From Gari tellinella (Eukaryota; Mollusca; Bivalvia; Cardiida; Psammobiidae): a stretch of 64,000 nt of DNA. The stretch spans positions 8,680,001 to 8,744,000 of the forward strand of contig OV277864.1 of the NCBI GenBank assembly GCA_922989275.2, written 5' to 3'. The notes under the pieces are model-generated. The model did no database searches, was not told where the DNA came from, and saw only the letters and a list, made by a program, of their open reading frames with translations. Numbering within the stretch: position 1 is the stretch's first letter; every line of letters starts with the position of its first letter. A program made the position numbers and the translations under genes. Shown one piece after another: positions 1 through 64,000 of this stretch.

Positions 1-82
1 GCCTAGCAAATATTTCCCTTTTTTTTGGTTGATATACCATATATTCTTGATGTCTATACTGTAAACCGTCTAAAAAATATGT

Positions 83-735
83 GTCATGTGTTGTTGGTCG
101 TCCATCGCTATGCGAATATGACCGCAACTTCAAGTATCTATAGGTGCAGGGCTGCCATATCTCCGGATTTTTCCTATATCTCCGGATTTTCCCAGGTTAT
201 GGTAGCTTAAAGGAGGCTGAAAGTAAATCAGAATGCGCCCGAAGGCGCATTCTGCTTTACTTACAGCCTGCTTTAAGTAGTCGCATGTCAACAAAACAAG
301 AAAAAGGCTATGGGGTAAAGGTACGATTCGTAAAATTGCACTTGAAAAATCTTAGGATTTTTTATGTCAATTTATGGCAGCCCTGTAGGTGGTCGAGTAA
401 TAATGCCGATCCTAGTACCAAATGTACGTCCACAATAGGTCAGATGGTGTTGTTAAGGTACTAGCTGTTCGTGCCTCCCGGTCCATACGTTAATTCCTGG
501 CATACTCTAGAACCTGCTTGTCTCTGTCTCAACCAAACCTTTCCAGACAGATGAACTCCATGCAGGGTGGTTCTCAGTTTGGTCACGGAAGTGTATAATT
601 CTGTGGTTTGGTCTTCCCAAGTGTCTGTGTGAAGGTCCATCTTGCGAAGCGAAGCCTGCATGCAGTCTTAGAAACGTTTTATTGGCCGCAGACTTTCCTT
701 CTACCAGAGGAGATTGTGTCATATATATTCCTTAT
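83..735 (-). pseudogene. LINE ORF2 C-terminal fragment with decayed zinc finger
   Basis: The - strand reads LRKMDLHTDTWEDQTTELY, then LHGVHLSGKVWLRQRQAG and RVCQELTYGPGGTNS, then after stops YCGRTFGTRIGIITRPP, and after an inserted MITE (147-385) the end VAVIFA-stop-RWT. That ending matches the better-preserved C2H2 finger at 49484-49695 (CSICGRAFHARIGLTSHIRS, VTVIFA-stop-RWT). It is the tail of a non-LTR retrotransposon, 5'-truncated near 735. Confidence 0.6.
147..385. mobile_element. CAGGGCTGCC MITE inserted in a LINE zinc finger, TSD TAGGTG
   Basis: Terminal inverted repeats CAGGGCTGCCAT and ATGGCAGCCCTG enclose the GCATTCTGCTTTACTT hairpin core. Six-base direct repeats TAGGTG lie at 141-146 and 386-391. 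The interior matches the copy at 6291-6545, including ACAAAACAAGAAAAAGGC. Confidence 0.85.
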
Positions 736-789
736 AATTACAAAACGCAACAGAACCAAAACACATATGTTCATCCAGATATAAACATA

Positions 790-2585
790 CCTAGACATAG
801 ACAATAGACAAATTTTATTTTACGTCGGATAGGTTTAACAAATTAACATATAAGCCCTGTACGTAGGGCTTTTACTCCGACAAACATAGGTAAACGTTAT
901 AAGAAACAAACAAACAAATAAAACAGATTTAAACAGGATCACAGACATGCATGCAAATAAACACAGTAGGCAAGTTGGTCAAAGCAAGTTAAAAAAATAA
1001 AATAACTAAAATATTTTTGTTGGTCAATGGGAGACAATCCATGCCCAACCACATTTAAGTAGTGCATATCTTACTTACTTAGCGTTACTTAGCGTTGTTT
1101 TCCGACAAAGGTCCTGGTTGGTCCTCTTCGTCAGACTCTTTTTCTTGACTTGCACTGGTGATTCCGGTTCCTGCATTACTTGTGCAAACTAAATCACTTT
1201 TATAATTATAAAAGACTTCTTGATTTTCCCAAATTTGTCTAGCCTATTTTTGAAAGTGTTTACATTTTTAGCCGAGATGACATGTTCTGGGAGGCTATTC
1301 CAGATGTTTGCTACTCTCACTGTAAAACTATATTTTCTTACATCTAACCTAGGTCTTTGTGAGAAGAGTAATTTTGAGTTACCCCTACCCCAATCTTTCA
1401 ATGCGTTATCTTTTCTCATTTTTAGAAAACCTGCCACTTCGGGGTCGTATACCTGACTTATTATTTTGTACGTTTCTATCATATCCCCTCTGCAGTGTAT
1501 CTACGATATTTTAAGGTTGGTAGTTTGAGTTTTTTAAGTCTATCCTCATAGGTTAACTCGCTAAAATTTGGGAGTTGTTTTGTGGCTCTACGTTGGACGC
1601 CTTCTATTTGTTCATTAAATCTTTCTTTATGTGGATTCCATACCGAGCTAGCATAGTCTAGATGAGATCTGACAAGGGCTTTATAAAGTGAATTGTTTTG
1701 ATCTAAATTGTAGAAGGTTCTTCTTATAATTGCTGCCATTGATTTTGCTTTCTTTACTTTTTCACAGATGTGATGTTCAAAACTAAACTTATTATCAACT
1801 ATGACCCCTATGTCTTTTTCTTGGGTTATACGATCCAGATCATTGTTCATTAATTTATATGTAAAACTGCTTGGTGGTTCGTGTTTCCCTACATGTAGGA
1901 ACTTGCATTTCTCTGGGTGGAATTTGAGGAGCCATTTATTACTCCAGTTTGTGAGGCTTTCCAGGTCCTCCTGTAGTATCTCTCTATCTTTATCTTCCTT
2001 AATTTCCTTATAAATTTTAGTGTCGTCTGCAAATAGGAATACTGTCGAGTTGACTAGGTCGGGTAAGTCGTTTATGAATATGACAAACAGTACGGGACCA
2101 ATGACGGACCCTTGGGGTATACCTGATGTTACTTTTTGCCAGTTAGAGGTTTGATCATTTATTGTGACCTGTTGTCTTCTGTCAGTTAAGAAGTCTTCAA
2201 TCCACTTGATGACATCATGGAGGAATTATAATTCCTCCATGATGACATCTTCATTGACTTTGTATGCTTCTAGTTTTTTTAGCAGTCTATTATGGGGGAC
2301 AGTATCAAACGCCTTTTGGTAGTCCATATATATACAGTCAATTCCCTCACCTCGGTCTAAGGCCTCAGTCCATTCGTCCAGCACCTTAATTAATTGTAGG
2401 GAAGTTGATCTTCCGGATATAAAGCCATACTGCTTATCAGTAAATAGTTTGTTTATCCTAAAGTGTTCTATAAGGTGGTCCCTAACTAGCCTTTCCATTA
2501 CTTTACCTATAACAGAAGTTAGGCTTACCGGTCGATAGTTGCTGGCCAGTGATCTTGTCTCCCTTGACCAGTCTATAGTTACAGT
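790..2585 (-). pseudogene. 5'-truncated CR1/jockey-like LINE reverse transcriptase and 3' UTR
   Basis: On the - strand: SNYRPVSLTSVIGKVMERLV, YGFISGRSTSLQLI, YMDYQKAFDTVPH, SGIPQGSVIGPVLF, FLFADDTKIY (catalytic FADD), then the thumb region and WNSLPEHVISAKNVNTFKNR before the stop at 1189. The reading frame carries two lesions. A 33-bp insertion (24-bp palindrome plus duplicated GATGTCATC) puts a stop after NEDVIMEEL, and a single-base shift lies near 1482 between LPTLKYRR and GDMIETYKI. The 3' UTR runs to about 790 and contains an AGCCCT/AGGGCT stem followed by AAAATAAAATTTGTC. RNA-mediated copy by target-primed reverse transcription is the known mechanism of this class. Confidence 0.9.
2217..2240. 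mobile_element. 24-bp perfect palindrome with 9-bp direct repeats, inside the LINE frame
   Basis: ATGGAGGAATTA followed by its exact complement. Direct repeats GATGACATC at 2208-2216 and 2241-2249 flank it. Removing palindrome plus one repeat restores NEDVIKWIEDFL, the expected reverse transcriptase sequence, so the insertion event is directly visible. Confidence 0.85.
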
Positions 2586-3714
2586 TACAAAGGATACAGT
2601 GCAGTTTCTAATTTAGACCCTGCACTGACCGTCAGTGTCACTTTTAACTAATAATAAAAAGAAAATTACATAATGACGGTCAGAGGAAGCCACTTCTGCA
2701 CAATCCAAAAGTAGTAGTGCATAAAGATTAGTCCACTGACTAAAAAAATAATATAAAAAGTACCTAATGAATTAAATTAAATTAAAGTACTTAAATAAAT
2801 TAAATAAATAAAATTTTAAAATTGTAAATTAAAAATACAACATGGGTAAATTACAAAAATTACATACATCAAATATGATATTTTTTAACAGAACAAAACA
2901 TTGTAGGTGAATCTGAATCTGAATATTGTACGTCGTAGAATCCTATAAAGGCTTTTACATTTGCATTTTCTGGTCTGAATAAAAACTGCGGCATTTATTG
3001 CAGCTGAAACTTATCTAGATATCTTATTATGTATTTAACATCTGTATCAATACGTCGTAGAATCCTGTGAAGGCTTTTACACGACATTATCAATAACAGA
3101 TTTCTGACAAAATTTCTTTGATTCAAAATTTCATTTGGTCTGAAACGACGACCGACGAAGGTTTGTTTGTTTTTGGCCGAAATGCCATTTGGTCCGAAAC
3201 GACCAAACAATGGCCTTTGCGTCCGAAACAACTCTGGTCCGAAACAAGCCGAAACTCTCTTTCAACTTTGACCCTTTATTGTTATTCGGGATGTTTCGGT
3301 GCTTTACGGTTCGGGTTATCTAGTATAACGTCAAAGTTACAGCTTTCACCTTGTTTATGAGTAAAGGCTTTGAAATAAATTGTAATTTTACCAGTTTCTG
3401 AACAAAATGTCATTGTAATTTTAACCTGATATAGACTTCACTACCTCGGAATGGCTAGTACAGTTAGACGATTACCTTTGAGGTTACTGATTGCCATTGA
3501 AAAATACCAAAACAAAGTCCTCTGTGAGTATAATATACATGTATGACATTAATGATGCATGTTATAACAGTTGATCTATACAAATCAACCACCTCTGTAT
3601 TTAGCGACTAATCGTTAGAAAATACACTGGTTGCCATTAATAAAGATGGATGCCAGTACCATCAACTATAGATCTTCTTCATGACTTTAATCTAATACAA
3701 ATGGTCTCAGAAGG
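2586..3714. other. Gene-free stretch with two small repeats
   Basis: No gene is supported. TACGTCGTAGAATCCT...AAGGCTTTTACA occurs twice (about 2929-2962 and 3050-3083). A cluster of GGTCCGAAAC or variant motifs lies at 3130-3255. The rest is AT-rich without recognised structure. Confidence 0.6.
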
Positions 3715-3869
3715 TCTTGACTTATCCTGCAGCAAACTTCTTCATTTGTGATGTGCTCAGTGTGATGGTAGATGTGCAATTATAACCTGCTGTATGATTT
3801 TACTTGAAAGCCAAATGAATACATTGCAATGGCATTTGTCACTTTCTGTGACACCATTCTTTTTATTTA
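3715..3869 (+). repeat. 3' end of a TATGCCCC-family repeat
   Basis: Matches the shared terminal segment CATTTGTCACTTTCTGTGAC ACCATTCTT also seen at about 15290, 26930 and 37720. The next element inserted into its end. Confidence 0.6.
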
Positions 3870-4836
3870 GGTAGTGACTAGGGGTACGTGACCGTACCTC
3901 TAATATTTGAAATTAGCGGTACGGTCACGTACCCCTAGCGAGCCCTGTGAGGGTTGACTAGGGGTACGTGAGTCATTTACACTATGTAGGAACACACTAT
4001 TTTGCCTGCAGATACGTTTTATTGATGTTAATATTAATAATCTCTCATTTCAACCTTATATTTTGGATATTTAATGGAGAAACACAAAGAAACTTCGAAA
4101 GATATTCTCCACCCAAATTGTTTTCACGGCAGCGATGAGAATAGATGTATTCCGCATGTAGGGTATGGTGTTATCGTCAGATAGGCTACGCCCGATATCT
4201 GAAATCCGTGACCAATGTTAATTTTTTTTAATATAAATTTGATTCAAATGTAACTTATACAATAAGCTAGCTTGTTCGAAATTAATGCTGCTGTAGCTTC
4301 TGAACTTAGCGCTGCATATAAAGTGGTAAGAATATAATGTAGCAACTAAGCCAAGTAGCGAAGCTTCGGCTCTCATCAAGTATCGATAAATGTAAGTTTA
4401 CTGGGTTAATTAATGACCTGTTACAAAAAATCAACTGAAAAAAACACATTTGACAATGGATCGCAATTAAAAAGTGCAATTATTCTAAACAAAGCTGGTA
4501 TTGTTCTTGATAATTATACATGCTTATAAACATGTGTGAACGTTCTTTATTCATAGGTATAGTTTTCGCTGCCGTGAAAAATAAATGCCGATTGGAATTT
4601 TTTTGGATAAAGTTTATTTGCTTTTCTGTGTAAAACAGACATAGAAGAAAGTAGATTTGAGATACTATTAACATTAACATCGATATTAACGTATCTGCAA
4701 ACAAAATAAAGTGTTGCTATATAGTGTAAATGACTCACGTACCCCTAGTCAACCCTCACAGGGCTCGCTAGGGGTACGTGACCGTACCGCTAATTTCAAA
4801 TATTAGAGGTACGGTCACGTACCCCTAGTCACTACC
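3870..4836. mobile_element. 967-bp long-TIR element with 9-bp TSD TTTTATTTA
   Basis: Ends GGTAGTGACTAGGGGTACGT and complement. The inverted arms run about 280 bp and each contains a nested hairpin around AGGGGTACGTGACCGTACC. Perfect 9-bp direct repeats TTTTATTTA lie at 3861-3869 and 4837-4845. There is no coding capacity. Nine-base duplications are typical of Mutator-like elements, which is the best guess for its superfamily. Confidence 0.85.
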
Positions 4837-4859
4837 TTTTATTTATTACTTCTCTCCAT

Positions 4860-5926
4860 GATTTCAGGACGTTTCGCTACCTGGGTATTCGCTACCCTAG
4901 CATGTTCGCTACCTTGTGCCTTTCGCGGCTGGTCTTTTCGCTACCTAGACTTTTTCGCTACCCAGTTTGATCTGGATCCGAACTAACGTAAAGAAATGCA
5001 AAAGGTTTTATTGACTAATCAGGATTCATACTAACGGACAAAACAATTTTTGACAAAATATTTGCACAGATGCCACACGTCCTCATTAGAGATTTATGTT
5101 TATTAATCTGGATCCAAACCAATGGAATCATCATATTTATAAGAGATTTTTTTATTAACCTGGATCAAAACTAACGGTCAGAAATCATTTCAATTTTGAC
5201 GCGTTCACATCAGACATTTTTATTCCTTAATCTGGATCAAAACCAATGAAATCAGCATATAACTATTATAAGTGATTTAGATAAATAATCTGGATCCAAC
5301 ATACCAACAGAATTAATTACAATTTTGACGAAATATTTGTGCACCAGCACAGAGATTTTAATTTACTAATATGGATCCAAAACAATGCTAGCTCAGTATA
5401 AGATATTTTTATTTCGGAACTTTAAGGGGGTTATTTATTAATCTGGATCCCAACTAACGGACATAAATAGATGATATTTTTATATACTAATCTGGATCCA
5501 AACTAACCATGACAGATATAATTCTGATTTTGAGGAAATATTTGAGCAGATGCCACGCATCACTATGAGAGATTTATATTTATATTAATTTGGTTCCAAA
5601 CCAATGGATTCTCCATAAAAGAGAATTTATTTATTTACTCTTCTCCATTGAGGAAAATTATCTACTGATTAGATTTTTGCGAATTTGAATTTCAAAGATC
5701 AATAAAGTTTTTAATTTAATCATTTTAAATAATCGTATATTACGCTGATTTCAAAGTACTAAGGGTATTTAAACTACGATAAGTCACAAAAAATAAATAT
5801 TTTAGTTGGGTAATAAAAAATGGGGGTAGCGAAAATGTACAGGTGGCAAAACGTCCAGGGTAAATACGCCCTGGGTAGCGAACTGACAGGCGCGAACACA
5901 ACAGGGTAGCGAAACGTCCAGTAACC
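4860..5926. mobile_element. TIR element with repeated TTCGCTACC termini and an internal CTGGATCC array
   Basis: About 110 bp at each end holds several TTCGCTACC copies in inverted orientation (GTAGCGAA at the right). The interior has about ten degenerate units of AATCTGGATCCAAACTAACGG spaced 50-110 bp. CTCTCCAT lies on both sides (4852-4859 and 5927-5934), a likely 8-9 bp target duplication. There is no protein coding. Confidence 0.75.
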
Positions 5927-5934
5927 CTCTCCAT

Positions 5935-6282
5935 CAATAGTTCAATACTGCTCATTATGAGAAGGGGCACTTTTTAGGTGCACCATTGGGTCTGTACCCG
6001 GCCGGTCACTTTTTCCTGACACCGACGAACCAGTCGTAATGCTAACCGTTTGCAAAATGTTTTGTGCTAGATGATGCCCTGAATTAAATGTTGGGCCTGC
6101 TCAGGGTCCTGATTGTTTGTCAGTGAGAGTCTTTTTCAATATGTTATAATCAAGAAAACTGAGTGAACCATTAAATGTTTTTTAGAAGTTTAACCAAGTT
6201 TTCAACAAATAAATCTTCTCAGTGTTGAAAGAATTTTGACTGACAATAACAGAACATAATGTACTCCAAGTGTTTAAAAGTT
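5935..6282. other. Gene-free stretch, nothing recognised
   Basis: No open frame, RNA motif or repeat match was seen in this stretch between two mobile elements. Confidence 0.5.
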
Positions 6283-6290
6283 TGAGGGCA

Positions 6291-6545
6291 TTGGGCTCCC
6301 ATTTCTCATATTTTTCCTAAATCTTCCGGATTTTTTCCCAGTACATGGTAGCTTAAAGCAGGCTGAAAGTAAAGCAGAATGCGCCCTCAAGCGTATTCTG
6401 CTTTACTTACAGCCTGCTTTAAGTGGTCGCATGTCAACAAAACAAGAAAAAGGCTATGGGGTAAAGGTACGATTCGTAAAATCGCACTTGAAAAATGCAA
6501 ATTTGGAAATCTTAGGATTTTTCATGTCAACTTATAGAAGCCCTG
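6291..6545. mobile_element. CAGGGCTGCC-family MITE, TSD TGAGGGCA
   Basis: Diverged left end TTGGGCTCCCAT, right end AGAAGCCCTG, hairpin core as in the copy at 147-385. The direct repeat TGAGGGCA (6283-6290, 6546-6553) is perfect over 8 bp. Confidence 0.8.
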
Positions 6546-6594
6546 TGAGGGCAAGGCACCTGCTTGTTGACAAATTATGCTTGATGAAAAATGC

Positions 6595-7129
6595 TTAAAG
6601 GGACTCGCAACCGGATGGTGTACTTGTCCAAATAAAATAAAATACTCAAATAAAAGCAAATTTTTGGCATTATTTGGCTTCTGACATTAAAAAAATATGA
6701 TCAGTCCAAAAAAAAGTCTCAAGAATCGTCACCGAATCTTAGTTTTTTTTTAGATATTTTCCATCATTTTTCTATAGCGTTAGTTAACGGTATAGTTGTT
6801 GTTGCTTCTCTACAAGGGCTCAGACATAAACCCAAGCCGAATAAAGTACCATCAATCACTACCAGTGAAGTACGTTAATTCGCTACTTAATATATAGAGA
6901 GCGCTGGTAGCCGAGGGGATAAAGGCATTTCCTCATTTTTCATGTTTGTCTCCGCATAGAGGGTCACGGGTTCGAATCCCACCAGAGCTTCTTCTTATTT
7001 TTTTTTTTGAAATGCATTTTTTAATAGAATTTATTATCCTAAACTAAATCTTACCCATTTATATAAGCATTTGACATATATTTACAAATTACTATTTTCA
7101 ATGCTAAATCCGGTTGCGAGCCCCTTTAA
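6595..7129 (+). mobile_element. TTAA-flanked, tRNA-bearing MITE, copy 1
   Basis: TTAA, then AGGGACTCGCAACCGGAT at the left and ATCCGGTTGCGAGCCCCT, TTAA at the right. Inside, 6901-6988 is tRNA-Leu/Ser-like: GGTAGCCGAGGGGATAAAGG (box A type) and GGGTTCGAATCCC (box B). TTAA duplications and short TIRs fit the piggyBac superfamily; no transposase is present. Confidence 0.85.
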
Positions 7130-7154
7130 TAACATATCTTCATTTCAATTTTTT

Positions 7155-8315
7155 AGCTCACCTGAGCCATAGGCTCAAGGTGAGCTATTGGGATGGCCCT
7201 GTGTCCGTCGTCCGTCGTCGTTAACAATTGCTTCAAATGACATCTCCTCATATACCGCTTGACAGATTTCAACCAAACTTAATAGAAATGTTCCTTGGGT
7301 CAAGCTCTTTCAAATTTGTTCAAAGAATTAAAAACAATGCAGAACTCTGGTTGCCATGGCAACCAAAGTGAAAAAATAAGGAAATCTTTAAAAATCTTCT
7401 TGTCAAAAACTGCAAGAGCCAGAGCTTAGATATTTGGCACACAGCATCATCTATAGGTCCTCTATCAAGTTTGTTCAAATTATGTCCCTAGGGTCAAAAT
7501 TGGCCCCTCCCCGGGGGTCACAGTTTTACATAGAGTTATATAGTGAAATTTTCAAACGTCTTCTTCTCTAAAACTAATATGGCCAGAGCTTTGATATTCA
7601 TCATGGTGACACTTCTAGATGTCTATTACATATTTCTTCAAATGGTTCCGGTCGGTTGCATAAGTAGGTCACAGGAGCTAAAAATATTTTTTTTCAATGG
7701 AAACTAAAAAAAATCTTCTTGTCTGAAACTTGGTTCCGGTCGGTTGCATAATTAGGTCACAGGAGCTAAAAATAGGTTTTTTTCAATGAAAACTTAAAAA
7801 ATCTTCTTGTCTGAAACTACAAGGGCCAGAGCTTAGATATTTGGCACATAGCATCATCTACAGGTCCTCTATCAAGTTTGGTCAAATTATGTCCCTAGGG
7901 TCAAAATTGGCCCCGCCCCAGGGGTCACAGTTTTGCATAGAGTTATATAGTGAAATTTTCAAACGTTTTCTTCTCTGAAACTAATACGGCCAGAGCTTTG
8001 ATATTCATCATGGTGACGCTTCTAGATGTCATTTACCTATTTTGTTCAAATGGTTCCAGTCTGTTGCATAAGTAGGTCACAGCTTGGAGCTAAAAAAAAA
8101 AAAATTCAATGGAAACTTAAAAAAATCTTTTTGTCTAAAACCCTAGTACCCTGATCTTAGATATTTGGCACATAGCATCATCTACAGGTCCTCTTTCAAG
8201 ATTGTTCAAATTATGCCAATCGAGTTAAAAATGGCTCTGTCCTGGACATAAATCTTTTTCTCCATTTTGTCAGTTATTCTCAGGTGAGTGAAATATGCCC
8301 CATGGGGCTCTTGTT
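7155..8315 (+). repeat. AGCTCACC-type dispersed repeat, full copy
   Basis: Starts AGCTCACCTGAGCCATAGGC and ends CCCATGGGGCTCTTGTT. It has internal near-duplicate blocks (AGAGCTTAGATATTTGGCAC; GGTCACAGTTTTACATAGAG). Non-coding; the type is familiar from bivalve genomes. Confidence 0.75.
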
Positions 8316-8760
8316 AGCTCACCTGAGCCGAAGGCTCAAGGTGAGCTGTTGTAATCGCCCGCCGTCCGTCGTCCGTCCGTCCGTCTGTCCGTCCGTTCAA
8401 ATTTACTTCAAGCGACATCTCTTCTGAAACCGCGAGTTTGAGGGAAAAACTAAATTGCTGATGGTGTTCCTTGGATGCTTCTCTACAGAAATCGTTAAAA
8501 TAAAATTCAAATGTTGACTACTTATTGAAATTTATTAAAAAAAGTGAAAAACTTTAAACAAGTTTTTTGTAAAAAACCACTGTTCCCACACCTTAGATAT
8601 TGCATGAATAGTATCTTCTACTAAATCACTTTCAAAATTGTCAAAAATCAAAACCCTATGGTCAAATTTGACTCAACCCTGGCCGTATCAGTGCTTTTTG
8701 ATGCAGGTCTGACAGTAAAAACTCTCTAATGATCCGTTTTTATACAGACCCATTGTATCT
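8316..8760 (+). repeat. AGCTCACC-type repeat, truncated second copy in tandem
   Basis: Begins AGCTCACCTGAGCCGAAGGC directly after the first copy, with the same GTCCGTCCGTCCG simple run, then diverges. Confidence 0.65.
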
Positions 8761-8793
8761 TCCAGGCTAAGAAGCTACCCTTATACTAAATGC

Positions 8794-9260
8794 AACATTT
8801 TTGCAAACAGTTTGGATCCAGGTCAGATGCCACATAATGCAGCATCAATCTGGATCTAAACTATTTGCCACTCATTTACATATTTTCTTATATTTAGAAA
8901 ATATAAGTTATTATTTTTTACATATTTCACATACAAACATTTGGAGCAGACAACAGTTCTGCATGATAATAGTCATTTCTCCCTGAGACCGTCTCCTATT
9001 GCATAACTGACCAATAGCTAGCTCTGAACTCAGGTCACTGAGATACATAACAGAAATTATGATGTCTGCTATTTTATGCTCAAGCACAACTTAGTTTGAG
9101 GCATATTACTTTTGGTCTGTCTGTTTGTTCGTTTGTTTATCTTTCTGTCTATCAGTCCACAATTAATTCTTGGCCATAAACAGTATGGATCCAGGTCAGA
9201 TGCCACATAATGCTGCATCTAATCTGGATCCAAACTATTTGCCACTCATTTACATATAGT
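8794..9260. repeat. Two CAAACAGTTTGGATCC hairpins
   Basis: Hairpins at about 8797-8872 and 9177-9243 share AGGTCAGATGCCACATAATG and TTGCCACTCATTTACATA. They are the same arm type as the cores of the TTAA-C and TA-flanked MITEs elsewhere in the window. Confidence 0.7.
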
Positions 9261-9507
9261 TTCTTATATTTAGAAAATGTAAATAATGATATTTATTAAC
9301 CTATTAACCCATACATATTCCTTCAAATGACATCTCCTCATATACCGCTGAAAAGATTTCAACCAAACTTTACACGAATGTTCCTTGGGTCAAGTTGTTT
9401 CAAAATTGTTCAAAGAATTAAAAACAATGAAGAACTCTGGTTGCCATGGCAACCAAGTGAAAAAATAAGGAAATCTTAAAAATTTTTAACATAAAATATA
9501 TCACAGT

Positions 9508-10053
9508 TTAAAGGGACTCGCAACCGGATGGTGTACTTGTCAAAATAAAATAAAATACTCAAATAAAAGCAAATTTGTGGCATTATTTGGCTTCTGACAT
9601 TAAAAAAATATGATCAGTCCAAAAAAAGTCTCAAGAATCGTCACCGAATCTTAGATTTTTAGATATTTTCCATCGTTTTTCTATACCGACTAGTAGACGG
9701 TATAGTTGTTGTTGTTGCTTCTCTACACGGGCTTAGACATAAACACGAGCCGAATTACGAAGTTGTATGCACTTTCGATAGCTACACATTGAAATACGTT
9801 AAATCGATCCGAGATAAACGGATAGTTCCGTGGTCCATTGGTCTAAGCGGTTTCCCCTATTTTGCCTTCTGTCCGCCAATGCCGGGGCCTCGGGTTCGAA
9901 TCCCACCAGAGACCAATATTTTTTTTTATTGAAATACATTTTTTTAAACAGAATTTCTTATCCTAAACTAATTCTTTACCATTTATATAAGCGTTTGACA
10001 CATATTTACAAATTACTATTTTTAATGCACCATCTGGTTGCGAGTCGCTTTAA
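9508..10053 (+). mobile_element. TTAA-flanked, tRNA-bearing MITE, copy 2
   Basis: Same termini and TTAA on both sides, inserted in an AGCTCACC repeat whose body resumes at 10054. The internal tRNA-like part (about 9825-9914) has GTGGTCCATTGGTCTAAGCG and GGGTTCGAATCCC but a sequence different from copies 1 and 4 between the boxes. Confidence 0.85.
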
Positions 10054-10182
10054 CATAGAGTTATATAGTGAAATTTTCAAACGTCTTCTCTTCTGAAACT
10101 AATATGGCCAGAGCTTTGATATCTGGCATGGTGACACTTTTAGATGTCCTATACCAATAAGGTTCAAATGGTTCTGGTCGAT

Positions 10183-12675
10183 GGGGCCCTACCGATATAC
10201 AGAGTTACCCCGCATGAAAAGTGTGATAAGAGTAGCGCCCCCTGAATGAGCGGTTGTTTCCGGTTCAATAGTGAAGTACACATAGTATCGAAAATCCTTT
10301 ATCCTCAAACACGAATTTGAGGAGATCGTCTGTTTGTTAGTGTAGAGCTTATATTATATACAGTAGAACCTGGCTATACATTATTGAAAGCGCAATCTCT
10401 CATATTGTTCAAAAATAGAATTAAGACATGCATTTACTTTACCTACAATAAAACTTACAAAAACTTCCATAGATATACCGTTCTATGCATATCATTTATT
10501 CATATGTTTATTAAAATAAGTCATCAATCTGCACCTCAATAAATATGTTATACCTCCCAGCAGATGATAGCTTAAAGCAGAATGTACCTTAACCTGCCTT
10601 AAGGGGTCACCTATCTTCAAAACTAATACCATCTATTGGGTAAAGGGTTAAACCCCGTTACATGGATGTGTCATAGCACATTCTGGTTGCTGTTAATCAA
10701 CCATAAACCCTACCCGCTATGAATACCTATCATTTAATTTATTACTTTAGCTGATTAAATAAGGAACAATACCGTAGGAATGATCAATTATGCTAATAGC
10801 ATGATAAGGGTTAATATTTTTAAAAAAAATACTGCCTACTTTCTTGATAAAAGTTTAGAACATGATATCAATTTTGACTTAAAACATATATGAGTGTGAA
10901 ACAGTTCTACCCCTGATCAGCCTGTTAGTATATATGCTGCATCTTATCTGGTTCCAAACTTGTTATAAATGATAGTGTTTTAAGCCTATTATAATTAGTG
11001 AACTGGTAAAAGATCAACAGAAATAAAGTTTTAATCTACTAAAACGATGGAATACATGCTTTACTTTCAACATTGAGTTTTCAATAGAGTACACATTTAA
11101 TGATAGGAGAGGGGTTCTAAAGTATTTATGTTGTTAAAACGGTATGTATTTCCTATTAACCCTTTAAATACGCCTTTGGTTTATGCCTCCATTGAAGGAA
11201 AGAGCTCTAATTCAAAGTTTTTATTAGCATGAATGTGCAACATTAAAAACATTGAATATCCTAGCAGATGGTAGCTTAAAGCAAGCTGAAAGTAAAGTAG
11301 CATATACTTTTCAATCTACCTTTAATGGACACCTGTCTTTCCAGGTAGGAACAGGCGATCGGGTAATGGGTTTACCCATTACCTAAACCAATTACCCCAC
11401 AGCCCGTGTTAAGTATTGAATATAGGTCACCTCTTAAAGCAGGTTGAAAGTAAAACATAATGCGCCTTAAGGTGCACCCTGCTTTACTTTAATCCTGCTT
11501 TAAGGCACCACCCATTACGACATAAAATATCACCTATGTTTCATAATTATGACTGCTTAGTGCATGAAGAGGATTTAGTTGCTTATGAAGGTGGAATTCA
11601 TTAAAGGAGTAAAAGGCATAATGATGGGGGTAATGGGTTAAGCTTTTGCACATGAAGGAGTGCATGGTATAGGAGATTAAAATTTATTCCCCACATGAAT
11701 AACAATGTGGATCCTCTATATAAAAAAAAAATAGTTTGGTGTGTTTTGATTCCAGCCTGTGTACCCAAGACTTAAGCTTCCGTTTTATGGCTTGTCATAG
11801 CAGAGATGACTCTTACATGTATGGGACAGCAGCTGCACCCCAGTGGGGGGTCAGTATACAATTTGATTTCTAGCTAATTGGTTACTTCCTGTTGTTAGTT
11901 GTGATGATGCTTTGCGCTTTATGGCCCCTGGGCAGAAGCCTTGAGAGGTGAAATCCATGTGCGCTATGAGCATGACAGGCTGAACTATTTCTATGAAATT
12001 TCTGTCAACTAAAATCTGATGGTATATAATGAACAAACAAAATATACATTTTTGAAGAAACTGTTTACCATTCAACATATTTTAAAAGATCAGTTTAACC
12101 CTTTGCCTAATGAATATTCATGTCATTATTAATAACTGAATAATACAAAGTTTATGTTTAATACCGGTAATGTCTTAATAAATATCCCCTTTTTCACCTG
12201 TAATAGGCAGCATTTATAGACCTATAATGTCATTTAAGAACCAGAGAGGACAGTCATTGATTATAGAGACTGTTCCTATATAGTAACCATCTGATCAGGA
12301 TCTACTTTTAATCCATGTTAAAGTTATTTTACCGAGGTGAAAACCCGTGTCTGTTAAGTATGTTAAAGGTCAACTTCTTTGTTATATAGAACAAGTATGA
12401 TCAGTGCTACTTTCGGTTTGCTAAAAACGATGAAATAAATAACCGTCGCATTTGACATTAAACAAAATTAATACATTAAAATACATAGGGATAAATGGGA
12501 GCTTGACTGCATATAGATATAGGTATCAAACTAATAAACCGCATTCGATCTATTCTTTTCCGAATCGTTTATGACCGTTATCGACACCGTCTCAATACTG
12601 GAAACAACCTTTTCCTTATCAGGGGAGTTAACTCGTGATGAAAATTGGGATAACTCTGTAATGCGGTAGGGCCCC
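10183..12675. mobile_element. 2.5-kb TIR element, GGGGCCCTACCG ends, 2-bp AT duplication
   Basis: Left GGGGCCCTACCGATATACAG and right complement GCGGTAGGGCCCC with about 100 bp of diverged inverted similarity (CAGAGTTA, GGTTGTTTCC). AT flanks both sides; joining GGTCG-AT-TGCAT matches the uninterrupted repeat at 19984. There is no transposase frame. It holds nested TTAA-A remnants (11156-11640). The rest, 10300-11150 and 11660-12560, shows no gene. Confidence 0.7.
11156..11373. mobile_element. TTAA-A MITE, degenerate copy
   Basis: Begins TTAACCCTTTAAATACGCC and ends GGGTAATGGGTTT. The hairpin arms GCTTAAAGCAAGCTGAAAG and complement are eroded. A second, inverted degenerate copy continues to about 11640 (GGGGTAATGGGTTAA). 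Confidence 0.65.
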
Positions 12676-13149
12676 ATTGCATATCATCTACAGGTCCTCT
12701 ATCAAGTTTGTACAAATTATGCCCCTGGGGTCAAAATTAGCCCCACCCCGGGGGTCACAGTTTTCAAACGTCTTCGAGCTTTTCTGAAGCTAATATAGCC
12801 AGAGCTTTGATATTCGGCATGGTGTTACTTCTAGATGTCCTTTATCTATTTTGATCAAATGGTTCCTGAGTCTGTTGCATATGTAGGTCACAGGAGCTAA
12901 AAATAGATTTTTTCAATGGAAACTTAAAAAAAATCTTCTTGTCTAGAACCCTAGTACCCTGATCTTAGATATTTGGAACATAGCATCATCTACAGGTCCT
13001 CTATTAAGATTGTTTAAATTATGCCCCTCGGGTAAAAAATGACCCCGTCCTGGACATAAATCATTATCTCCATTTTGATGTACAGCTATTCTCAGGTGAG
13101 CGACATATGCCCCATGGGGCTCTTGTTTTATATTGCAATCTATTTCCAG

Positions 13150-13335
13150 ATTTATCAGCCAGTAACCATGGCAACTGCAAGCTTCCTACGTTTCTTCAAA
13201 GAAATCATCTCCATAACTCGTGTGTTCTTCACTCAGGCAAGAGAAGCAAGAACAGAAGAGTAAAGAAGCCCACTGGGACGGAACAGCTGTGTCCGAACTG
13301 TAATGCTCCTATGCCAGATGCCAAAAATACTGATG
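13150..13335 (+). CDS. clpX: ClpX exon with basic N-terminal region and first zinc-finger half
   Basis: After the acceptor ATTTCCAG the frame reads a basic, Ser/Asn-rich stretch ([19 protein letters not shown]) followed by [11 protein letters not shown], the first CxxC of the ClpX zinc-binding domain. The donor is GATG|GTAATG, phase 1. Another frame opens with [12 protein letters not shown] but stops before the CPNC motif, so it is not used in the join proposed here. The exon begins 22 bp after the end of an AGCTCACC-type repeat (ends at 13128). Confidence 0.82.
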
Positions 13336-16300
13336 GTAATGAAACAATATTGTGATGCATGTTTGGTGTGGAACTAACCGACAGACTTGCTTTTTTCAGA
13401 CCTGCATGGTCCTGACTTGAGACTGAGTGGTTCTGAAATGTCATAAACTACAGTCGAACTTCGATATCTCAGACTCGCTAAATTCGAACTATCTGATTTG
13501 TCGACATGAATTGCATTATTTCATGCTCTGTTAAGTAAAACACACCCATATTTCAAAGTTAAAACGTGGCTAAGCCACGTTTTAACTTTGAAATACGGGT
13601 ATGTTCGACCAAACTGAGTTGGAGGTATCGAAGTTCGACTGTATGTTGAAAAATCATGGACAGTTATCGTTGAACTGAAGATGATCTATGTAAAGAGTTT
13701 GGATTCAGATAATGTCCCTTTTAACCCTTTCCTCTATAGCCATTGTTGCAAATCCTTTAGACTATCATCTATGTAACTGTGTCTAAGGCAAGATACTGCT
13801 TAACCCATTACCCCATAAATACACTTTTTTACGCCCTTTAATTTATTCTTCCACTTAAGAAAGTAGTTTCAATTTATACAGCTATACATAAAAATTATGT
13901 ATTATAAGAACTTTTTTCTCCATTCTAGCAGATGATAGCTTAAAGCAGGCTGAAAGTAAAGCAGAATGTGCCTTAAGGCGCATTCTGCTTTACTTTCAAC
14001 CTGCTTTAAGTGGTAATATTTTTTCAAAATTAGAAACAGGCTATGGGATAATGGGTCAACCCATAGCTTGTTTCAAGTAACCCGTTACCCATAATCTATT
14101 TAAAGTTTTGAAGACAGCCCTGTGACCACTAAAAGCAGGCTGAAAGTAAAGCAGAAAGATCCGCATGGACTTTTATGAATTAATTTCAGCCTGCATTTAG
14201 CTACTATCTGCTAGGATATAGAAAATATTTCTTATGCTGCATATTCATGATGGTAATGGGTTACAGCAAGATAAAAGTAAAGCAGAAAGATCCTTTTAGG
14301 ATTTTTATGCCCCGCACGACCTGGCAGGGGCATATCGTTTTTGGTTTGTTTGTCTGTACACACTTTAACCTTGGCCATAACTTTAGAACTAACATAGGAT
14401 AGAGACTTATATTTGGTATATGTTCTCACCTCAAGAAGCTCTAGAGTTCAGTACAACTTTGGTCATGTCCGACAAAGGTCAAGGTCATTTAGAGGTAAAA
14501 TCAGGTGAATTTTACATTGGCCACAACTTTGGAACTTCATGTGATAGATACTTTATATTTAGAATGTGTACTAAAGAAGCTCTTTAGCTTGGTACAACTT
14601 GTGTCATGTCCAACAAAGGTCAAGGTCATGTGAAGGTCAAATACAGTTTATTAAACATTGTCCATAACTGTGATCATTTCTAAATTTAGAAAATAGCCCT
14701 CAAATATGACAAATGTTGTTATGACGACAACATCGTTATAATAAAAAAACCAATAATATACCAAGTTAAAGTCTACTTTCAGTCCGAATGACCGCTCAGC
14801 CGACTGTACATATACTCCCCTGATCATTGAGCCATCTTGCCTACAATATTGAGCACTGCTAACATATGGCGCAGTCAAATGCAGCCGCAGTACCGACTCA
14901 GACCCTTCACAGGTACCCATTTTAACCCCTGGGTGGAGAGGAGCGATTCGCGGTACATGTCTTGCTCAAGGACATTCCTGTACATCATCGGGGATTTAGA
15001 AAAAATCCCCTAGTCAGACCGCTAGTCCGGCGCGGGATCGAACTCACGACCCCTGGTACCGTAGTCCAATGGTGTAACCATTGGGCCACTACCTCATTAT
15101 GACATCAAGATGATGTCATGGTGCTTTGGTGATGATGCATTTGAATGAGAGGTTTCTAGATTTGCCACACTGTTTGCTTTACATAGTTTAAAGCTTTTGA
15201 ATTGAGCGAAAACAAATTTTGAAGGAGTACAATATCTTCCCTATGATTTAATTTTACAGCCAAATGAATACAGTGCAGTGACAAAACACCTCATGGGTAT
15301 TTGTCACTTACTATGACACAGTTCTTGTTTTCTGTTGAAAATCAATCATACCCATTATGAATGACCTGTTTGTATTGAAAATAAAAGAACAAGAACAATA
15401 AATTGTCAGAGAAATGGATTAACCTTTTGAACCCTAGTCACGCATATATGCGTCATTTGCAAACAGTAACCCTGTGAGGAGTACACTTGTCCTATGCAAA
15501 CAGTGTTGACCCTGATCAGAGGGCTCCTTAAGGAGCCCTCTGATCTGGGTCAACACTGTTTGTCATTTTGACATATACTGTAAAAATCAACCCTAAAAAG
15601 TCAAACATGGACTAGACTAAATTGAAAACTGGAATTGTCCATTTGAGGTTTCAGGGAGGAAAGAGTTAATTGACACATTACTTTCAGAGAAAGCTGGGTT
15701 TTTTTCACTTTCAGAGAGTCAGAAGCTGTATAAGTGCTACAACTGTATGTCTGTTCATGTCATGGAGACCACAGTAGAGGCTCAAGAGGAGAAACTCAAA
15801 ACACCCAAAGAGGTGAGACTGAAGAACACTGAACTCAATGAGTTCTCCCTTCATTTGTCAAACGTCCTGGGGCCCGTTTTACTAAACTACTTACACAAAC
15901 TTTTTGCGTAAGTCAAAATCGTTTTACTCTTATTTTTCAATCTTAAACGTTTGCAAACGCCAAACAGCAAATAGCCAGATCAAAGGACGTGCTAAAAGCG
16001 CGTACTCTGATCTGGCTATTTGCTGTTTGTAGCAAGTGATAATAAAAGATGTAAATTAAAATTTAAAATTTTGACTTACGCAATATAATTGCGTAAGTAG
16101 TTTACAATATTTTTTTCAATATTCCAGATATGGAATTAAATTAATATTAATATATATACTGCTCTTTTCTAATATTTCGACCACTAAGGGCCTTTTTCAA
16201 AGAAAATCACGTCAAAACACACGTCACATTTTTGTTACATGCATTCAGCCATAAAATCAAAGAGAATAATGTTTACAACTTTGTTTGTTATTGCCGTTGT

Positions 16301-19300
16301 CATGACGTCATGTGTGCAATAGCGTCATGCATGCATTAGTGCATTATCCTCCTTGACATTACAGCCAAATGGTCTGTACGTTCTCAGCTTCCAAATCCAA
16401 TCGGTTTCATAGATCTGTCTTTCAATTCTACTTCCATTAAACATCCTCTTCAAAATGATAAATCTAACATCATCACTACTATGTCCTCCTACTCCAAAAT
16501 GCCTATTAATTGGCTTCTCTCTCTCATGCCTTATATCACTCAAATGTTCTTTCATTCTAAGACTAACCGCATTGTTAAACCTAGCACTGTGGTTTGTTCA
16601 CAAGAATGTACTACTTGTAGTATTCTTGAAATGTCAAGTGTTAAAGACACATATGAACAATCAATTTTCAAGGTGTGTACTAATATTAACTGTAGGGAGA
16701 GAAATGTCGTGTATGCAATAAGATGCAATAAATGTGATAGGATGGTGTATGTAGGCGAGACTGAGAGAGAAATCAGAGAGAGAATGAAAGAACATTTGAG
16801 TGATATAAGGCATGAGAGAGAGAAGCCAATTAATAGGCATTTTGGAGTAGGAGGGCATAGTAGTGATGATGTTAGATTTGTCATTTTGAAGAGGATGTTT
16901 AATGGAAGCAGAATTGAAAGACAGATATATGAAACCGATTGGATTTGGAAGCTGAGAACGTACAGACCATTTGGCTGTAATGTCAAGGAGGATAATGCAC
17001 TAATGCATGCATGACGCTATTGCACACATGACGTCATCATCATGACGTCATGACAACGGCAATAACAAACAAAGTTGTAAACATTATTCTCTTTGATTTT
17101 ATGGCTGAATGCATGTAACAAAAATGTGACGTGTGTTTTGACGTGATTTTCTTTGAAAAAGGCCCATAGTGGTCGAAATATTAGAAAAGAGCAGTATATA
17201 TATTAATAAGTAGTTTAGTAAAACGGGCCCCTTGACCTTAGCCTAACCTAGGGTTCAAGATAAGGAGTAAACTAAAAAAGTGACTTAGTCAAACATTTTC
17301 TCACCCATTTCAGCAACAAATCCTGTGGTGTAGCTACTCATTTGCATCGTCTCGAAGCTATGATTCTAATGAGTTGTATCACCATAGGGTTTAATGCAGA
17401 AATATAGATTTTAATCAGATAACTCATATGTATGCAGTAAACCCCTCTTATACAGTCCTTCCCTAATCAGTCAGATACGACAGCAGCACCTAGCTAAGAC
17501 ACACAGTGCATAACAACAGACTGGTAGCTAAACAACTCAATAGAATTGCTTCACCACCAGCTATATTATATTACCCATGACCCATATAATAAGAGGCAGT
17601 AAAAAGGCTTATTAACTCTTAGCCTGCCACTCACGACTGTAGCTCCATATGCAAACAGCTTGGATCCGGATGAGACGCCGAGTAACTCGGTGTCTCATCC
17701 GGATCCAAGCTGTTTGACACTCGGACAACTTTGAAGCACTTTGAAACTTGAAGCAGACGAGAAATATAGCAGACGACAATTTATTTGGCGGGCTAAGGAT
17801 TAATGGGACACTAAAATATTGACTGTATCTTAATGCACATGTTTCTGTTTTTTCTCACCAGCTGAAGGCCTATTTAGATAAACATGTAGTGGGTCAGGAC
17901 CTGGCCAAGATGATGCTGTCTACGGCTGTATATCACCACTACAAGCGTGTCAGAAACAACACAACCACTCTCAGTGCTAATGATATGGTGCTGCCCGCCA
18001 ATAGTCTGTCTCAGACACAGTGGTACTCCAATGGTAAGGCTTGCAGGGCTGCCATAATTTGATCATGAAAAATCCTTAGATTTCTAATTTTCATGCCACC
18101 GCATAACTTAGTGGGGGCATATTGGTTTTGGTCTGTCTGTACACAACTTTAACCGTGGCAATAGCTTTGCCACTACATAGGATAGAGACTTTATATTTGG
18201 TATGTGTACTCATCCAAAGAGGCTCTTGAGCTCAGTACAACTTTGGTCATATCTGACAAAGGTCAAGGTCATTTAGAGGTAAACTCATGTGAATTTAACA
18301 TTGGTCATGAGTCCATAACTTTTGAACTGCATGTGGTATAGACCTTATATTTGGTATGTGCAATCAACTCTAGAAGCCTTTGAGCTTTGCACAACTTTGG
18401 TCATGTACAACAAAGGATTAAGAGGTCAAATACAGTTAACCCATTACCCCATAGCCTGTTTCTATTTTTAAAGAAAATGATCATTTAAAGCAGGTTGAAA
18501 GTAAAGCAGAATGCGCCTTAGGGCGCATTCTGCTTTATTTTCAGCCTACTTTAAGGTACCATCTGCCAGAATATAGAAAATATTTCTTATGATACATATT
18601 TATTATTGTATAAATTTGAACTATTTTCTTCAATGGAGGAATAAATCAGATGCGTAAAAAAGCATTTTTAGGGGTTAATGGGTTAATTAGATATTGGGCA
18701 TAACTCTTTTATCATATGATTATTTCTAAATTTATAAAAATAGTCCTCAATATGACAAAGGTTGTTATTTTTATAGAGTAACTTTATTTTTTTTTGAAAT
18801 TAACAGTTTATACGTGATTTTGATTTTTTTTATGGTGAAACTTTGTTTAGAATAGAATATTTGATCATTAGAGTGAACTATTTACATTTGCCCCATTCAA
18901 TTCCATTTAAAAATGTGTCGTTTTAATTTGTTTAGATGCCATTGCTTCTTCTTTGTTAATGAGATAAATTGCAAGAAAATGGATTTACCTTATATACAGC
19001 AGCTGTCTGCATTTCTTGATAACAAAAAAATCTATATATTTATCCTACTTTAAAAATGACTTAATTTCCAAATAATGTAAAATGGGCATTTTTGCACCAA
19101 ATGACGATAGGATGTAAATAATGCAACTTATTATTTTGCTTTTGAATGTACACAGCTTCAGTAATGGGGTAATGGCGGTCCTTATAGGGTAAACATTATT
19201 TGTGTTATCAACCTCTAATATGGATTAAACATACATGCATACTAACAAAATGTTCATTTAAATTAAGAAATTATAATATGTACAGCAAATATATTGTAAA

Positions 19301-22300
19301 TATAAGAAATGAACTGATTTTTTTCAGAGTTCAAGCAAAGTAAAGAACAGAAAATTATTGGTAAATTTACCATGGTATTTGCCGATAATTTTCTGTCGTT
19401 TATTTCTCTTGAATGTCGAAAAAATCAGTTCATTTTTAGCTCACCTAAGCCAAAGGCTCAAGGTGAGCTATTGGGATGGCCCTCTGTCCGGCGTCGTGCG
19501 TCGTCTGTCGTCATTATTAATTGCTTCAAATAACATCTCCTCCTATACCGCTTGACAGAATTCAACCAAACTTTACAGAAATGTTCCTTGGGTCAAACTC
19601 TTTCAAATTTGTTTAAAGAATTAAAAACAATGCAGAACTCTGGTTGTCATGGCAACCAAAGTGAAAAAATAAGGAAATCTTAAAAAATCTTCTTGTCAAA
19701 AACTGCAAGGGCCAGAGCTTAGATATAGCTTAGATATTTGGCACATAGCATCATCTAAAGGTCCTCTATCAAGTTTGTTCAAATTATGCCCTTGGGGTCA
19801 AAATTGGCCCGCCCCAGGGGTCACAGTTTTACATAGAGTTTTATATATAGTGAAATTTTCAAATGTCTTCTTCTCTGAAACCAATATGGCCAGAGTTTTG
19901 ATATTTGGCATGGTGACACTTCTAGATGTCCTATACCAAAATTGTTCAAATGGTTCTGGCCGGTTGCATAACTATGGTTCTGGTCGATTGCATAACTAGG
20001 TCACAGGAGCTTAAAATAGATTTTTTTCAATGAAAACTTAAAAAATCTTCATGTCTAAAACTACAAGGGCCAGAGCTTAGATATTTGGCACATATCATCG
20101 CCTACAGGTCCTCTATCAATTTTGTTCAAATTATGCCCCTGGGTTCAAAATTGGCCCCACCCCGGGGGTCACAGTTTTACATAGAGTTATATAGAGAAAA
20201 TTTCAAACGTCTTCTTCTCTGACTCTAATATGGCCAGAGCTTTTATATTCTGTATAGTTCTGCTTTTAAATATACTTTACATATTTTGTTCAAATTGTTC
20301 CGGTCTGTTGCATATCTAGGTCAGTCCTGGACATAAATCAATATCTCCATTTTTTCAGCTATTCTCAGGTGAGCGAATTATGCCCCATGGGGCTCTTGTT
20401 TAAATGTATTTTTTCAAGTGAATAGAAAGGGAAATAACGCATCCTATGTTACATATAGGGCTGTGCATCAGCAGTTATTTCCTTCACGATTCGTATCCTG
20501 ATATTTCATTTTAACGACAATACATTTCATGATACATGTGTATGTATTGCCTGTGAGAATGAAAGGCGATCTGCTTTACTTTAAACCTGCTTTAATTGGT
20601 CATCTATCCTCAATACTAGAAACAGGCTAAGTAGTAAGCCGCCTTTCTTTGATGAAGTATATTTTAGCAAATCCCTTTGTTTAACCTGTAGCCTGTTTCT
20701 AGATTTGAAAATAGGTGACCACTTCCATCTGCTAGAAAATAAAAATTATCCTAATAGCACATATTCATGACTGTGTAAAGTGGAGCTATTTTCTTCAGTG
20801 GAATAAAACATTAAAGGCGTATTTGTGGGGGGGATGAGTTAAAAAACAATTCTAAATAGTTTTCTTTAATAACATAATGCTTCTTGGAGACATAACAATT
20901 GAAAAATACTTGGGTAAGTTTCTGTGTTGTCCATGTTATCTGCAACTTGTAAACAACGTGAATTTCTTCCCCAGGTCAAAAAGCCAGCACACAGGGAGAA
21001 TCTCAGGGGTCAGAAGGAACTGAAGATAAACCCAAAGTATTTATAGAGAAAAGCAACATTCTCATGATAGGGCCAACTGGATCAGGTATTCAATATACAT
21101 GTAAAAAGGATATTGAATAAGTGTGTTTTCAGTCGTGAAATTGTTGAACGAGTTGGATAAAATAATATGTTGCGAGCCTTGGCGAGCAACATATCATTTT
21201 ATCCGAGTTCAATAAATTAACGACTGAAATTCACGAGTTTGATATCCTATTTATCACATAAACACCAAATGACAATATTCAGCAGCTGTCTGATTTCGGT
21301 CTGCAGTGTCTTCAAAAAGTATTAACCCTTAGCCCGCCAAATAAATTGTCGTCTGCTATATTTCTCGTCTGCTTCAAGTTTCAAAGTGCTTCAAAGTTGC
21401 TCAAAATTGCTGAAAATGTTGTCCGAGTGTCAAACAGCGTCTCATTCGGATCCAAGCTGTTTGCATATGGAGCTATAGTCGTGAGTGGCAGGCTAAGGGT
21501 TAATATAATTATATATGCTATTAGCTCTCAGGAGAAAAGTTAACTCTTTACCATAGAGCCTAATTCTGGTTTTGAAGACAGATGACTACTTCAAGCATGT
21601 AACAAGTAAAGCAGAATTCTGCTTTACTTGTAACATGCTTTAAGTTACCATCCATTAGTATATAGAAAATACCTCTTTTGATGCATATTCATATCTGTAT
21701 AAAGTGGAGTTATTTTCTTCCATGGAGGAATTTATAAATGAAGGCATAAAAAGGCATATTTATTTAGTAATGGGTTAAGTAAAAAAAAACTTGAGTGTGG
21801 ATATTGAAACAAAACAGAAAGACTGTAAAGACAGATATTAAAAGAGAAACTATCATACAAGAAAGGAAGGCATTCCTCATATTACTGCAATAAAAGAAAG
21901 CTTCTGAAGGAGCTTTCTGCTTAACTTTTGGTCTGCTTTAAGCTTCTATCTGTCAGTATGCAGGAACAGTTTCCTATAGTTCTTGATCAGAACACAGTTG
22001 ATAGAAGCATGAAAAGAAATTTCTATGAAGTGAAGGCATCAAAATCAGTGTTCCTATTGAGATGTGGGGAAAAGGTTAAAGAATAAGTTTGCTGTACAGT
22101 CTAGACTGTCTTAACGACCAGCTGTAAATACTGAAGTGCTGTGTTAAACGACTGTATGTTTTGCTCCCAAACTAATTAACTATATATTTAGTGTTAGACC
22201 ATGTGCTTCTCTATGAGCTGACCAATAGTGTCCTCCACAAACTGAAGATCTATCTTAAGGGGAGATTATCCATTCACAAACTGTTCCAAGAGTTATCCCA

Positions 22301-25300
22301 TATAACAAAGTATTGAACTATGAACTAACTAACAGTAAACTAACATTTAGTTCCATATAACGACATGCTGTCTTATCAGTTAATCTGACTGTGTAAACTG
22401 TTCCGTTTCTTTTATATCGGGGGTGATTTCGGTTGTGTTAACTCTTTCCTCCCTGAAACTTTAAATGGACAATTCCAGTTTCCAATTTAGTCTAGTCCAT
22501 TTCTGACTTTTAAGGGTTGTTTTTTTCAATGTTTGGCATTATGACAAACAGTGAAGACCCTGATCAGAGGGCTCCTTTCGGAGCCCTCTGAACTGGGTCT
22601 TCACTGTTTGCATAGGACAAGTGCACTTTTCACATGGATACTGTTTGAAAATGACGCCTATATGCGGGACTAGGGAATTCTGAGGTTCCGGTTTTCTGAA
22701 ACTTACTTTTGGTTAAAATAAGAAGGGAAAAAATCGGGACCGGACAGAAAGTTCGGTATTCCGAGGATTCCGGATTTCTGGGACTCCGGTTTTCCGAGTT
22801 TATACTGTATCAATTTGAATAAGCTACATGCTTTGTGATGTTGAAATAAACATATTTGTATAATACATATAAACATCTTTCTTAACCTTTAACTTAGACT
22901 TTCTTGTACATTATAACAATTTTATTTAAATGTAACATATACGAGGTAGTTGTATAACTTGTGTTAGCTTACCAGCTGTCTGAACCTATTACCCCATAAA
23001 TACGGCTTTTTACTACTTTGATTTATTCCTCCACTGAAGAAAATAGTTTAAATTTATACAGTAAGGAATATGCAGCATAAGCAACATTTTCTATAGTCGA
23101 ACAGATGATAGCTTAAATCAGGCTGAAAGTAAAGCAGAATGCACTCTAAGGCGCATTCTGCCTTACTTTCAACCTGCTTTAAGTAGTCACCTGTTTTCAA
23201 AACCAGAAGCATGCTAAATGAGATAATTGGTCAAATGACCTTATTAGCTGCCTCCCATCGAAGGTCATATATGACAGCCTCGACTGTATTCAAATTGTAA
23301 TTTCTCGCATAACTACCCATGTTTTCTATAGCTATAGCGAACACCGATTATGAATTTTTTGTCTCCAACATGTATGAGATCAATTTGATGATGTTACTAT
23401 AACGTCACTATTTATAACGGCGTTTTGACGTCCCCGGATTTCCAAAAAATGCCTATTGCTTTAAAAAATAGTTTAAAATCGTTATGTTATAAAAATAATC
23501 TGTCACTTGTTGATGTTTAAGACAAGTTGATCTCAAACTCGTCTAGAATAGAAAAGTTATTAAGCTTGCCAGGTAAAACGTACCTTGCAAGGACTGTAGC
23601 CAAGTATTTAGACGTTCAAATTGTATATATTTTCAGGTAAAACATACCTTGCCGAGACTGTAGCCAAGTATTTAGATGTTCAAATTGTATTTTTTCAGGT
23701 AAAACCTACCTTGCCGAGACTGTAGCCAAGTATTTAGACGTTCAAATTGTATATTTTCAGGTAAAACCTACCTTGCCGAGACTGTAGCCAAGTATTTAGA
23801 CGTTCAAATTGTATTTTTTCAGGTAAAACCTACCTTGCAGAGACTGTAGCCAAGTATTTAGACATTCAAATTGTATATTTTCAGGTAAAACCTACCTTGC
23901 CGAGACTGTAGCCAAGTATTTAGACGTTCAAATTGTATATTTTCAGGTAAAACCTACCTTGCAGAGACTGTAGCCAAGTATTTAGACGTTCAAATTGTAT
24001 TTTTTCAGGTAAAACCTACCTTGCCGAGACTGTAGCCAAGTATTTAGACGTTCAAATTGTATATTTTCAGATAAAACTTACCTTGCCGAGACTGTAGCCA
24101 AGTATTTAGATGTTCAAATTGTATTTTTTCAGGTAAAACCTACCTTGCCGAGACTGTAGCCAAGTATTTAGACATTCAAATTGTATATTTTCAGGTAAAA
24201 CATACCTTGCCGAGACTGTAGCCAAGTATTTAGACATTCAAATTGTATATTTTCAGGTAAAACATACCTTGCCGAGACTGTAGCCAAGTATTTAGACATT
24301 CAAATTGTATATTTTCAGGTAAAACCTACCTTGCCGAGACTGTAGCCAAGTATTTAGACATTCAAATTGTATATTTTCAGGTAAAACGTACCTTGCCGAG
24401 ACTGTAGCCAAGTATTTAGACATTCAAATTGTATATTTTCAGGTAAAACATACCTTGCCGAGACTGTAGCCAAGTATTTAGACGTTCAAATTGTATTTTT
24501 TCAGGTAAAACCTACCTTGCAGAGACTGTAGCCAAGTATTTAGATGTTCAAATTGTATATTTTCAGGTAAAACCTACCTTGCCGAGACTGTAGCCAAGTA
24601 TTTAGACGTTCAAATTGTATTTTTTCAGGTAAAACCTACCTTGCCGTGACTGTAGCCAAGTATTTAGATGTTCAAATTGTATTTTTTCAGGTAAAACCTA
24701 CCTTGCAGAGACTGTAGCCAAGTATTTAGATGTTCAAATTGTATTTTTTCAGGTAAAACCTACCTTGCCGAGACCGTAGCCAAGTATTTAGACTTTCAAA
24801 TTGTATTTTTTCAGGTAAAACCTACCTTGCCGAGACTGTAGCCAAGTATTTAGATGTTCAAATTGTATTTTTTCAGGTAAAACTTACCTTGCCGAGACTG
24901 TAGCCAAGTATTTAGATGTTCAAATTGTATTTTTTCAGGTAAAACCTACCTTGCAGAGACTGTAGCCAAGTATTTAGATGTTCAAATTGCCATTTGTGGT
25001 TGTACAACCTACCTTGCCGAGACTGTAGCCAAGTATTTAGATGTTCAAATTGTATTTTTTCAGGTAAAACGTACCTTGCAAAGACTGTAGCCTAGTATTT
25101 AGATGTTCAAATTGTATTTTTTCAGGTAAAACCTACCTTGCAGAGACTGTAGCCAAGTATTTAGACTTTCAAATTGTATTTTTTCAGGTAAAACGTACCT
25201 TGCCGAGACTGTAGCCAAGTATTTAGATGTTCAAATTGTATATTTTCAGGTAAAACCTACCTTGCAGAGACTGTAGCCAAGTATTTAGACGTTCCATTTG

Positions 25301-28300
25301 CCATTTGTGATTGTACAACGCTCACCTCAGCTGGATATGTAGGGGAGGACATAGAATCTGTGATAACTAAACTGCTCATGAATGCCAATGGAAATGTAGA
25401 GAAATGCCAGCAGGGTTAGAAATAGTGCTATTTATTAACTCTTTCCTCCCTGTAATTTTAAATGGACAATTCCAGTTTCGATTTTTGTCTAGTCCATTTC
25501 TGGCTTTTAAGAGTTGTTTTTGTCAATTTTAGCATTACTGACAAACAGTGAAGACCCTGATCTGAGGGCTCCTTTCGGAGCCCTCTGATCTGGGTCTTCA
25601 CTGTTTGCACAGGACAAGTGTACTATTCACATGTACACTGTTTGAAAAGACGCCTATATGCGGAACTAGGGTTCAAAGGGTTATCTTGAACAATTACTAT
25701 TGTCTTCAGTGGAGTAACAGATTAAAGGAGTTAAAATGTGTATCTAAGGAGTATGGGTGAAGTAAGTGTTTACAATTGGAGAATCTTTCATCTTTCCCAA
25801 TTAAAGCATTTACCGTAAACCTATTATATCCAGAGCAACAAGTTTGGAACCAGATCAGATGCATCTAATCAGGCTCGAAATTGTTTGCCACTCAAAATAA
25901 AATAGTCCGAATTGAAATTTCTACATTTTATTGAAATATGTTTGAGCTTCTTTGGCGTCTAAATGAAAAAGAAGAATGTCTTTTTCACTGTAGGACTTTT
26001 GTAACTCTTGTGTTTTTATGCCCCCTCAAGACTTAGTCTGGGGCATATTGTTTTTGGTCTGTCTGTCTGTCTCTATCTGTTTGTCTGTCTGTCTGTCTGT
26101 CTGTCACTTTAACCTTAGCCATAACTATAACTACATAGTATAGAGACTTTATATATGGTATGTGTTCTCACCTCAAGAATCTCTTGAGTTCAGTTTAACT
26201 TTGGTCATGTCAGTCAAAGGTCAAGGTCATTTAGAGGTAAAATCTGGTGAATTTAACATTGGCCATAACTTCAAAACTGTATGTGACAGAGACTTTATAT
26301 TTGGAAGGTATGCTTAAGTCGAGAGGCTTTTGAGCTTGGTACAACTTAGGTCATGTCCAACAAAGTTTAAGGTCATTTGGGAGTCAAATACAGTTAATTA
26401 AACATTGGCCTTTGATCATGTGATCATTTCTAAATTTAGAAAATAGTCCTCAATATGACAAAGGTTGTTATTTTTGTATAGCAACTTTATTTTTTCCAAA
26501 ATGAACAGTTAACAATTATGTGATTTTGAATTTTTTTAAAGGTGAAACTTTTGTTTAGAATAGAATATTTGATCCTTAGAGAGAAATATAATATTCCAAG
26601 TGAATATGAAGGGAAATAACTCATCCTATATTATTTCAAGTGAATAGGAAGGGAGATAACTCATCCTAAATTTTTGATCATGTGATAATTTCTAAATTGA
26701 GAAAATAGTTCTCAATTTGACATATGACAAACCTTGTTATGACAAAGACGTCATCATGACATCAATATGATGGCATGATGCTATGGTTATGGTGCAGTTG
26801 AATAAACTAGAAAAAGCTTGTTTCTTTGTACATTTTCATCACAACAACAGCAAGGAGTACAATTATAACCTGCTGTATAATTTGATTTCACAGCAATATG
26901 AGTACATTGCAGTGACAAAACACCTCGGGGGATTGTAACTTACTGTGACACCATTCTTGTTTATTCTGACCTCAGGTATAGTCATGCTGGATGAAGTAGA
27001 CAAGATTGCCAAGACCAGAGACGTACGACAAGTGAGAGATGTGGGTGGGGAAGGAGTGCAGCAGGGCCTGCTGAAAATAGTGGAGGGGACACTGGTGAAT
27101 GTGCCAGAAAAGGCACGAAAAAGTAGAAACTATGCAGGTGAACTGGTTGCCATAGATACAACTAACATTCTATTCATTGCATTTGGAGCTTTTAATGGAG
27201 TGGAAAAGATTGTGAAACGGCGGAAAGAGGGAAAGGTGAGTTTTTAGATTTGTTGATTTTAAGCCTTTCTCCTGTATAATTCTCTAAACATATCTGTTTA
27301 GATACGCGTTTTATGTTTAGCTTGCTTAACCCTTTACCTGATAGAAGCGCCTTTTAGCGCCTTTTAATTTATCCATCCGCCAAAGAAAATAGTTCAAGAT
27401 TATACAGGCATGAACATGTACAATTAGAAATATTACTTACATACTATCAAATATTGGCTTAAAGCAGGTTGAAAGTAAAGCAGAATGCGCCTTAGGGCGC
27501 ATTCTGCTTTACTGTCAACCTGCTTTAAGTGGTCACTTGCCTTCAAATCTAGAAACAGGCTATGGGGTAATGGGTTAAAGATACCATCTGCTGAGATATA
27601 GAAAATATTTCTTAAGTTGCTTATTTATGACTGTATAAAGTAGGAACTATTTTCATCAGCGAAGGAATAAATTAAAGGTGTAAAATTGTGTACCTATGAA
27701 GTAATAGGTTAACACAGGCTAAACTGTATACATCTATTTATCAGGGTCAAAGGATGGTTCTCAAGCATTTGATTGGTCAGATTTGAGCTTTTTCCAGCAA
27801 AAGCTCAAATCTGACCTATCAATTGCTTGGTAACGATCTCAGACTCAACTCAGACTCTTTATAACCTTGGTGCCAGATGTCCATATTCCTGTCTATTAGT
27901 GGTCCTCTGAATCATTAGTGTCTTCCCTGTTTTTTGTCCTGTTGCTACAAATTGTTACAAACAATTCCTAAATAGTCAAATATGGACTCAACTTGTTTTG
28001 AAACAGGAATTGTTCATATCAGTTTTCAGGGAACAATGAGTTAACCCATTACCCCTTAAAAACGCCTTTTTACACCTCTCATTTATTCCTCCACTAAAGA
28101 AAAAAGTTCCAGTTTATACAGCCAAGAATATGTACCAGAAGAAATATTTTCCATATCCTAGAAGATGGTAGCTTAAAGCAGGCTGAAAGTAAAGCAGAAT
28201 GTGCCTTAAGGCACATTCTGCTTTACTTTCAACCTGCTTTAAGTGGTCACCTGTTTTTAAAGCTAGAAATAGGTTAAGAGGTAATGGGTTAACACATGTA

Positions 28301-31300
28301 CAACTGTATTTACCAGGGGCCCGTCTTACGAAACGTTGTACGACAAAAAGAGTTGTACGTTGAAACTTTAAAAAACATATCATTTCTGATTCTGTCTTAT
28401 CATGGAGGAATTATACCCGGGTATAATTCCTCCATGGTCTTATCCTGTCTAATGACATCACTTTGGAATCGTATTTTCAAGACAATGCAAAAGAGATGTC
28501 ACAACATAAGATAAGACAGAGAAAAAAATAAATACTGAGAATTTTAGTATCTGACTTACGACAATATTCGTCATAAAATGTTTCGTTAGACGGGCCCCTG
28601 ATGTCCATATTTCAAACTTTCTTATTACTTCCAGTCCCTTGGATTTGGAACCGCTGTACCCTCTACAATTACGACCAACCTTCCAGAAAACACTAGTGAA
28701 GAAGATGCAACTATCTATGGCGACCTCAAACAGAGTGACTCGTTTATGATGATGGTGGAAGAACGTGATCTCATTGACTTTGGACTAATTCCAGAATTTG
28801 TTGGCAGAATGCCAAAAATTGTGCCCTTGCATAATCTTGATGAGGATATGCTTGTGCAGATTCTGACGGAGCCAGAGAATGCCATACTCAAACAGTATCA
28901 GTGCAGTTTTATGATAGATAAGGTAGGCGTGGCTCTAGCTACAGACTGCATGGCGTCAGATATCAACCCATTACCCTATAAATACGGGTCTTTAATTTAT
29001 CTATCCACTAAAGAAAATATTTCCAACTTATATATCATGAATTTGTATCATAAGAAATATTATCTACATTCTAGGAGATGGCAGCTTAAAGTATGCTGAA
29101 AGTAAAGCAGAATATGCCTTAAGGCACATTCTGCTTTACTTTCAACCTGTTTTAAGTGATCACCTAACTTCAAAACTAGATACAGGCTATGGGCTAATGG
29201 GTTAAGTTGGAGTAGACAAACAATGCCAACATTTTCTCCTTTTTGTTCTGTTCAAACCCTAGGAGACAATTCTAATGAGTAGTCCCATTATAGTGTTCAC
29301 AGAGAGTGAGTAAACTTAGGTTTAAAAAATGTACTCCTTCATGTCTGCATTAACCCTTTACCCCATAACCTCTTTCTATTGAAGAAATATCACCACTTAA
29401 CCCTTTACCCCATAACCTCTTTCTATTTTGGAAGAAATATCACCACTTAACCCTTTACCCCATAGCCTATTTCTAGTACTTAAGATAGGTGACTACTTAA
29501 AGCAGGTTGAAAGTAAAGCAGAATGCGCCTTAGGGCGCATTCTGCTTTACTTTCAGCCTGCTTTAAGCTATCATGTACTATAATATAGAAAAATATTCCC
29601 TAAAATACATATTCATTACTGATTAAATTGGAACTATTTTCTTCAGCGGATGAATAAATCATAGCCGCTAAAAGGCGCTTCTATTGGGGAAAGGGTTAAA
29701 CTAGGTTGAAAGTATAGCAGAATGCCTAAGATGCATTCTGCTTTACTTTCAACTTGCTTCAAACTGTCATCTGCTAGGATTTAGAATATATTTATGATAC
29801 ATATTCATGGCTTTATAAAACTATTTTTTCAGTGGAAGATTAATTGAGTAGCGTAAAAAGGCGTATTTAAGATGTAACAGGTTAAACCCTTCTGTGCGAC
29901 TACCCATTAGAATTGTCTCTTTGAGACATTTTGAAAAGTATCATACCATAAGGTATGGTGCAGTCATAGATAGTTTAGGTTTTGTAAGCTCTGAGGGAGA
30001 CAAAAGGATAAACTTTTCTCCCTCTCTACAACAACACCCAATGGGAGACAAAGATTATGTCTGTTTTTTCGGAGGAAGTTGTTATAGGGAGGGAAATTTG
30101 CCTACATTTGCAAACAGCTTGAATCCAGATCTGATCTGATCTGAATTCAAGCTGTTTGTCACACACCATTATATTTTTTCTGTCAAAAATGTCCTATATG
30201 TGACTGAGAAAAACAGCAGACATCAATTTTAAACAGACAATTTTGCAGCCGTGAAAAGGTTGGACATAATCCTCTTGTTTGGGGGAACAAAACAAGTATT
30301 CTTGCAAGGAGATAATTATTGTTGTTGAGAGGCCCGTTGTAGGGAGGGAGCACTGTAGCTTTGGATGTACAGTAGAACCTCTTTATTATGACCACTAAAA
30401 AGAAGGCAAATTGTCCGTATAAATGACAGGTGACAGCTTAACCCTCTCCCCCATAGAAGCGCCTTTTAGGGAATGTAATTTATTTCTCCCCTGAAGAAAA
30501 TAGTTCCAATTTAATCAGTCATATCAGAATATATATTATAGCGAATACATTCTATATTCTAGCACACAATAGCTTAAAGCAGGCTGAAAGTAAAGCAGAA
30601 TGCGCTTAAGGCGCATTCTGCTTTACTTTCAACCTGCTTTAAGTAGTCCGCTATCTTCAATACTAGAAATAGGCTATCAGGTAAAGGGTTAAAGCAATGT
30701 GAAAGTGAAACAGAAAGCTCCTGTAGGAGCTTTCTGTTTCACTTTCACATTGCTTTAAGCGGTCAACTGTCTTAAACGGCTAATATTTGACACAACTTAG
30801 TGGATGTAATAGAGAGGTTCTACTGAACTTTACCTGAAGTACCTCTGCATCTGTGGTTTACCCTGTTATGAAAGCCTATTCTACTAACCCTTATCACACT
30901 GAATTGTCATCTGCTACAAATATATTGTCACTGGCAAAAATTATGATCAGCATTTCATGTTTATTAAACCAAACAGAAATAGAATATGAGTGGCAAACAG
31001 TTTGGATCCAGATTAGATGCAGCGTGATGCAATGTCTGATCTAGATCCAAACTGTTGAAACTACAAAGACCATCTGCACTGATATTTGCAAACAGTTTGG
31101 ATTCTGATCAGATGCTGAATAATAAATGTTTGACAAATATGTGAATGTTTTTTAAGTACAAAAATGTTTATTATTTCATAGTTTATAAATACAGCAGTTG
31201 TAAAAATTAAGCAGTGACTGCTTGACGGGTCTTTCATCATTATGGCAGCGGAAGGGATGTAAACCAATTTTCAAATTCTGTTTGAAATACAGCTACAGTT

Positions 31301-34300
31301 TATAACTCTTGGGGAGCTGTGCAAACAGTTTGGATCCAGATGAGACGCCACGTAATTGACACTCTGACCTTGATGTGAATAGACCAAAAGAATACCAACC
31401 ATGCAAAGAGATAATTTAGCTGAAATTTGTGCTATGAAATCATGACTAAATCTATACTATAGTCGGTCTAAGAAAATAGAGAAAAACATGTCATGGCATG
31501 AAATAGGGTGGATTTATATTTTGAGGGGATGCACAAACCATGATGTTTGATTGGTAAACCCTTTACCCCATAGCCTGTTTCTAGTTTTGAAAATAGGTGA
31601 CTTCTTAAAGCAGTTTGAAAGTAAAGCAGAAAGTGCCTTAAAGCACATTCTGCTTTACTTCCAGCCTGCTTTAAGCTACCACCTGCTAGAATAAAGAAAA
31701 TATTCCTTATGAAACATATTTATGACTGTTTGAATTGGAACTATTTTCTTCAGTGGAGGAATAAACTGAATGGGCTTAAAGGTGCTTCTATGGGGGAATG
31801 GGTTAACCCTTAGCCCGCCAAATAAATTGTTGTCTTCTATATTTCTCGTACGCTTCATGTTTCAAAGTTGCTGAAAATGTTGTCCGAGTGTCAAACAGCT
31901 TGGATCCTGATGAGACGCCGAGTTACTCGGCGTCTCATCAGGATCCAAGCTGTTTGCATATGGAGCTATAGTCGTGAGTGGCAGGCTAAGGGTTAATATT
32001 GATTGATTGACTTCCAGATTGGCCTTTACAAGCTTTCCAACATTGTTGTTTCAGTGTGAATTACGAGTTACACCAGAAGCCCTACATGCTATAGCAAGAC
32101 AGGCAATGAAGAAAAGAGTAGGAGCAAGAGGGCTCAAAGCTCAATTGGTAAGTGTGTACTGCTCCAGGGCGGCCGTTTCTCCTGACTTTTCTGAAATATT
32201 TGGATTTTTATCCTAGCACATGATGGCTTAGAGCAGGCTGAAAGTAAAGCAGAAAGTGCCTTAAGGCGCATTCTGCTTTACTTTCAACCTGCTTTAAGTA
32301 TTCGAGTTTGGAAAATAGAAAATTGGGAAATCTTAGGATTTTCATTATCAACTTATGGCAGCTTTCCTGCTCAGTCAACATGAGTAGTAAATGAAACAAG
32401 GTGGCCGAGCTTATAAAGCTTAGAAATGAGTCTGGGGTTGTTTTCAAGCTTTTGATTGGTCAGATTTGAGCAGAATGATTAAATCTGACCAATCAAAAGC
32501 TAAATAAGCAGAGGTCCTGGTATCATGCCTTGCATTTACACTCTGTATGACTCGATAACGAGATTTTTTTAACCCCCCTACTCCATTGCCTGTTTCAGTT
32601 TTAAAGATAGTTGACTTCTTAAAGCAGGTTGAAAGTACTGCAGAATGTGTCTTAACCCATTACCCCATAATTACGCCTTTTGACGCCTCTTATTTATTTC
32701 TCCACTAAAGGTAGTAGTTCCAATTTACACAGTCATGGAAATTTTTCTGAAGAAATATTTTCTCCATTCTGGCAGATGGTTGCTTAAAGCAGGCTGAAAG
32801 TAAACCAGAATGCACCTTAAGCTGCATTCTACTTTACTTTCAACCTGCTTTAAGTGGTCAACTATCTTCAAAATATGACAAGCTATGGGGTAATGGGTTA
32901 TGGTGCAGTCCTTTTTACTATGAGCCTCCTTTAAGTTACCATCTTATGACTATACCTTGAAAGATTTTACATTTCTGTGTTTAACCCTTTACCTGATAAC
33001 CTATTTCTAGTACTTAAGATAGGTGACTACTTAAAGCAGGTTGCAAGTAAAGCAGAATGCGCCTTAGGGCGCATTCTGCTTTACTTTCAGCCTGCTTTAA
33101 GCTATTACCTGCTAGAATAAGGAAAGTATTAAATATGACACATATTCATTACGGTATAATTTGGAACTATTTTCTTCAGCGGATGAATAAACTGATGTGC
33201 TAAAATTCGCTTCTATAAGAGAAAGGGTTAAGGTCAATGTCGCTGTTATTATTTCAACACTTTAATCATTAGATGATAATTCTTATTACCCAGCACGACT
33301 TAGGCTGAAGGCTCAGGATGAGCAATTGTGATCCAATTCCGTCCAGTGTCTTGCGTCCGTCGTCTGTTCACATTTTCAAACATCATCTTCTTTGAAACCG
33401 CTGACCCAATTTCAACCAAACTTTGTCAGAAAGATCAGTGACAAAGGGGGGACTAAATAATGTTCAACGTTTTTAGCTAGAGTTATTCCCCTTGCTGTTG
33501 GACCAGAATTTCAAGACTTAGAATATTTTGAATAGGCCATATCTTGGTTAACTAGATTTTACCATTTTGTCTAGTAACAACAACACTTACTAGAATAGAA
33601 TGCTTTGATACTTATACAGATGTTGCCTTAGACCATTCACAATCCTTCCGTATCATCCAACATCAGTTTGACCTTGACCTTTAGGACTTAAAATATTTTA
33701 AAAGGACTATTTCTTGGTTAACTAGATTTTACTGTTTCACCTGACATCATGACTGCTTACTAGAATGCTTTGGTACTTATACAGTTGTTGCCTTGAACCA
33801 TTCCCAATACACCCATATCACCCAACCTTGATTTCACCTTGACCTACTTTGGACTTAAAGAGGCTCCCAACCGGATTTAGCATTAAAAATAGTAATTTGT
33901 AAATATATGTCAAATGCTTACATAAATGGGTAAGATTTAGTTTAGGATAATAAATTCTGTTAAAAAATGCATTTCAAAAAAAAAGAAAAAAAGAAAAAGC
34001 TCTGGTGGGATTCGAACCCGTGAACCTCCATGCCGAGAAAAACATGTAAAATGAGGAAACGCCTTTATCCCCTCGGCTACCAGCGCTATCTATATATATG
34101 GTAGCGAATTAACGTACTTCAGTGGTAGCGATTGATAGTACTTTATTCGGCTCGGGTTTATGTCTGAGCCCATGTAGAGAAGCAACAACAACAACTATAC
34201 TGTTAGCTTAAGCTATAGAAAAACGATGGAAAATATCTAAAAAAACTAAGATTCGGAGACACTTCTTGAGACTTTTTATGCCCCCGGCATCGACAGATGC

Positions 34301-36286
34301 GGGAGCATATAGTTATCGTCCTGTTCGTCCGTCCGTGCTTACGAGAGGATACTTACGTGGCTAAAATTCTTAGCCCCATAATTGAAAAACATTAACCTGG
34401 CCGTCTCTTGTGACATTAACCTGGCCATTTTTTGTGACATTAACCTTGCCAGTTGTGGGACATAGGGTTAGGGGTAGGGTTAGCCTCCAGATAATTATTT
34501 TTCAAGTTAGAGCAAAAATAAATTGTCAATTGTGTGGCTAGCCACGCAAAAGAAAACAATAGAAAATAGCCACATAAGTATCCTCCTGTAAGAACGTCCG
34601 TCCGTCCTTCCGTAACCAGGTTAAGTAGATTTTACCGTTTCGTCTAGCATCAACACCACTTATTCAAATGCTTGGATACTTATACAGTTGTTGCCTTGGA
34701 CCATTCCCTATCCACCAATATCACCCAACCGTGATTTTGACCTTGACCTTGACCTAATTTGGACTTAGAATATTTTGAATGGGCTATTTCTTGGTTAACT
34801 AGATTTTACTGTTTCGTCTAGCATCAACACTACTTACTACAATGCTTCTATACTTATACAATTATTGCCTTGGACCATTACCAACCCACCAGTAATATCC
34901 AAGCTTAGTTTGACCTTGACCTTGACCTAATTTGGACTTAGAAAAGATTCAGAATATATTGTCAAGGATGCCACCGGGGGCATAAGCGTTTATTGAACGC
35001 AGTCTTGTTTTGGACTGATCATATTTTTTTAATGTCAGAAGCCAAATAATGCCACAAATTTGCTATAATTTGAGTATTTTATTTTATTTTGACATGTACA
35101 CAATCCGGTTGCGAGTCCCTTTAAGTGATTTTGAATATATTTGCAAAGGATGCCACAGGGGGCATAAGTGTTTATTGAATGCAGTCTTGTTATGATATAG
35201 GAAGTATTTTTCTAGTGAAGGAATAAATAAGAGGTAAAAAATGTGTTTTAACTCTTTCCTCCCTGAAACTTCAAATATACAATTCCAGTTTCCATTTTAG
35301 TCTAGTCCATTTCTGACTTTTAAGGGTTGTTTTTCTCAATGTTTGACATTATGACAAATAGTGAAGACCCTGATCAGAGGGCTCCTTTCGGAGCCCTCTG
35401 ATCTGGGTCTTCACTGTTTGCATAGGACAAGTGTACTATACACATGTACACTGTTTGAAAAGGACGCCTATATGCGGGACTAGGGTTCAAAGAGTTAATG
35501 TAGCAGTTGTTTATGAAGTTGTCATCTCCTTGACACCATTATGAGGGGTCATAACATTTTATGGTATAGGAAGTATTTTCTTTAGTGGAGGAATAATTTA
35601 GAGGCTTACAAAGAAATATTTATGGGACAGTGGGTTTTAAAGTTACAGTGTAGACCCTGATCAGAGGTCTCCTTAAGACTTGCCACCTCCTTTTACACCA
35701 TTATGATGGGTCATATAGGATCTGTCATGAGTCGATGTTTAAGACAAGCTGATCTCAAACGAGTCTAGAATTGAAATGTTATTAAGCGAGCCTTGGCGAG
35801 CTTAATAACTTTTCTATTCTAGACCAGTTTGAGATCAACTTGTCTTAAACATCGACGAGTGACAGATTCTTTTTCTCACATTACCACAGATTTAAGTGAT
35901 TTTTAAAGCAATATGCAATTTTTTGGAACCCCGTTGACGTCAAAACGCCGTTATAAATTGTGACATTATAGTGACGTCATTAAAGTGATCTTACACATGT
36001 TGGAGATAAGGATATTCGTCATCGTTGTTCGCTATAGAAAACAGGGGTAGTTATGTGAGAAATAGCATTACCTTAACATTTACTGTTTCAGGAGAAGTAT
36101 TTACTTTCGGCCATGTATGATCAGCCAGGTACAGACATCAAAACAGTGGTAATTGATGAGGATGTTATATTAAAGAAAGCCAAGCCTGTGTATGTAAGGG
36201 AAGATGACTGTAATCCACCCATGCCGCTAGTCGACTTGTTATCAGAACCCTTACATGGTGGTAGAGATTCTTCTACTGATGTATGA
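13150..36286 (+). CDS. clpX: Mitochondrial ClpX-like ATP-dependent unfoldase gene, nine exons (5' end missing)
   Basis: Exons at 13150-13335, 15715-15812, 17862-18033, 20975-21085, 25250-25414, 26976-27235, 28635-28922, 32055-32147 and 36092-36286 join in compatible phase with AG/GT borders and give about 521 residues plus a stop. Visible in order are a C4 zinc-finger pair (CPNC, CYNC), Walker A (GPTGSGKT), pore loop GYVGED, Walker B (LDEVDK), an LGF tripeptide like the ClpP-binding IGF loop, EFVGR, and sensor 2 (GARGL). By family knowledge ClpX is a hexameric AAA+ unfoldase in the mitochondrial matrix that feeds substrates to ClpP. Human CLPX is 633 residues, so an N-terminal exon with start codon and presequence is missing here; the first exon seen enters with two bases of a split codon and has no suitable in-frame ATG. 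Introns total about 21.6 kb and are mostly mobile elements. Identification is firm; exon borders are inferred from frame and splice consensus. Confidence 0.95.
13451..13641. mobile_element. TA-flanked pogo/mariner-like MITE in ClpX intron 1
   Basis: TIRs CAGTCGAACTTCGATA and complement, flanked by TA on both sides. The centre is a perfect hairpin with TTTCAAAGTTAAAACGTGGC. CAGT ends with TA duplication fit the Tc1/mariner/pogo group. Confidence 0.82.
13800..14059. mobile_element. TTAA-A MITE in ClpX intron 1
   Basis: TTAACCCATTACCCCATAAA at the left, GGGATAATGGGTCAA at the right (TTAA mutated to TCAA). The core is the GCATTCTGCTTTACTTTCA hairpin. A second partial copy follows to about 14275. 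Confidence 0.8.
14310..15335 (+). repeat. TATGCCCC-type repeat interrupted by a SINE
   Basis: Begins TTATGCCCCGCACGACCTGG, with AACTTTGGTCATGTCCGACA and the GTCATTTAGAGGTAAAATC block, and ends ATTTGTCACTTACTATGACA. The part 14722-15095 does not belong to it. Confidence 0.65.
14722..15095 (-). mobile_element. tRNA-derived SINE
   Basis: On the - strand the head reads GTAGTGGCCCAATGGTTACA (box A) and GTGAGTTCGATCCCGC (box B) with tRNA-like stems. A non-tRNA body follows (CGCTCCTCTCCACCCAGGGG, AATGGGTACCTGTGAAGGGT), then an AT-rich tail. Class III promoters of this kind drive SINE transcription. It lies in ClpX intron 1. Confidence 0.65.
15419..15669 (-). mobile_element. TTAA-B MITE in ClpX intron 1
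   Basis: TTAACCTTTTGAACCCTAGT to GGAGGAAAGAGTTAA, inverted relative to the copy at 35248. The hairpin core is CAGAGGGCTCCTTAAGGAGC. It ends 45 bp before the second ClpX exon. Confidence 0.85.
15715..15812 (+). CDS. clpX: ClpX exon with second zinc-finger half
   Basis: Acceptor TTTCAG, donor GAG|GTGAGA. Encodes (E)[19 protein letters not shown] followed by a charged linker. The CYNC pairs with CPNC of the previous exon to make the four-cysteine zinc site. The exon enters completing a split codon and leaves in phase 0. Confidence 0.9.
16105..17206. mobile_element. Penelope-like element with inverted duplicate arms
   Basis: Direct repeats TAAGTAGTTTA at 16094-16104 and 17207-17217 mark a target duplication. 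The left arm (to about 16555) is the reverse complement of the right arm (about 16780-17206), both holding the same 3' coding end. Such inverted partial copies are typical of Penelope-like elements. At the right end AAAGGCCCATAGTGGTCGAA AT resembles the stem II and GAAA part of the hammerhead ribozymes these elements carry, but the CTGANGA core is degraded. Confidence 0.8.
16481..17014 (+). pseudogene. GIY-YIG endonuclease end of a Penelope-like ORF
   Basis: From about residue 27 the frame reads [60 protein letters not shown], then [24 protein letters not shown] and VYVGET are the GIY and YIG strands, followed by the arginine helix and the later Glu. The upstream cysteines form the usual zinc-finger-like linker. 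The reverse transcriptase is missing, and the first 26 codons are antisense of the other arm, so the ORF is a chimera. The antisense arm repeats the last 76 residues (16325-16555, - strand). Confidence 0.8.
17612..17803 (-). mobile_element. TTAA-C MITE in ClpX intron 2
   Basis: TTAACTCTTAGCCTGCCACT to GGCGGGCTAAGGATTAA. The hairpin core is AACAGCTTGGATCCGGATGA and complement. It ends 58 bp before the third ClpX exon. Confidence 0.85.
17862..18033 (+). CDS. clpX: ClpX exon, start of the AAA+ module
   Basis: Acceptor TCTCACCAG, donor AATG|GTAAGG. Encodes [19 protein letters not shown] and then AVYHHYKRV, matching the conserved box that precedes the nucleotide site in ClpX (YLDKYVVGQ and AVYNHYKRI in the human protein). 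The end is a low-complexity Ser/Asn linker. Confidence 0.95.
18092..18425 (+). repeat. TATGCCCC-type repeat, truncated
   Basis: CATGCCACCGCATAACTTAG, GGTCTGTCTGTACACAACTT, and the GTCAAGGTCATTTAGAGGTA block. A broken CAGGGCTGCC end (18046) lies just before it. Confidence 0.55.
18436..18686. mobile_element. TTAA-A MITE in ClpX intron 3
   Basis: TTAACCCATTACCCCATAGC to GGGGTTAATGGGTTAA with intact GCATTCTGCTTTA hairpin. Confidence 0.88.
19307..19436. repeat. Hairpin before an AGCTCACC repeat
   Basis: AATGAACTGATTTTTTTC pairs with GAAAAAATCAGTTCATT; inner arms AGAACAGAAAATTAT and GATAATTTTCTGTC. Confidence 0.7.
19437..20401 (+). repeat. AGCTCACC-type repeat in ClpX intron 3
   Basis: AGCTCACCTAAGCCAAAGGC to CCCATGGGGCTCTTGTT, colinear with 7155-8315. 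Confidence 0.75.
20975..21085 (+). CDS. clpX: ClpX exon ending inside Walker A
   Basis: Acceptor TTCCCCAG, donor TCAG|GTATTC. Encodes an acidic linker then [13 protein letters not shown]. The intron splits the last Gly codon of GPTGSGKT, so the P-loop Lys-Thr lies in the next exon 4.2 kb away, beyond the 62-bp junction array. Confidence 0.95.
21107..21249 (+). repeat. Long hairpin with loop GAGCCTTGGCGA in ClpX intron 4
   Basis: Arms containing GGATAAAATAATATGTTGC and its near-perfect complement flank a 12-base loop at 21174-21185. The loop is identical to that of the unrelated hairpin at 35788. It starts about 20 bp after the exon that ends in Walker A. Confidence 0.8.
21322..21503 (+). mobile_element. 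TTAA-C MITE with one hairpin arm lost
   Basis: TTAACCCTTAGCCCGCCAAA to GGCAGGCTAAGGGTTAA; only one GGATCCAAGCTGTTTGC arm remains. Confidence 0.85.
21540..21778. mobile_element. TTAA-A MITE in ClpX intron 4
   Basis: TTAACTCTTTACCATAGAGC to TAGTAATGGGTTAA with a shortened AAAGCAGAATTCTGCTTTA hairpin. Confidence 0.8.
22438..22674 (+). mobile_element. TTAA-B MITE, right end lost
   Basis: TTAACTCTTTCCTCCCTGAA, hairpin CAGAGGGCTCCTTTCGGAGC, ending at GGGACTAGGG without the usual GTTCAAAGGGTTAA. Confidence 0.82.
22986..23235. mobile_element. TTAA-A MITE, degenerate ends
   Basis: ACCTATTACCCCATAAATAC, hairpin with AATCAGGCTGAAAGTAAAGC, right end AGATAATTGGTCAA. Lies 40 bp before the half fold-back that leads into the junction array. 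Confidence 0.7.
23270..23572 (+). mobile_element. Half of a fold-back MITE, truncated by the junction array
   Basis: This stretch matches, in inverted orientation, the element at about 35720-36075: it shares the hairpin arm with TTTAAGACAAGTTGATCTC and the GTTATTAAGC stem top. The second hairpin arm is absent: the sequence passes from TTAAGC directly to TTGCCAG and the first 62-bp unit. Confidence 0.75.
23573..25249 (+). repeat. Tandem array of 27 copies of a 62-bp ClpX intron/exon junction
   Basis: Units begin at 23573, 23637 and then every 62 bp to 25188 (one step of 63 at 25002), and the real exon at 25250 is the next in register. Each unit is about 45 bp of exon sequence starting GTAAAACCTACCTTG, followed by about 17 bp of intron end, typically TTGTATTTTTTCAG. 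Almost every unit therefore carries a pyrimidine tract, a CAG acceptor and a CAG|GTAAAA donor-like site. The unit at 24071 has AT instead of GT. Variants (GCCGAG or GCAGAG; GACGTT, GATGTT or GACATT; TATATTTT or TATTTTTT) are scattered. The array starts inside the loop of a broken fold-back element at its left edge. Translated in the exon frame, a unit followed by the next reaches TAG within nine codons. Confidence 0.98.
25250..25414 (+). CDS. clpX: ClpX exon completing Walker A, with GYVG pore loop
   Basis: Acceptor TATATTTTCAG|GTAAAAC; donor CAGG|GTTAGA, a weak +3 T. Encodes (G)[35 protein letters not shown], ending NVEKCQQG. This is the only copy of the repeated GTAAAACCTACC segment that continues into CCATTTGCC and the pore loop, so it is the true exon. 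It is the 28th copy in register with the upstream 62-bp tandem array. Confidence 0.95.
25435..25684 (+). mobile_element. TTAA-B MITE in ClpX intron 5
   Basis: TTAACTCTTTCCTCCCTGTA to GTTCAAAGGGTTAT. Starts 21 bp after the Walker A exon donor. The hairpin core GAGGGCTCCTTTCGGAGCCC is intact. Confidence 0.85.
26013..26962 (+). repeat. TATGCCCC-type repeat in ClpX intron 5
   Basis: TTATGCCCCCTCAAGACTTA, a (GTCT)n run near 26060-26105, a duplicated block AAGTGAATA..GAAGGGA.ATAACTCATCC (26593-26668), ending TGTGACACCATTCTTGTT next to the Walker B exon acceptor. Confidence 0.7.
26976..27235 (+). CDS. clpX: ClpX exon with Walker B
   Basis: Acceptor TGACCTCAG, donor AAG|GTGAGT. Encodes [13 protein letters not shown] (Walker B), [39 protein letters not shown]. 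Where human ClpX has VASGAFNG this protein has IAFGAFNG, a Ser-to-Phe change next to the sensor region. The exon starts about 15 bp after the end of a TATGCCCC-type repeat. Confidence 0.96.
27326..27713. mobile_element. TTAA-A MITE plus an adjacent half copy
   Basis: Full copy 27326-27578 (TTAACCCTTTACCTGATAG to GGGGTAATGGGTTAA), then a half copy 27575-27713 ending GTAATAGGTTAA. They share one TTAA. Confidence 0.82.
27760..27850. repeat. Hairpin TTGATTGGTCAGATTTGAGC
   Basis: Arms ATTGGTCAGATTTGAGCTTT and complement. Related hairpins occur at 32440-32505 and, diverged, at 51020-51120. Confidence 0.7.
28041..28292. mobile_element. TTAA-A MITE in ClpX intron 6
   Basis: TTAACCCATTACCCCTTAAA to GAGGTAATGGGTTAA, with TGTGCCTTAAGGCACA hairpin tip. 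The preceding bases 27940-28040 are the right end of a diverged TTAA-B copy. Confidence 0.85.
28314..28600. mobile_element. GGGGCCCG MITE with a palindrome inserted
   Basis: CAGGGGCCCGTCTTACGAAA to GTTAGACGGGCCCCTG. Carries the 34-bp palindrome at 28402-28435. Ends 34 bp before a ClpX exon. Confidence 0.82.
28402..28435. mobile_element. 34-bp palindrome of the same family, 9-bp near-direct repeats
   Basis: ATGGAGGAATTATACCC and its complement. The flanks are TGTCTTATC (28393-28401) and GGTCTTATC (28436-28444), 8 of 9 identical. It lies inside a GGGGCCCG MITE in ClpX intron 6. The first 14 bases equal those of the palindrome at 2217 plus TA. Confidence 0.8.
28635..28922 (+). CDS. clpX: ClpX exon with LGF loop and EFVGR box
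   Basis: Acceptor TTACTTCCAG, donor AAG|GTAGGC, exactly 96 codons. Encodes [10 protein letters not shown], the counterpart of the ClpP-docking loop (LGF in human), then a short acidic insert, [18 protein letters not shown], and [12 protein letters not shown]. It starts 34 bp after a GGGGCCCG MITE, so the branch point and pyrimidine tract occupy a very narrow gap. Confidence 0.96.
28963..29205. mobile_element. TTAA-A MITE in ClpX intron 7
   Basis: TCAACCCATTACCCTATAAA to GGGCTAATGGGTTAA. Starts 40 bp after a ClpX exon. Confidence 0.82.
29350..29885. mobile_element. TTAA-A MITE with triplicated left end and a second degenerate copy
   Basis: The terminal segment TTAACCCTTTACCCCATA with about 30 following bases occurs three times in tandem (TTAA at 29350, 29397, 29447). 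The copy closes at 29699; another degenerate copy with GCATTCTGCTTTACTT runs to about 29885. Confidence 0.8.
30105..30165. repeat. CAAACAGCTTGAATCC hairpin
   Basis: GCAAACAGCTTGAATCCAGA with its complement around a GATCTGATCTGATC centre. Confidence 0.75.
30370..30825. mobile_element. CAGTAGAACC MITE with a nested TTAA-A MITE
   Basis: TIRs CAGTAGAACCTCT and AGAGGTTCTACTG. The hairpin AGCAATGTGAAAGTGAAACA at 30693-30758. A complete TTAA-A MITE (30438-30692) sits at the TTAA at the base of that hairpin. Confidence 0.8.
30993..31100. repeat. CAAACAGTTTGGATCC hairpins
   Basis: One full hairpin (30996-31055) and the single arm of another (about 31087-31110 and 31320-31345). Confidence 0.6.
31555..31806. 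mobile_element. TTAA-A MITE in ClpX intron 7
   Basis: TAAACCCTTTACCCCATAGC to GGGGGAATGGGTTAA, sharing its right TTAA with the next element. Confidence 0.82.
31803..31996 (+). mobile_element. TTAA-C MITE in ClpX intron 7
   Basis: TTAACCCTTAGCCCGCCAAA to GCAGGCTAAGGGTTAA with perfect CAGCTTGGATCCTGATGAGA hairpin. Ends 58 bp before a ClpX exon. Confidence 0.88.
32055..32147 (+). CDS. clpX: ClpX exon with sensor 2
   Basis: Acceptor TTGTTTCAG, donor TTG|GTAAGT, 31 codons. Encodes [19 protein letters not shown] and GARGLKAQL. The GARGL box carries the sensor 2 arginine. A TTAA-flanked MITE ends 58 bp upstream, and a CAGGGC-type MITE starts 18 bp downstream. Confidence 0.95.
32165..32366. mobile_element. 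CAGGGC-family MITE, TSD CTGCTC
   Basis: CAGGGCGGCCGTTTCTCC to TTATGGCAGCTTTC, CTGCTC at 32159-32164 and 32367-32372. Contains the common GCATTCTGCTTTACTT hairpin. Confidence 0.78.
32569..32940. mobile_element. TTAA-A MITE with another TTAA-A MITE in its hairpin loop
   Basis: The outer copy starts TTAACCCCCCTACTCC. The inner copy (32652-32901) is inserted exactly at the TTAA of the hairpin tip between GAATGTGTC and GGTGCAGTCC. Confidence 0.82.
32981..33231. mobile_element. TTAA-A MITE in ClpX intron 8
   Basis: TTAACCCTTTACCTGATAAC to GAGAAAGGGTTAA, intact hairpin. Confidence 0.87.
33290..33850 (+). repeat. Dispersed repeat with two internal near-duplicate blocks
   Basis: CAGCACGACTTAGGCTGAAG start and two versions of GGTTAACTAGATTTTACNGT about 180 bp apart; related to segments at 34610-34990. 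No coding. Confidence 0.5.
33855..35124 (-). mobile_element. TTAA-flanked, tRNA-bearing MITE, copy 3, with a nested repeat
   Basis: Inverted orientation. TTAA at 33855-33858 and 35121-35124 with matching TIRs. The tRNA-like part is 34000-34086 on the - strand (GGGATTCGAACCC). A TATGCCCC repeat of about 730 bp (34277-35008) is inserted in the element. Confidence 0.82.
34277..35008 (+). repeat. TATGCCCC-type repeat nested in the tRNA-bearing MITE
   Basis: TTATGCCCCCGGCATCGACA, then GGTTAACTAGATTTTACTGT blocks, ending GCATAAGCGTTTATTGAACG. Removing it rejoins the MITE around GAGACTTTTT and TGGACTGATC. Confidence 0.75.
35248..35498 (+). mobile_element. TTAA-B MITE in ClpX intron 8
   Basis: TTAACTCTTTCCTCCCTGAA to GTTCAAAGAGTTAA; the best-preserved TTAA-B copy, with hairpin GAAGACCCTGATCAGAGGGC. 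Confidence 0.9.
35720..36075 (-). mobile_element. Fold-back MITE with long hairpin before the ClpX last exon
   Basis: Arms with GATGTTTAAGACAAG and its complement pair across the loop GAGCCTTGGCGA at 35788-35799. The flank 35880-36070 is the reverse complement of 23275-23500. It ends just upstream of the last exon acceptor. Confidence 0.75.
36092..36286 (+). CDS. clpX: ClpX terminal exon
   Basis: Acceptor TACTGTTTCAG. Encodes [20 protein letters not shown], a hydrophilic tail with VYVRED, and a TGA stop at 36284-36286. This matches the C-terminal ClpX segment after GARGL. The tail beyond the conserved part is poorly conserved in general. The exon begins about 20 bp after a fold-back element. 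Confidence 0.92.
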   Translation, partial: EKYLLSAMYDQPGTDIKTVVIDEDVILKKAKPVYVREDDCNPPMPLVDLLSEPLHGGRDSSTDV

Positions 36287-36301
36287 TACTAGCATAATTT
36301 T

Positions 36302-36307
36302 AATAAA
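36302..36307 (+). promoter_or_regulatory. Polyadenylation signal of the ClpX gene
   Basis: A canonical AATAAA lies 16 bases after the ClpX stop codon, followed by a T-rich stretch. It implies a very short 3' UTR of roughly 30-50 bases. Confidence 0.7.
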
Positions 36308-36379
36308 ATTGTTACATTTTAAAAATGTGTGATTTTTCATTATCTACCAGCCATGCCATTGTTATACCCAACAAAGCTG

Positions 36380-36572
36380 CAGGGCTCCAGATAAGAGGTA
36401 GTTTTTTCAACAAATCCCACATTTTCTCACCATTTTTAGCCCCAAATCCTATGATGTTACTACTCATTAGAATCGCCTCGAAGAGACGATTCTAATGAGT
36501 AGTGACATCATAGGGTTTAATTCAGAAATAAAGATTTTAGATTTTGAAAAACTACCCTTATCTGGTGCTCTG
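36380..36572. mobile_element. CAGGGCTCCAGATAAG MITE, TSD AAGCTG
   Basis: TIRs CAGGGCTCCAGATAAGAGG and complement CTTATCTGGTGCTCTG. Perfect hairpin ACTCATTAGAATCG. Six-base direct repeats AAGCTG at 36374-36379 and 36573-36578. Partial relatives lie at 17290-17440 and 54640-54975. Confidence 0.83.
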
Positions 36573-36589
36573 AAGCTGGCTTTGGCTTT

Positions 36590-36790
36590 CAGTAAAACCT
36601 CTCTTTTACAACCATTAAATTGCGTGATTAGGTGTTTATGAAATGTGACTGCTAAAAGCAAGATGACAGTAAAACAGAAAGCTCCTGCAGGAGCTTTCTG
36701 TTTTACTGTCACCTTGCTTTAAGCTGTCACCTGTCTTTTATACAATCAGTTAACCTTGGTTTTAGTGGCCGTAATAGAGATGTTTTACTG
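36590..36790. mobile_element. CAGTAAAACC MITE
   Basis: CAGTAAAACCTCT and AGAGATGTTTTACTG TIRs, hairpin CAGAAAGCTCCTGCAGGAGC. Same type as the element at 30370. Confidence 0.78.
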
Positions 36791-36799
36791 TATTGAAAT

Positions 36800-37190
36800 T
36801 GAACTGTAAATCTGTCCATCTGTCTGTCCGTCCATCTGTGTATTCCTTTTGATTGGGACAGATATCCTATCCTATACCTCATAAGCTAATGAAACCAAAT
36901 TAACGCAAAAAATTCAATTCAATTCAATTCAACCATTTTTTGTATAAAACATACATCAGCATGTTTAGAGCAAGGTCAAATAAAACAAGCAAAACGTTGA
37001 TTTACAGAAGAGCTATATAGTCGTGAACGGCTATACATGTATATGGTTTACAGAAGTGTCTTCAATGTATTTATTTGCAAGCCTTTTCGTGTACCTGTAT
37101 TCAAAAGTCAAAAAATAATAATGAGAACAGTTCTCTGATTTCTATGACTTATTTGAGAGACTTTACCAAAATATTAAACAACTTTGAAAT
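36800..37190. other. Gene-free stretch with short simple repeats
   Basis: (CTGTCCGTC)-like and (AATTC)4-like runs (about 36918-36938); nothing else recognised. Confidence 0.4.
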
Positions 37191-37745
37191 TAATTCCTGT
37201 AGCTAATGGTCTGTCCGTTTGTCTGTACCCAGCTTTTACCTTGGCCATAACATTTGAACTAAATAGGACAGACACTTTATATTTGGTATGTGAACTCACC
37301 TGGAGAAGCTCTTGAGATTAGTACAACTTGGATCATATCTGACAAAGGTCGAGGTCATTTAGAGGTAAAATTGAGTGGAAAGGGAGATAATTCATCCTTA
37401 ATTATTTCAAATGAATAGGAAGGGAGATAACTCATCCTTTACTTGCCATAACTCTTTGATCATGTGATCATGTCTTAATTTAGAAATTAGTCCTCAATAT
37501 GACATTTGACAAACCTTGTTATGACAACGAGGTCATCATGACATCAATATGACGTCATTATGCTATGGTGATGATGCATTTGAATAAGCTAGAAAAAGCT
37601 TGTTTCTTTGTACATTTTCATCACAACAACAGCAAGGAGGACAATTATAACCTGCTGTATGATTTTATTTGAAAGCCAAATGAATACATTGCAGTGACAA
37701 AATACCTCGGGGCATTTGTCACTTTCTTTGACACTATTCTTGTTA
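37190..37745 (+). repeat. TATGCCCC-type repeat, 5'-truncated
   Basis: Contains GTCTGTCCGTTTGTCTGTAC, GTCATTTAGAGGTAAAATTG, GCAAGGAGGACAATTATAAC and ends CTTTGACACTATTCTTGTT. Confidence 0.6.
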
Positions 37746-37823
37746 TGCCCCGTCATAAAGTGGTGACGAGCATAATTATACTGAACCTTAGCTCATCCAT
37801 CCTGTTGAATAAGATGTTTGACT

Positions 37824-38460
37824 TTAACCCTTTCCACCCTGAAACCTCAAATAGACAATTCTAGTTTTCAATTTAGTCTAGTCCATTTTAAGCTCACCTC
37901 AGCTTTTGCAATCCTTGAATGTCCAGCGTTCATGATCATCAATTTTAGTGTTTAGATTTTAGAGGCCACAATTTTTATTCAGTCTTTCTTAAACTTGCCT
38001 AGATTGTATATTACCATAAGAGTTCGGATGAGCATGATTGTGGTTGAAATCCGACCAATAGGTCAAGAGTTATCTACCTTTGAACTGCTAAAAATACCAT
38101 ATGTAACTGAATTTACACTCTAGAGGCCACAATTTTTATTCAATCTTTCTCAAACTTGCTCAGGTTGTATACTACAGTAAGAGTTTGGATCAGTTAGATT
38201 GTGGTTGAAATCAGACAAAAGACCGGAGTTATCTACCTTTGAGTTGCTAAAAATGCCATATTTAACTGTGTTAAACGTCTAGAGGCCACAAATTTGATCC
38301 AATCTTTCTCAGACTTGCCCAGATTGTATATGACTATAAGAGTTTAAATGAGTTCAATAATGGTTGGAATCGGATGAATAGATCAAGACTTATCTACCTT
38401 TGAATTCCCGAAAATGCCATATTTAACAGTGTTTACAGTATTACACCCTAGAGGCCACAA
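37824..38460. repeat. TTAA-B left end followed by an AGCTCACC-bounded tandem-unit repeat
   Basis: 37824-37888 is TTAACCCTTTCCACCCTGAA, cut by AGCTCACCTCAGCTTTTGCA. The rest is about three and a half degenerate units (near 160 bp) with CTAGAGGCCACAATTTTTAT, inverse of the units at 40760-41550. Confidence 0.65.
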
Positions 38461-38818
38461 TTTTTATGCTCTAACACGACTTAGTTAGGGACATAGTTTT
38501 TGGCCTGTCTGCATCTGTCTGTCTGATTTTCGGCTTATGGAATGTAGACTGTATTTCCAAATGATAATTTTGAAACACTGTATAGTATCATAAGGATACA
38601 GGTGACACTGAGACCAACCAGAATGAATGTACACATATTTATGGTAATCATAAGACAAAAACCAAATAGCTTGTGGAATGGCTTTAATTCTTACATACAT
38701 ACATGTACTTTTGATTATAAGTTTTGTATATCTGTGCGTAGTGAAATATATAGTATAAACAAAATAACTATTCATAAGAACTACATGTATTATACAGTAT
38801 TTAAAGTATTAACTTGTA

Positions 38819-39107
38819 TTAACCCATTTCCCCATAGAAACACCTTTTTACGCCTCTAATTTATTTCTCCACTGAAAAAGAAAATTCAAATTTATACAGC
38901 AAAGAACATGTACCAGAAGAAATATTTTCTATATCCTAGAAGATGCATTCTGCTTTGCTTTCAGCCTGCTTTAAGCTAGCATCTACTAGGATGTAAAAAA
39001 TATTTCCTACAGTTCATATAAATGACTGCTTAAAGTGGATTTATTTGCTTCAGTTGAGGAATAAATCAAAGGCGTAAAAACACGTTTTTATTGGGGAAAT
39101 GGGCTTA
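38819..39107. mobile_element. TTAA-A MITE with half hairpin
   Basis: TTAACCCATTTCCCCATAGA to GGGGAAATGGGCTTA. Only one hairpin arm (GCATTCTGCTTTGCTTTC) remains. Confidence 0.75.
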
Positions 39108-39284
39108 GGCAGGTGTATTAGGATGTCTCTTTCTCATTGATACAAGTGACACTGATGATTAGTTTAAACATATACACTTGAGATTTTGTACAGAATCGTT
39201 TGATTTATTGGATTGTGTTTTATGGCACTGTGACACATTAAATGGTCATATGGCGCTGAATGTACAGAATGCACAATATATACA

Positions 39285-39765
39285 TAGAAGAGGGCCATGG
39301 CCCTAAATTCGCTCACCTGAAGACATTGTAGTTTGTACCTAAGTTGACTGGGCAAGACAACATTTTAATATAACTATAAATGGAGTTATCTTCCGGACAA
39401 GAAAACATGACAAAAGGGACTTAAGACCCGACCCTTATCCATGACACATCCTCTTATCAATCTATTTCCATTACCGGTAAATGATAATTATTGCACAAGC
39501 GTCAGCAGAACTGGAGTTATTTTCCTGACAATAAAATATGACAAAGGGGAAAAACAAAATATAGCTGCCCTTGTGCATGGCATTTTCTCTCATCAGTTTC
39601 TTTCCATACATAAAATTTCATTACAATAGCATCAGTAGAACTGGAGTTGTCTTCTGGACAAGAAAATATCACAAAGGGAAATAACTCCAAAAACAATGAT
39701 GTCAGAGTTATGGCCTTTGCAAATGGCACTTCCTATTATTAGGCTCTTTCCAAATAGGCTATATC
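39285..39765. repeat. Tandem-unit repeat with AACTGGAGTTATCTTCTGGAC
   Basis: About three units of roughly 130 bp with AGAACTGGAGTTAT and GACAAGAAAATATGACAAAG, preceded by GGGCCATGGCCC. More pieces lie at 40045-40085 and 48905-48965. Confidence 0.5.
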
Positions 39766-39768
39766 ATT

Positions 39769-40020
39769 TTAACCATTACCTCATAGCCTGTTTCTAGTTT
39801 TGAAAATAGGTGGCCACCTAAAGCAGGTTGAAAGTAAAGCAGAATGTGTCTTAATGCACACTCTGCATTACTTTCAAACTGCTTTAAGCTACCATCTACT
39901 AGGATATAGAAACTTATTTCTTATCTTACATTTTCATGACTGTATAAAGTGGAATTATTTTCTTAAGTGAAGGAATAAATTAAAGGCCTAACAATGCACA
40001 TTTATGGGTTAATCGGTTAA
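39769..40020. mobile_element. TTAA-A MITE
   Basis: TTAACCATTACCTCATAGCC to GGGTTAATCGGTTAA with a worn hairpin. Confidence 0.8.
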
Positions 40021-40378
40021 CAAACATCAGTATTTACGGGGGAATGGGTTGAATTGGAATTATCTCCTGGACAAGAAAAAATGACAAGACATACAGATAA
40101 CTCTGACAAAACTAATATTATACATATGTATAAATATGGCATAAAACATAATTACATAACTGTCAGTGGATCACTTCCAGATCCTGTTTCTCTAAGTATG
40201 AAGCAGACTGAACCATTTCTAAACTTTAGCAGACAACATGTTCAGCAGGCACCACCAGTTCTGTTGGTCAGTCACTGAGGTCAAATATTATGCAATAGTT
40301 GGGGAGTAGCATCTAGGAGCTGCTGGGGCTTACCTTTATCAGACTGAAATGATGTCTGCTTTAAACCTACTGTATGTG

Positions 40379-41637
40379 AACAAGAGGGCCTGAAGGCCCT
40401 GATATCGCTCACCTGTTGTACTGAAGCCTGATAGCTTTACCTTTCTGTTTCACCCGTTTTAATCTAAATACATTCAAATTTGTAGTATAGCATGTAAACA
40501 ATTTTGGAATACAGCCTCATAATTCTAGTATAGTAGAGTACATCAAGGGCAGGTAACTAATGCCTAAACAATACTGAAATGAAGCCTTTTCTAGCATTTC
40601 AAAGTATATCAAGGGCAGATAACTATTGCCTCAATGATTAGATTTCAACAATAATTGCATTCCTTCGAGAACTTATAGCTATATACTTTGTGTGCAAGTA
40701 TAATCAAAATCCATTGAGAACTGTAGTTGCAAGAATGTAAAAGCTGTTAGATATTGCATTTTCAGCAATTCAAAGGCAGATAACTCTAGACATATTGGTC
40801 CGATTTCAACCATAATTGCACTTATTCGAACGCTTATGGTCATTTACAATCTGAGTAAGTTTGAGAAAGATTGGATAAAATTTGTGGCCTCTAGAGTGTA
40901 AACACCCTTAAATATGGCATTTTCAGCAATTCAAAGGTAGATAACTCTCGACCTATTAGTCTGATTTCAACCATAATCGTACTCATATGAACTCTTATGG
41001 TCATATACAATCTGAGCAAGTTTGAGATAGATTGGATAAAAATTGTGGCCTCTAGAGTGTAAACACTGTTAAATATGGCATTTTCAGCAATTCAAAGGTA
41101 GATAACTCTTGACCTATTGGCCCCATTACAACCAAAATCGAACTCATTCGAACTATGATGGTAATATACAATCAGAACAAGTTTAAGAAAGATTCAATAA
41201 AAATTGATGTCTCTAGAGTGTAAACACTGTTAAATATGGCATTTTCAGCAATTCAAAGGTAGATTACTCTTCTTTTATTGGCTTGATTTCGACCATAATC
41301 GAACTCATCCCAACTCTTATGGTAATATACAATCTGAGTAAGTTTGATCAAGATTGAATAAATATTGTGGCCTCTAGAGTGTAAACACAGTTAAATATGG
41401 CATTTTCAGCAATTCAAAGGTAGATAACTCTTGATTTGTTGGTCCGATTTCAACCATAATCGAACTCATCCGAACTCTTATGGTAATATACAATGGGAGC
41501 AAGTTTGAGAAAGATTTGATTAATTTTGTGGCCTCTAGAGTGTAAACACTAAAATAGTTGACGATGGACGACGCACACCGCACGACGGATATTCAAGGAT
41601 TGCAACAGCTCGCCCTGAGCTAGCTCAGGTGAGCTAA
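40379..41637 (-). repeat. AGCTCACC-bounded repeat with about five 160-bp tandem units
   Basis: Begins AACAAGAGGGCCTGAAGGCC and ends GCTCAGGTGAGCT. Units carry GTGGCCTCTAGAGTGTAAAC at about 40884, 41045, 41216, 41367 and 41526, with ATATGGCATTTTCAGCAATT and TCAACCATAATCG. Confidence 0.75.
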
Positions 41638-41679
41638 AAATGTACAAAAAACCAATTTAGAAAATGTTAAGTAAGTAAA

Positions 41680-41755
41680 TGAGTGGCAAATAGTTTGGAT
41701 CCAGATTAGATGCAGCATTATGTTTCATCTGATCTGGATCCAAACTGTTTGCAAA
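41680..41755. repeat. CAAATAGTTTGGATCC hairpin
   Basis: GGCAAATAGTTTGGATCCAG with complement GATCCAAACTGTTTGC, as at 8797 and 30996. Confidence 0.75.
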
Positions 41756-41814
41756 TATTGGCTATTTGCCTTTAGTATATTAAGGGCCTCAGGTAAATAC
41801 AGTTCTGCATTATA

Positions 41815-43860
41815 GTAAGGGCGCCCAGGCCAGTGGAAAAAATTTTTTGCAAGTGGTGATGCAGAAATTTTTCAGTTATATTGCCGAATTCGTAATGCAT
41901 TTTTATGAAGATTTTATGCGGATGCCAATTTCAAAAATGGTCAGAATTTTTTCTACAGTCAATTTACTTTCCCCACCCACCAACGTTCAATGGTAATTCT
42001 TATAAACGGAAAGCATGCCAACTAGTTTCAGGGCTGACTGGACCCTAGGTCCCCAAATAGCCGGAATTTATGAGACCTATATCATTCTAAAGGTGCAAGT
42101 ATTCTCTACAGAATGATACTTGTTTGAATTTAAACGGCCGCCGGATGACTCGGAAAATTAGTATTGATTATCTGCCCCTGAATACTGAATTCAAGCTTCT
42201 TATTTCCCAGTATATAAACTTATTAGCAGACATGATACGTGGATTTCTCTTCAACTCATGATGCTATTTTTTCCTTTTGTGTATGGGAATTGCATAAAAC
42301 CATCGGAAAAAGAAAATCAAAACATCTAAAAATCCAAGATGTCTGCCGTCGGCCATGTTTTCGGCCATTTTGAAAATACCCGGAATTATTTTTGTCTTGG
42401 AACTAGATGTGACACATGATTTATAGCTATTTTGTGGTCAATAAATTCATTGCTGACATTAAAATTGCCTTGAGACGGTGTTGGATAGGTCAAATTATCA
42501 AATTCTAATCAATTGCCACTATATTGTATTTGATAAAATGAAAAGCCGTGTCGACATATATTATTGTCTCATAACTTCATGTTAAAATAACATATTGTAC
42601 CAACAGATTTGTCATTAAAGCATCTTTATTGTAATATGGCTGTTCATGGTCATGCCTTGAGGGCATACAGCCAGCATAATCTTTCATGCGGCAATTATCC
42701 AGATAAGCGAACGGCGCATGCTGTTGAAACATGTACAAATCTTGGTGTTGAAATGGGTACTTTATGGGCTGTTTACTTTGCCAGTATCGCATAAATACTC
42801 CAGTTCATTGAGTCATCTAACCGTTCTTCAATAGTTTGGCAAGGAATTGAAGTCCTCCGTACAGCCATATAACAACATAAATCAAGGCCTACCAGTCACA
42901 AAGTATGGTAGTCGATCAGCCCGTCTTCATGTTTGAAAAGAAACTTCAATAGCAATATCCGCAGACAGAACACGGTAAGGCCCTTGCTCATCCCTTCATT
43001 GGCAGCCATTACATTTGCAAACTAAAATGCGTGCATCAGAAACAAGCAAGAAACACATTATTTCTATTATGCCAAAAATGCTACTGACAAATTGTCATCT
43101 GACAGGTGGATTAAACATGTACCACCAGCCACATGTAGATTACTGCTAAAAACTGAATCTTCTGATTCTTCAATTTGTTAAGTCTTGTCGCACAGCTGAG
43201 TTTAGTCTTTATATAGAAGCGGATTGATTCACAAATACCATGAGTATTCATATGATAATATTTCTAGTATTTTATAAACCTGTCAATCCACCTCAGCCAT
43301 GTGGAAATACGCGCGAAATCGTTGTACCAAAAGGTTGATTTCATGAGTTTAAAAATTAATAGGGGCATTTTTAAACGCCAAACGTGCCAGCTTCGTGATT
43401 GATTGATTGGATTTGGTTTCATGGCATCGAAAGACATCAAATGACCATATTGCGCAGAGAAACGATTACGTATCATGTACGTATTAAAATATGTCGATCA
43501 GTGTGTACCTCAGAAAATAACCCAACGCATGTATAAGGATAAAGGCGTTTGAAAAACAATGCTAGACATATATGTACAATAAATAGCGTCCTGGGTTACA
43601 AAAACATTATACTTTCATTCATTTGAATGTGATAACTCTAATAGATGCCTTTGAAGATCTTAGAAATATCTTTAATGGAAAGCAATGGTACACTGCTGCA
43701 CTTAGATACGTCAACACATACCCTTATGTGATGGAGTAGGTTAAATTATTTGGAATGCAACTAAATATAATTTTTCTAATCAAACATACATATGGTTACA
43801 CTATCAACAGTTAAAGTGACGTTGTTCAAGAATTTTTGTCTGAACCATGTTACTTGGCGT
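41815..43860. other. MITE-poor, gene-free stretch
   Basis: No TTAA MITE, no hairpin core and no supported gene. Short open frames (for example 42609-42794) lack recognisable domains. It may be flank of the decayed gene at 44600. Confidence 0.5.
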
Positions 43861-44165
43861 TCACCGTCTACAACGCCAGTCCATATTCTGCCATTAACGA
43901 TGTGATCCTCCTAGATTCCTCCATCCGTCCATATAGCTTGGTCTGTACAGGTATCGACTCTGGCCACATATGCTTACTTTTCTCGTCCAGATGTGGGCAC
44001 CTCTGCAGTATATGCCAAGTCGTTTGCTGTTCAAGGCCACAAGTACACAAGGGGATGGGGCTATCTTCATCTTGGTAAACATATGTGAGTTAAGCCTGTT
44101 GTGTCCAGTGCGGGGCCTTATTATAGCCACTTGTTCCCTTCTGTGTCTGAGTCACGTTGAAACGT
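43860..44165 (-). pseudogene. LINE ORF2 C-terminal fragment, frameshifted
   Basis: One - frame reads AIIRPRTGHNRLNSHMFTKM; another reads CTCGLEQQTTWHILQRCPHL, HMWPESIPVQTKLYG, SLMAEYGLAL and stop. RTGHNRLN followed by CxCG..T..H.L..CP is the usual end of jockey-type LINE ORF2 proteins. A one-base shift separates the halves. Confidence 0.75.
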
Positions 44166-44599
44166 AATTGGAAGTGGCCAACCCAATATTACTTTCAAGC
44201 AATTCTGGATGCAGGTCCAATAAGTATATCCTAACCAAATAAAGGTCTACCTATACACTTACCCTAACGGAGAAAGAGCTTATGAATCACTGGGGCCAGA
44301 ATAAATGATTTGACTGTCCCGTAGATCTGGACACTTGCAGACCGCTGAGGTGTTCGACGAAACTTTTCGTATTGATTGCATGGCTCCAATGCCAAACCAA
44401 ACAACAAGACATTCTCTTAAATGAACAAACCAATGAAGATCAAGACAATATAGAAGATTGAATTCGTAAACATAAAAAATAGTCAGTGAGCTGACTGTAG
44501 CCGGGAAAAAACCGGGAAATCGACGTTAGAAACTTCTAGTTTCATATGAGCTCACCCCGTTCCTTTGGCACCATTCAATCTAGATGGTAACATGAAGAA

Positions 44600-45803
44600 A
44601 ACTACAAAATCCACAACATTGGAAAGGTAGAAATAAAGCAGCTTGACAAAAAAGAACACCCAGGGCTTTTAGTCATTGACTTGATGTTGCTTAGGATGAT
44701 ATACACCAAAAGGTATGATTGTAAAACATTTGGTGATGTTTCTAAGAAAGTTGCATCAGTAGTTTGAGGCGTGGCACTCAAATACACAGCTCTGGTTGGG
44801 GATAACTATCAGTATGTAAAATCTATCAAGTCCGGAGAAAGGACGAGGCACGGGCATGTAGAGATGCAGGAAATAAGAAATCAGACAACGAAAACGCCCA
44901 TATCAAAGCAAAAAGCAAAGTTATTTTTAAATCCTGTCAACAAAGTCGACAATATCAAGGCAGATTTCGTTTTTAGAGAATTGACTGATCAGTTTGAAAA
45001 TGAATTACCAGATGATATGACTGTATTTATCGGTGGCGGTTTCAAAGACACAGATAAGGCAGTAAAAGTACTGAGAAACACTTGTGAAAGTGTAGAAGAA
45101 CTACGGTCTGACCATGAGGAGGCAAATATTGTTCTGTGGATTCCGAAGTGGCAGAAATTTGTCAAAGAATAGCATTATCAAATATTCAGACGCCAAATAA
45201 AACGTTTTATTCACATGCACGACAAAAGCATCAGACCTTGGAGAAACATTTTCAAATGTTTGCCGGTCATACATGCGCTGAGGGTTGTGCCTCTAATAGT
45301 GCATTTTATGGAATGAGGAAGAAACGTTGGAGCACCATTGTCACGAAAAGTGTAATTGCTTGAAGGACATGGAGAAGTTGGAGAGGACCCAGTAGACATA
45401 TCAATACGTGCAACATAAGCTGCGACACAGGCAGTGTCTGTTTATACAGCGACATGCTAGAAGAAAACATTGGTAGTGTCGAACATTTACGAAGAGAAAT
45501 AACTACAAACGTACCAGTCTTTTATCTTGAAATCAGCCACAAAGCAATACCTCAAACTAACATCCCCAGTTACCGCTAGTTGGGGCACCGTTGGAAATAA
45601 TCACCTGGTTCTGATTAAAATGACAAAATACATTCTGCAATAATTGGTTTCAAAAGATGCGTACGCAAAAGCTATTGCTCATCGAGGCGATGCAAATGCC
45701 AAAAAGAAAATTTGCAGCCAACTGACGTATGTGCTGGCGATGATGATATATGTGACAACCGGGTTGGTTGTGATCATGTAGATAGTGAAGGAGACGACCA
45801 GTA
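44600..45803 (+). pseudogene. Decayed multi-copy gene of the IGGGF / HEEAD / GCDTTSAF type
   Basis: Upstream of 44771: HPGLLVIDLMLLRMIYTKRY, TFGDVSKKVAS. Then SIKSGERTRHGHVE, PISKQKAKLF.NP.NKV, DDMTVFIGGGFKDTDKAVKV, ELRSDHEEAN (44771-45172 open). Then in other frames CASNSAFYGMRKKRW (45280-45330) and a Cys-rich end KSYCSSRRCKCQK, CDNRVGCDHVDSEGDD. The order matches a family of uncharacterised proteins that is highly multiplied in invertebrates and whose members carry HEEADTR, FTGCDTTSAF and a Cys-rich tail, possibly a PIN-like nuclease of mobile origin. Stops, frame changes and a missing DTR block show decay. The family assignment is from memory of motifs. Confidence 0.6.
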
Positions 45804-46520
45804 GGCTATGAAATATGTGACAAAACATTCAAGCCATTATGATGGAATCGGGAGCATAGAAATTACCCAATGCCCGACCGACAGAGTGGCACATTTCCAG
45901 CATCGCAAACCGGACACTTACACATTGTAATTCACACCATACACACTAATGAACTACAGTAAAATAAAAATAAACACCACAAAATATTCATTAACGTACG
46001 TCAGTTTGCGTCAGTCAGTCGAAAATGAAATGTCATTCGATTCAGATGAACACAATATAGTAAAAAGAAAGGTACACTAGCCTACATGACACATGTGAGC
46101 AACATGGCTATAAGATACATGTATGAATGATATTAACAATAATTATGTAGCTAGATATCAATTGTGATAACTTTTAGCAGACGTCAAATTTTGAAGAAAA
46201 AAAAACTAACTAATACTCAACTACTCTGATACATATGCTGCTGATTTGCCTTCCAACCAACTCGCTAAATACACAATGTCTATCTGCGTGACCATATTTT
46301 GAAAATAATACGAAAACGGTAAAATATCCTAACGTAATGCAGTTGAATTTAATCATACAAACTCGGAATAGTTAATGTGAGGAATGATTCAACTGGCGTT
46401 ACGATACACTAAAATTATATATGACGGTTCTGTGTAGATCTATTAAAATGTTTAAATGATATTTGGCAATTTATATATTCAACTTAAACAAAGGGGAGCC
46501 TGCTCAAACAAACGAGACAT
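45804..46520. other. Gene-free stretch, nothing recognised
   Basis: AT-rich, no open frame, no MITE. Confidence 0.45.
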
Positions 46521-47200
46521 CGCAGACGATGCGAATACCCTCGTGGTAAAGGTAATATACTCCGGAAAAAAATGAGTTACATACATATGCACATACACAT
46601 TTTGGAATTGAGGTCAAAGGTCAAGGTCAAAGTCACAGTGACCTTAAAGAAGTACTCAACACCCCGCCATCTCATTATGTATTAACACACCAAATTTGCT
46701 TTTCCTTGCTGATACCGTACAAAAGATATACTCCAGACAAGGTTTTTAAAAAGAATTGAGGTCAAAGGTCAAGGTCAAGGTCACAGTAAACTAAAAGTAG
46801 TACACGACACTCCGCAATCCCAAAGTGTACTCACACAACAAATTTGCTACTCCTAGCTAATGTTGTAATGGAAATATACTCAGGACAAAATGAGTTAGAT
46901 ATATACACATTTTACAATTGAGGTCAAGGTCAAAGTCCATGTCACAGTGACCTTAAAGTAGTACGCGACACTCCGCCTTTGCATGATGTTCTTACAGACT
47001 AAATTAACTATTCCTAGCTAATACGTTACAGAAGATATGCTCCGGACAAGCTTTTTTAAAAAAAGTGAGGTCAAAGGTCAAGGTCAAGGTCGAAGTGACC
47101 TCAATCTAGTACGTGACACTCCGCCATCCCAAGATGTACTCACACAACACATTTGGTGTCCCTAGCTAAAGTGGTAACGGAAATATACAAGTAGTGTTAA
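46521..47200. repeat. Tandem units with clustered AGGTCA half-sites
   Basis: Four units of about 148-163 bp, each with AGGTCAAAGGTCAAGGTCA or a variant (starts near 46611, 46759, 46920, 47068), then GTCACAGTGACC, AGTAGTACNCGACACTCCGCC and ACTCACACAACAAATTTGCT. AGGTCA-A-AGGTCA is a DR1 nuclear-receptor arrangement; whether it functions is unknown. Confidence 0.7.
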
Positions 47201-47449
47201 AATGCAATATAATTGTGGCGAAAATTGAATAATTGATGGTCAGAGTTATCGCCCTTGTAAAAATGTCCCTGACCACTTTCAGCCTTGGCATCCGGCCTTT
47301 CCAAACTCGGGAAGGTCTATACTATTCAAATATACCATTAGAAATTTTCTGCATCTCCGCTTGCAAATCATTGATATTTAAGGGTCTTTTGAGAGTTGGC
47401 GCCCTCACTATTAATCAAAATACCATGAGACCTGCCTAGAGCAGCACTA

Positions 47450-47749
47450 AAACTGGTTAGGGTGGGGTCAATTGTGACCCTAGGGATTTCATTTGAACAA
47501 ACTTTAGAGGGATCCACCAGGAGATACTACTGTAAAAATATCAAAGCTTAGGGCCTAGTAGTTTTTGACAAGAAGATGTTTTAAAGTTTTTGCTTTTGCA
47601 AGCAGAGTTTGCGCTATTTTCCTTACATTTGAACAACTTCTGTAGAGAAGCATGCAAGGAACATCATGAGCAGGTTAAACGGACAGACGTACAACGGATG
47701 GTGAGCGGTCACAATAGCTCACCTTGAGCCTTCGGCTCAGGTGAGCTTA
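47450..47749 (-). repeat. AGCTCACC-type repeat, truncated
   Basis: GTTAGGGTGGGGTCAATTGT to GAGCCTTCGGCTCAGGTGAGCT. Confidence 0.65.
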
Positions 47750-47831
47750 TAATTTATTAATCATTTTTACACAATACATAATGGATATAAATGATAAATC
47801 ATTTTTACAGAGTACATAATAAATATAAATG

Positions 47832-48077
47832 ATTAACCCTTTACCCAAAAGCCTGTTTCTAGTTTTGAAGACATGTAACCAATTAAAGCAGGTTGAAAGT
47901 AAAGCAGAATGCGCCTTAAGGCGCATTCTGCTTTACTTTCAGCCTGCTTTAAGCTAGCTAGGAATCATAAAATATTTTTTTTGTTTAAGTTCATGACTGA
48001 ACAAATTGGAACTATTTTCTTCAGTGGAGGAATAAATAAAATGTGCAAAAAGTCACTCCTATTGGGGAAAGGGTTAA
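47832..48077. mobile_element. TTAA-A MITE
   Basis: TTAACCCTTTACCCAAAAGC to GGGGAAAGGGTTAA, with a perfect GCGCCTTAAGGCGC hairpin tip. Confidence 0.88.
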
Positions 48078-48289
48078 TTATTTTTACAGAGTACATAATA
48101 GATACAAATGATTAATCACTTTGAGAGTATTAAATACAGGTGTTGACTAAAGTAAGTTGAATGTAAAACAGATAGCTCCTTTACTTGCTTTCTATTTTAC
48201 TTTCATTTTGCTTTAAGCAGAAATCTACCTTAAACACAGTTGCATTAAAGTGATTGCCTTTTGCCATATGAATGAAAGGATTTACACAA

Positions 48290-48720
48290 AGTTAAACTTG
48301 TTTAAAACTAGAACGGCTATCATTGAACACACCTGGTAGGGAACCACAAGGCAAAGCTATATGTCAAATATTAAAGATCTTGGCCTTACAGTTTCAGAGT
48401 AGAAGATTCTCAATGGTTTTCCTATATATGTCTATGTAAAATTGATAAGCCCCGGGGTGGGGCCAAATTTGATCAAGGGGTCATAATTTGAACAATCTTG
48501 GTAGAGTACCATAGGGCAAAGCTACATGTCAAATATAAATGATCTTGGCCTTACAGTTTCAGAGAAGAAGATTTTTAAAGGTTTTCCTATTAAAAAATAA
48601 TAGGCCTGAGGGTGTGGCAATTTTTGGCTTGGGGTCATAATTTGAACAGTCTTGGTAGAGGACCACAAGGCAAAGCTATATGTCAAATATAAAAGGTCTA
48701 GGCAGAGTTATGGCCCTTAT
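48290..48720 (-). repeat. Dispersed repeat with three ~120-bp units
   Basis: CACAAGGCAAAGCTATATGTCA, TTGGCCTTACAGTTTCAGAG and GGGGTCATAATTTGAACA recur. Confidence 0.5.
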
Positions 48721-48771
48721 CCATGACACTTCTTCTTATCAAGCTACATGTATTTCCATATGATTATTTAT

Positions 48772-48903
48772 TGCGCATTCTGCTTTACTTTCAATCTGCT
48801 TTAAGTTATCATCTACTAAGATATAGATACTATTTACTTATTTTCTTTAGAGGAGGAATAAATTAAAGGTGTAAAAAGGCATATTTATGGGGTAATGGGT
48901 TAA
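48772..48903. mobile_element. TTAA-A MITE, right half only
   Basis: Starts inside the hairpin (GCGCATTCTGCTTTACTTTC) and ends GGGGTAATGGGTTAA. Confidence 0.75.
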
Positions 48904-48959
48904 CATCAGTAGAACTGGAGTTATCTCAAAGACAAGAAAATATGACAATGGGAAATAAC

Positions 48960-49130
48960 TCAAACATGACATTGACCTTTGTAGGACATTAACCAAGTTG
49001 TAAAGTTTCTAAATTTAACAAAGTTATGGCTAAGATTTAAGTTGTGGAATGACAGACAAACAAATGGACAAACAGACAAAAAAAGCAGACAGAGAAAAAC
49101 AATATGCCCCCAACTGCAGGGGCATAAAAA
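48960..49130 (-). repeat. TATGCCCC-type repeat head, inverted
   Basis: ACCAAGTTGTAAAGTTTC to CAATATGCCCCCAACTGCAGG. Confidence 0.6.
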
Positions 49131-49289
49131 TGAAGCAGACAACACCATCTGCTGCGGTTACAGTGAACCTCAGCTGACCTGAGTTCAGTTATCATGTTAT
49201 GTAACTCTGCCAGTAGGAAATGTGGCTAGGGTCTAATTCTTATAATGCTGAATTGCTGTCTGCTATACATATATTGAATGTGAATTATG

Positions 49290-50033
49290 ACCTAGATATT
49301 CAACCGACCAGAACCATTTGAACAAACTATGTAAAGGACATTTAGAAGTGTCACCATGCCAAATATCAAAGCTCTGGCCATATCGGTTTCAGTGGAGAAG
49401 ACGTTTGAAATTTTCACTATATAACTCTATGTAAAACTGTGACCCCCGGGGCGGGCCAATTTTGACCCCAGGGGCATAATTTGATGATGTTCGTCCATCG
49501 CTAGGCGAAGATGACCGTGACTACTGGCAAGGTGCCATGTGACCGAATGTGGCTCGTCAGACCTATGCGTGCATGAAACGCTCTGCCACAGATGGAACAC
49601 ATGTGGGTTGGCTCAGTTGTAGGGGTAATGTCAGCCCTCTGTTTACGGATGGCACATTTCCTCTGAGATTCTTCTATACGGGCTTTCTCAGAACAAACTT
49701 GATAGAGGACCTGTAGATAATGCTATGTGCCAAATATCTAAGCTCTGGCCCTAGTAGTTTCAGACAAGAAGATTTTTTAAGATTCCCTTATTTTTTCACT
49801 TTGGTTGCCATGGTAACCAGAGTTCTACATTGTTTTCAATTCTTTGAACAAATTTGAAAGAGCTTGACCCAAGGAACATTCCTGTAAAGTTTGGTTGAAA
49901 TCTGTTCAGCCGTTTAGGAGGAGATGTCATTTGAAGCAATTGTTAACGACGACGCACAACGCACGATGACGGACGACGGACACAGGGCCATCCCAATAGC
50001 TCACCTTGAGCCTTTGGCTCAGGTGAGCTTAAA
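49290..50033 (-). repeat. AGCTCACC-type repeat with a LINE tail inserted
   Basis: GACCAGAACCATTTGAACAA to GAGCCTTTGGCTCAGGTGAGC. Removal of 49484-49695 rejoins GGGCATAATTTGA and ACAAACTTGATAGAGG. Confidence 0.72.
49484..49695 (-). pseudogene. LINE 3' end with C2H2 zinc finger
   Basis: The - strand reads EKARIEESQRKCAIRKQR, then THMCSICGRAFHARIGLTSH with IRSH completing C-x2-C-x12-H-x3-H, then VTVIFA and a stop. This is the C-terminal finger found on some LINE ORF2 proteins, here as a very short 5'-truncated copy. It matches the ruined copy at 83-735. Confidence 0.75.
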
Positions 50034-50281
50034 ACTTTGAACAAGATTTCGTTCCTCCTTGCCACTGATGCTTATGACAAAGTTTGGTTGAAATTGGGTC
50101 AGTGGTTTCTGAGGAGATGTTGTTTGAAAATGTGGACGCACAACGGACGCCAGACACCGGTCCAGTTAAGTCCTGAATTGAAATGTGAAATGGAATACTG
50201 TTTTCTGTGACTCCTGGCAATTATTTGCTAAAATTTGTTCAGTATTGGATGAGCTGCGACTTTTAGTTTTCGAATCAACAA

Positions 50282-50965
50282 ACAAGAGACGCATGCGGCC
50301 CTAAATCGCTCACCTGGTACCTATGGTTACGGTCATGGTAATGAACCAGTAATGGTAAAGTTTTCACTATAAGCCATCATTGGTAAATTCATCCCCACCC
50401 TTTGGCAGCCATGTTTGAGCTAGGAAGATTTTTTGAAGAAAACTGGCAAAGGGTCACCCATGAATCATTATTTGTGTGAAAATATTCTTAAATCAGACCA
50501 ATAGTTTCAGAGAAAAAGATTTTTAAAGATTTTCTATACAGAAATATAAGGAAAACTTGCCCCACCCACTGGCGGCCATGATTTTAAAGATAACAAAATG
50601 ATTTTAAGAAATCTGTTAGAGAATCATAAATGGATCACATGTGTAAAATTATTTTCAATTTGGACCAGTAGTTTCACAGAAGAAGATTTTTAAAGTTTTT
50701 ACTATACAGTAACATAAGGAAAATGTGCCCCACCCACTTGCGGCCATGTTTTTTTAGATATCAAAATTATTTTAAGAAATCTGGTAGAGGGTCACCCATG
50801 GATCATTTGTGTGAAATTACTTTCAAATCGGACCAGCGGTTTCAGACAATAAGATTTTTAAAGTTTTCACTATATAGCCATATAAGGAAAATCTGCCTCA
50901 CCCACTGGGGGCCATGTTTTTTAAGATAGGAAAATTATTTAAGAAATCTGATAGGTGAGCTAAAA
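50282..50965 (+). repeat. GGTGAGCTAAAA-bounded repeat with ~155-bp units
   Basis: AACAAGAGACGCATGCGGCC start; units with CCACCCACTGGCGGCCATG and GATTTTTAAAGTTTTCACTAT recur at about 50400, 50565, 50730 and 50895; end GATAGGTGAGCTAAAA. Confidence 0.6.
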
Positions 50966-51189
50966 GTGGAACAAGACTATAAAACATGACTGTATTATTT
51001 CATCATTAATAGCTCCTGTGTACAAGGTTATAAAGCTTTTGAGTTGAGTCTGAAGTCTTTCTCAAGCATTCTCTTTCATAAAGAACACACCCAGACTCAG
51101 TTCAAATGCTTTACAACCTTGGGGCAGGGATAAAAGCAATGTTAATTTTCTTTTAATAATATTCTTATGTCTCCACCATTACTATCATA

Positions 51190-51435
51190 CAGTGGAGAAT
51201 CTGTTATTCTTTCCCGTTTAAACGCAAACGTACGCAAACGCAAAGCACTAAAACGTAGAAAAGAACAACTTTTGGACAATTCTGATAATTCATGTTTATC
51301 TTGGTGGCAAACAGTTTGGAGCCTGATCAGACGCCGGGTAACCCGGCGTCTGATCAGGCTCCAAACTGTTTGTATTGTAAATAATAGTTTTAGCGTAAAC
51401 GCGTTTATTGGGAAAGAATAACAGATTCTCCACTG
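51190..51435. mobile_element. TA-flanked CAGTGGAGAATCTG MITE, copy 1
   Basis: TIRs CAGTGGAGAATCTGTTATTC and complement, TA on both sides. Hairpin CAAACAGTTTGGAGCCTGAT and complement in the centre. The ends fit Tc1/mariner. Confidence 0.88.
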
Positions 51436-51512
51436 TATCTGATACACAAGGATGTAAACTGTTAAGCTGCCACTTGATTTTGCTATAATTTCATCGGCTT
51501 ATGAGGGACCAA

Positions 51513-51773
51513 TTAACCCTTTACTCCATAGCCTGTTTCTAGTATTGAAGATAGGTGACCAATTATAGCAGGTTGAAATTAAAGCAGAATGTGCCTTCAG
51601 GTGCATTCTGCTTTACTTTCAGTCTGCTTTAAACTATTATCTGCTATAAGTTTGCATAATAAAGAAATTGTTTCAAAATGATAGATATTTATGACTTTAA
51701 ATTGGAACTCTTTTCTTCAGTGTAGGAATAAATAAAATGCATTAAAACAGGTATCTGTGGTGTAAAGAGTTAA
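51513..51773. mobile_element. TTAA-A MITE 3' of the glycosyltransferase
   Basis: TTAACCCTTTACTCCATAGC to GTGTAAAGAGTTAA, 63 bp beyond the glycosyltransferase stop codon; it may lie in its 3' UTR. Confidence 0.83.
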
Positions 51774-51835
51774 CACAAATTGTGACTTTACACAATTTTG
51801 AGCTAGAAACTTTAACATTTTGCATATCACAAAGC

Positions 51836-52918
51836 CTAATATCTCAATGCTGTTCCATTTTGTTTAGAACTTTTACCCACATAAAACTTGACACTAGGAA
51901 CAACTTTATGTATATCTACTGGACCCTTCAATGAAACACGGAAATCTAAATACGTATGTATCCAGTGATGGTTGGTGAACGATATGGGTAATGGCTTCTG
52001 GCGACCGGTTCCAAACTTCAAACCAACACACGCTCTCTTCTGTAACTTAGTAAGTTGTTCAAAGTTCGAACACTGTATTCTAAACCAGAAATGTTTTGAT
52101 GGGTCTATGGTTGGAAAGAAGTATTCTGCAGGCGTAAGATAAACACCGTTTTTGTCAGTTGCAGAAAGATTATTGTCGGCTGTATAATGTCTGAACAGGT
52201 TTGTGAGGAAATGTGGTCCAGTACTGTCTAGTACGTTCCACATATGAGAGAAGTATTTTAAATTCTGCATTACATACAACATGAATGGGTGTTTGGGACG
52301 GCAGCCCATGACTGCATTGATCACTAGGTTTTCAAAGTTCCCATATAGAATCGGATGTTCATATGGCTCCTGGGGGACAAAACATGCATACTTTCTCAAC
52401 ATAGGATCCAAACTCTTTAAGCTTTCCACATCCATGTCTGCATATACACCTCCATATTCATATAGAACCACATATCTCAATGCATCTGCTCTGCGAATTG
52501 CCTCTGGATAGTTCTCATACATGTCCAGCAGATAAGGATGTCTATCTGCTATGAGCTGTTTGGCAGTCTCGTCTGTCCACAGCCAGTACTCATAGTCGGG
52601 ATTTTTCTTCAGCCATGATTTGACCCATGAAGACAGTTTAACTGGAATTTGTGTGTCTTTCCATGTCTGATGAATAATTTTGGGAATTCTGACTTGTCCA
52701 TGCTCTGGAAAGGTTTCAAATGTAGCAAGTCCGAGCGGAGGGTATTGTTCTTGGTCCCAGAAGTCCACAGGCACATCTAAAGATCTGTAGTCACCAGAGC
52801 CACGGATTTGTTCAAACCTGATTACAACATGCAGCACTGTGGTCATAAGTAAACACCCAATTAAGGTCTTGACAGTAGGCTTTCGTTTCAACGCTTCCAG
52901 GTACTCTGTGGGATTCAT
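51836..52918 (-). CDS. GT32-like glycosyltransferase with DXD motif, type II membrane protein
   Basis: A 360-residue open frame read from 52918 down to 51836. Residues 1-15 are a short cytosolic tail and about 16-33 a single hydrophobic segment (TLIGCLLMTTVLHVVI), suggesting a Golgi type II topology. From residue 78 come RIPKIIHQTWKD, WLWTDE, RRADALRYVVLYEYGG and VYADMDVESL. The DMD at 161-163 is the DXD nucleotide-sugar/metal site of the family named for glycosyltransferase sugar-binding region containing DXD motif. Relatives include yeast SUR1/OCH1-type and alpha-1,4-GalT-type enzymes. Donor and acceptor cannot be told from sequence. The coding region is a single exon; a TATTATAG acceptor-like sequence about 25 bases upstream of the ATG allows a spliced 5' UTR. 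The - strand codes with no frame lesion, so it looks functional. MITEs flank both sides closely (51513-51773 and from 52964). Confidence 0.93.
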   Translation of the reverse strand: MNPTEYLEALKRKPTVKTLIGCLLMTTVLHVVIRFEQIRGSGDYRSLDVPVDFWDQEQYPPLGLATFETFPEHGQVRIPKIIHQTWKDTQIPVKLSSWVKSWLKKNPDYEYWLWTDETAKQLIADRHPYLLDMYENYPEAIRRADALRYVVLYEYGGVYADMDVESLKSLDPMLRKYACFVPQEPYEHPILYGNFENLVINAVMGCRPKHPFMLYVMQNLKYFSHMWNVLDSTGPHFLTNLFRHYTADNNLSATDKNGVYLTPAEYFFPTIDPSKHFWFRIQCSNFEQLTKLQKRACVGLKFGTGRQKPLPISFTNHHWIHTYLDFRVSLKGPVDIHKVVPSVKFYVGKSSKQNGTALRY

Positions 52919-52963
52919 CCTGCTACGGTAACGAGTCTATAATAGACAAAACAAGATCAATTG

Positions 52964-53430
52964 AAACCATTAGCCCATAGTCCGTTTCTTCCTTTTGAAG
53001 ACGGGTGACCACTTAAAGCAGGTTGAAAGGCTCGTTCTACTTTACTTTCAGCCTGCTTCAAGCTACCTTCTAGAAAGTTACAGTGGAAAATATGCTATTC
53101 CTACCCATTTACGCGTTAATCTATGCGTAAAGTGAAAGTTTAACGAACGATTAGCGCCTAACGATTTTAAAGCGTTTAAACGCGCTAATAAACAATTATA
53201 TCAATGCAGTCTCAGCTAAGGGGTCCGTCAGCTAAGTGATTACCCTTTCATCCGGGCTCTTTTAAACGCGTAAAGAAACGGCTAAGAAACGCGTTTAATG
53301 AAACGGATAAGAAACACGTAAAGTGGGTAGGAATAGCGCATTAACCACTGTATATACGAAATATTTATAATGCACATTCAATATTGTATAAAATAGAACA
53401 TTTTTTTCAGTAGAGGAATTGATTGACCAC
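52964..53430. mobile_element. TTAA-A MITE interrupted by a TA-flanked MITE
   Basis: AACCATTAGCCCATAGTCCG and AAGCAGGTTGAAAGG at the left, ATTTATAATGCACATTC at the right. The insert 53081-53350 has TIRs CAGTGGAAAATATGC and GCGCATTAACCACTG with TA on both sides and GGGTAGGAATAGC just inside the end. Confidence 0.75.
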
Positions 53431-53439
53431 ACTTACATT

Positions 53440-53660
53440 CATTAACCAGTATTGCCCCATTACCCATCTCTAGTATTGAAAATGTAAGTTGACCACTTAA
53501 AGCAGGTTGAAAGTAATTTAAAGCAGAATATGCTTCAAGGCACATTCTGCTTTACTTCCAGCTTGCTTAAAGCTACCATCTGCTAGGCTATAGAAAATAA
53601 CTTTTATAATACATTTTCGTAACTCTATAAATTTGAAGTTTTTTCTTTGGGAGGAATACG
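53440..53660. mobile_element. TTAA-A MITE, degenerate
   Basis: TTAACCAGTATTGCCCCATT, hairpin with AGCAGAATATGCTTCAAGG; right end lost near GGAGGAATACGG. Confidence 0.65.
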
Positions 53661-53773
53661 GTAAAACAAAAGCATGAAATGAATTTCAAAATGACAATTC
53701 AGAGCAGTCTCGACCCTAACCAGAGAGTTCCTGCTGGAGCCGTGACCTGGGTCTACACCATTTGTATAGGATA

Positions 53774-54019
53774 CAGTGGAGAATCTGTTATTCTTTCCCG
53801 TTTAAACGCAAACGTACGCAAACGCAAAACACTAAAACGTAGAAAAGTACAACTTTTTGACAATTCTGATAATTCATCTTTAACTTGGTGGCAAACAGTT
53901 TGGCGCCTGATCAGACGCCGGGTTACCCGGCGTCTGATCTGGCTCCAAACTGTTTGTAGTGAAAATAATAGTTTTAGCGTAAACGTGTATATTGGGAAAG
54001 AATAACGTTTTCTCCACTG
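53774..54019. mobile_element. TA-flanked CAGTGGAGAATCTG MITE, copy 2
   Basis: Colinear with 51190-51435, TA flanks, hairpin CAAACAGTTTGGCGCCTGAT. Confidence 0.88.
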
Positions 54020-54052
54020 TATGTATAGGCATCACAAGTACATGTACAGTGC

Positions 54053-54304
54053 TTAACCCTTTCCCCCATAGAAGCGACTTTTATCGGATTTGATTTATTC
54101 CTCCGCTGAAGCAAATAGTTCCAATTCAATCAGTCATGAATATATAGTATATGGAATATTTTCTATATTCTAGCACATGGAAGATTAAAGCAGGCTGAAA
54201 GTAAAGCAGAATGCGCCTTAAGGCGCATTCTGCTTTACTTTCAACCTGCTTTAAGTAGTCACCTATCTTCTATTCTAAAAACAGGTTATCAGGTAACGGG
54301 TTAA
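54053..54304. mobile_element. TTAA-A MITE
   Basis: TTAACCCTTTCCCCCATAGA to CAGGTAACGGGTTAA with perfect hairpin tip. Confidence 0.87.
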
Positions 54305-54720
54305 AGAGGATGTGTATACATGTATGGTAACCTAAGGGTTGATTGGATAAAGCTAAATTCTGTTTTACCGTCATCTTTCTTAAAGTTATCAACTAACTTA
54401 AATACCCAAAACAACTGAATTAATATTTACACAAACTGCACTAATTTATTTATTTATTTGTTTTGATTTTATGTCACTTTCAACAGTATTTCAGTCATAT
54501 CGCGACGTCCAGCTAATTATAGGTGGAGGAAGACCCCAGAAGTCCTTTATGTACTGTTTCAGGAACAAATCGGCAACTGGGTAGAACCACCGACCTTCCG
54601 CAAGCAAGCTGGAAGGCTTACCCACATTTCTGCACTAAACCCTATGGTGTGTCTCTTGGAGACAATTCTGAATAGTGACACCACATAATTTGGTGCCGAA
54701 ATGAGTGAGAAAATACTGGA

Positions 54721-54934
54721 TTAACCCTTAGCCCGCCAAATAAATTGTCGTCTGCTATATTTCTCATCTGCTTCAAGTTTCAAATTGCTTCAAAGTTGCT
54801 CAAAATTGCTGAAAATGTTGTCTGAGTGTCAAACAGCTTGGATCCGGTTCAGATGCCGAGTTACTCGGCGTCTCATTTGGATCCAAGCTGTTTGCATATG
54901 GAGTTATAGTCGTGAGTGGCAGGCTAAGGGTTAA
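54721..54934 (+). mobile_element. TTAA-C MITE inside a CAGGGCTCC-type element
   Basis: TTAACCCTTAGCCCGCCAAA to GGCAGGCTAAGGGTTAA. The surrounding CACTAAACCCTATGGTG and CTTATCTGGAGCCCTG belong to a relative of 36380-36572. Confidence 0.85.
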
Positions 54935-55462
54935 TTCAGTATATACTCCCTCTTATCTGGAGCCCTGACAATAAGCTTTCTTGTTTCTGCTTTAACCCTA
55001 AACTCTAATGTAGTGTGTTTGAGAAATGCAATGCCATGTAAAATATTTGAAATAAAATATGTTTCATTCATTCATCCCTCAAACTTTTAATGGACACTTC
55101 TAAATTTTTAATCAAGTCTACTCGATTTTTGAGTATATAGGGTTGGTTTTAAAATATATTGCAAAATGACTTTAACCCATTACCCTATAGCTAGCCTGTG
55201 TCTAATATTTAAGATAGGTGATCACAAAACAAAATTAATTATGTTTTATTTGAAACATGCTCATATTTGAGCCCTAAAGTCGTGCCTATACATATCCGTT
55301 GTGAACAGTGTACCTGTGAATTTAGAGTACACTTTTTTTCAATGCAAACAGGGAAAACCAAGACCAGAGGGCTCCTTTAAAAGGAGACCTCTGATCAGGA
55401 TCTACACTGTTTGACTCTTCATACAAAAATTACCATTTAGGCACAATTCTCAATTATAATAC

Positions 55463-56563
55463 TTAACCCTTTGAACCCTAGTCCTGCATATTGGCATCCT
55501 TTGCAAACAGTGTACATGTGAATAGTACACTTGTCAGGCGCGTAGCTACCTGTACGCAAAAAACGCAACTGTGTACACATTGTTCTCAAAAATTGAAAAT
55601 TTAAAAATTCCAAAACTGCAATAAAAATTGGAGGGTAGGGGGTAGAGATTAAAGGCTCGAATAAGCTGTCAGAAAAAAACCATTATCCTAGAATCAATAA
55701 TTTGTTATTTTGAGTCAATATTTACATGGTGGTTTAATGCGGGGAAACGGCCTCAGAACGCACCAGAGACCATCTTGGATTAAAATTTTCCCGGGGGAGC
55801 ATGCCCCCGTACCCCTCTAGAGTAAGAGTGTTTATACCAATCGGAGGATGGATGGCCGAAAGACAAACCCTCAGAAATACAATTTATGTTATTTGGAGTC
55901 GAATTTTACATAAAGATTAATTGGATGGTGTTATGTTTTTGTTAAACACGTTTTGATTGCTCGAAATGCCACCAGTACCCACCAAAGACCATCTAGGAAT
56001 ATAATTTTTTTCCAGAGGACCATGCCCCATCCCCAGTGCATTCACCAAATGAATTAGCTTTGCCCCTGAAGCGTGCTCCCTCAATAACATTTTAATTCCT
56101 GAGAGCCCGCTTTATCATGTTATCAAAACGGATCGTAAATGCAAATGGTTCTGTTGCAGATCTGATTTTCCGTTTGAAACTAATTTTGTCGTCAATGTCG
56201 TTTGATTTTATTCAAATTGTTTCATAGATTTATGTTATTTTATCATCCGCTTTGAAGGCGGGAAACCCCCTCGGAACGCACCAGAGACCATCTAGGAATA
56301 AATTTTTCCAGGGGGAGCATGCCCCCCGGACCCCCCTAGTAGCAGTGCGTACACTTTCTAATTGGTCTAGCTACGCCCCTGCTTGTCCTATGCAAACAGT
56401 AAAGACCCAGATCAGAGGGCTCCTAGGAGCCCTCTGATCAGGGTCTTCACTGTTTGTCATAATGCCAAACATTGATAAAAACAACCCTAAAAATTCAGAA
56501 ATGGACTAGACTTAAATGGAAACGGGATTTGTCCATTGAAAGTTTCAGGGAGGAAAGAGTTAA
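55463..56563 (-). mobile_element. TTAA-B MITE with an 847-bp insertion
   Basis: TTAACCCTTTGAACCCTAGT to GGAGGAAAGAGTTAA. The insert at 55535-56381 has ends CAGGCGCGTAGCTA and TAGCTACGCCCCTG and the flanking repeat CTTGT. Inside the insert a block with CACCAGAGACCATCTAGGAA and GGGGGAGCATGCCCCC recurs three times. hAT-like by its ends, no transposase. Confidence 0.78.
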
Positions 56564-56765
56564 CTGCTCTTCATGCTTACCATTTAGGTACACTGCTGCA
56601 CTTTTATCCACAGACTGTCGGCCAACTCAGAGCCTGGGAGCCATCAAAACACCTGAAACAAGATCACAGAGTCTAACTGATTCTGATCAAAATAATCATC
56701 AAACTTACTAGTTTAAACTGAAACATTCACCCATAAAACATCAAACAGACAATGTCAGTTACTGA

Positions 56766-57025
56766 TTAACCCATTACCCAATAAATATGCCTTTTTACAC
56801 ACTCTGGTCTCTAAATTATTCCTCCACTGAAGAAAATAGTTCCCATTTATACAATTATGAATATTTATAGTAAGATATATTTTATATTTACTAGTATATT
56901 ATAGCTTTAAGCAGTCTGAAAGTAAAGTAGAATGCGCCTTAAGGCGCATTCTACTTTACTTTCAACCTGCTTTAAGAGGTCACATATCTTCAAAACTAGA
57001 AACAGGCTATGGGGTAATGGGTTAA
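56766..57025. mobile_element. TTAA-A MITE
   Basis: TTAACCCATTACCCAATAAA to GGGGTAATGGGTTAA. Confidence 0.86.
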
Positions 57026-57054
57026 GTGAAGTCCACTGTTGACCATCTAGGGAT

Positions 57055-57082
<28 letters not shown>
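57055..57082 (+). repeat. Run of 28 G
   Basis: An uninterrupted G run between CTAGGGAT and TTACAATA. It can form G-quadruplexes, and its true length is hard to sequence. Confidence 0.8.
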
Positions 57083-57085
<3 letters not shown>

Positions 57086-57522
57086 CAATATAAACTAAAA
57101 ATTACAAATAGGTAGTGCATAATTATCACACGCACTGAATTAAACCAGAATAGGTAATCATAGATTACAGAGCTTACTTCCTGCAAGGAACAAACTGACG
57201 CAAAAACTTAAAGTTTAACCTAGAAGCCTCCAAACTGTTTGCAAATAAAAATAATTGTTTTAACACAAACAGTTCCTCCACTGTACTTGAATGATTTTGC
57301 CACATACATGTATGTTAATTATCAATAAATTAAATTATTTTATCAAAGTTTAAGGCAAAAACCGTTTTCCTGGCAGCTTAGATTACTTTACACTAATTAA
57401 CCCTCTATAGTATGACTACTAACATGAAAACTAATCAATTGTTACATGAAAGACAGGAGACAGATTAAAGTAAAGTGAAAGTACAGACAGCTCCTAATGG
57501 GGATTTCTGTTTTACTTTCACC

Positions 57523-57773
57523 TTAACCCTTTGAACCCTAGTCCCCCATATAGGCATTCTTTTCAAACAGTAAACATGTGAATAGTACACTTGTCTAATG
57601 CAAACAGTGAAGACCCAGATCAGAGGGCTCCGAAAGGAGCCCTCTGATCAGGGTCTTCGCTGTTTGTCATAATGCCATACATTGACAAAAACAACACTTA
57701 AAAGTCAGAAATGGACTAGACTAAAATGGAAACTGGAATTTTCCATTTAAAGTTTCAGGGAGGAAAGAGTTAA
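57523..57773 (-). mobile_element. TTAA-B MITE
   Basis: TTAACCCTTTGAACCCTAGT to GGAGGAAAGAGTTAA, hairpin intact. The bases before it (57399-57520) are a worn CAGTAAAACC-type hairpin. Confidence 0.87.
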
Positions 57774-58098
57774 TGTTTTCAAAGCAGCCTTATAATTATA
57801 ACACTATTTAGTGGCCTGAGTATGCAAAGTACTGTATATGCAGCTCCCATCTTTCTTTAAAACAAATGCAAATTCAAAAGCCTCTAACGCTGCAAATTTA
57901 CCTCCATTTGTAATCCAGAAACCTCTCTAAACCTACTGACTAGTAACTAATGTGTACGGTTTTATTGATGTAGGACATATGACAATTTTTTAAACAATAA
58001 AACAGTACCCTATCTTACCTCTAAGCCATTATAGTGTTTACCTGGTTACAATATAGCCATATAGTTTAAACTCTTAGCATGCTAGTGTCAGAACCATA

Positions 58099-58370
58099 TT
58101 AACCCTTTACCCCATAGCCTGTTTCTGATTTTGGCAACAAGTTAATATATCACTTAAAGCAGGTTGAAAGTAAAGCAGAATGCGCCTAAAGGCGCATTCT
58201 GCTTTACTTTCACTCAGCCTGCTTTAAGCTAATTAACATCTGCTAGAATATAACACATATATCTTATGATACAAATTCATGACTCTACAAATAAGAACTA
58301 TTTTCTTCAGTGGAAAATAAATTAAAGGCATAAAAAGGTATACATGTATTTATGAGGTATAATGGGTTAA
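58099..58370. mobile_element. TTAA-A MITE
   Basis: TTAACCCTTTACCCCATAGC to GGTATAATGGGTTAA. Confidence 0.85.
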
Positions 58371-58582
58371 CCTTTGCATATAGTTTGTATCCTGATGGGA
58401 CGCTGCATAATGGGGTGTTACATCATCAAGAACCAAACGGTTTGACTGTGTACTCTGATTCTGATTTAAAAAGAAATTTAGAAAATTCTTTTTCTAAAAC
58501 AGTAGCATACAACAATTTTTACTGATGAAAATTTTTTACCCATTATTGTAAAGAGTTAAATGGATACTTCCGTGATTTCACA

Positions 58583-58796
58583 TTAACCCTTAGCTCGCCA
58601 AATAAATTGTTGTCTGCTATATTTCTCATCTGCTTCAAGTTTCAAAGTGCTTCAAAATTGCTCAAAAGTGCTGAAAATGTTGACCGAGTGTCAAACAGCT
58701 TGGATCCGGATGAGACGCCGAGTTACTCGGCGTCTCATCCGGATCCAAGCTGTTTGCATATGGAGCTATAGTCGTGAGTGGCAGGCTAAGGGTTAA
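58583..58796 (+). mobile_element. TTAA-C MITE
   Basis: TTAACCCTTAGCTCGCCAAA to GCAGGCTAAGGGTTAA with a perfect CGCCGAGTTACTCGGCG hairpin tip. Confidence 0.88.
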
Positions 58797-58918
58797 ACTA
58801 AGAAAACATCCCTGTACATGATGCCCCCAGTGGTTGAGATGTTAATGCATATGATTTAACATGCATGGTGTACTAGTATCAAGTTTATAGAAGATATCTA
58901 TTAAGTTTAGAAAATATC

Positions 58919-59455
58919 TTAAAGCGACTCGCAACCGGATGGTGTACTTGTCAAAATAAAATAAAATACTCAAATAAAAGCAAATTTGTTGCATTATTTG
59001 GCGTCTGACATTAAAAAAATATGATCAGTCCAAAAAAAGTCTCAAGAATCGTCACCGAATCTTAGTTTTTTTAGATATTTTCCATCGTTTTTCTATAGCG
59101 TTAGCTAACGGTATAGTTGTTGTTGTTGCTTCTCTACACGGGCTCTGACATAAACCGGAGCCGAATAATGCAGTATTAAGCGCTAACAGTGAAGTACGTC
59201 AATTCGCTACCGTATATATATATAGAGCGTCCGTGGTCGAGGCGGTAAAGGCGCGTCCTCATTTTTCTTGTTTGTCTCCGCAATGGAGGGTCACGGGTTC
59301 GAATCCCACCAGAGCTTCTTCCTTTTTAATTTTGGAAATGCATTTTTTAACAGAATTTATTATCCTAAACTAAATCTTACCCATTTATATAATCATTTGA
59401 CATATATTTACAAATTACCATTTTTAATGCTAAATCTGGTTGCGAGCCTCTTTAA
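58919..59455 (+). mobile_element. TTAA-flanked, tRNA-bearing MITE, copy 4
   Basis: TTAA on both sides, TIRs GCGACTCGCAACCGGAT and ATCTGGTTGCGAGCCTC. The internal tRNA-like part starts near 59226 with GTCCGTGGTCGAGGCGGTAA and has GGGTTCGAATCCC at 59295-59307. This copy has the best match to the class II (Leu) tRNA box A. Confidence 0.85.
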
Positions 59456-60780
59456 GGTACTTCGCAGACCTGTGCGCTTATTATATAATACGTGCCAGGT
59501 GAGCTAAAAAAGGTGTATCTATAAAAGTTGATACAGAGTCATATATTACACACAAAGCCTGTGATAACTGCTTCACCTTACTTTAAATTGTTCCCATCTG
59601 ACTAAATGATAATGGCTCCACTTAACGTAAACCTATTAAATGCTTGTCAGATTGCATGTTATGAAATAGTGTGCCCTAGATTATGGGTTGAATGTATTAC
59701 AGACGATTCTATCTAAATGTTTTGCATAATTTATCTCGTCTGATAACTATACTCTTCAATATCTCCGTCCGCCATTACAACGCTGCGCAACAAACGAAAT
59801 CAATAAAGAGTCGATCCTTACCACCTTATCCTGAATAGATCTATACAAAGGTTATTTGCACAGTTTGAATCCTGATAAGACGCATAATTCGGCTTCTGAT
59901 CAGGAACCAAACTGTTTGAGACTCATAACAATATAAGCTCTATTTAAGTTAACTAACCTAGAACATTCAAATTGAGAAATAGAAGCAGACGACAGCTGTT
60001 ATTTATTTTAAAAGTCCCTATACTCATAGCCTGCTTCTAGTTTGAAGACAGGCGACCACTTAAAGCAGGTTCGGGGTAATGCGCTTAAAGGCGCATTCTG
60101 TTTAACATTAAACCTACTTTAAGCAATCACCTATTGTGATATAGAAAGTATTTCGTAAATGCGTAAAAAAATTAAGCAGATGGTGGCTTTAACCTTGTCG
60201 AAATTCGTTATGTATATTGTCCTAGGGTCAAGTTTGCTTGAATATTTGTTAGATATCTTGTGATGGTCTTGATAACACGCTGCTGTTTAAAGCAAACTAA
60301 AAGTAGATCTACAGCTGTAACCTTTTTAAGCATTCAGCTTCGCTTTCATCTTGCTCACACCATTCATGCTGAATATAGACATCAGATCAGGGTCTGCACT
60401 GATTACAATACATGTATTTCCAAATAAAAAGATAGTGCAGAAGAAAAACTAAAAACAACAAAACAAACACTCTGAAATTATCAAACAGGTACAGTACTAG
60501 ATTGAAAAACTGAAAATGCTCATTTGAAGATTCAGGGGTGACCTGTTTCATAAGTTTAAAAATATATTGAATGTAACATTGAATGGAAGTTAAAATTAAT
60601 TTGAAGGAGGGGACAATTGGTGGGTCAGTAAGCACTAAGCAATCATCAACCTAATCACTCATTAGTATTAGATCTATATGATTTGCTAAAAATGATATCT
60701 GATGGATTACAAACTTGATATTGGTCATTTCGAAAGAAATCTAATATTACTAGTGATTGCGTCGCTATATAGTTATGTAT
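59456..60780. other. Gene-free stretch with worn MITEs
   Basis: A CAGTTTGAATCC hairpin at about 59857-59920 and a degenerate TTAA-A copy at 60010-60190. No gene supported. Confidence 0.5.
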
Positions 60781-60813
60781 TCACTCTCCGATTGCTTAAT
60801 GTGCAGCGTCTTC

Positions 60814-60917
60814 ATGGCGGCTCGATCATGTGACCAAAAATGGCGGCCTTCTTATTATCGAAGATAGAATCGTCTATACTGGTGGGTGTCAGGTTAAATA
60901 AAATAGGAAATCTGTAA
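60814..60917 (+). promoter_or_regulatory. Possible promoter / first exon with two ATGGCGGC (YY1-like) sites
   Basis: Two ATGGCGGC motifs lie 27 bp apart; the second, AAAAATGGCGGCC, fits the YY1 consensus AANATGGCGGC. A GATCATGTGACC box lies between them. From the second ATG (60840) a 25-codon frame begins MAAFLLSKIESSIL, and a GTGGGT donor-like site follows IL. YY1 sites often overlap start codons of housekeeping genes. No downstream exon was recognised, so the gene, if real, is unidentified. Confidence 0.35.
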
Positions 60918-60970
60918 CTAGTGTAGCCGGGTAGAGATTATGGTGAAACGGTTGAGTGGCTTTTCAGGGT

Positions 60971-61043
60971 GACTCGGTAGCTCAGTGGTTAGAGCGTTGG
61001 CATGGTAAGCCAGAGGTCCTGGGTTCGAGTCCCAGTTGAGTCA
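60971..61043 (+). tRNA. tRNA-Thr (anticodon GGT) or intact tRNA-derived copy
   Basis: A full cloverleaf folds: acceptor GACTCGG with TTGAGTC (two G-T pairs), D stem GCTC/GAGC, anticodon stem TTGGC/GCCAG with loop ATGGTAA, T stem CTGGG/CCCAG with loop TTCGAGT, discriminator A. Box A TAGCTCAGTGG and box B GGTTCGAGTCC match the RNA polymerase III consensus. There is no intron. The anticodon is GGT (Thr, ACC codons). Most eukaryotes decode this box with AGT, so a GGT gene is unusual and the copy may be derived or may have a different history. A short T run follows the end. Confidence 0.85.
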
Positions 61044-61113
61044 CAACTTTTTCACCAAGTTACAATAGTATGTAAATACTTGCATAGTAATTTACAGATA
61101 TGCATTGTTATGT

Positions 61114-61190
61114 CTTAACCCATTGCCACATAATCTGTTTCTAGTCTTGAAGATAGGTGATCACTTAAAGCAGGTTGAACTTTCAACAGT
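61114..61190. mobile_element. TTAA-A MITE left end
   Basis: TTAACCCATTGCCACATAAT through AAGCAGGTTGAA, then truncated. Confidence 0.65.
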
Positions 61191-61269
61191 AATTGCATTT
61201 ACTCACAGAAATCAACGACTTTTGGAAAATGGGACAGGGGTTCCTTCACAGCTGACACAGCATTGACCA

Positions 61270-61365
61270 CTACTGTATGCTTGTTTAGGCGGTAACATCG
61301 AATGTTACAGTCATTGACTACTATAATGTACGTTTGTTTAGGTGGTAATATCGAGCATGACAGTC
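61270..61365. repeat. Imperfect tandem duplication
   Basis: TGTTTAGGCGGTAACATCGA and TGTTTAGGTGGTAATATCGA, about 60 bp apart. A second small duplication (TGTCTGGGTAGC..GTACAAGCAGA) lies at 61674-61734. Confidence 0.6.
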
Positions 61366-61370
61366 ATACA

Positions 61371-61567
61371 GTTCCATAGATATACATTTTTGACCTCGAT
61401 CAAAGCTGATTTCTTCTCAAAGCATTGCCGTACCTAAAAAGCTTACATGTACAAGAATAGCTAATTAGCTTTACTGCCGATGAAAACATGCAAATTTGTT
61501 GTTGGTATTGCAATGATTTGAGTATAAATCAGCTTCGATCAGTGTCAAAAATGGATATCTATGGAAC
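61371..61567. mobile_element. TTCCATAGATAT MITE
   Basis: TTCCATAGATATACATTTTT at the left and AAAAATGGATATCTATGGAA at the right, with inner arms GATCAAAGCTGATTT and AAATCAGCTTCGATC. Confidence 0.75.
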
Positions 61568-61756
61568 ATGTAATATAAAATACAATACATATGGTTTAGG
61601 TCCAGATCTCTCTTAAATATTAGATAAATGTGTGATAAACCAAGTCAGTTATCATAGCGACAAGGTGTGAAAGTGTCTGGGTAGCTGAACGTACAAGCAG
61701 ATATTGTCTGGGTAGCGGAATGTACAAGCAGAAATCTAAGTCAACCATCAATTAAA

Positions 61757-61783
61757 ATGGCGGGTGCGAACGTCGCTCTTCAG
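61757..61783 (+). CDS. Possible short first coding exon (MAGANVALQ)
   Basis: An ATGGCGGGTGCGAACG start reads MAGANVALQ up to CAG|GTACTT, a donor-like site; without splicing the frame ends at TAA six codons later. The GC-rich start in AT-rich surroundings resembles a first exon. No second exon was found in the remaining 2 kb, so this is a weak call. Confidence 0.25.
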
Positions 61784-61947
61784 GTACTTATGAAAGGTAC
61801 ATAAATTCCTTCAAATATAATTTTATTGTGTTCTCATTGATGGTTTTGACAGTTAAATGGATTTAAAGTTGTTTCCTGTATATATCCAGGCATTAACCCA
61901 CATACAAAGCAGTATATGTTCTGAAGAAAATCTATTCCAGACAGCTA

Positions 61948-62020
61948 GCCAACCCTCAAAGTGTAGGCTAGACGTCCGGAACCGGACGACTAGCCTTACA
62001 CTGTGAGGGTGGGCTTATAT
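61948..62020. repeat. Hairpin with GGCTAGACGTCCGG arms
   Basis: AACCCTCAAAGTGTAGGCTA and complement with centre CCGGAACCGG. Confidence 0.75.
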
Positions 62021-62101
62021 AGCCGTCCTGTTCCAGACGTCTAGCCACTGCCTATTTGAAATCTGGTCTGGCCCAGTTGCTTTAGAGATTTTTATATCTT
62101 T

Positions 62102-62240
62102 AGATAAGATAAGATAAGATAAGTTTTATTTTGAGTCGGCAAGACATACACATGTACAAATAACATAAGCTCTCAAGGGCTTTTATAATCACCTATATAA
62201 CAAGTGCGTGTAAACAAACGTAAAGTAGCTACAAGTATAA
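62102..62240 (-). mobile_element. LINE 3' tail with (GATAA)n end
   Basis: (GATAA)5 followed by GTTTTATTTTGAGTCGGCA and an AGCTCT/AGGGCT stem. It resembles the 3' end of the CR1-like LINE at 790-880 (TTTTATTTTACGTCGG, AGCCCT/AGGGCTTTTA). Probably a 5'-truncated copy whose tail is the microsatellite. Confidence 0.5.
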
Positions 62241-62403
62241 TAAGTGATTTACAGACGTTTCGGTAAATGACCAGTTCGGTAAATTGAATTTATATAGTGA
62301 AAGGTCTGGACGTTTCGGTAAAAAGGTAATTTATAGTAATTAAAGGATATAAAGGTTTATTATATGCCTTCGAATGATATCGAGCGTTTCCGCATGTATC
62401 TGC

Positions 62404-62452
62404 AGAGTAAAATACAAGAGTCTGTATCAGCCACTTTGTATTTTACTCTGAC
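62404..62452. repeat. Hairpin AGAGTAAAATACAA
   Basis: AGAGTAAAATACAA and its exact complement TTGTATTTTACTCT, 20-base spacer. Confidence 0.7.
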
Positions 62453-62629
62453 CTCGCTTTCGATTCAACGTGACGTCATTTACGTTCATGTACGAGTGTC
62501 GCGTTATTCTTTGTGGCATACAAAACTTCTCGTTCTGCTTCAAATAACTAATAAATTTTGGAAGTAAAATGATTTAAACAAATATTTAGTTGTTTCTGGT
62601 TTGTATTCAAGGCATATAATAAACACATT

Positions 62630-62790
62630 TACCAGTTGGCAGTGCGCAACAGAGTGTTGCATTTAGCTCTCGACGTTTTTGGCGGAAACAACTGATCAGA
62701 CTCGCGCCAAGGCGCTCGTCAGATCGGCTATTTCCGCCAAAAACGTCTCGAGCTAAATACATCACTCTGTCAACTGGTAATGTGTATATA
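62630..62790. repeat. Long fold-back with centre GCGCCAAGGCGC
   Basis: ACCAGTTGGCAGTG, ATTTAGCTCTCGACGTTTTT, TTGGCGGAAA and their complements nest around 62704-62715. Confidence 0.8.
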
Positions 62791-63135
62791 TCGCACCTCT
62801 CTCGGTAACAATGAAGCTATGTCACGGTGTTTGTGACACTTTTGCAGAGTTGTTTTAGTGTGCGTGGATCCTGATCTACCAAAGAAATAGATGGATAGTG
62901 AAGGGAGTAAAAATAACTGGATTACTTAAATAATTTCATATTAATTCCATTTCTTCCATGAGGAGATGAGATGTTTTTAACATCTCAAATAAATTAATAA
63001 CTGAAAAAAACCGTATATTTATTGGTGTCTTCAATTCATTTCATGTTTAACATACATGTATATTTGACAGAATAATACTCAAATGATACATATCACAAAA
63101 AGACCAATGTATGTATAGGCCTAATAATAAATATT

Positions 63136-63391
63136 CAGGGCTTCCATAAGTTGACAAGAAAAATCCAAAGATTTCCAAATTTGCATTTTAAGTGTGATTT
63201 TTACGTATCGTACGTTTACCACATAGCTTGTTTCTAGTTGTGTTGACATGTGACTACTTAAAGCATGCTAGAAGTAAAGCAGAATGCGCCTTTTAAAGGC
63301 TCATTCTGCTTTACTTTCAGCCTGCTTTAAGCTACAATGTACCAGAAAAAATCCGAAGATTTAGGAAAAATCCGGAGAAATGGCAGCCCTG
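63136..63391. mobile_element. CAGGGCT-family MITE, TSD AATATT
   Basis: CAGGGCTTCCATAAG to AAATGGCAGCCCTG, GCATTCTGCTTTACTT hairpin, AATATT at 63130-63135 and 63392-63397. Confidence 0.82.
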
Positions 63392-63400
63392 AATATTAGC

Positions 63401-63435
63401 ATGGAGAAATTACAGATGGTCTGTAATTTCTCCAT
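63401..63435. mobile_element. 35-bp palindrome of the same family
   Basis: ATGGAGAAATTACAGA, spacer TGG, then the complement of the first arm. Flanks AATATTAGC (63392-63400) and GATATTAGA (63436-63444) share ATATTAG (7 of 9). It lies immediately after a CAGGGCT MITE. Confidence 0.7.
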
Positions 63436-63444
63436 GATATTAGA

Positions 63445-64000
63445 CATAAAGGTTTATTTCTTTATTTGAAGAAACGCAAAAATGTACACTCGCTCAAATA
63501 AAAGTAGATTCTAACATTGTCAGTTAAATTTAAAATAAGATTTATTTGTTTCATTTTCACATGTTCTGCCTGCCAAGTAGATCCTGATCGTAATAGATAT
63601 TTAATCTATATTTGATGAAACACAATAATTATATACTCCCTTAACCTAAAGCAGATCCTAGCATTCTACCTTCTCCAATCAAACTAGATCTATTTCTTAT
63701 TCATTTTTTTAACATTCACTGTCTACATAGCAGATCCAGATCAAAGAACGGATTCTAATCAAGGTCGCAAATACTTTCAAACGATTTTCAATGTTCAATT
63801 TTTTACATTGTTTTCCATTATTTCCCACTTTATTACCGACTTTATTGACCCGACATAGAATGTTTACCGTTTCCAGAACTGCAGGATCGTATAGTTTAGA
63901 TCCTACCCATTTGTAAAGCACGAAAAGGTACAAGTGATTACATATCAATTAGTAATTGATCAAGCAAGAGGTGTGATATACAGGTACATGAATCTTTATT
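63445..64000. other. Gene-free end of window
   Basis: AT-rich; no repeat match or supported gene. Confidence 0.45.

Follow-up and report, generated by a model that had tools for sequence, protein, structure and literature searches.

A 62-bp tandem array of the Walker A exon acceptor junction in a bivalve ClpX-like gene resembles the 'mirage' minisatellites of amphioxus

In the bivalve Gari tellinella, the intron that precedes the Walker A exon in a ClpX-like gene carries a long row of copies of its own 3' border, which raises the question of how a splice junction came to be multiplied and what the copies mean for the splicing of this gene. When the whole stretch of DNA analysed here (64 kb, hereafter the window) was searched with Tandem Repeats Finder, positions 23570–25294 (plus strand) were returned as a single array with a period of 62 bp, 27.8 copies, 94% matches and 0% indels; at 94% identity across 1.7 kb, an array by chance is impossible. 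A separate scan found 28 head-to-tail copies of the exon start, that is 27 upstream copies and, as copy 28, the genuine acceptor and exon start at 25250. Each unit comprises 17 bp of intron end and 45 bp of exon start, a split that is common to all copies except the edge and hybrid ones and that is in register with the genuine exon; the spacing is 62 bp throughout, save for 64 bp between copies 1 and 2 and 63 bp between copies 23 and 24. The sequence-only reading that drew attention to the locus had counted 27 tandem ClpX junction copies, which both searches bear out when the genuine exon is left uncounted, and it had described the 17 + 45 bp structure and its register correctly. Its span of 23573–25414 opens where the first exon copy starts and closes with the genuine exon, but the array proper occupies 23570–25294.

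The host gene was modelled on the plus strand at 15715–36286 with eight exons, stop included and 5' end incomplete (15715–15812, 17862–18033, 20975–21085, 25250–25414, 26976–27235, 28635–28922, 32055–32147 and 36092–36286, the last with the stop), and a further 5' exon was located by tblastn near 13194–13355 (plus strand). The modelled part is an open, stop-free frame with GT-AG borders, and its introns are rich in dispersed and tandem repeats. The model carries the Pfam domains AAA_2 and ClpB_D2-small and matches the human mitochondrial ClpX chain 9ykx_A (phmmer E 2.4e-131), with which it shares, by sequence, the AAA+ core, Walker A GPTGSGKT, Walker B and GYVGEDIE, with homology over 98–432. 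A tblastn check for the N-terminal zinc-binding domain, outside the joined model, gave Cys pairs at about 13290–13310 and 15723–15740. A 17-row tree separated the gene from the canonical bivalve mitochondrial ClpX and placed it in a bivalve 'ClpX-like' paralogue clade (support 100/98), but its branch is long (1.08) and the tool flagged that position as unsure. The earlier description of a conserved mitochondrial ClpX gene thus holds for ClpX but seems not to hold for the canonical mitochondrial form, as the clam gene, its modelled 5' end incomplete, appears to be a bivalve-specific, fast-evolving paralogue. Among the matches that two protein searches listed, 120 out of 7999 in one and 120 out of 148 (E <= 1e-60) in the other, neither a Gari tellinella protein nor transcript evidence was found; the highest identities there, 56% and 72%, indicate that no protein of the species itself was among them.

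The array lies in a 4,164-nt intron. The upstream exon (20975–21085, plus strand, exon model and tblastn) ends in GGATCAG|gtattc, its last base being the first base of the Gly codon that precedes the Walker A Lys, and the genuine Walker A exon (25250–25414, plus strand, 165 nt, 61% to E. coli ClpX by tblastn) starts with GT AAA ACC (G-K-T) and is followed by the donor GTTAGA at 25415. The duplicated piece encodes the P-loop stretch with the catalytic Lys, as had been claimed for a repeat drawn from the Walker A exon border. At the other exon borders of the gene, eight modelled and one approximate exon with 100-bp flanks, a plus-strand blastn revealed no similar array; outside the array exon it gave dispersed-repeat matches in the flanks only, none of which touched another exon within 3 kb. 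The unit itself had best matches of 18–31 bp outside the array, and no second source was found in the window. Introns packed with dispersed and tandem repeats would offer room for a satellite of outside origin that resembles or has captured the exon start, but the unit encodes the ClpX P-loop in frame and has no further copy in the window beyond those 18–31 bp matches, so that we regard this origin as scarcely credible. The simpler variant, a repeat from elsewhere that merely resembles the exon, was rejected on the short matches and on the likely remnant of native intron at the left edge described below.

Arrays of this kind are not without precedent. The locus had been singled out as an unusual kind of satellite, a view that yields to the 'mirage' minisatellites of intron/exon borders described in amphioxus for Adh3, the globins BflGb6 and BflGb9, TnC and PGBD5 (PMC3087553, PMC3902484, which also give Canestro 2002 NAR as the earlier source). 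As reported there, these are tandem border copies in register with a genuine border, many of them with AG/GT; they leave regular splicing undisturbed, and their copy number is unstable between haplotypes and in the soma (PMC3087553, PMC3902484). The sequence-only reading had suggested that the clam copies are likely to vary in number between individuals and could alter ClpX splicing; on the second point the amphioxus reports point the other way. The clam repeats likewise span the exon-intron boundary and many keep AG/GT. BflGb6 comes close in layout, with an intron 3' end and exon 5' part repeated as in the clam, although it has 6 and 3 copies in two haplotypes and a unit of 150–160 bp against 28 copies of 62 bp; the Adh3 unit is given as 10–72 bp. 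The amphioxus arrays differ further in their cephalochordate host, whereas the clam array sits in a mollusc and juxtaposes AG|GT in 26 of 28 copies, with a possible TTC microhomology origin and an exon patch readable within it. Normal splicing and instability were demonstrated in amphioxus. In the open-licence literature, judged mostly by titles and the openings of abstracts, we recognised no such arrays beyond amphioxus (PMC3087553, PMC3902484) and none in molluscs. The clam array is thus a long example of the known mirage kind outside chordates, the only reported host group found, and suggests that mirage arrays are not peculiar to cephalochordates. In our judgement it is probably an intronic mirage minisatellite to which the Walker A exon's native acceptor junction gave rise, near-neutral and carried as intron.

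How could such an array have started? From its anatomy, the starting intron may have read GTATTC|AAATTGTA(TTTTTT)CAG in its last part, followed by an exon beginning GTAAAACC and continuing to GACGTTC|CATTTG. TTC would then be common to both break points, so that a microhomology-mediated tandem duplication could have created the 62-bp unit, its copies meeting in the novel join GACGTTC|AAATTG; the native intron end would in that case correspond to AAATTGTATTTTTTCAG. At the left border of the array TTCAAATTGTA adjoins a mobile element, and TTC is also present in the exon-side border GACGTTC|CATTTG. The array therefore probably arose by tandem duplication across the 3-bp microhomology TTC, and slippage, unequal exchange and conversion may subsequently have expanded it to 28 copies. 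As reconstructed, the clam case shows a possible start for a mirage, a native junction duplicated via microhomology. A related route is the model of Rogers, in which introns are gained by tandem duplication of AGGT segments (PMC4974935): the duplicated AGGT provides both AG and GT, so that the piece between the copies can be an intron and the protein stays unchanged. The clam segment does contain AGGT, but its copies lie inside an existing intron beside an existing junction.

The left edge carries the traces of a later event. A foldback-type mobile element copy on the minus strand (23300–23571) abuts the array, broken at its hairpin centre; it is 83% identical, across 278 alignment columns, to a copy on the opposite strand at 35794–36063 that carries 87-nt inverted arms, and this one other copy defines its left end at 23300. 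Directly to its left, at 23289–23299 (plus strand), lies TTCAAATTGTA, probably what is left of the native intron end. This 11-mer is the sole copy outside the array on either strand of the window; its composition-based chance of occurring at that place, in any unit phase, is about 4e-5, though the 64 kb also hold, by chance, four matches to other 11-mers of the unit elsewhere. Insertion of the element, together with a deletion, would explain the damaged left edge. In copy 1 (exon part 23573–23617, plus strand) the intron end of the unit is gone except for CAG and the end of the element stands in its place; CAG|GT is kept and the polypyrimidine tract is lost, with 8 pyrimidines in the 17 nt before CAG compared with 11–15 at the gene's other modelled acceptors. 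The lack of the 14 bp before CAG in copy 1 had suggested that they were filler at the duplication join, an idea that was rejected once the left flank proved to be a mobile element.

Near its right end the array contains a piece of the exon downstream. Positions 24989–25008 (plus strand) are a 20-bp patch identical at 19 of 20 bases to 25300–25319 of the genuine exon; it destroys the AG of copy 24 and could have been introduced into copies 23/24 by conversion or template switch. Exon and array have thus probably exchanged sequence, and the array would record sequence passing between a coding exon and the shadow copies of it in the intron. At 63 nt, copy 23 is the only one of the 27 pseudo-exons that keeps the frame. 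This, along with the proposal of the amphioxus authors that mirages are a route to new introns (PMC3087553), would fit an exon or intron gain under way, with one unit, chiefly copy 23, as a cassette exon. We consider this highly improbable, since the donor of copy 23, TGGTT|GTACAA, has no AG, the insert would duplicate the P-loop helix within the conserved AAA+ core, and the retained frame is a mere 1-nt change accompanying the patch.

The copies are also far from uniform. Among the 28 there are 21 different sequences, and apart from hybrid copy 24 those most diverged from the consensus are copies 1 and 2 (77.4% and 88.7%), the right-edge copy 28 not being among them. Likeness between adjacent copies barely exceeds that of a random order (P = 0.052), which hints weakly at local expansion; for amphioxus mirages, concerted evolution inside the cluster and decayed copies at its edge are described. 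Tandem arrays are difficult to assemble, and one amphioxus mirage was aberrantly assembled in the draft genome (supplement legend of PMC3087553), so that misassembly might have multiplied one or few copies, the refutation that the sequence-only reading had itself proposed. The 21 sequences, the ordered variants, the hybrid copy and the edge decay all argue against this, and 1.7 kb is short relative to long reads; we consider such an artefact very unlikely, the exact copy number being less certain than the array itself.

Of the 28 copies, 27 preserve the junction AG and 27 the Walker A Lys codon, while 26 show AG|GT, and more precisely CAG|GTAAAA; in copy 9 (24071–24115, plus strand) the motif has become CAG|ATAAAA and the donor GT is lost. 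Across the 25 internal copies 10 columns are variable, one of them in the 9-nt junction motif against 1.45 expected, and these columns give no sign of selection preserving the splice motif. Changes in the copies lean weakly towards synonymous ones (6/13, P = 0.07), which is unexpected for a purely neutral intron and could stem from conversion by the exon or from CpG decay.

What follows for splicing? Use of any of the 27 upstream acceptors, with read-through, would bring in a premature stop that lies 779 nt or more ahead of the final exon junction. We infer a near-neutral array and splicing that goes mostly to the last acceptor, as exon definition would favour the only acceptor joined to a 165-nt exon with its own donor. 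The acceptor sequence leaves this preference unexplained, given that the genuine acceptor has the weaker tract, TATATTTTCAG, found in 12 of 28 copies, and that 14 of 28 have a T-richer one. Should an upstream copy be chosen, the premature stop would expose the message to decay or, by a second route, ATCAG|GTAAAA would serve as a fresh donor and be re-spliced to a later acceptor, restoring the correct message. With CAG|GTAAAA in 26 of 28 copies, each acceptor doubles as a possible donor, and every step of 62 bp formally amounts to a mini-intron; as nearly all rungs carry AG|GT, we propose that extra rungs are cheap and leave the array free to grow and drift. This ladder of CAG|GTAAAA, the stop from every upstream acceptor and the exon patch within the array are new here.

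Recursive splice sites have the strong donor consensus GTAAGT. In recursive splicing, the junction made with the exon re-forms a 5' splice site, and ratchet points and RS-exons, as described, likewise have an acceptor directly followed by donor-like sequence (PMC6224609, PMC8605326). The clam rungs juxtapose acceptor and donor but lack the strong donor consensus, and where the known sites are single, the clam has a tandem ladder with GTAAAA, without G at +5, in a 4.2-kb intron. The rungs might nevertheless act stepwise as ratchet points, or form a throttle coupled to NMD, with copy number tuning ClpX-like output. Besides the 26 intact motifs and the stops from all 27 upstream acceptors, RS-exons of like logic in other animals (PMC6224609) speak for this, as does the match of ATCAG|GTAAAA to the donor consensus CAG|GTAAGT in 7 of 9 positions, with A at +5 and +6, compared with 6 of 9 for the exon's upstream donor CAG|GTATTC. 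Against it stand the missing G at +5, which 6 of 7 modelled donors have, the 4,164-nt intron, which is not very long, and a junction motif without extra conservation. We therefore hold it unlikely, and would give little more than an outside chance to a spliceosome that lands on any rung and climbs to the genuine exon, whereby copy number would become a heritable, unstable timer or throttle of the gene. The logic could be general, as a phase-1 intron lying within the Gly codon ahead of the Walker A Lys (G|GT AAA) puts donor-like GTAAA at the exon start and may predispose P-loop exons to such ladders.

The row of near-identical acceptors, differing mainly by position, is a natural experiment on 3' splice site choice, in which most splicing to upstream copies would leave stop-containing insertions whose length is a multiple of 62 nt. 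The idea that RNA folding hides the rungs was rejected: three units in a row (186 nt) fold worse than shuffled versions of them (z +2.42), 200 of 200 of which fold at least as well. The same fold contains a 5-bp AGGUA/UACCU stem across the junction, a minor observation on which nothing is built here.

The array of 62-bp junction repeats before the Walker A exon is real, and is a long minisatellite of tandem exon-intron borders, the type called "mirage" in amphioxus, within a bivalve ClpX-like gene. Tandem Repeats Finder returned a single array of period 62, which spans 23570-25294 in 27.8 copies with 94% matches and no indels, and units read from a fixed core gave 28 exon-start copies spaced at 62 bp, the exceptions being copies 1-2 (64 bp) and 23-24 (63 bp). 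The sequence-only reading, which had described 27 tandem copies of a ClpX splice junction, proved accurate. The consensus unit is aaattgtattttttcag/GTAAAACCTACCTTGCCGAGACTGTAGCCAAGTATTTAGACGTTC, the 28th copy being the actual start of the exon at 25250. The copies comprise 21 distinct sequences out of 28; AG was kept in 27/28 of them, AG/GT in 26/28 and CAG/GTAAAA likewise in 26/28. According to the excerpted text of PMC3087553, amphioxus mirages have the same anatomy, the Adh3 mirage has 10-72 bp units and is somatically unstable, and RT-PCR suggests that regular splicing is undisturbed; TnC and PGBD5 are further amphioxus mirage genes (PMC3902484, in excerpt). We recognised no mollusc report of such arrays in the open-licence papers searched.

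Using E. coli ClpX as tblastn query, the exons of the host gene were found in order on the plus strand of the window. The model comprises 8 exons with GT-AG borders and consistent phases, encoding 459 aa up to the stop; it is incomplete at its 5' end, and a zinc-binding-like exon near 13194-13355 (tblastn) lies outside it. Among the matches listed, the best named relatives were bivalve proteins, from Mercenaria (56% identity, P0003), Mactra antiquata (55%, P0002) and Ruditapes (54%, P0006). In a 17-row tree, the gene clustered with six bivalve 'ClpX-like' rows (support 100/98), separately from canonical mitochondrial ClpX (4 rows), a position flagged by the tool as unsure because of the long branch (1.08). 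The same query revealed no canonical ClpX paralogue in the window (tblastn), and redundancy with such a paralogue could have relaxed the constraint on this gene. Two Mactra proteins bear adjacent locus numbers, so to judge from these names the ClpX paralogues may be tandem genes in Mactra.

GGATCAG closes the upstream exon and GT AAA ACC opens the Walker A exon, with a phase-1 intron splitting the Gly that precedes the Lys of GSGKT, so that in each copy the acceptor TTTTTTCAG abuts a donor-like GTAAAA. Formally, the 62-bp step from one AG/GT mark to the next is an intron. ATCAG/GTAAAA matches CAG/GTAAGT at 7/9 positions, compared with 6/9 for the upstream exon's own donor (CAG/GTATTC) and 5 to 7 matches for the gene's seven modelled donors; position +5 is A in the array copies versus G in 6/7 modelled donors. 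The tract of the real acceptor is the weaker one, TATATTTTCAG, found in 12/28 copies, the T-richer TATTTTTTCAG being present in 14/28; this acceptor's own last 17 bp therefore carry no distinguishing mark, and what sets it apart from the other rungs is the full exon that follows, with its donor. A small AGGUA/UACCU hairpin can form at the junction, at 24800-24985 and in every copy, because Tyr-Leu follows GKT here versus Leu-Leu in the listed relatives; overall RNA folding of 24800-24985 was weaker than that of shuffles.

Two possible modes of action have been described for such rungs (PMC8605326 among the sources, in excerpt). Once copies 1, 2 and 24 were set aside, 10/62 columns varied across the remaining 25 internal copies, and the 9-nt junction motif, with 1 variable column versus 1.45 expected (P(<=1) = 0.55), gave no sign of selection keeping the copies' splice signals. 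We consider it improbable that the AG/GT rungs are at work in splicing of the ClpX-like gene, whether in recursive splicing or as an NMD-coupled throttle. Computed read-through from the upstream acceptors met a premature stop in 27/27 messages, in every case lying 779 nt or more ahead of the final exon junction; messages with such stops generally decay by NMD. A single unit inserted as a pseudo-exon was computed to give a premature stop in 26/27 cases; the copy 23 pseudo-exon (63 nt) keeps the frame, with TGGTT/GTACAA as the donor required. Use of an upstream rung would end in message decay, or in a second splicing step. The gene most likely tolerates the array because the last rung alone precedes the full exon and because splicing errors would end in decay or could be respliced.

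Over all 28 copies, 6/13 distinct exon-side changes were synonymous (expected 24%, P = 0.07), and the common variants GACGTT to GATGTT (11/28) and GACGTT to GACATT (6/28) are CpG-type transitions. Adjacent copies were slightly more similar than in random order (P = 0.052; copies 1 and 24 excluded). At the copy 23/24 join, 24989-25008 corresponds to 20 bp of the downstream exon (25300-25319, 19/20 identical), a patch that removed the AG of copy 24 and may represent either conversion or template switching from the functional exon, or what is left of an early copy that was longer.

Copy 1 is bordered on its left, at 23300-23571, by a copy of a mobile element that shares 83% identity (278 columns) with 35794-36063 on the opposite strand; the latter has inverted arms of 87 nt, and in the copy beside the array the break falls at the hairpin centre. 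Directly outside the element, at 23289-23299, lies TTCAAATTGTA, identical to the array unit. This 11-mer has no other copy outside the array in the window, other unit 11-mers occur four further times in the 64 kb, and the composition chance of any-phase unit match at exactly this place is ~4e-5. Given this position and the low chance of a match, the native intron probably ended as ...GTATTC AAATTGTA...CAG, a sequence interrupted by the mobile element. The exon-side border of the unit is GACGTTC/CATTTG, and since TTC precedes the break at both the intron-side and exon-side borders, a microhomology-mediated tandem duplication is indicated; from the sequence, a 62-bp duplication via TTC is supported rather than proven, with element ends that rest on one other copy. 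Foldback elements at 21172 and 35786 have a common hairpin centre, GCGAGCCTTGGCGAGC, and arms that look different; the one at 35786 is a relative of the element adjoining the array.

Elsewhere in the window, an open reading frame at 16340-17014 (plus strand), inside a ClpX intron, encodes a GIY-YIG domain (PF01541, E 1.9e-06) and looks like a mobile element, possibly a Penelope-type one; by eye, repeats in inverted order flank it at ~16230-16400 and ~16940-17180. A LINE-like reverse transcriptase occupies two adjoining stop-to-stop frames at 1479-2612 on the minus strand, where frame 1482-2225 matches RVT_1 (E 2e-18) and its companion was recognised by eye only. Also on the minus strand, a 366-aa open frame at 51836-52936 carries a glycosyltransferase domain of DXD type (Gly_transf_sug, PF04488, E 1.3e-21) and looks like an ordinary gene. 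A 161-bp unit forms two tandem arrays (37960-38433 and 40732-41550), which lie in opposite orientation and are ~82% alike, and one tRNA gene is present at 60971-61043 on the plus strand (Rfam RF00005, 65.9 bits).
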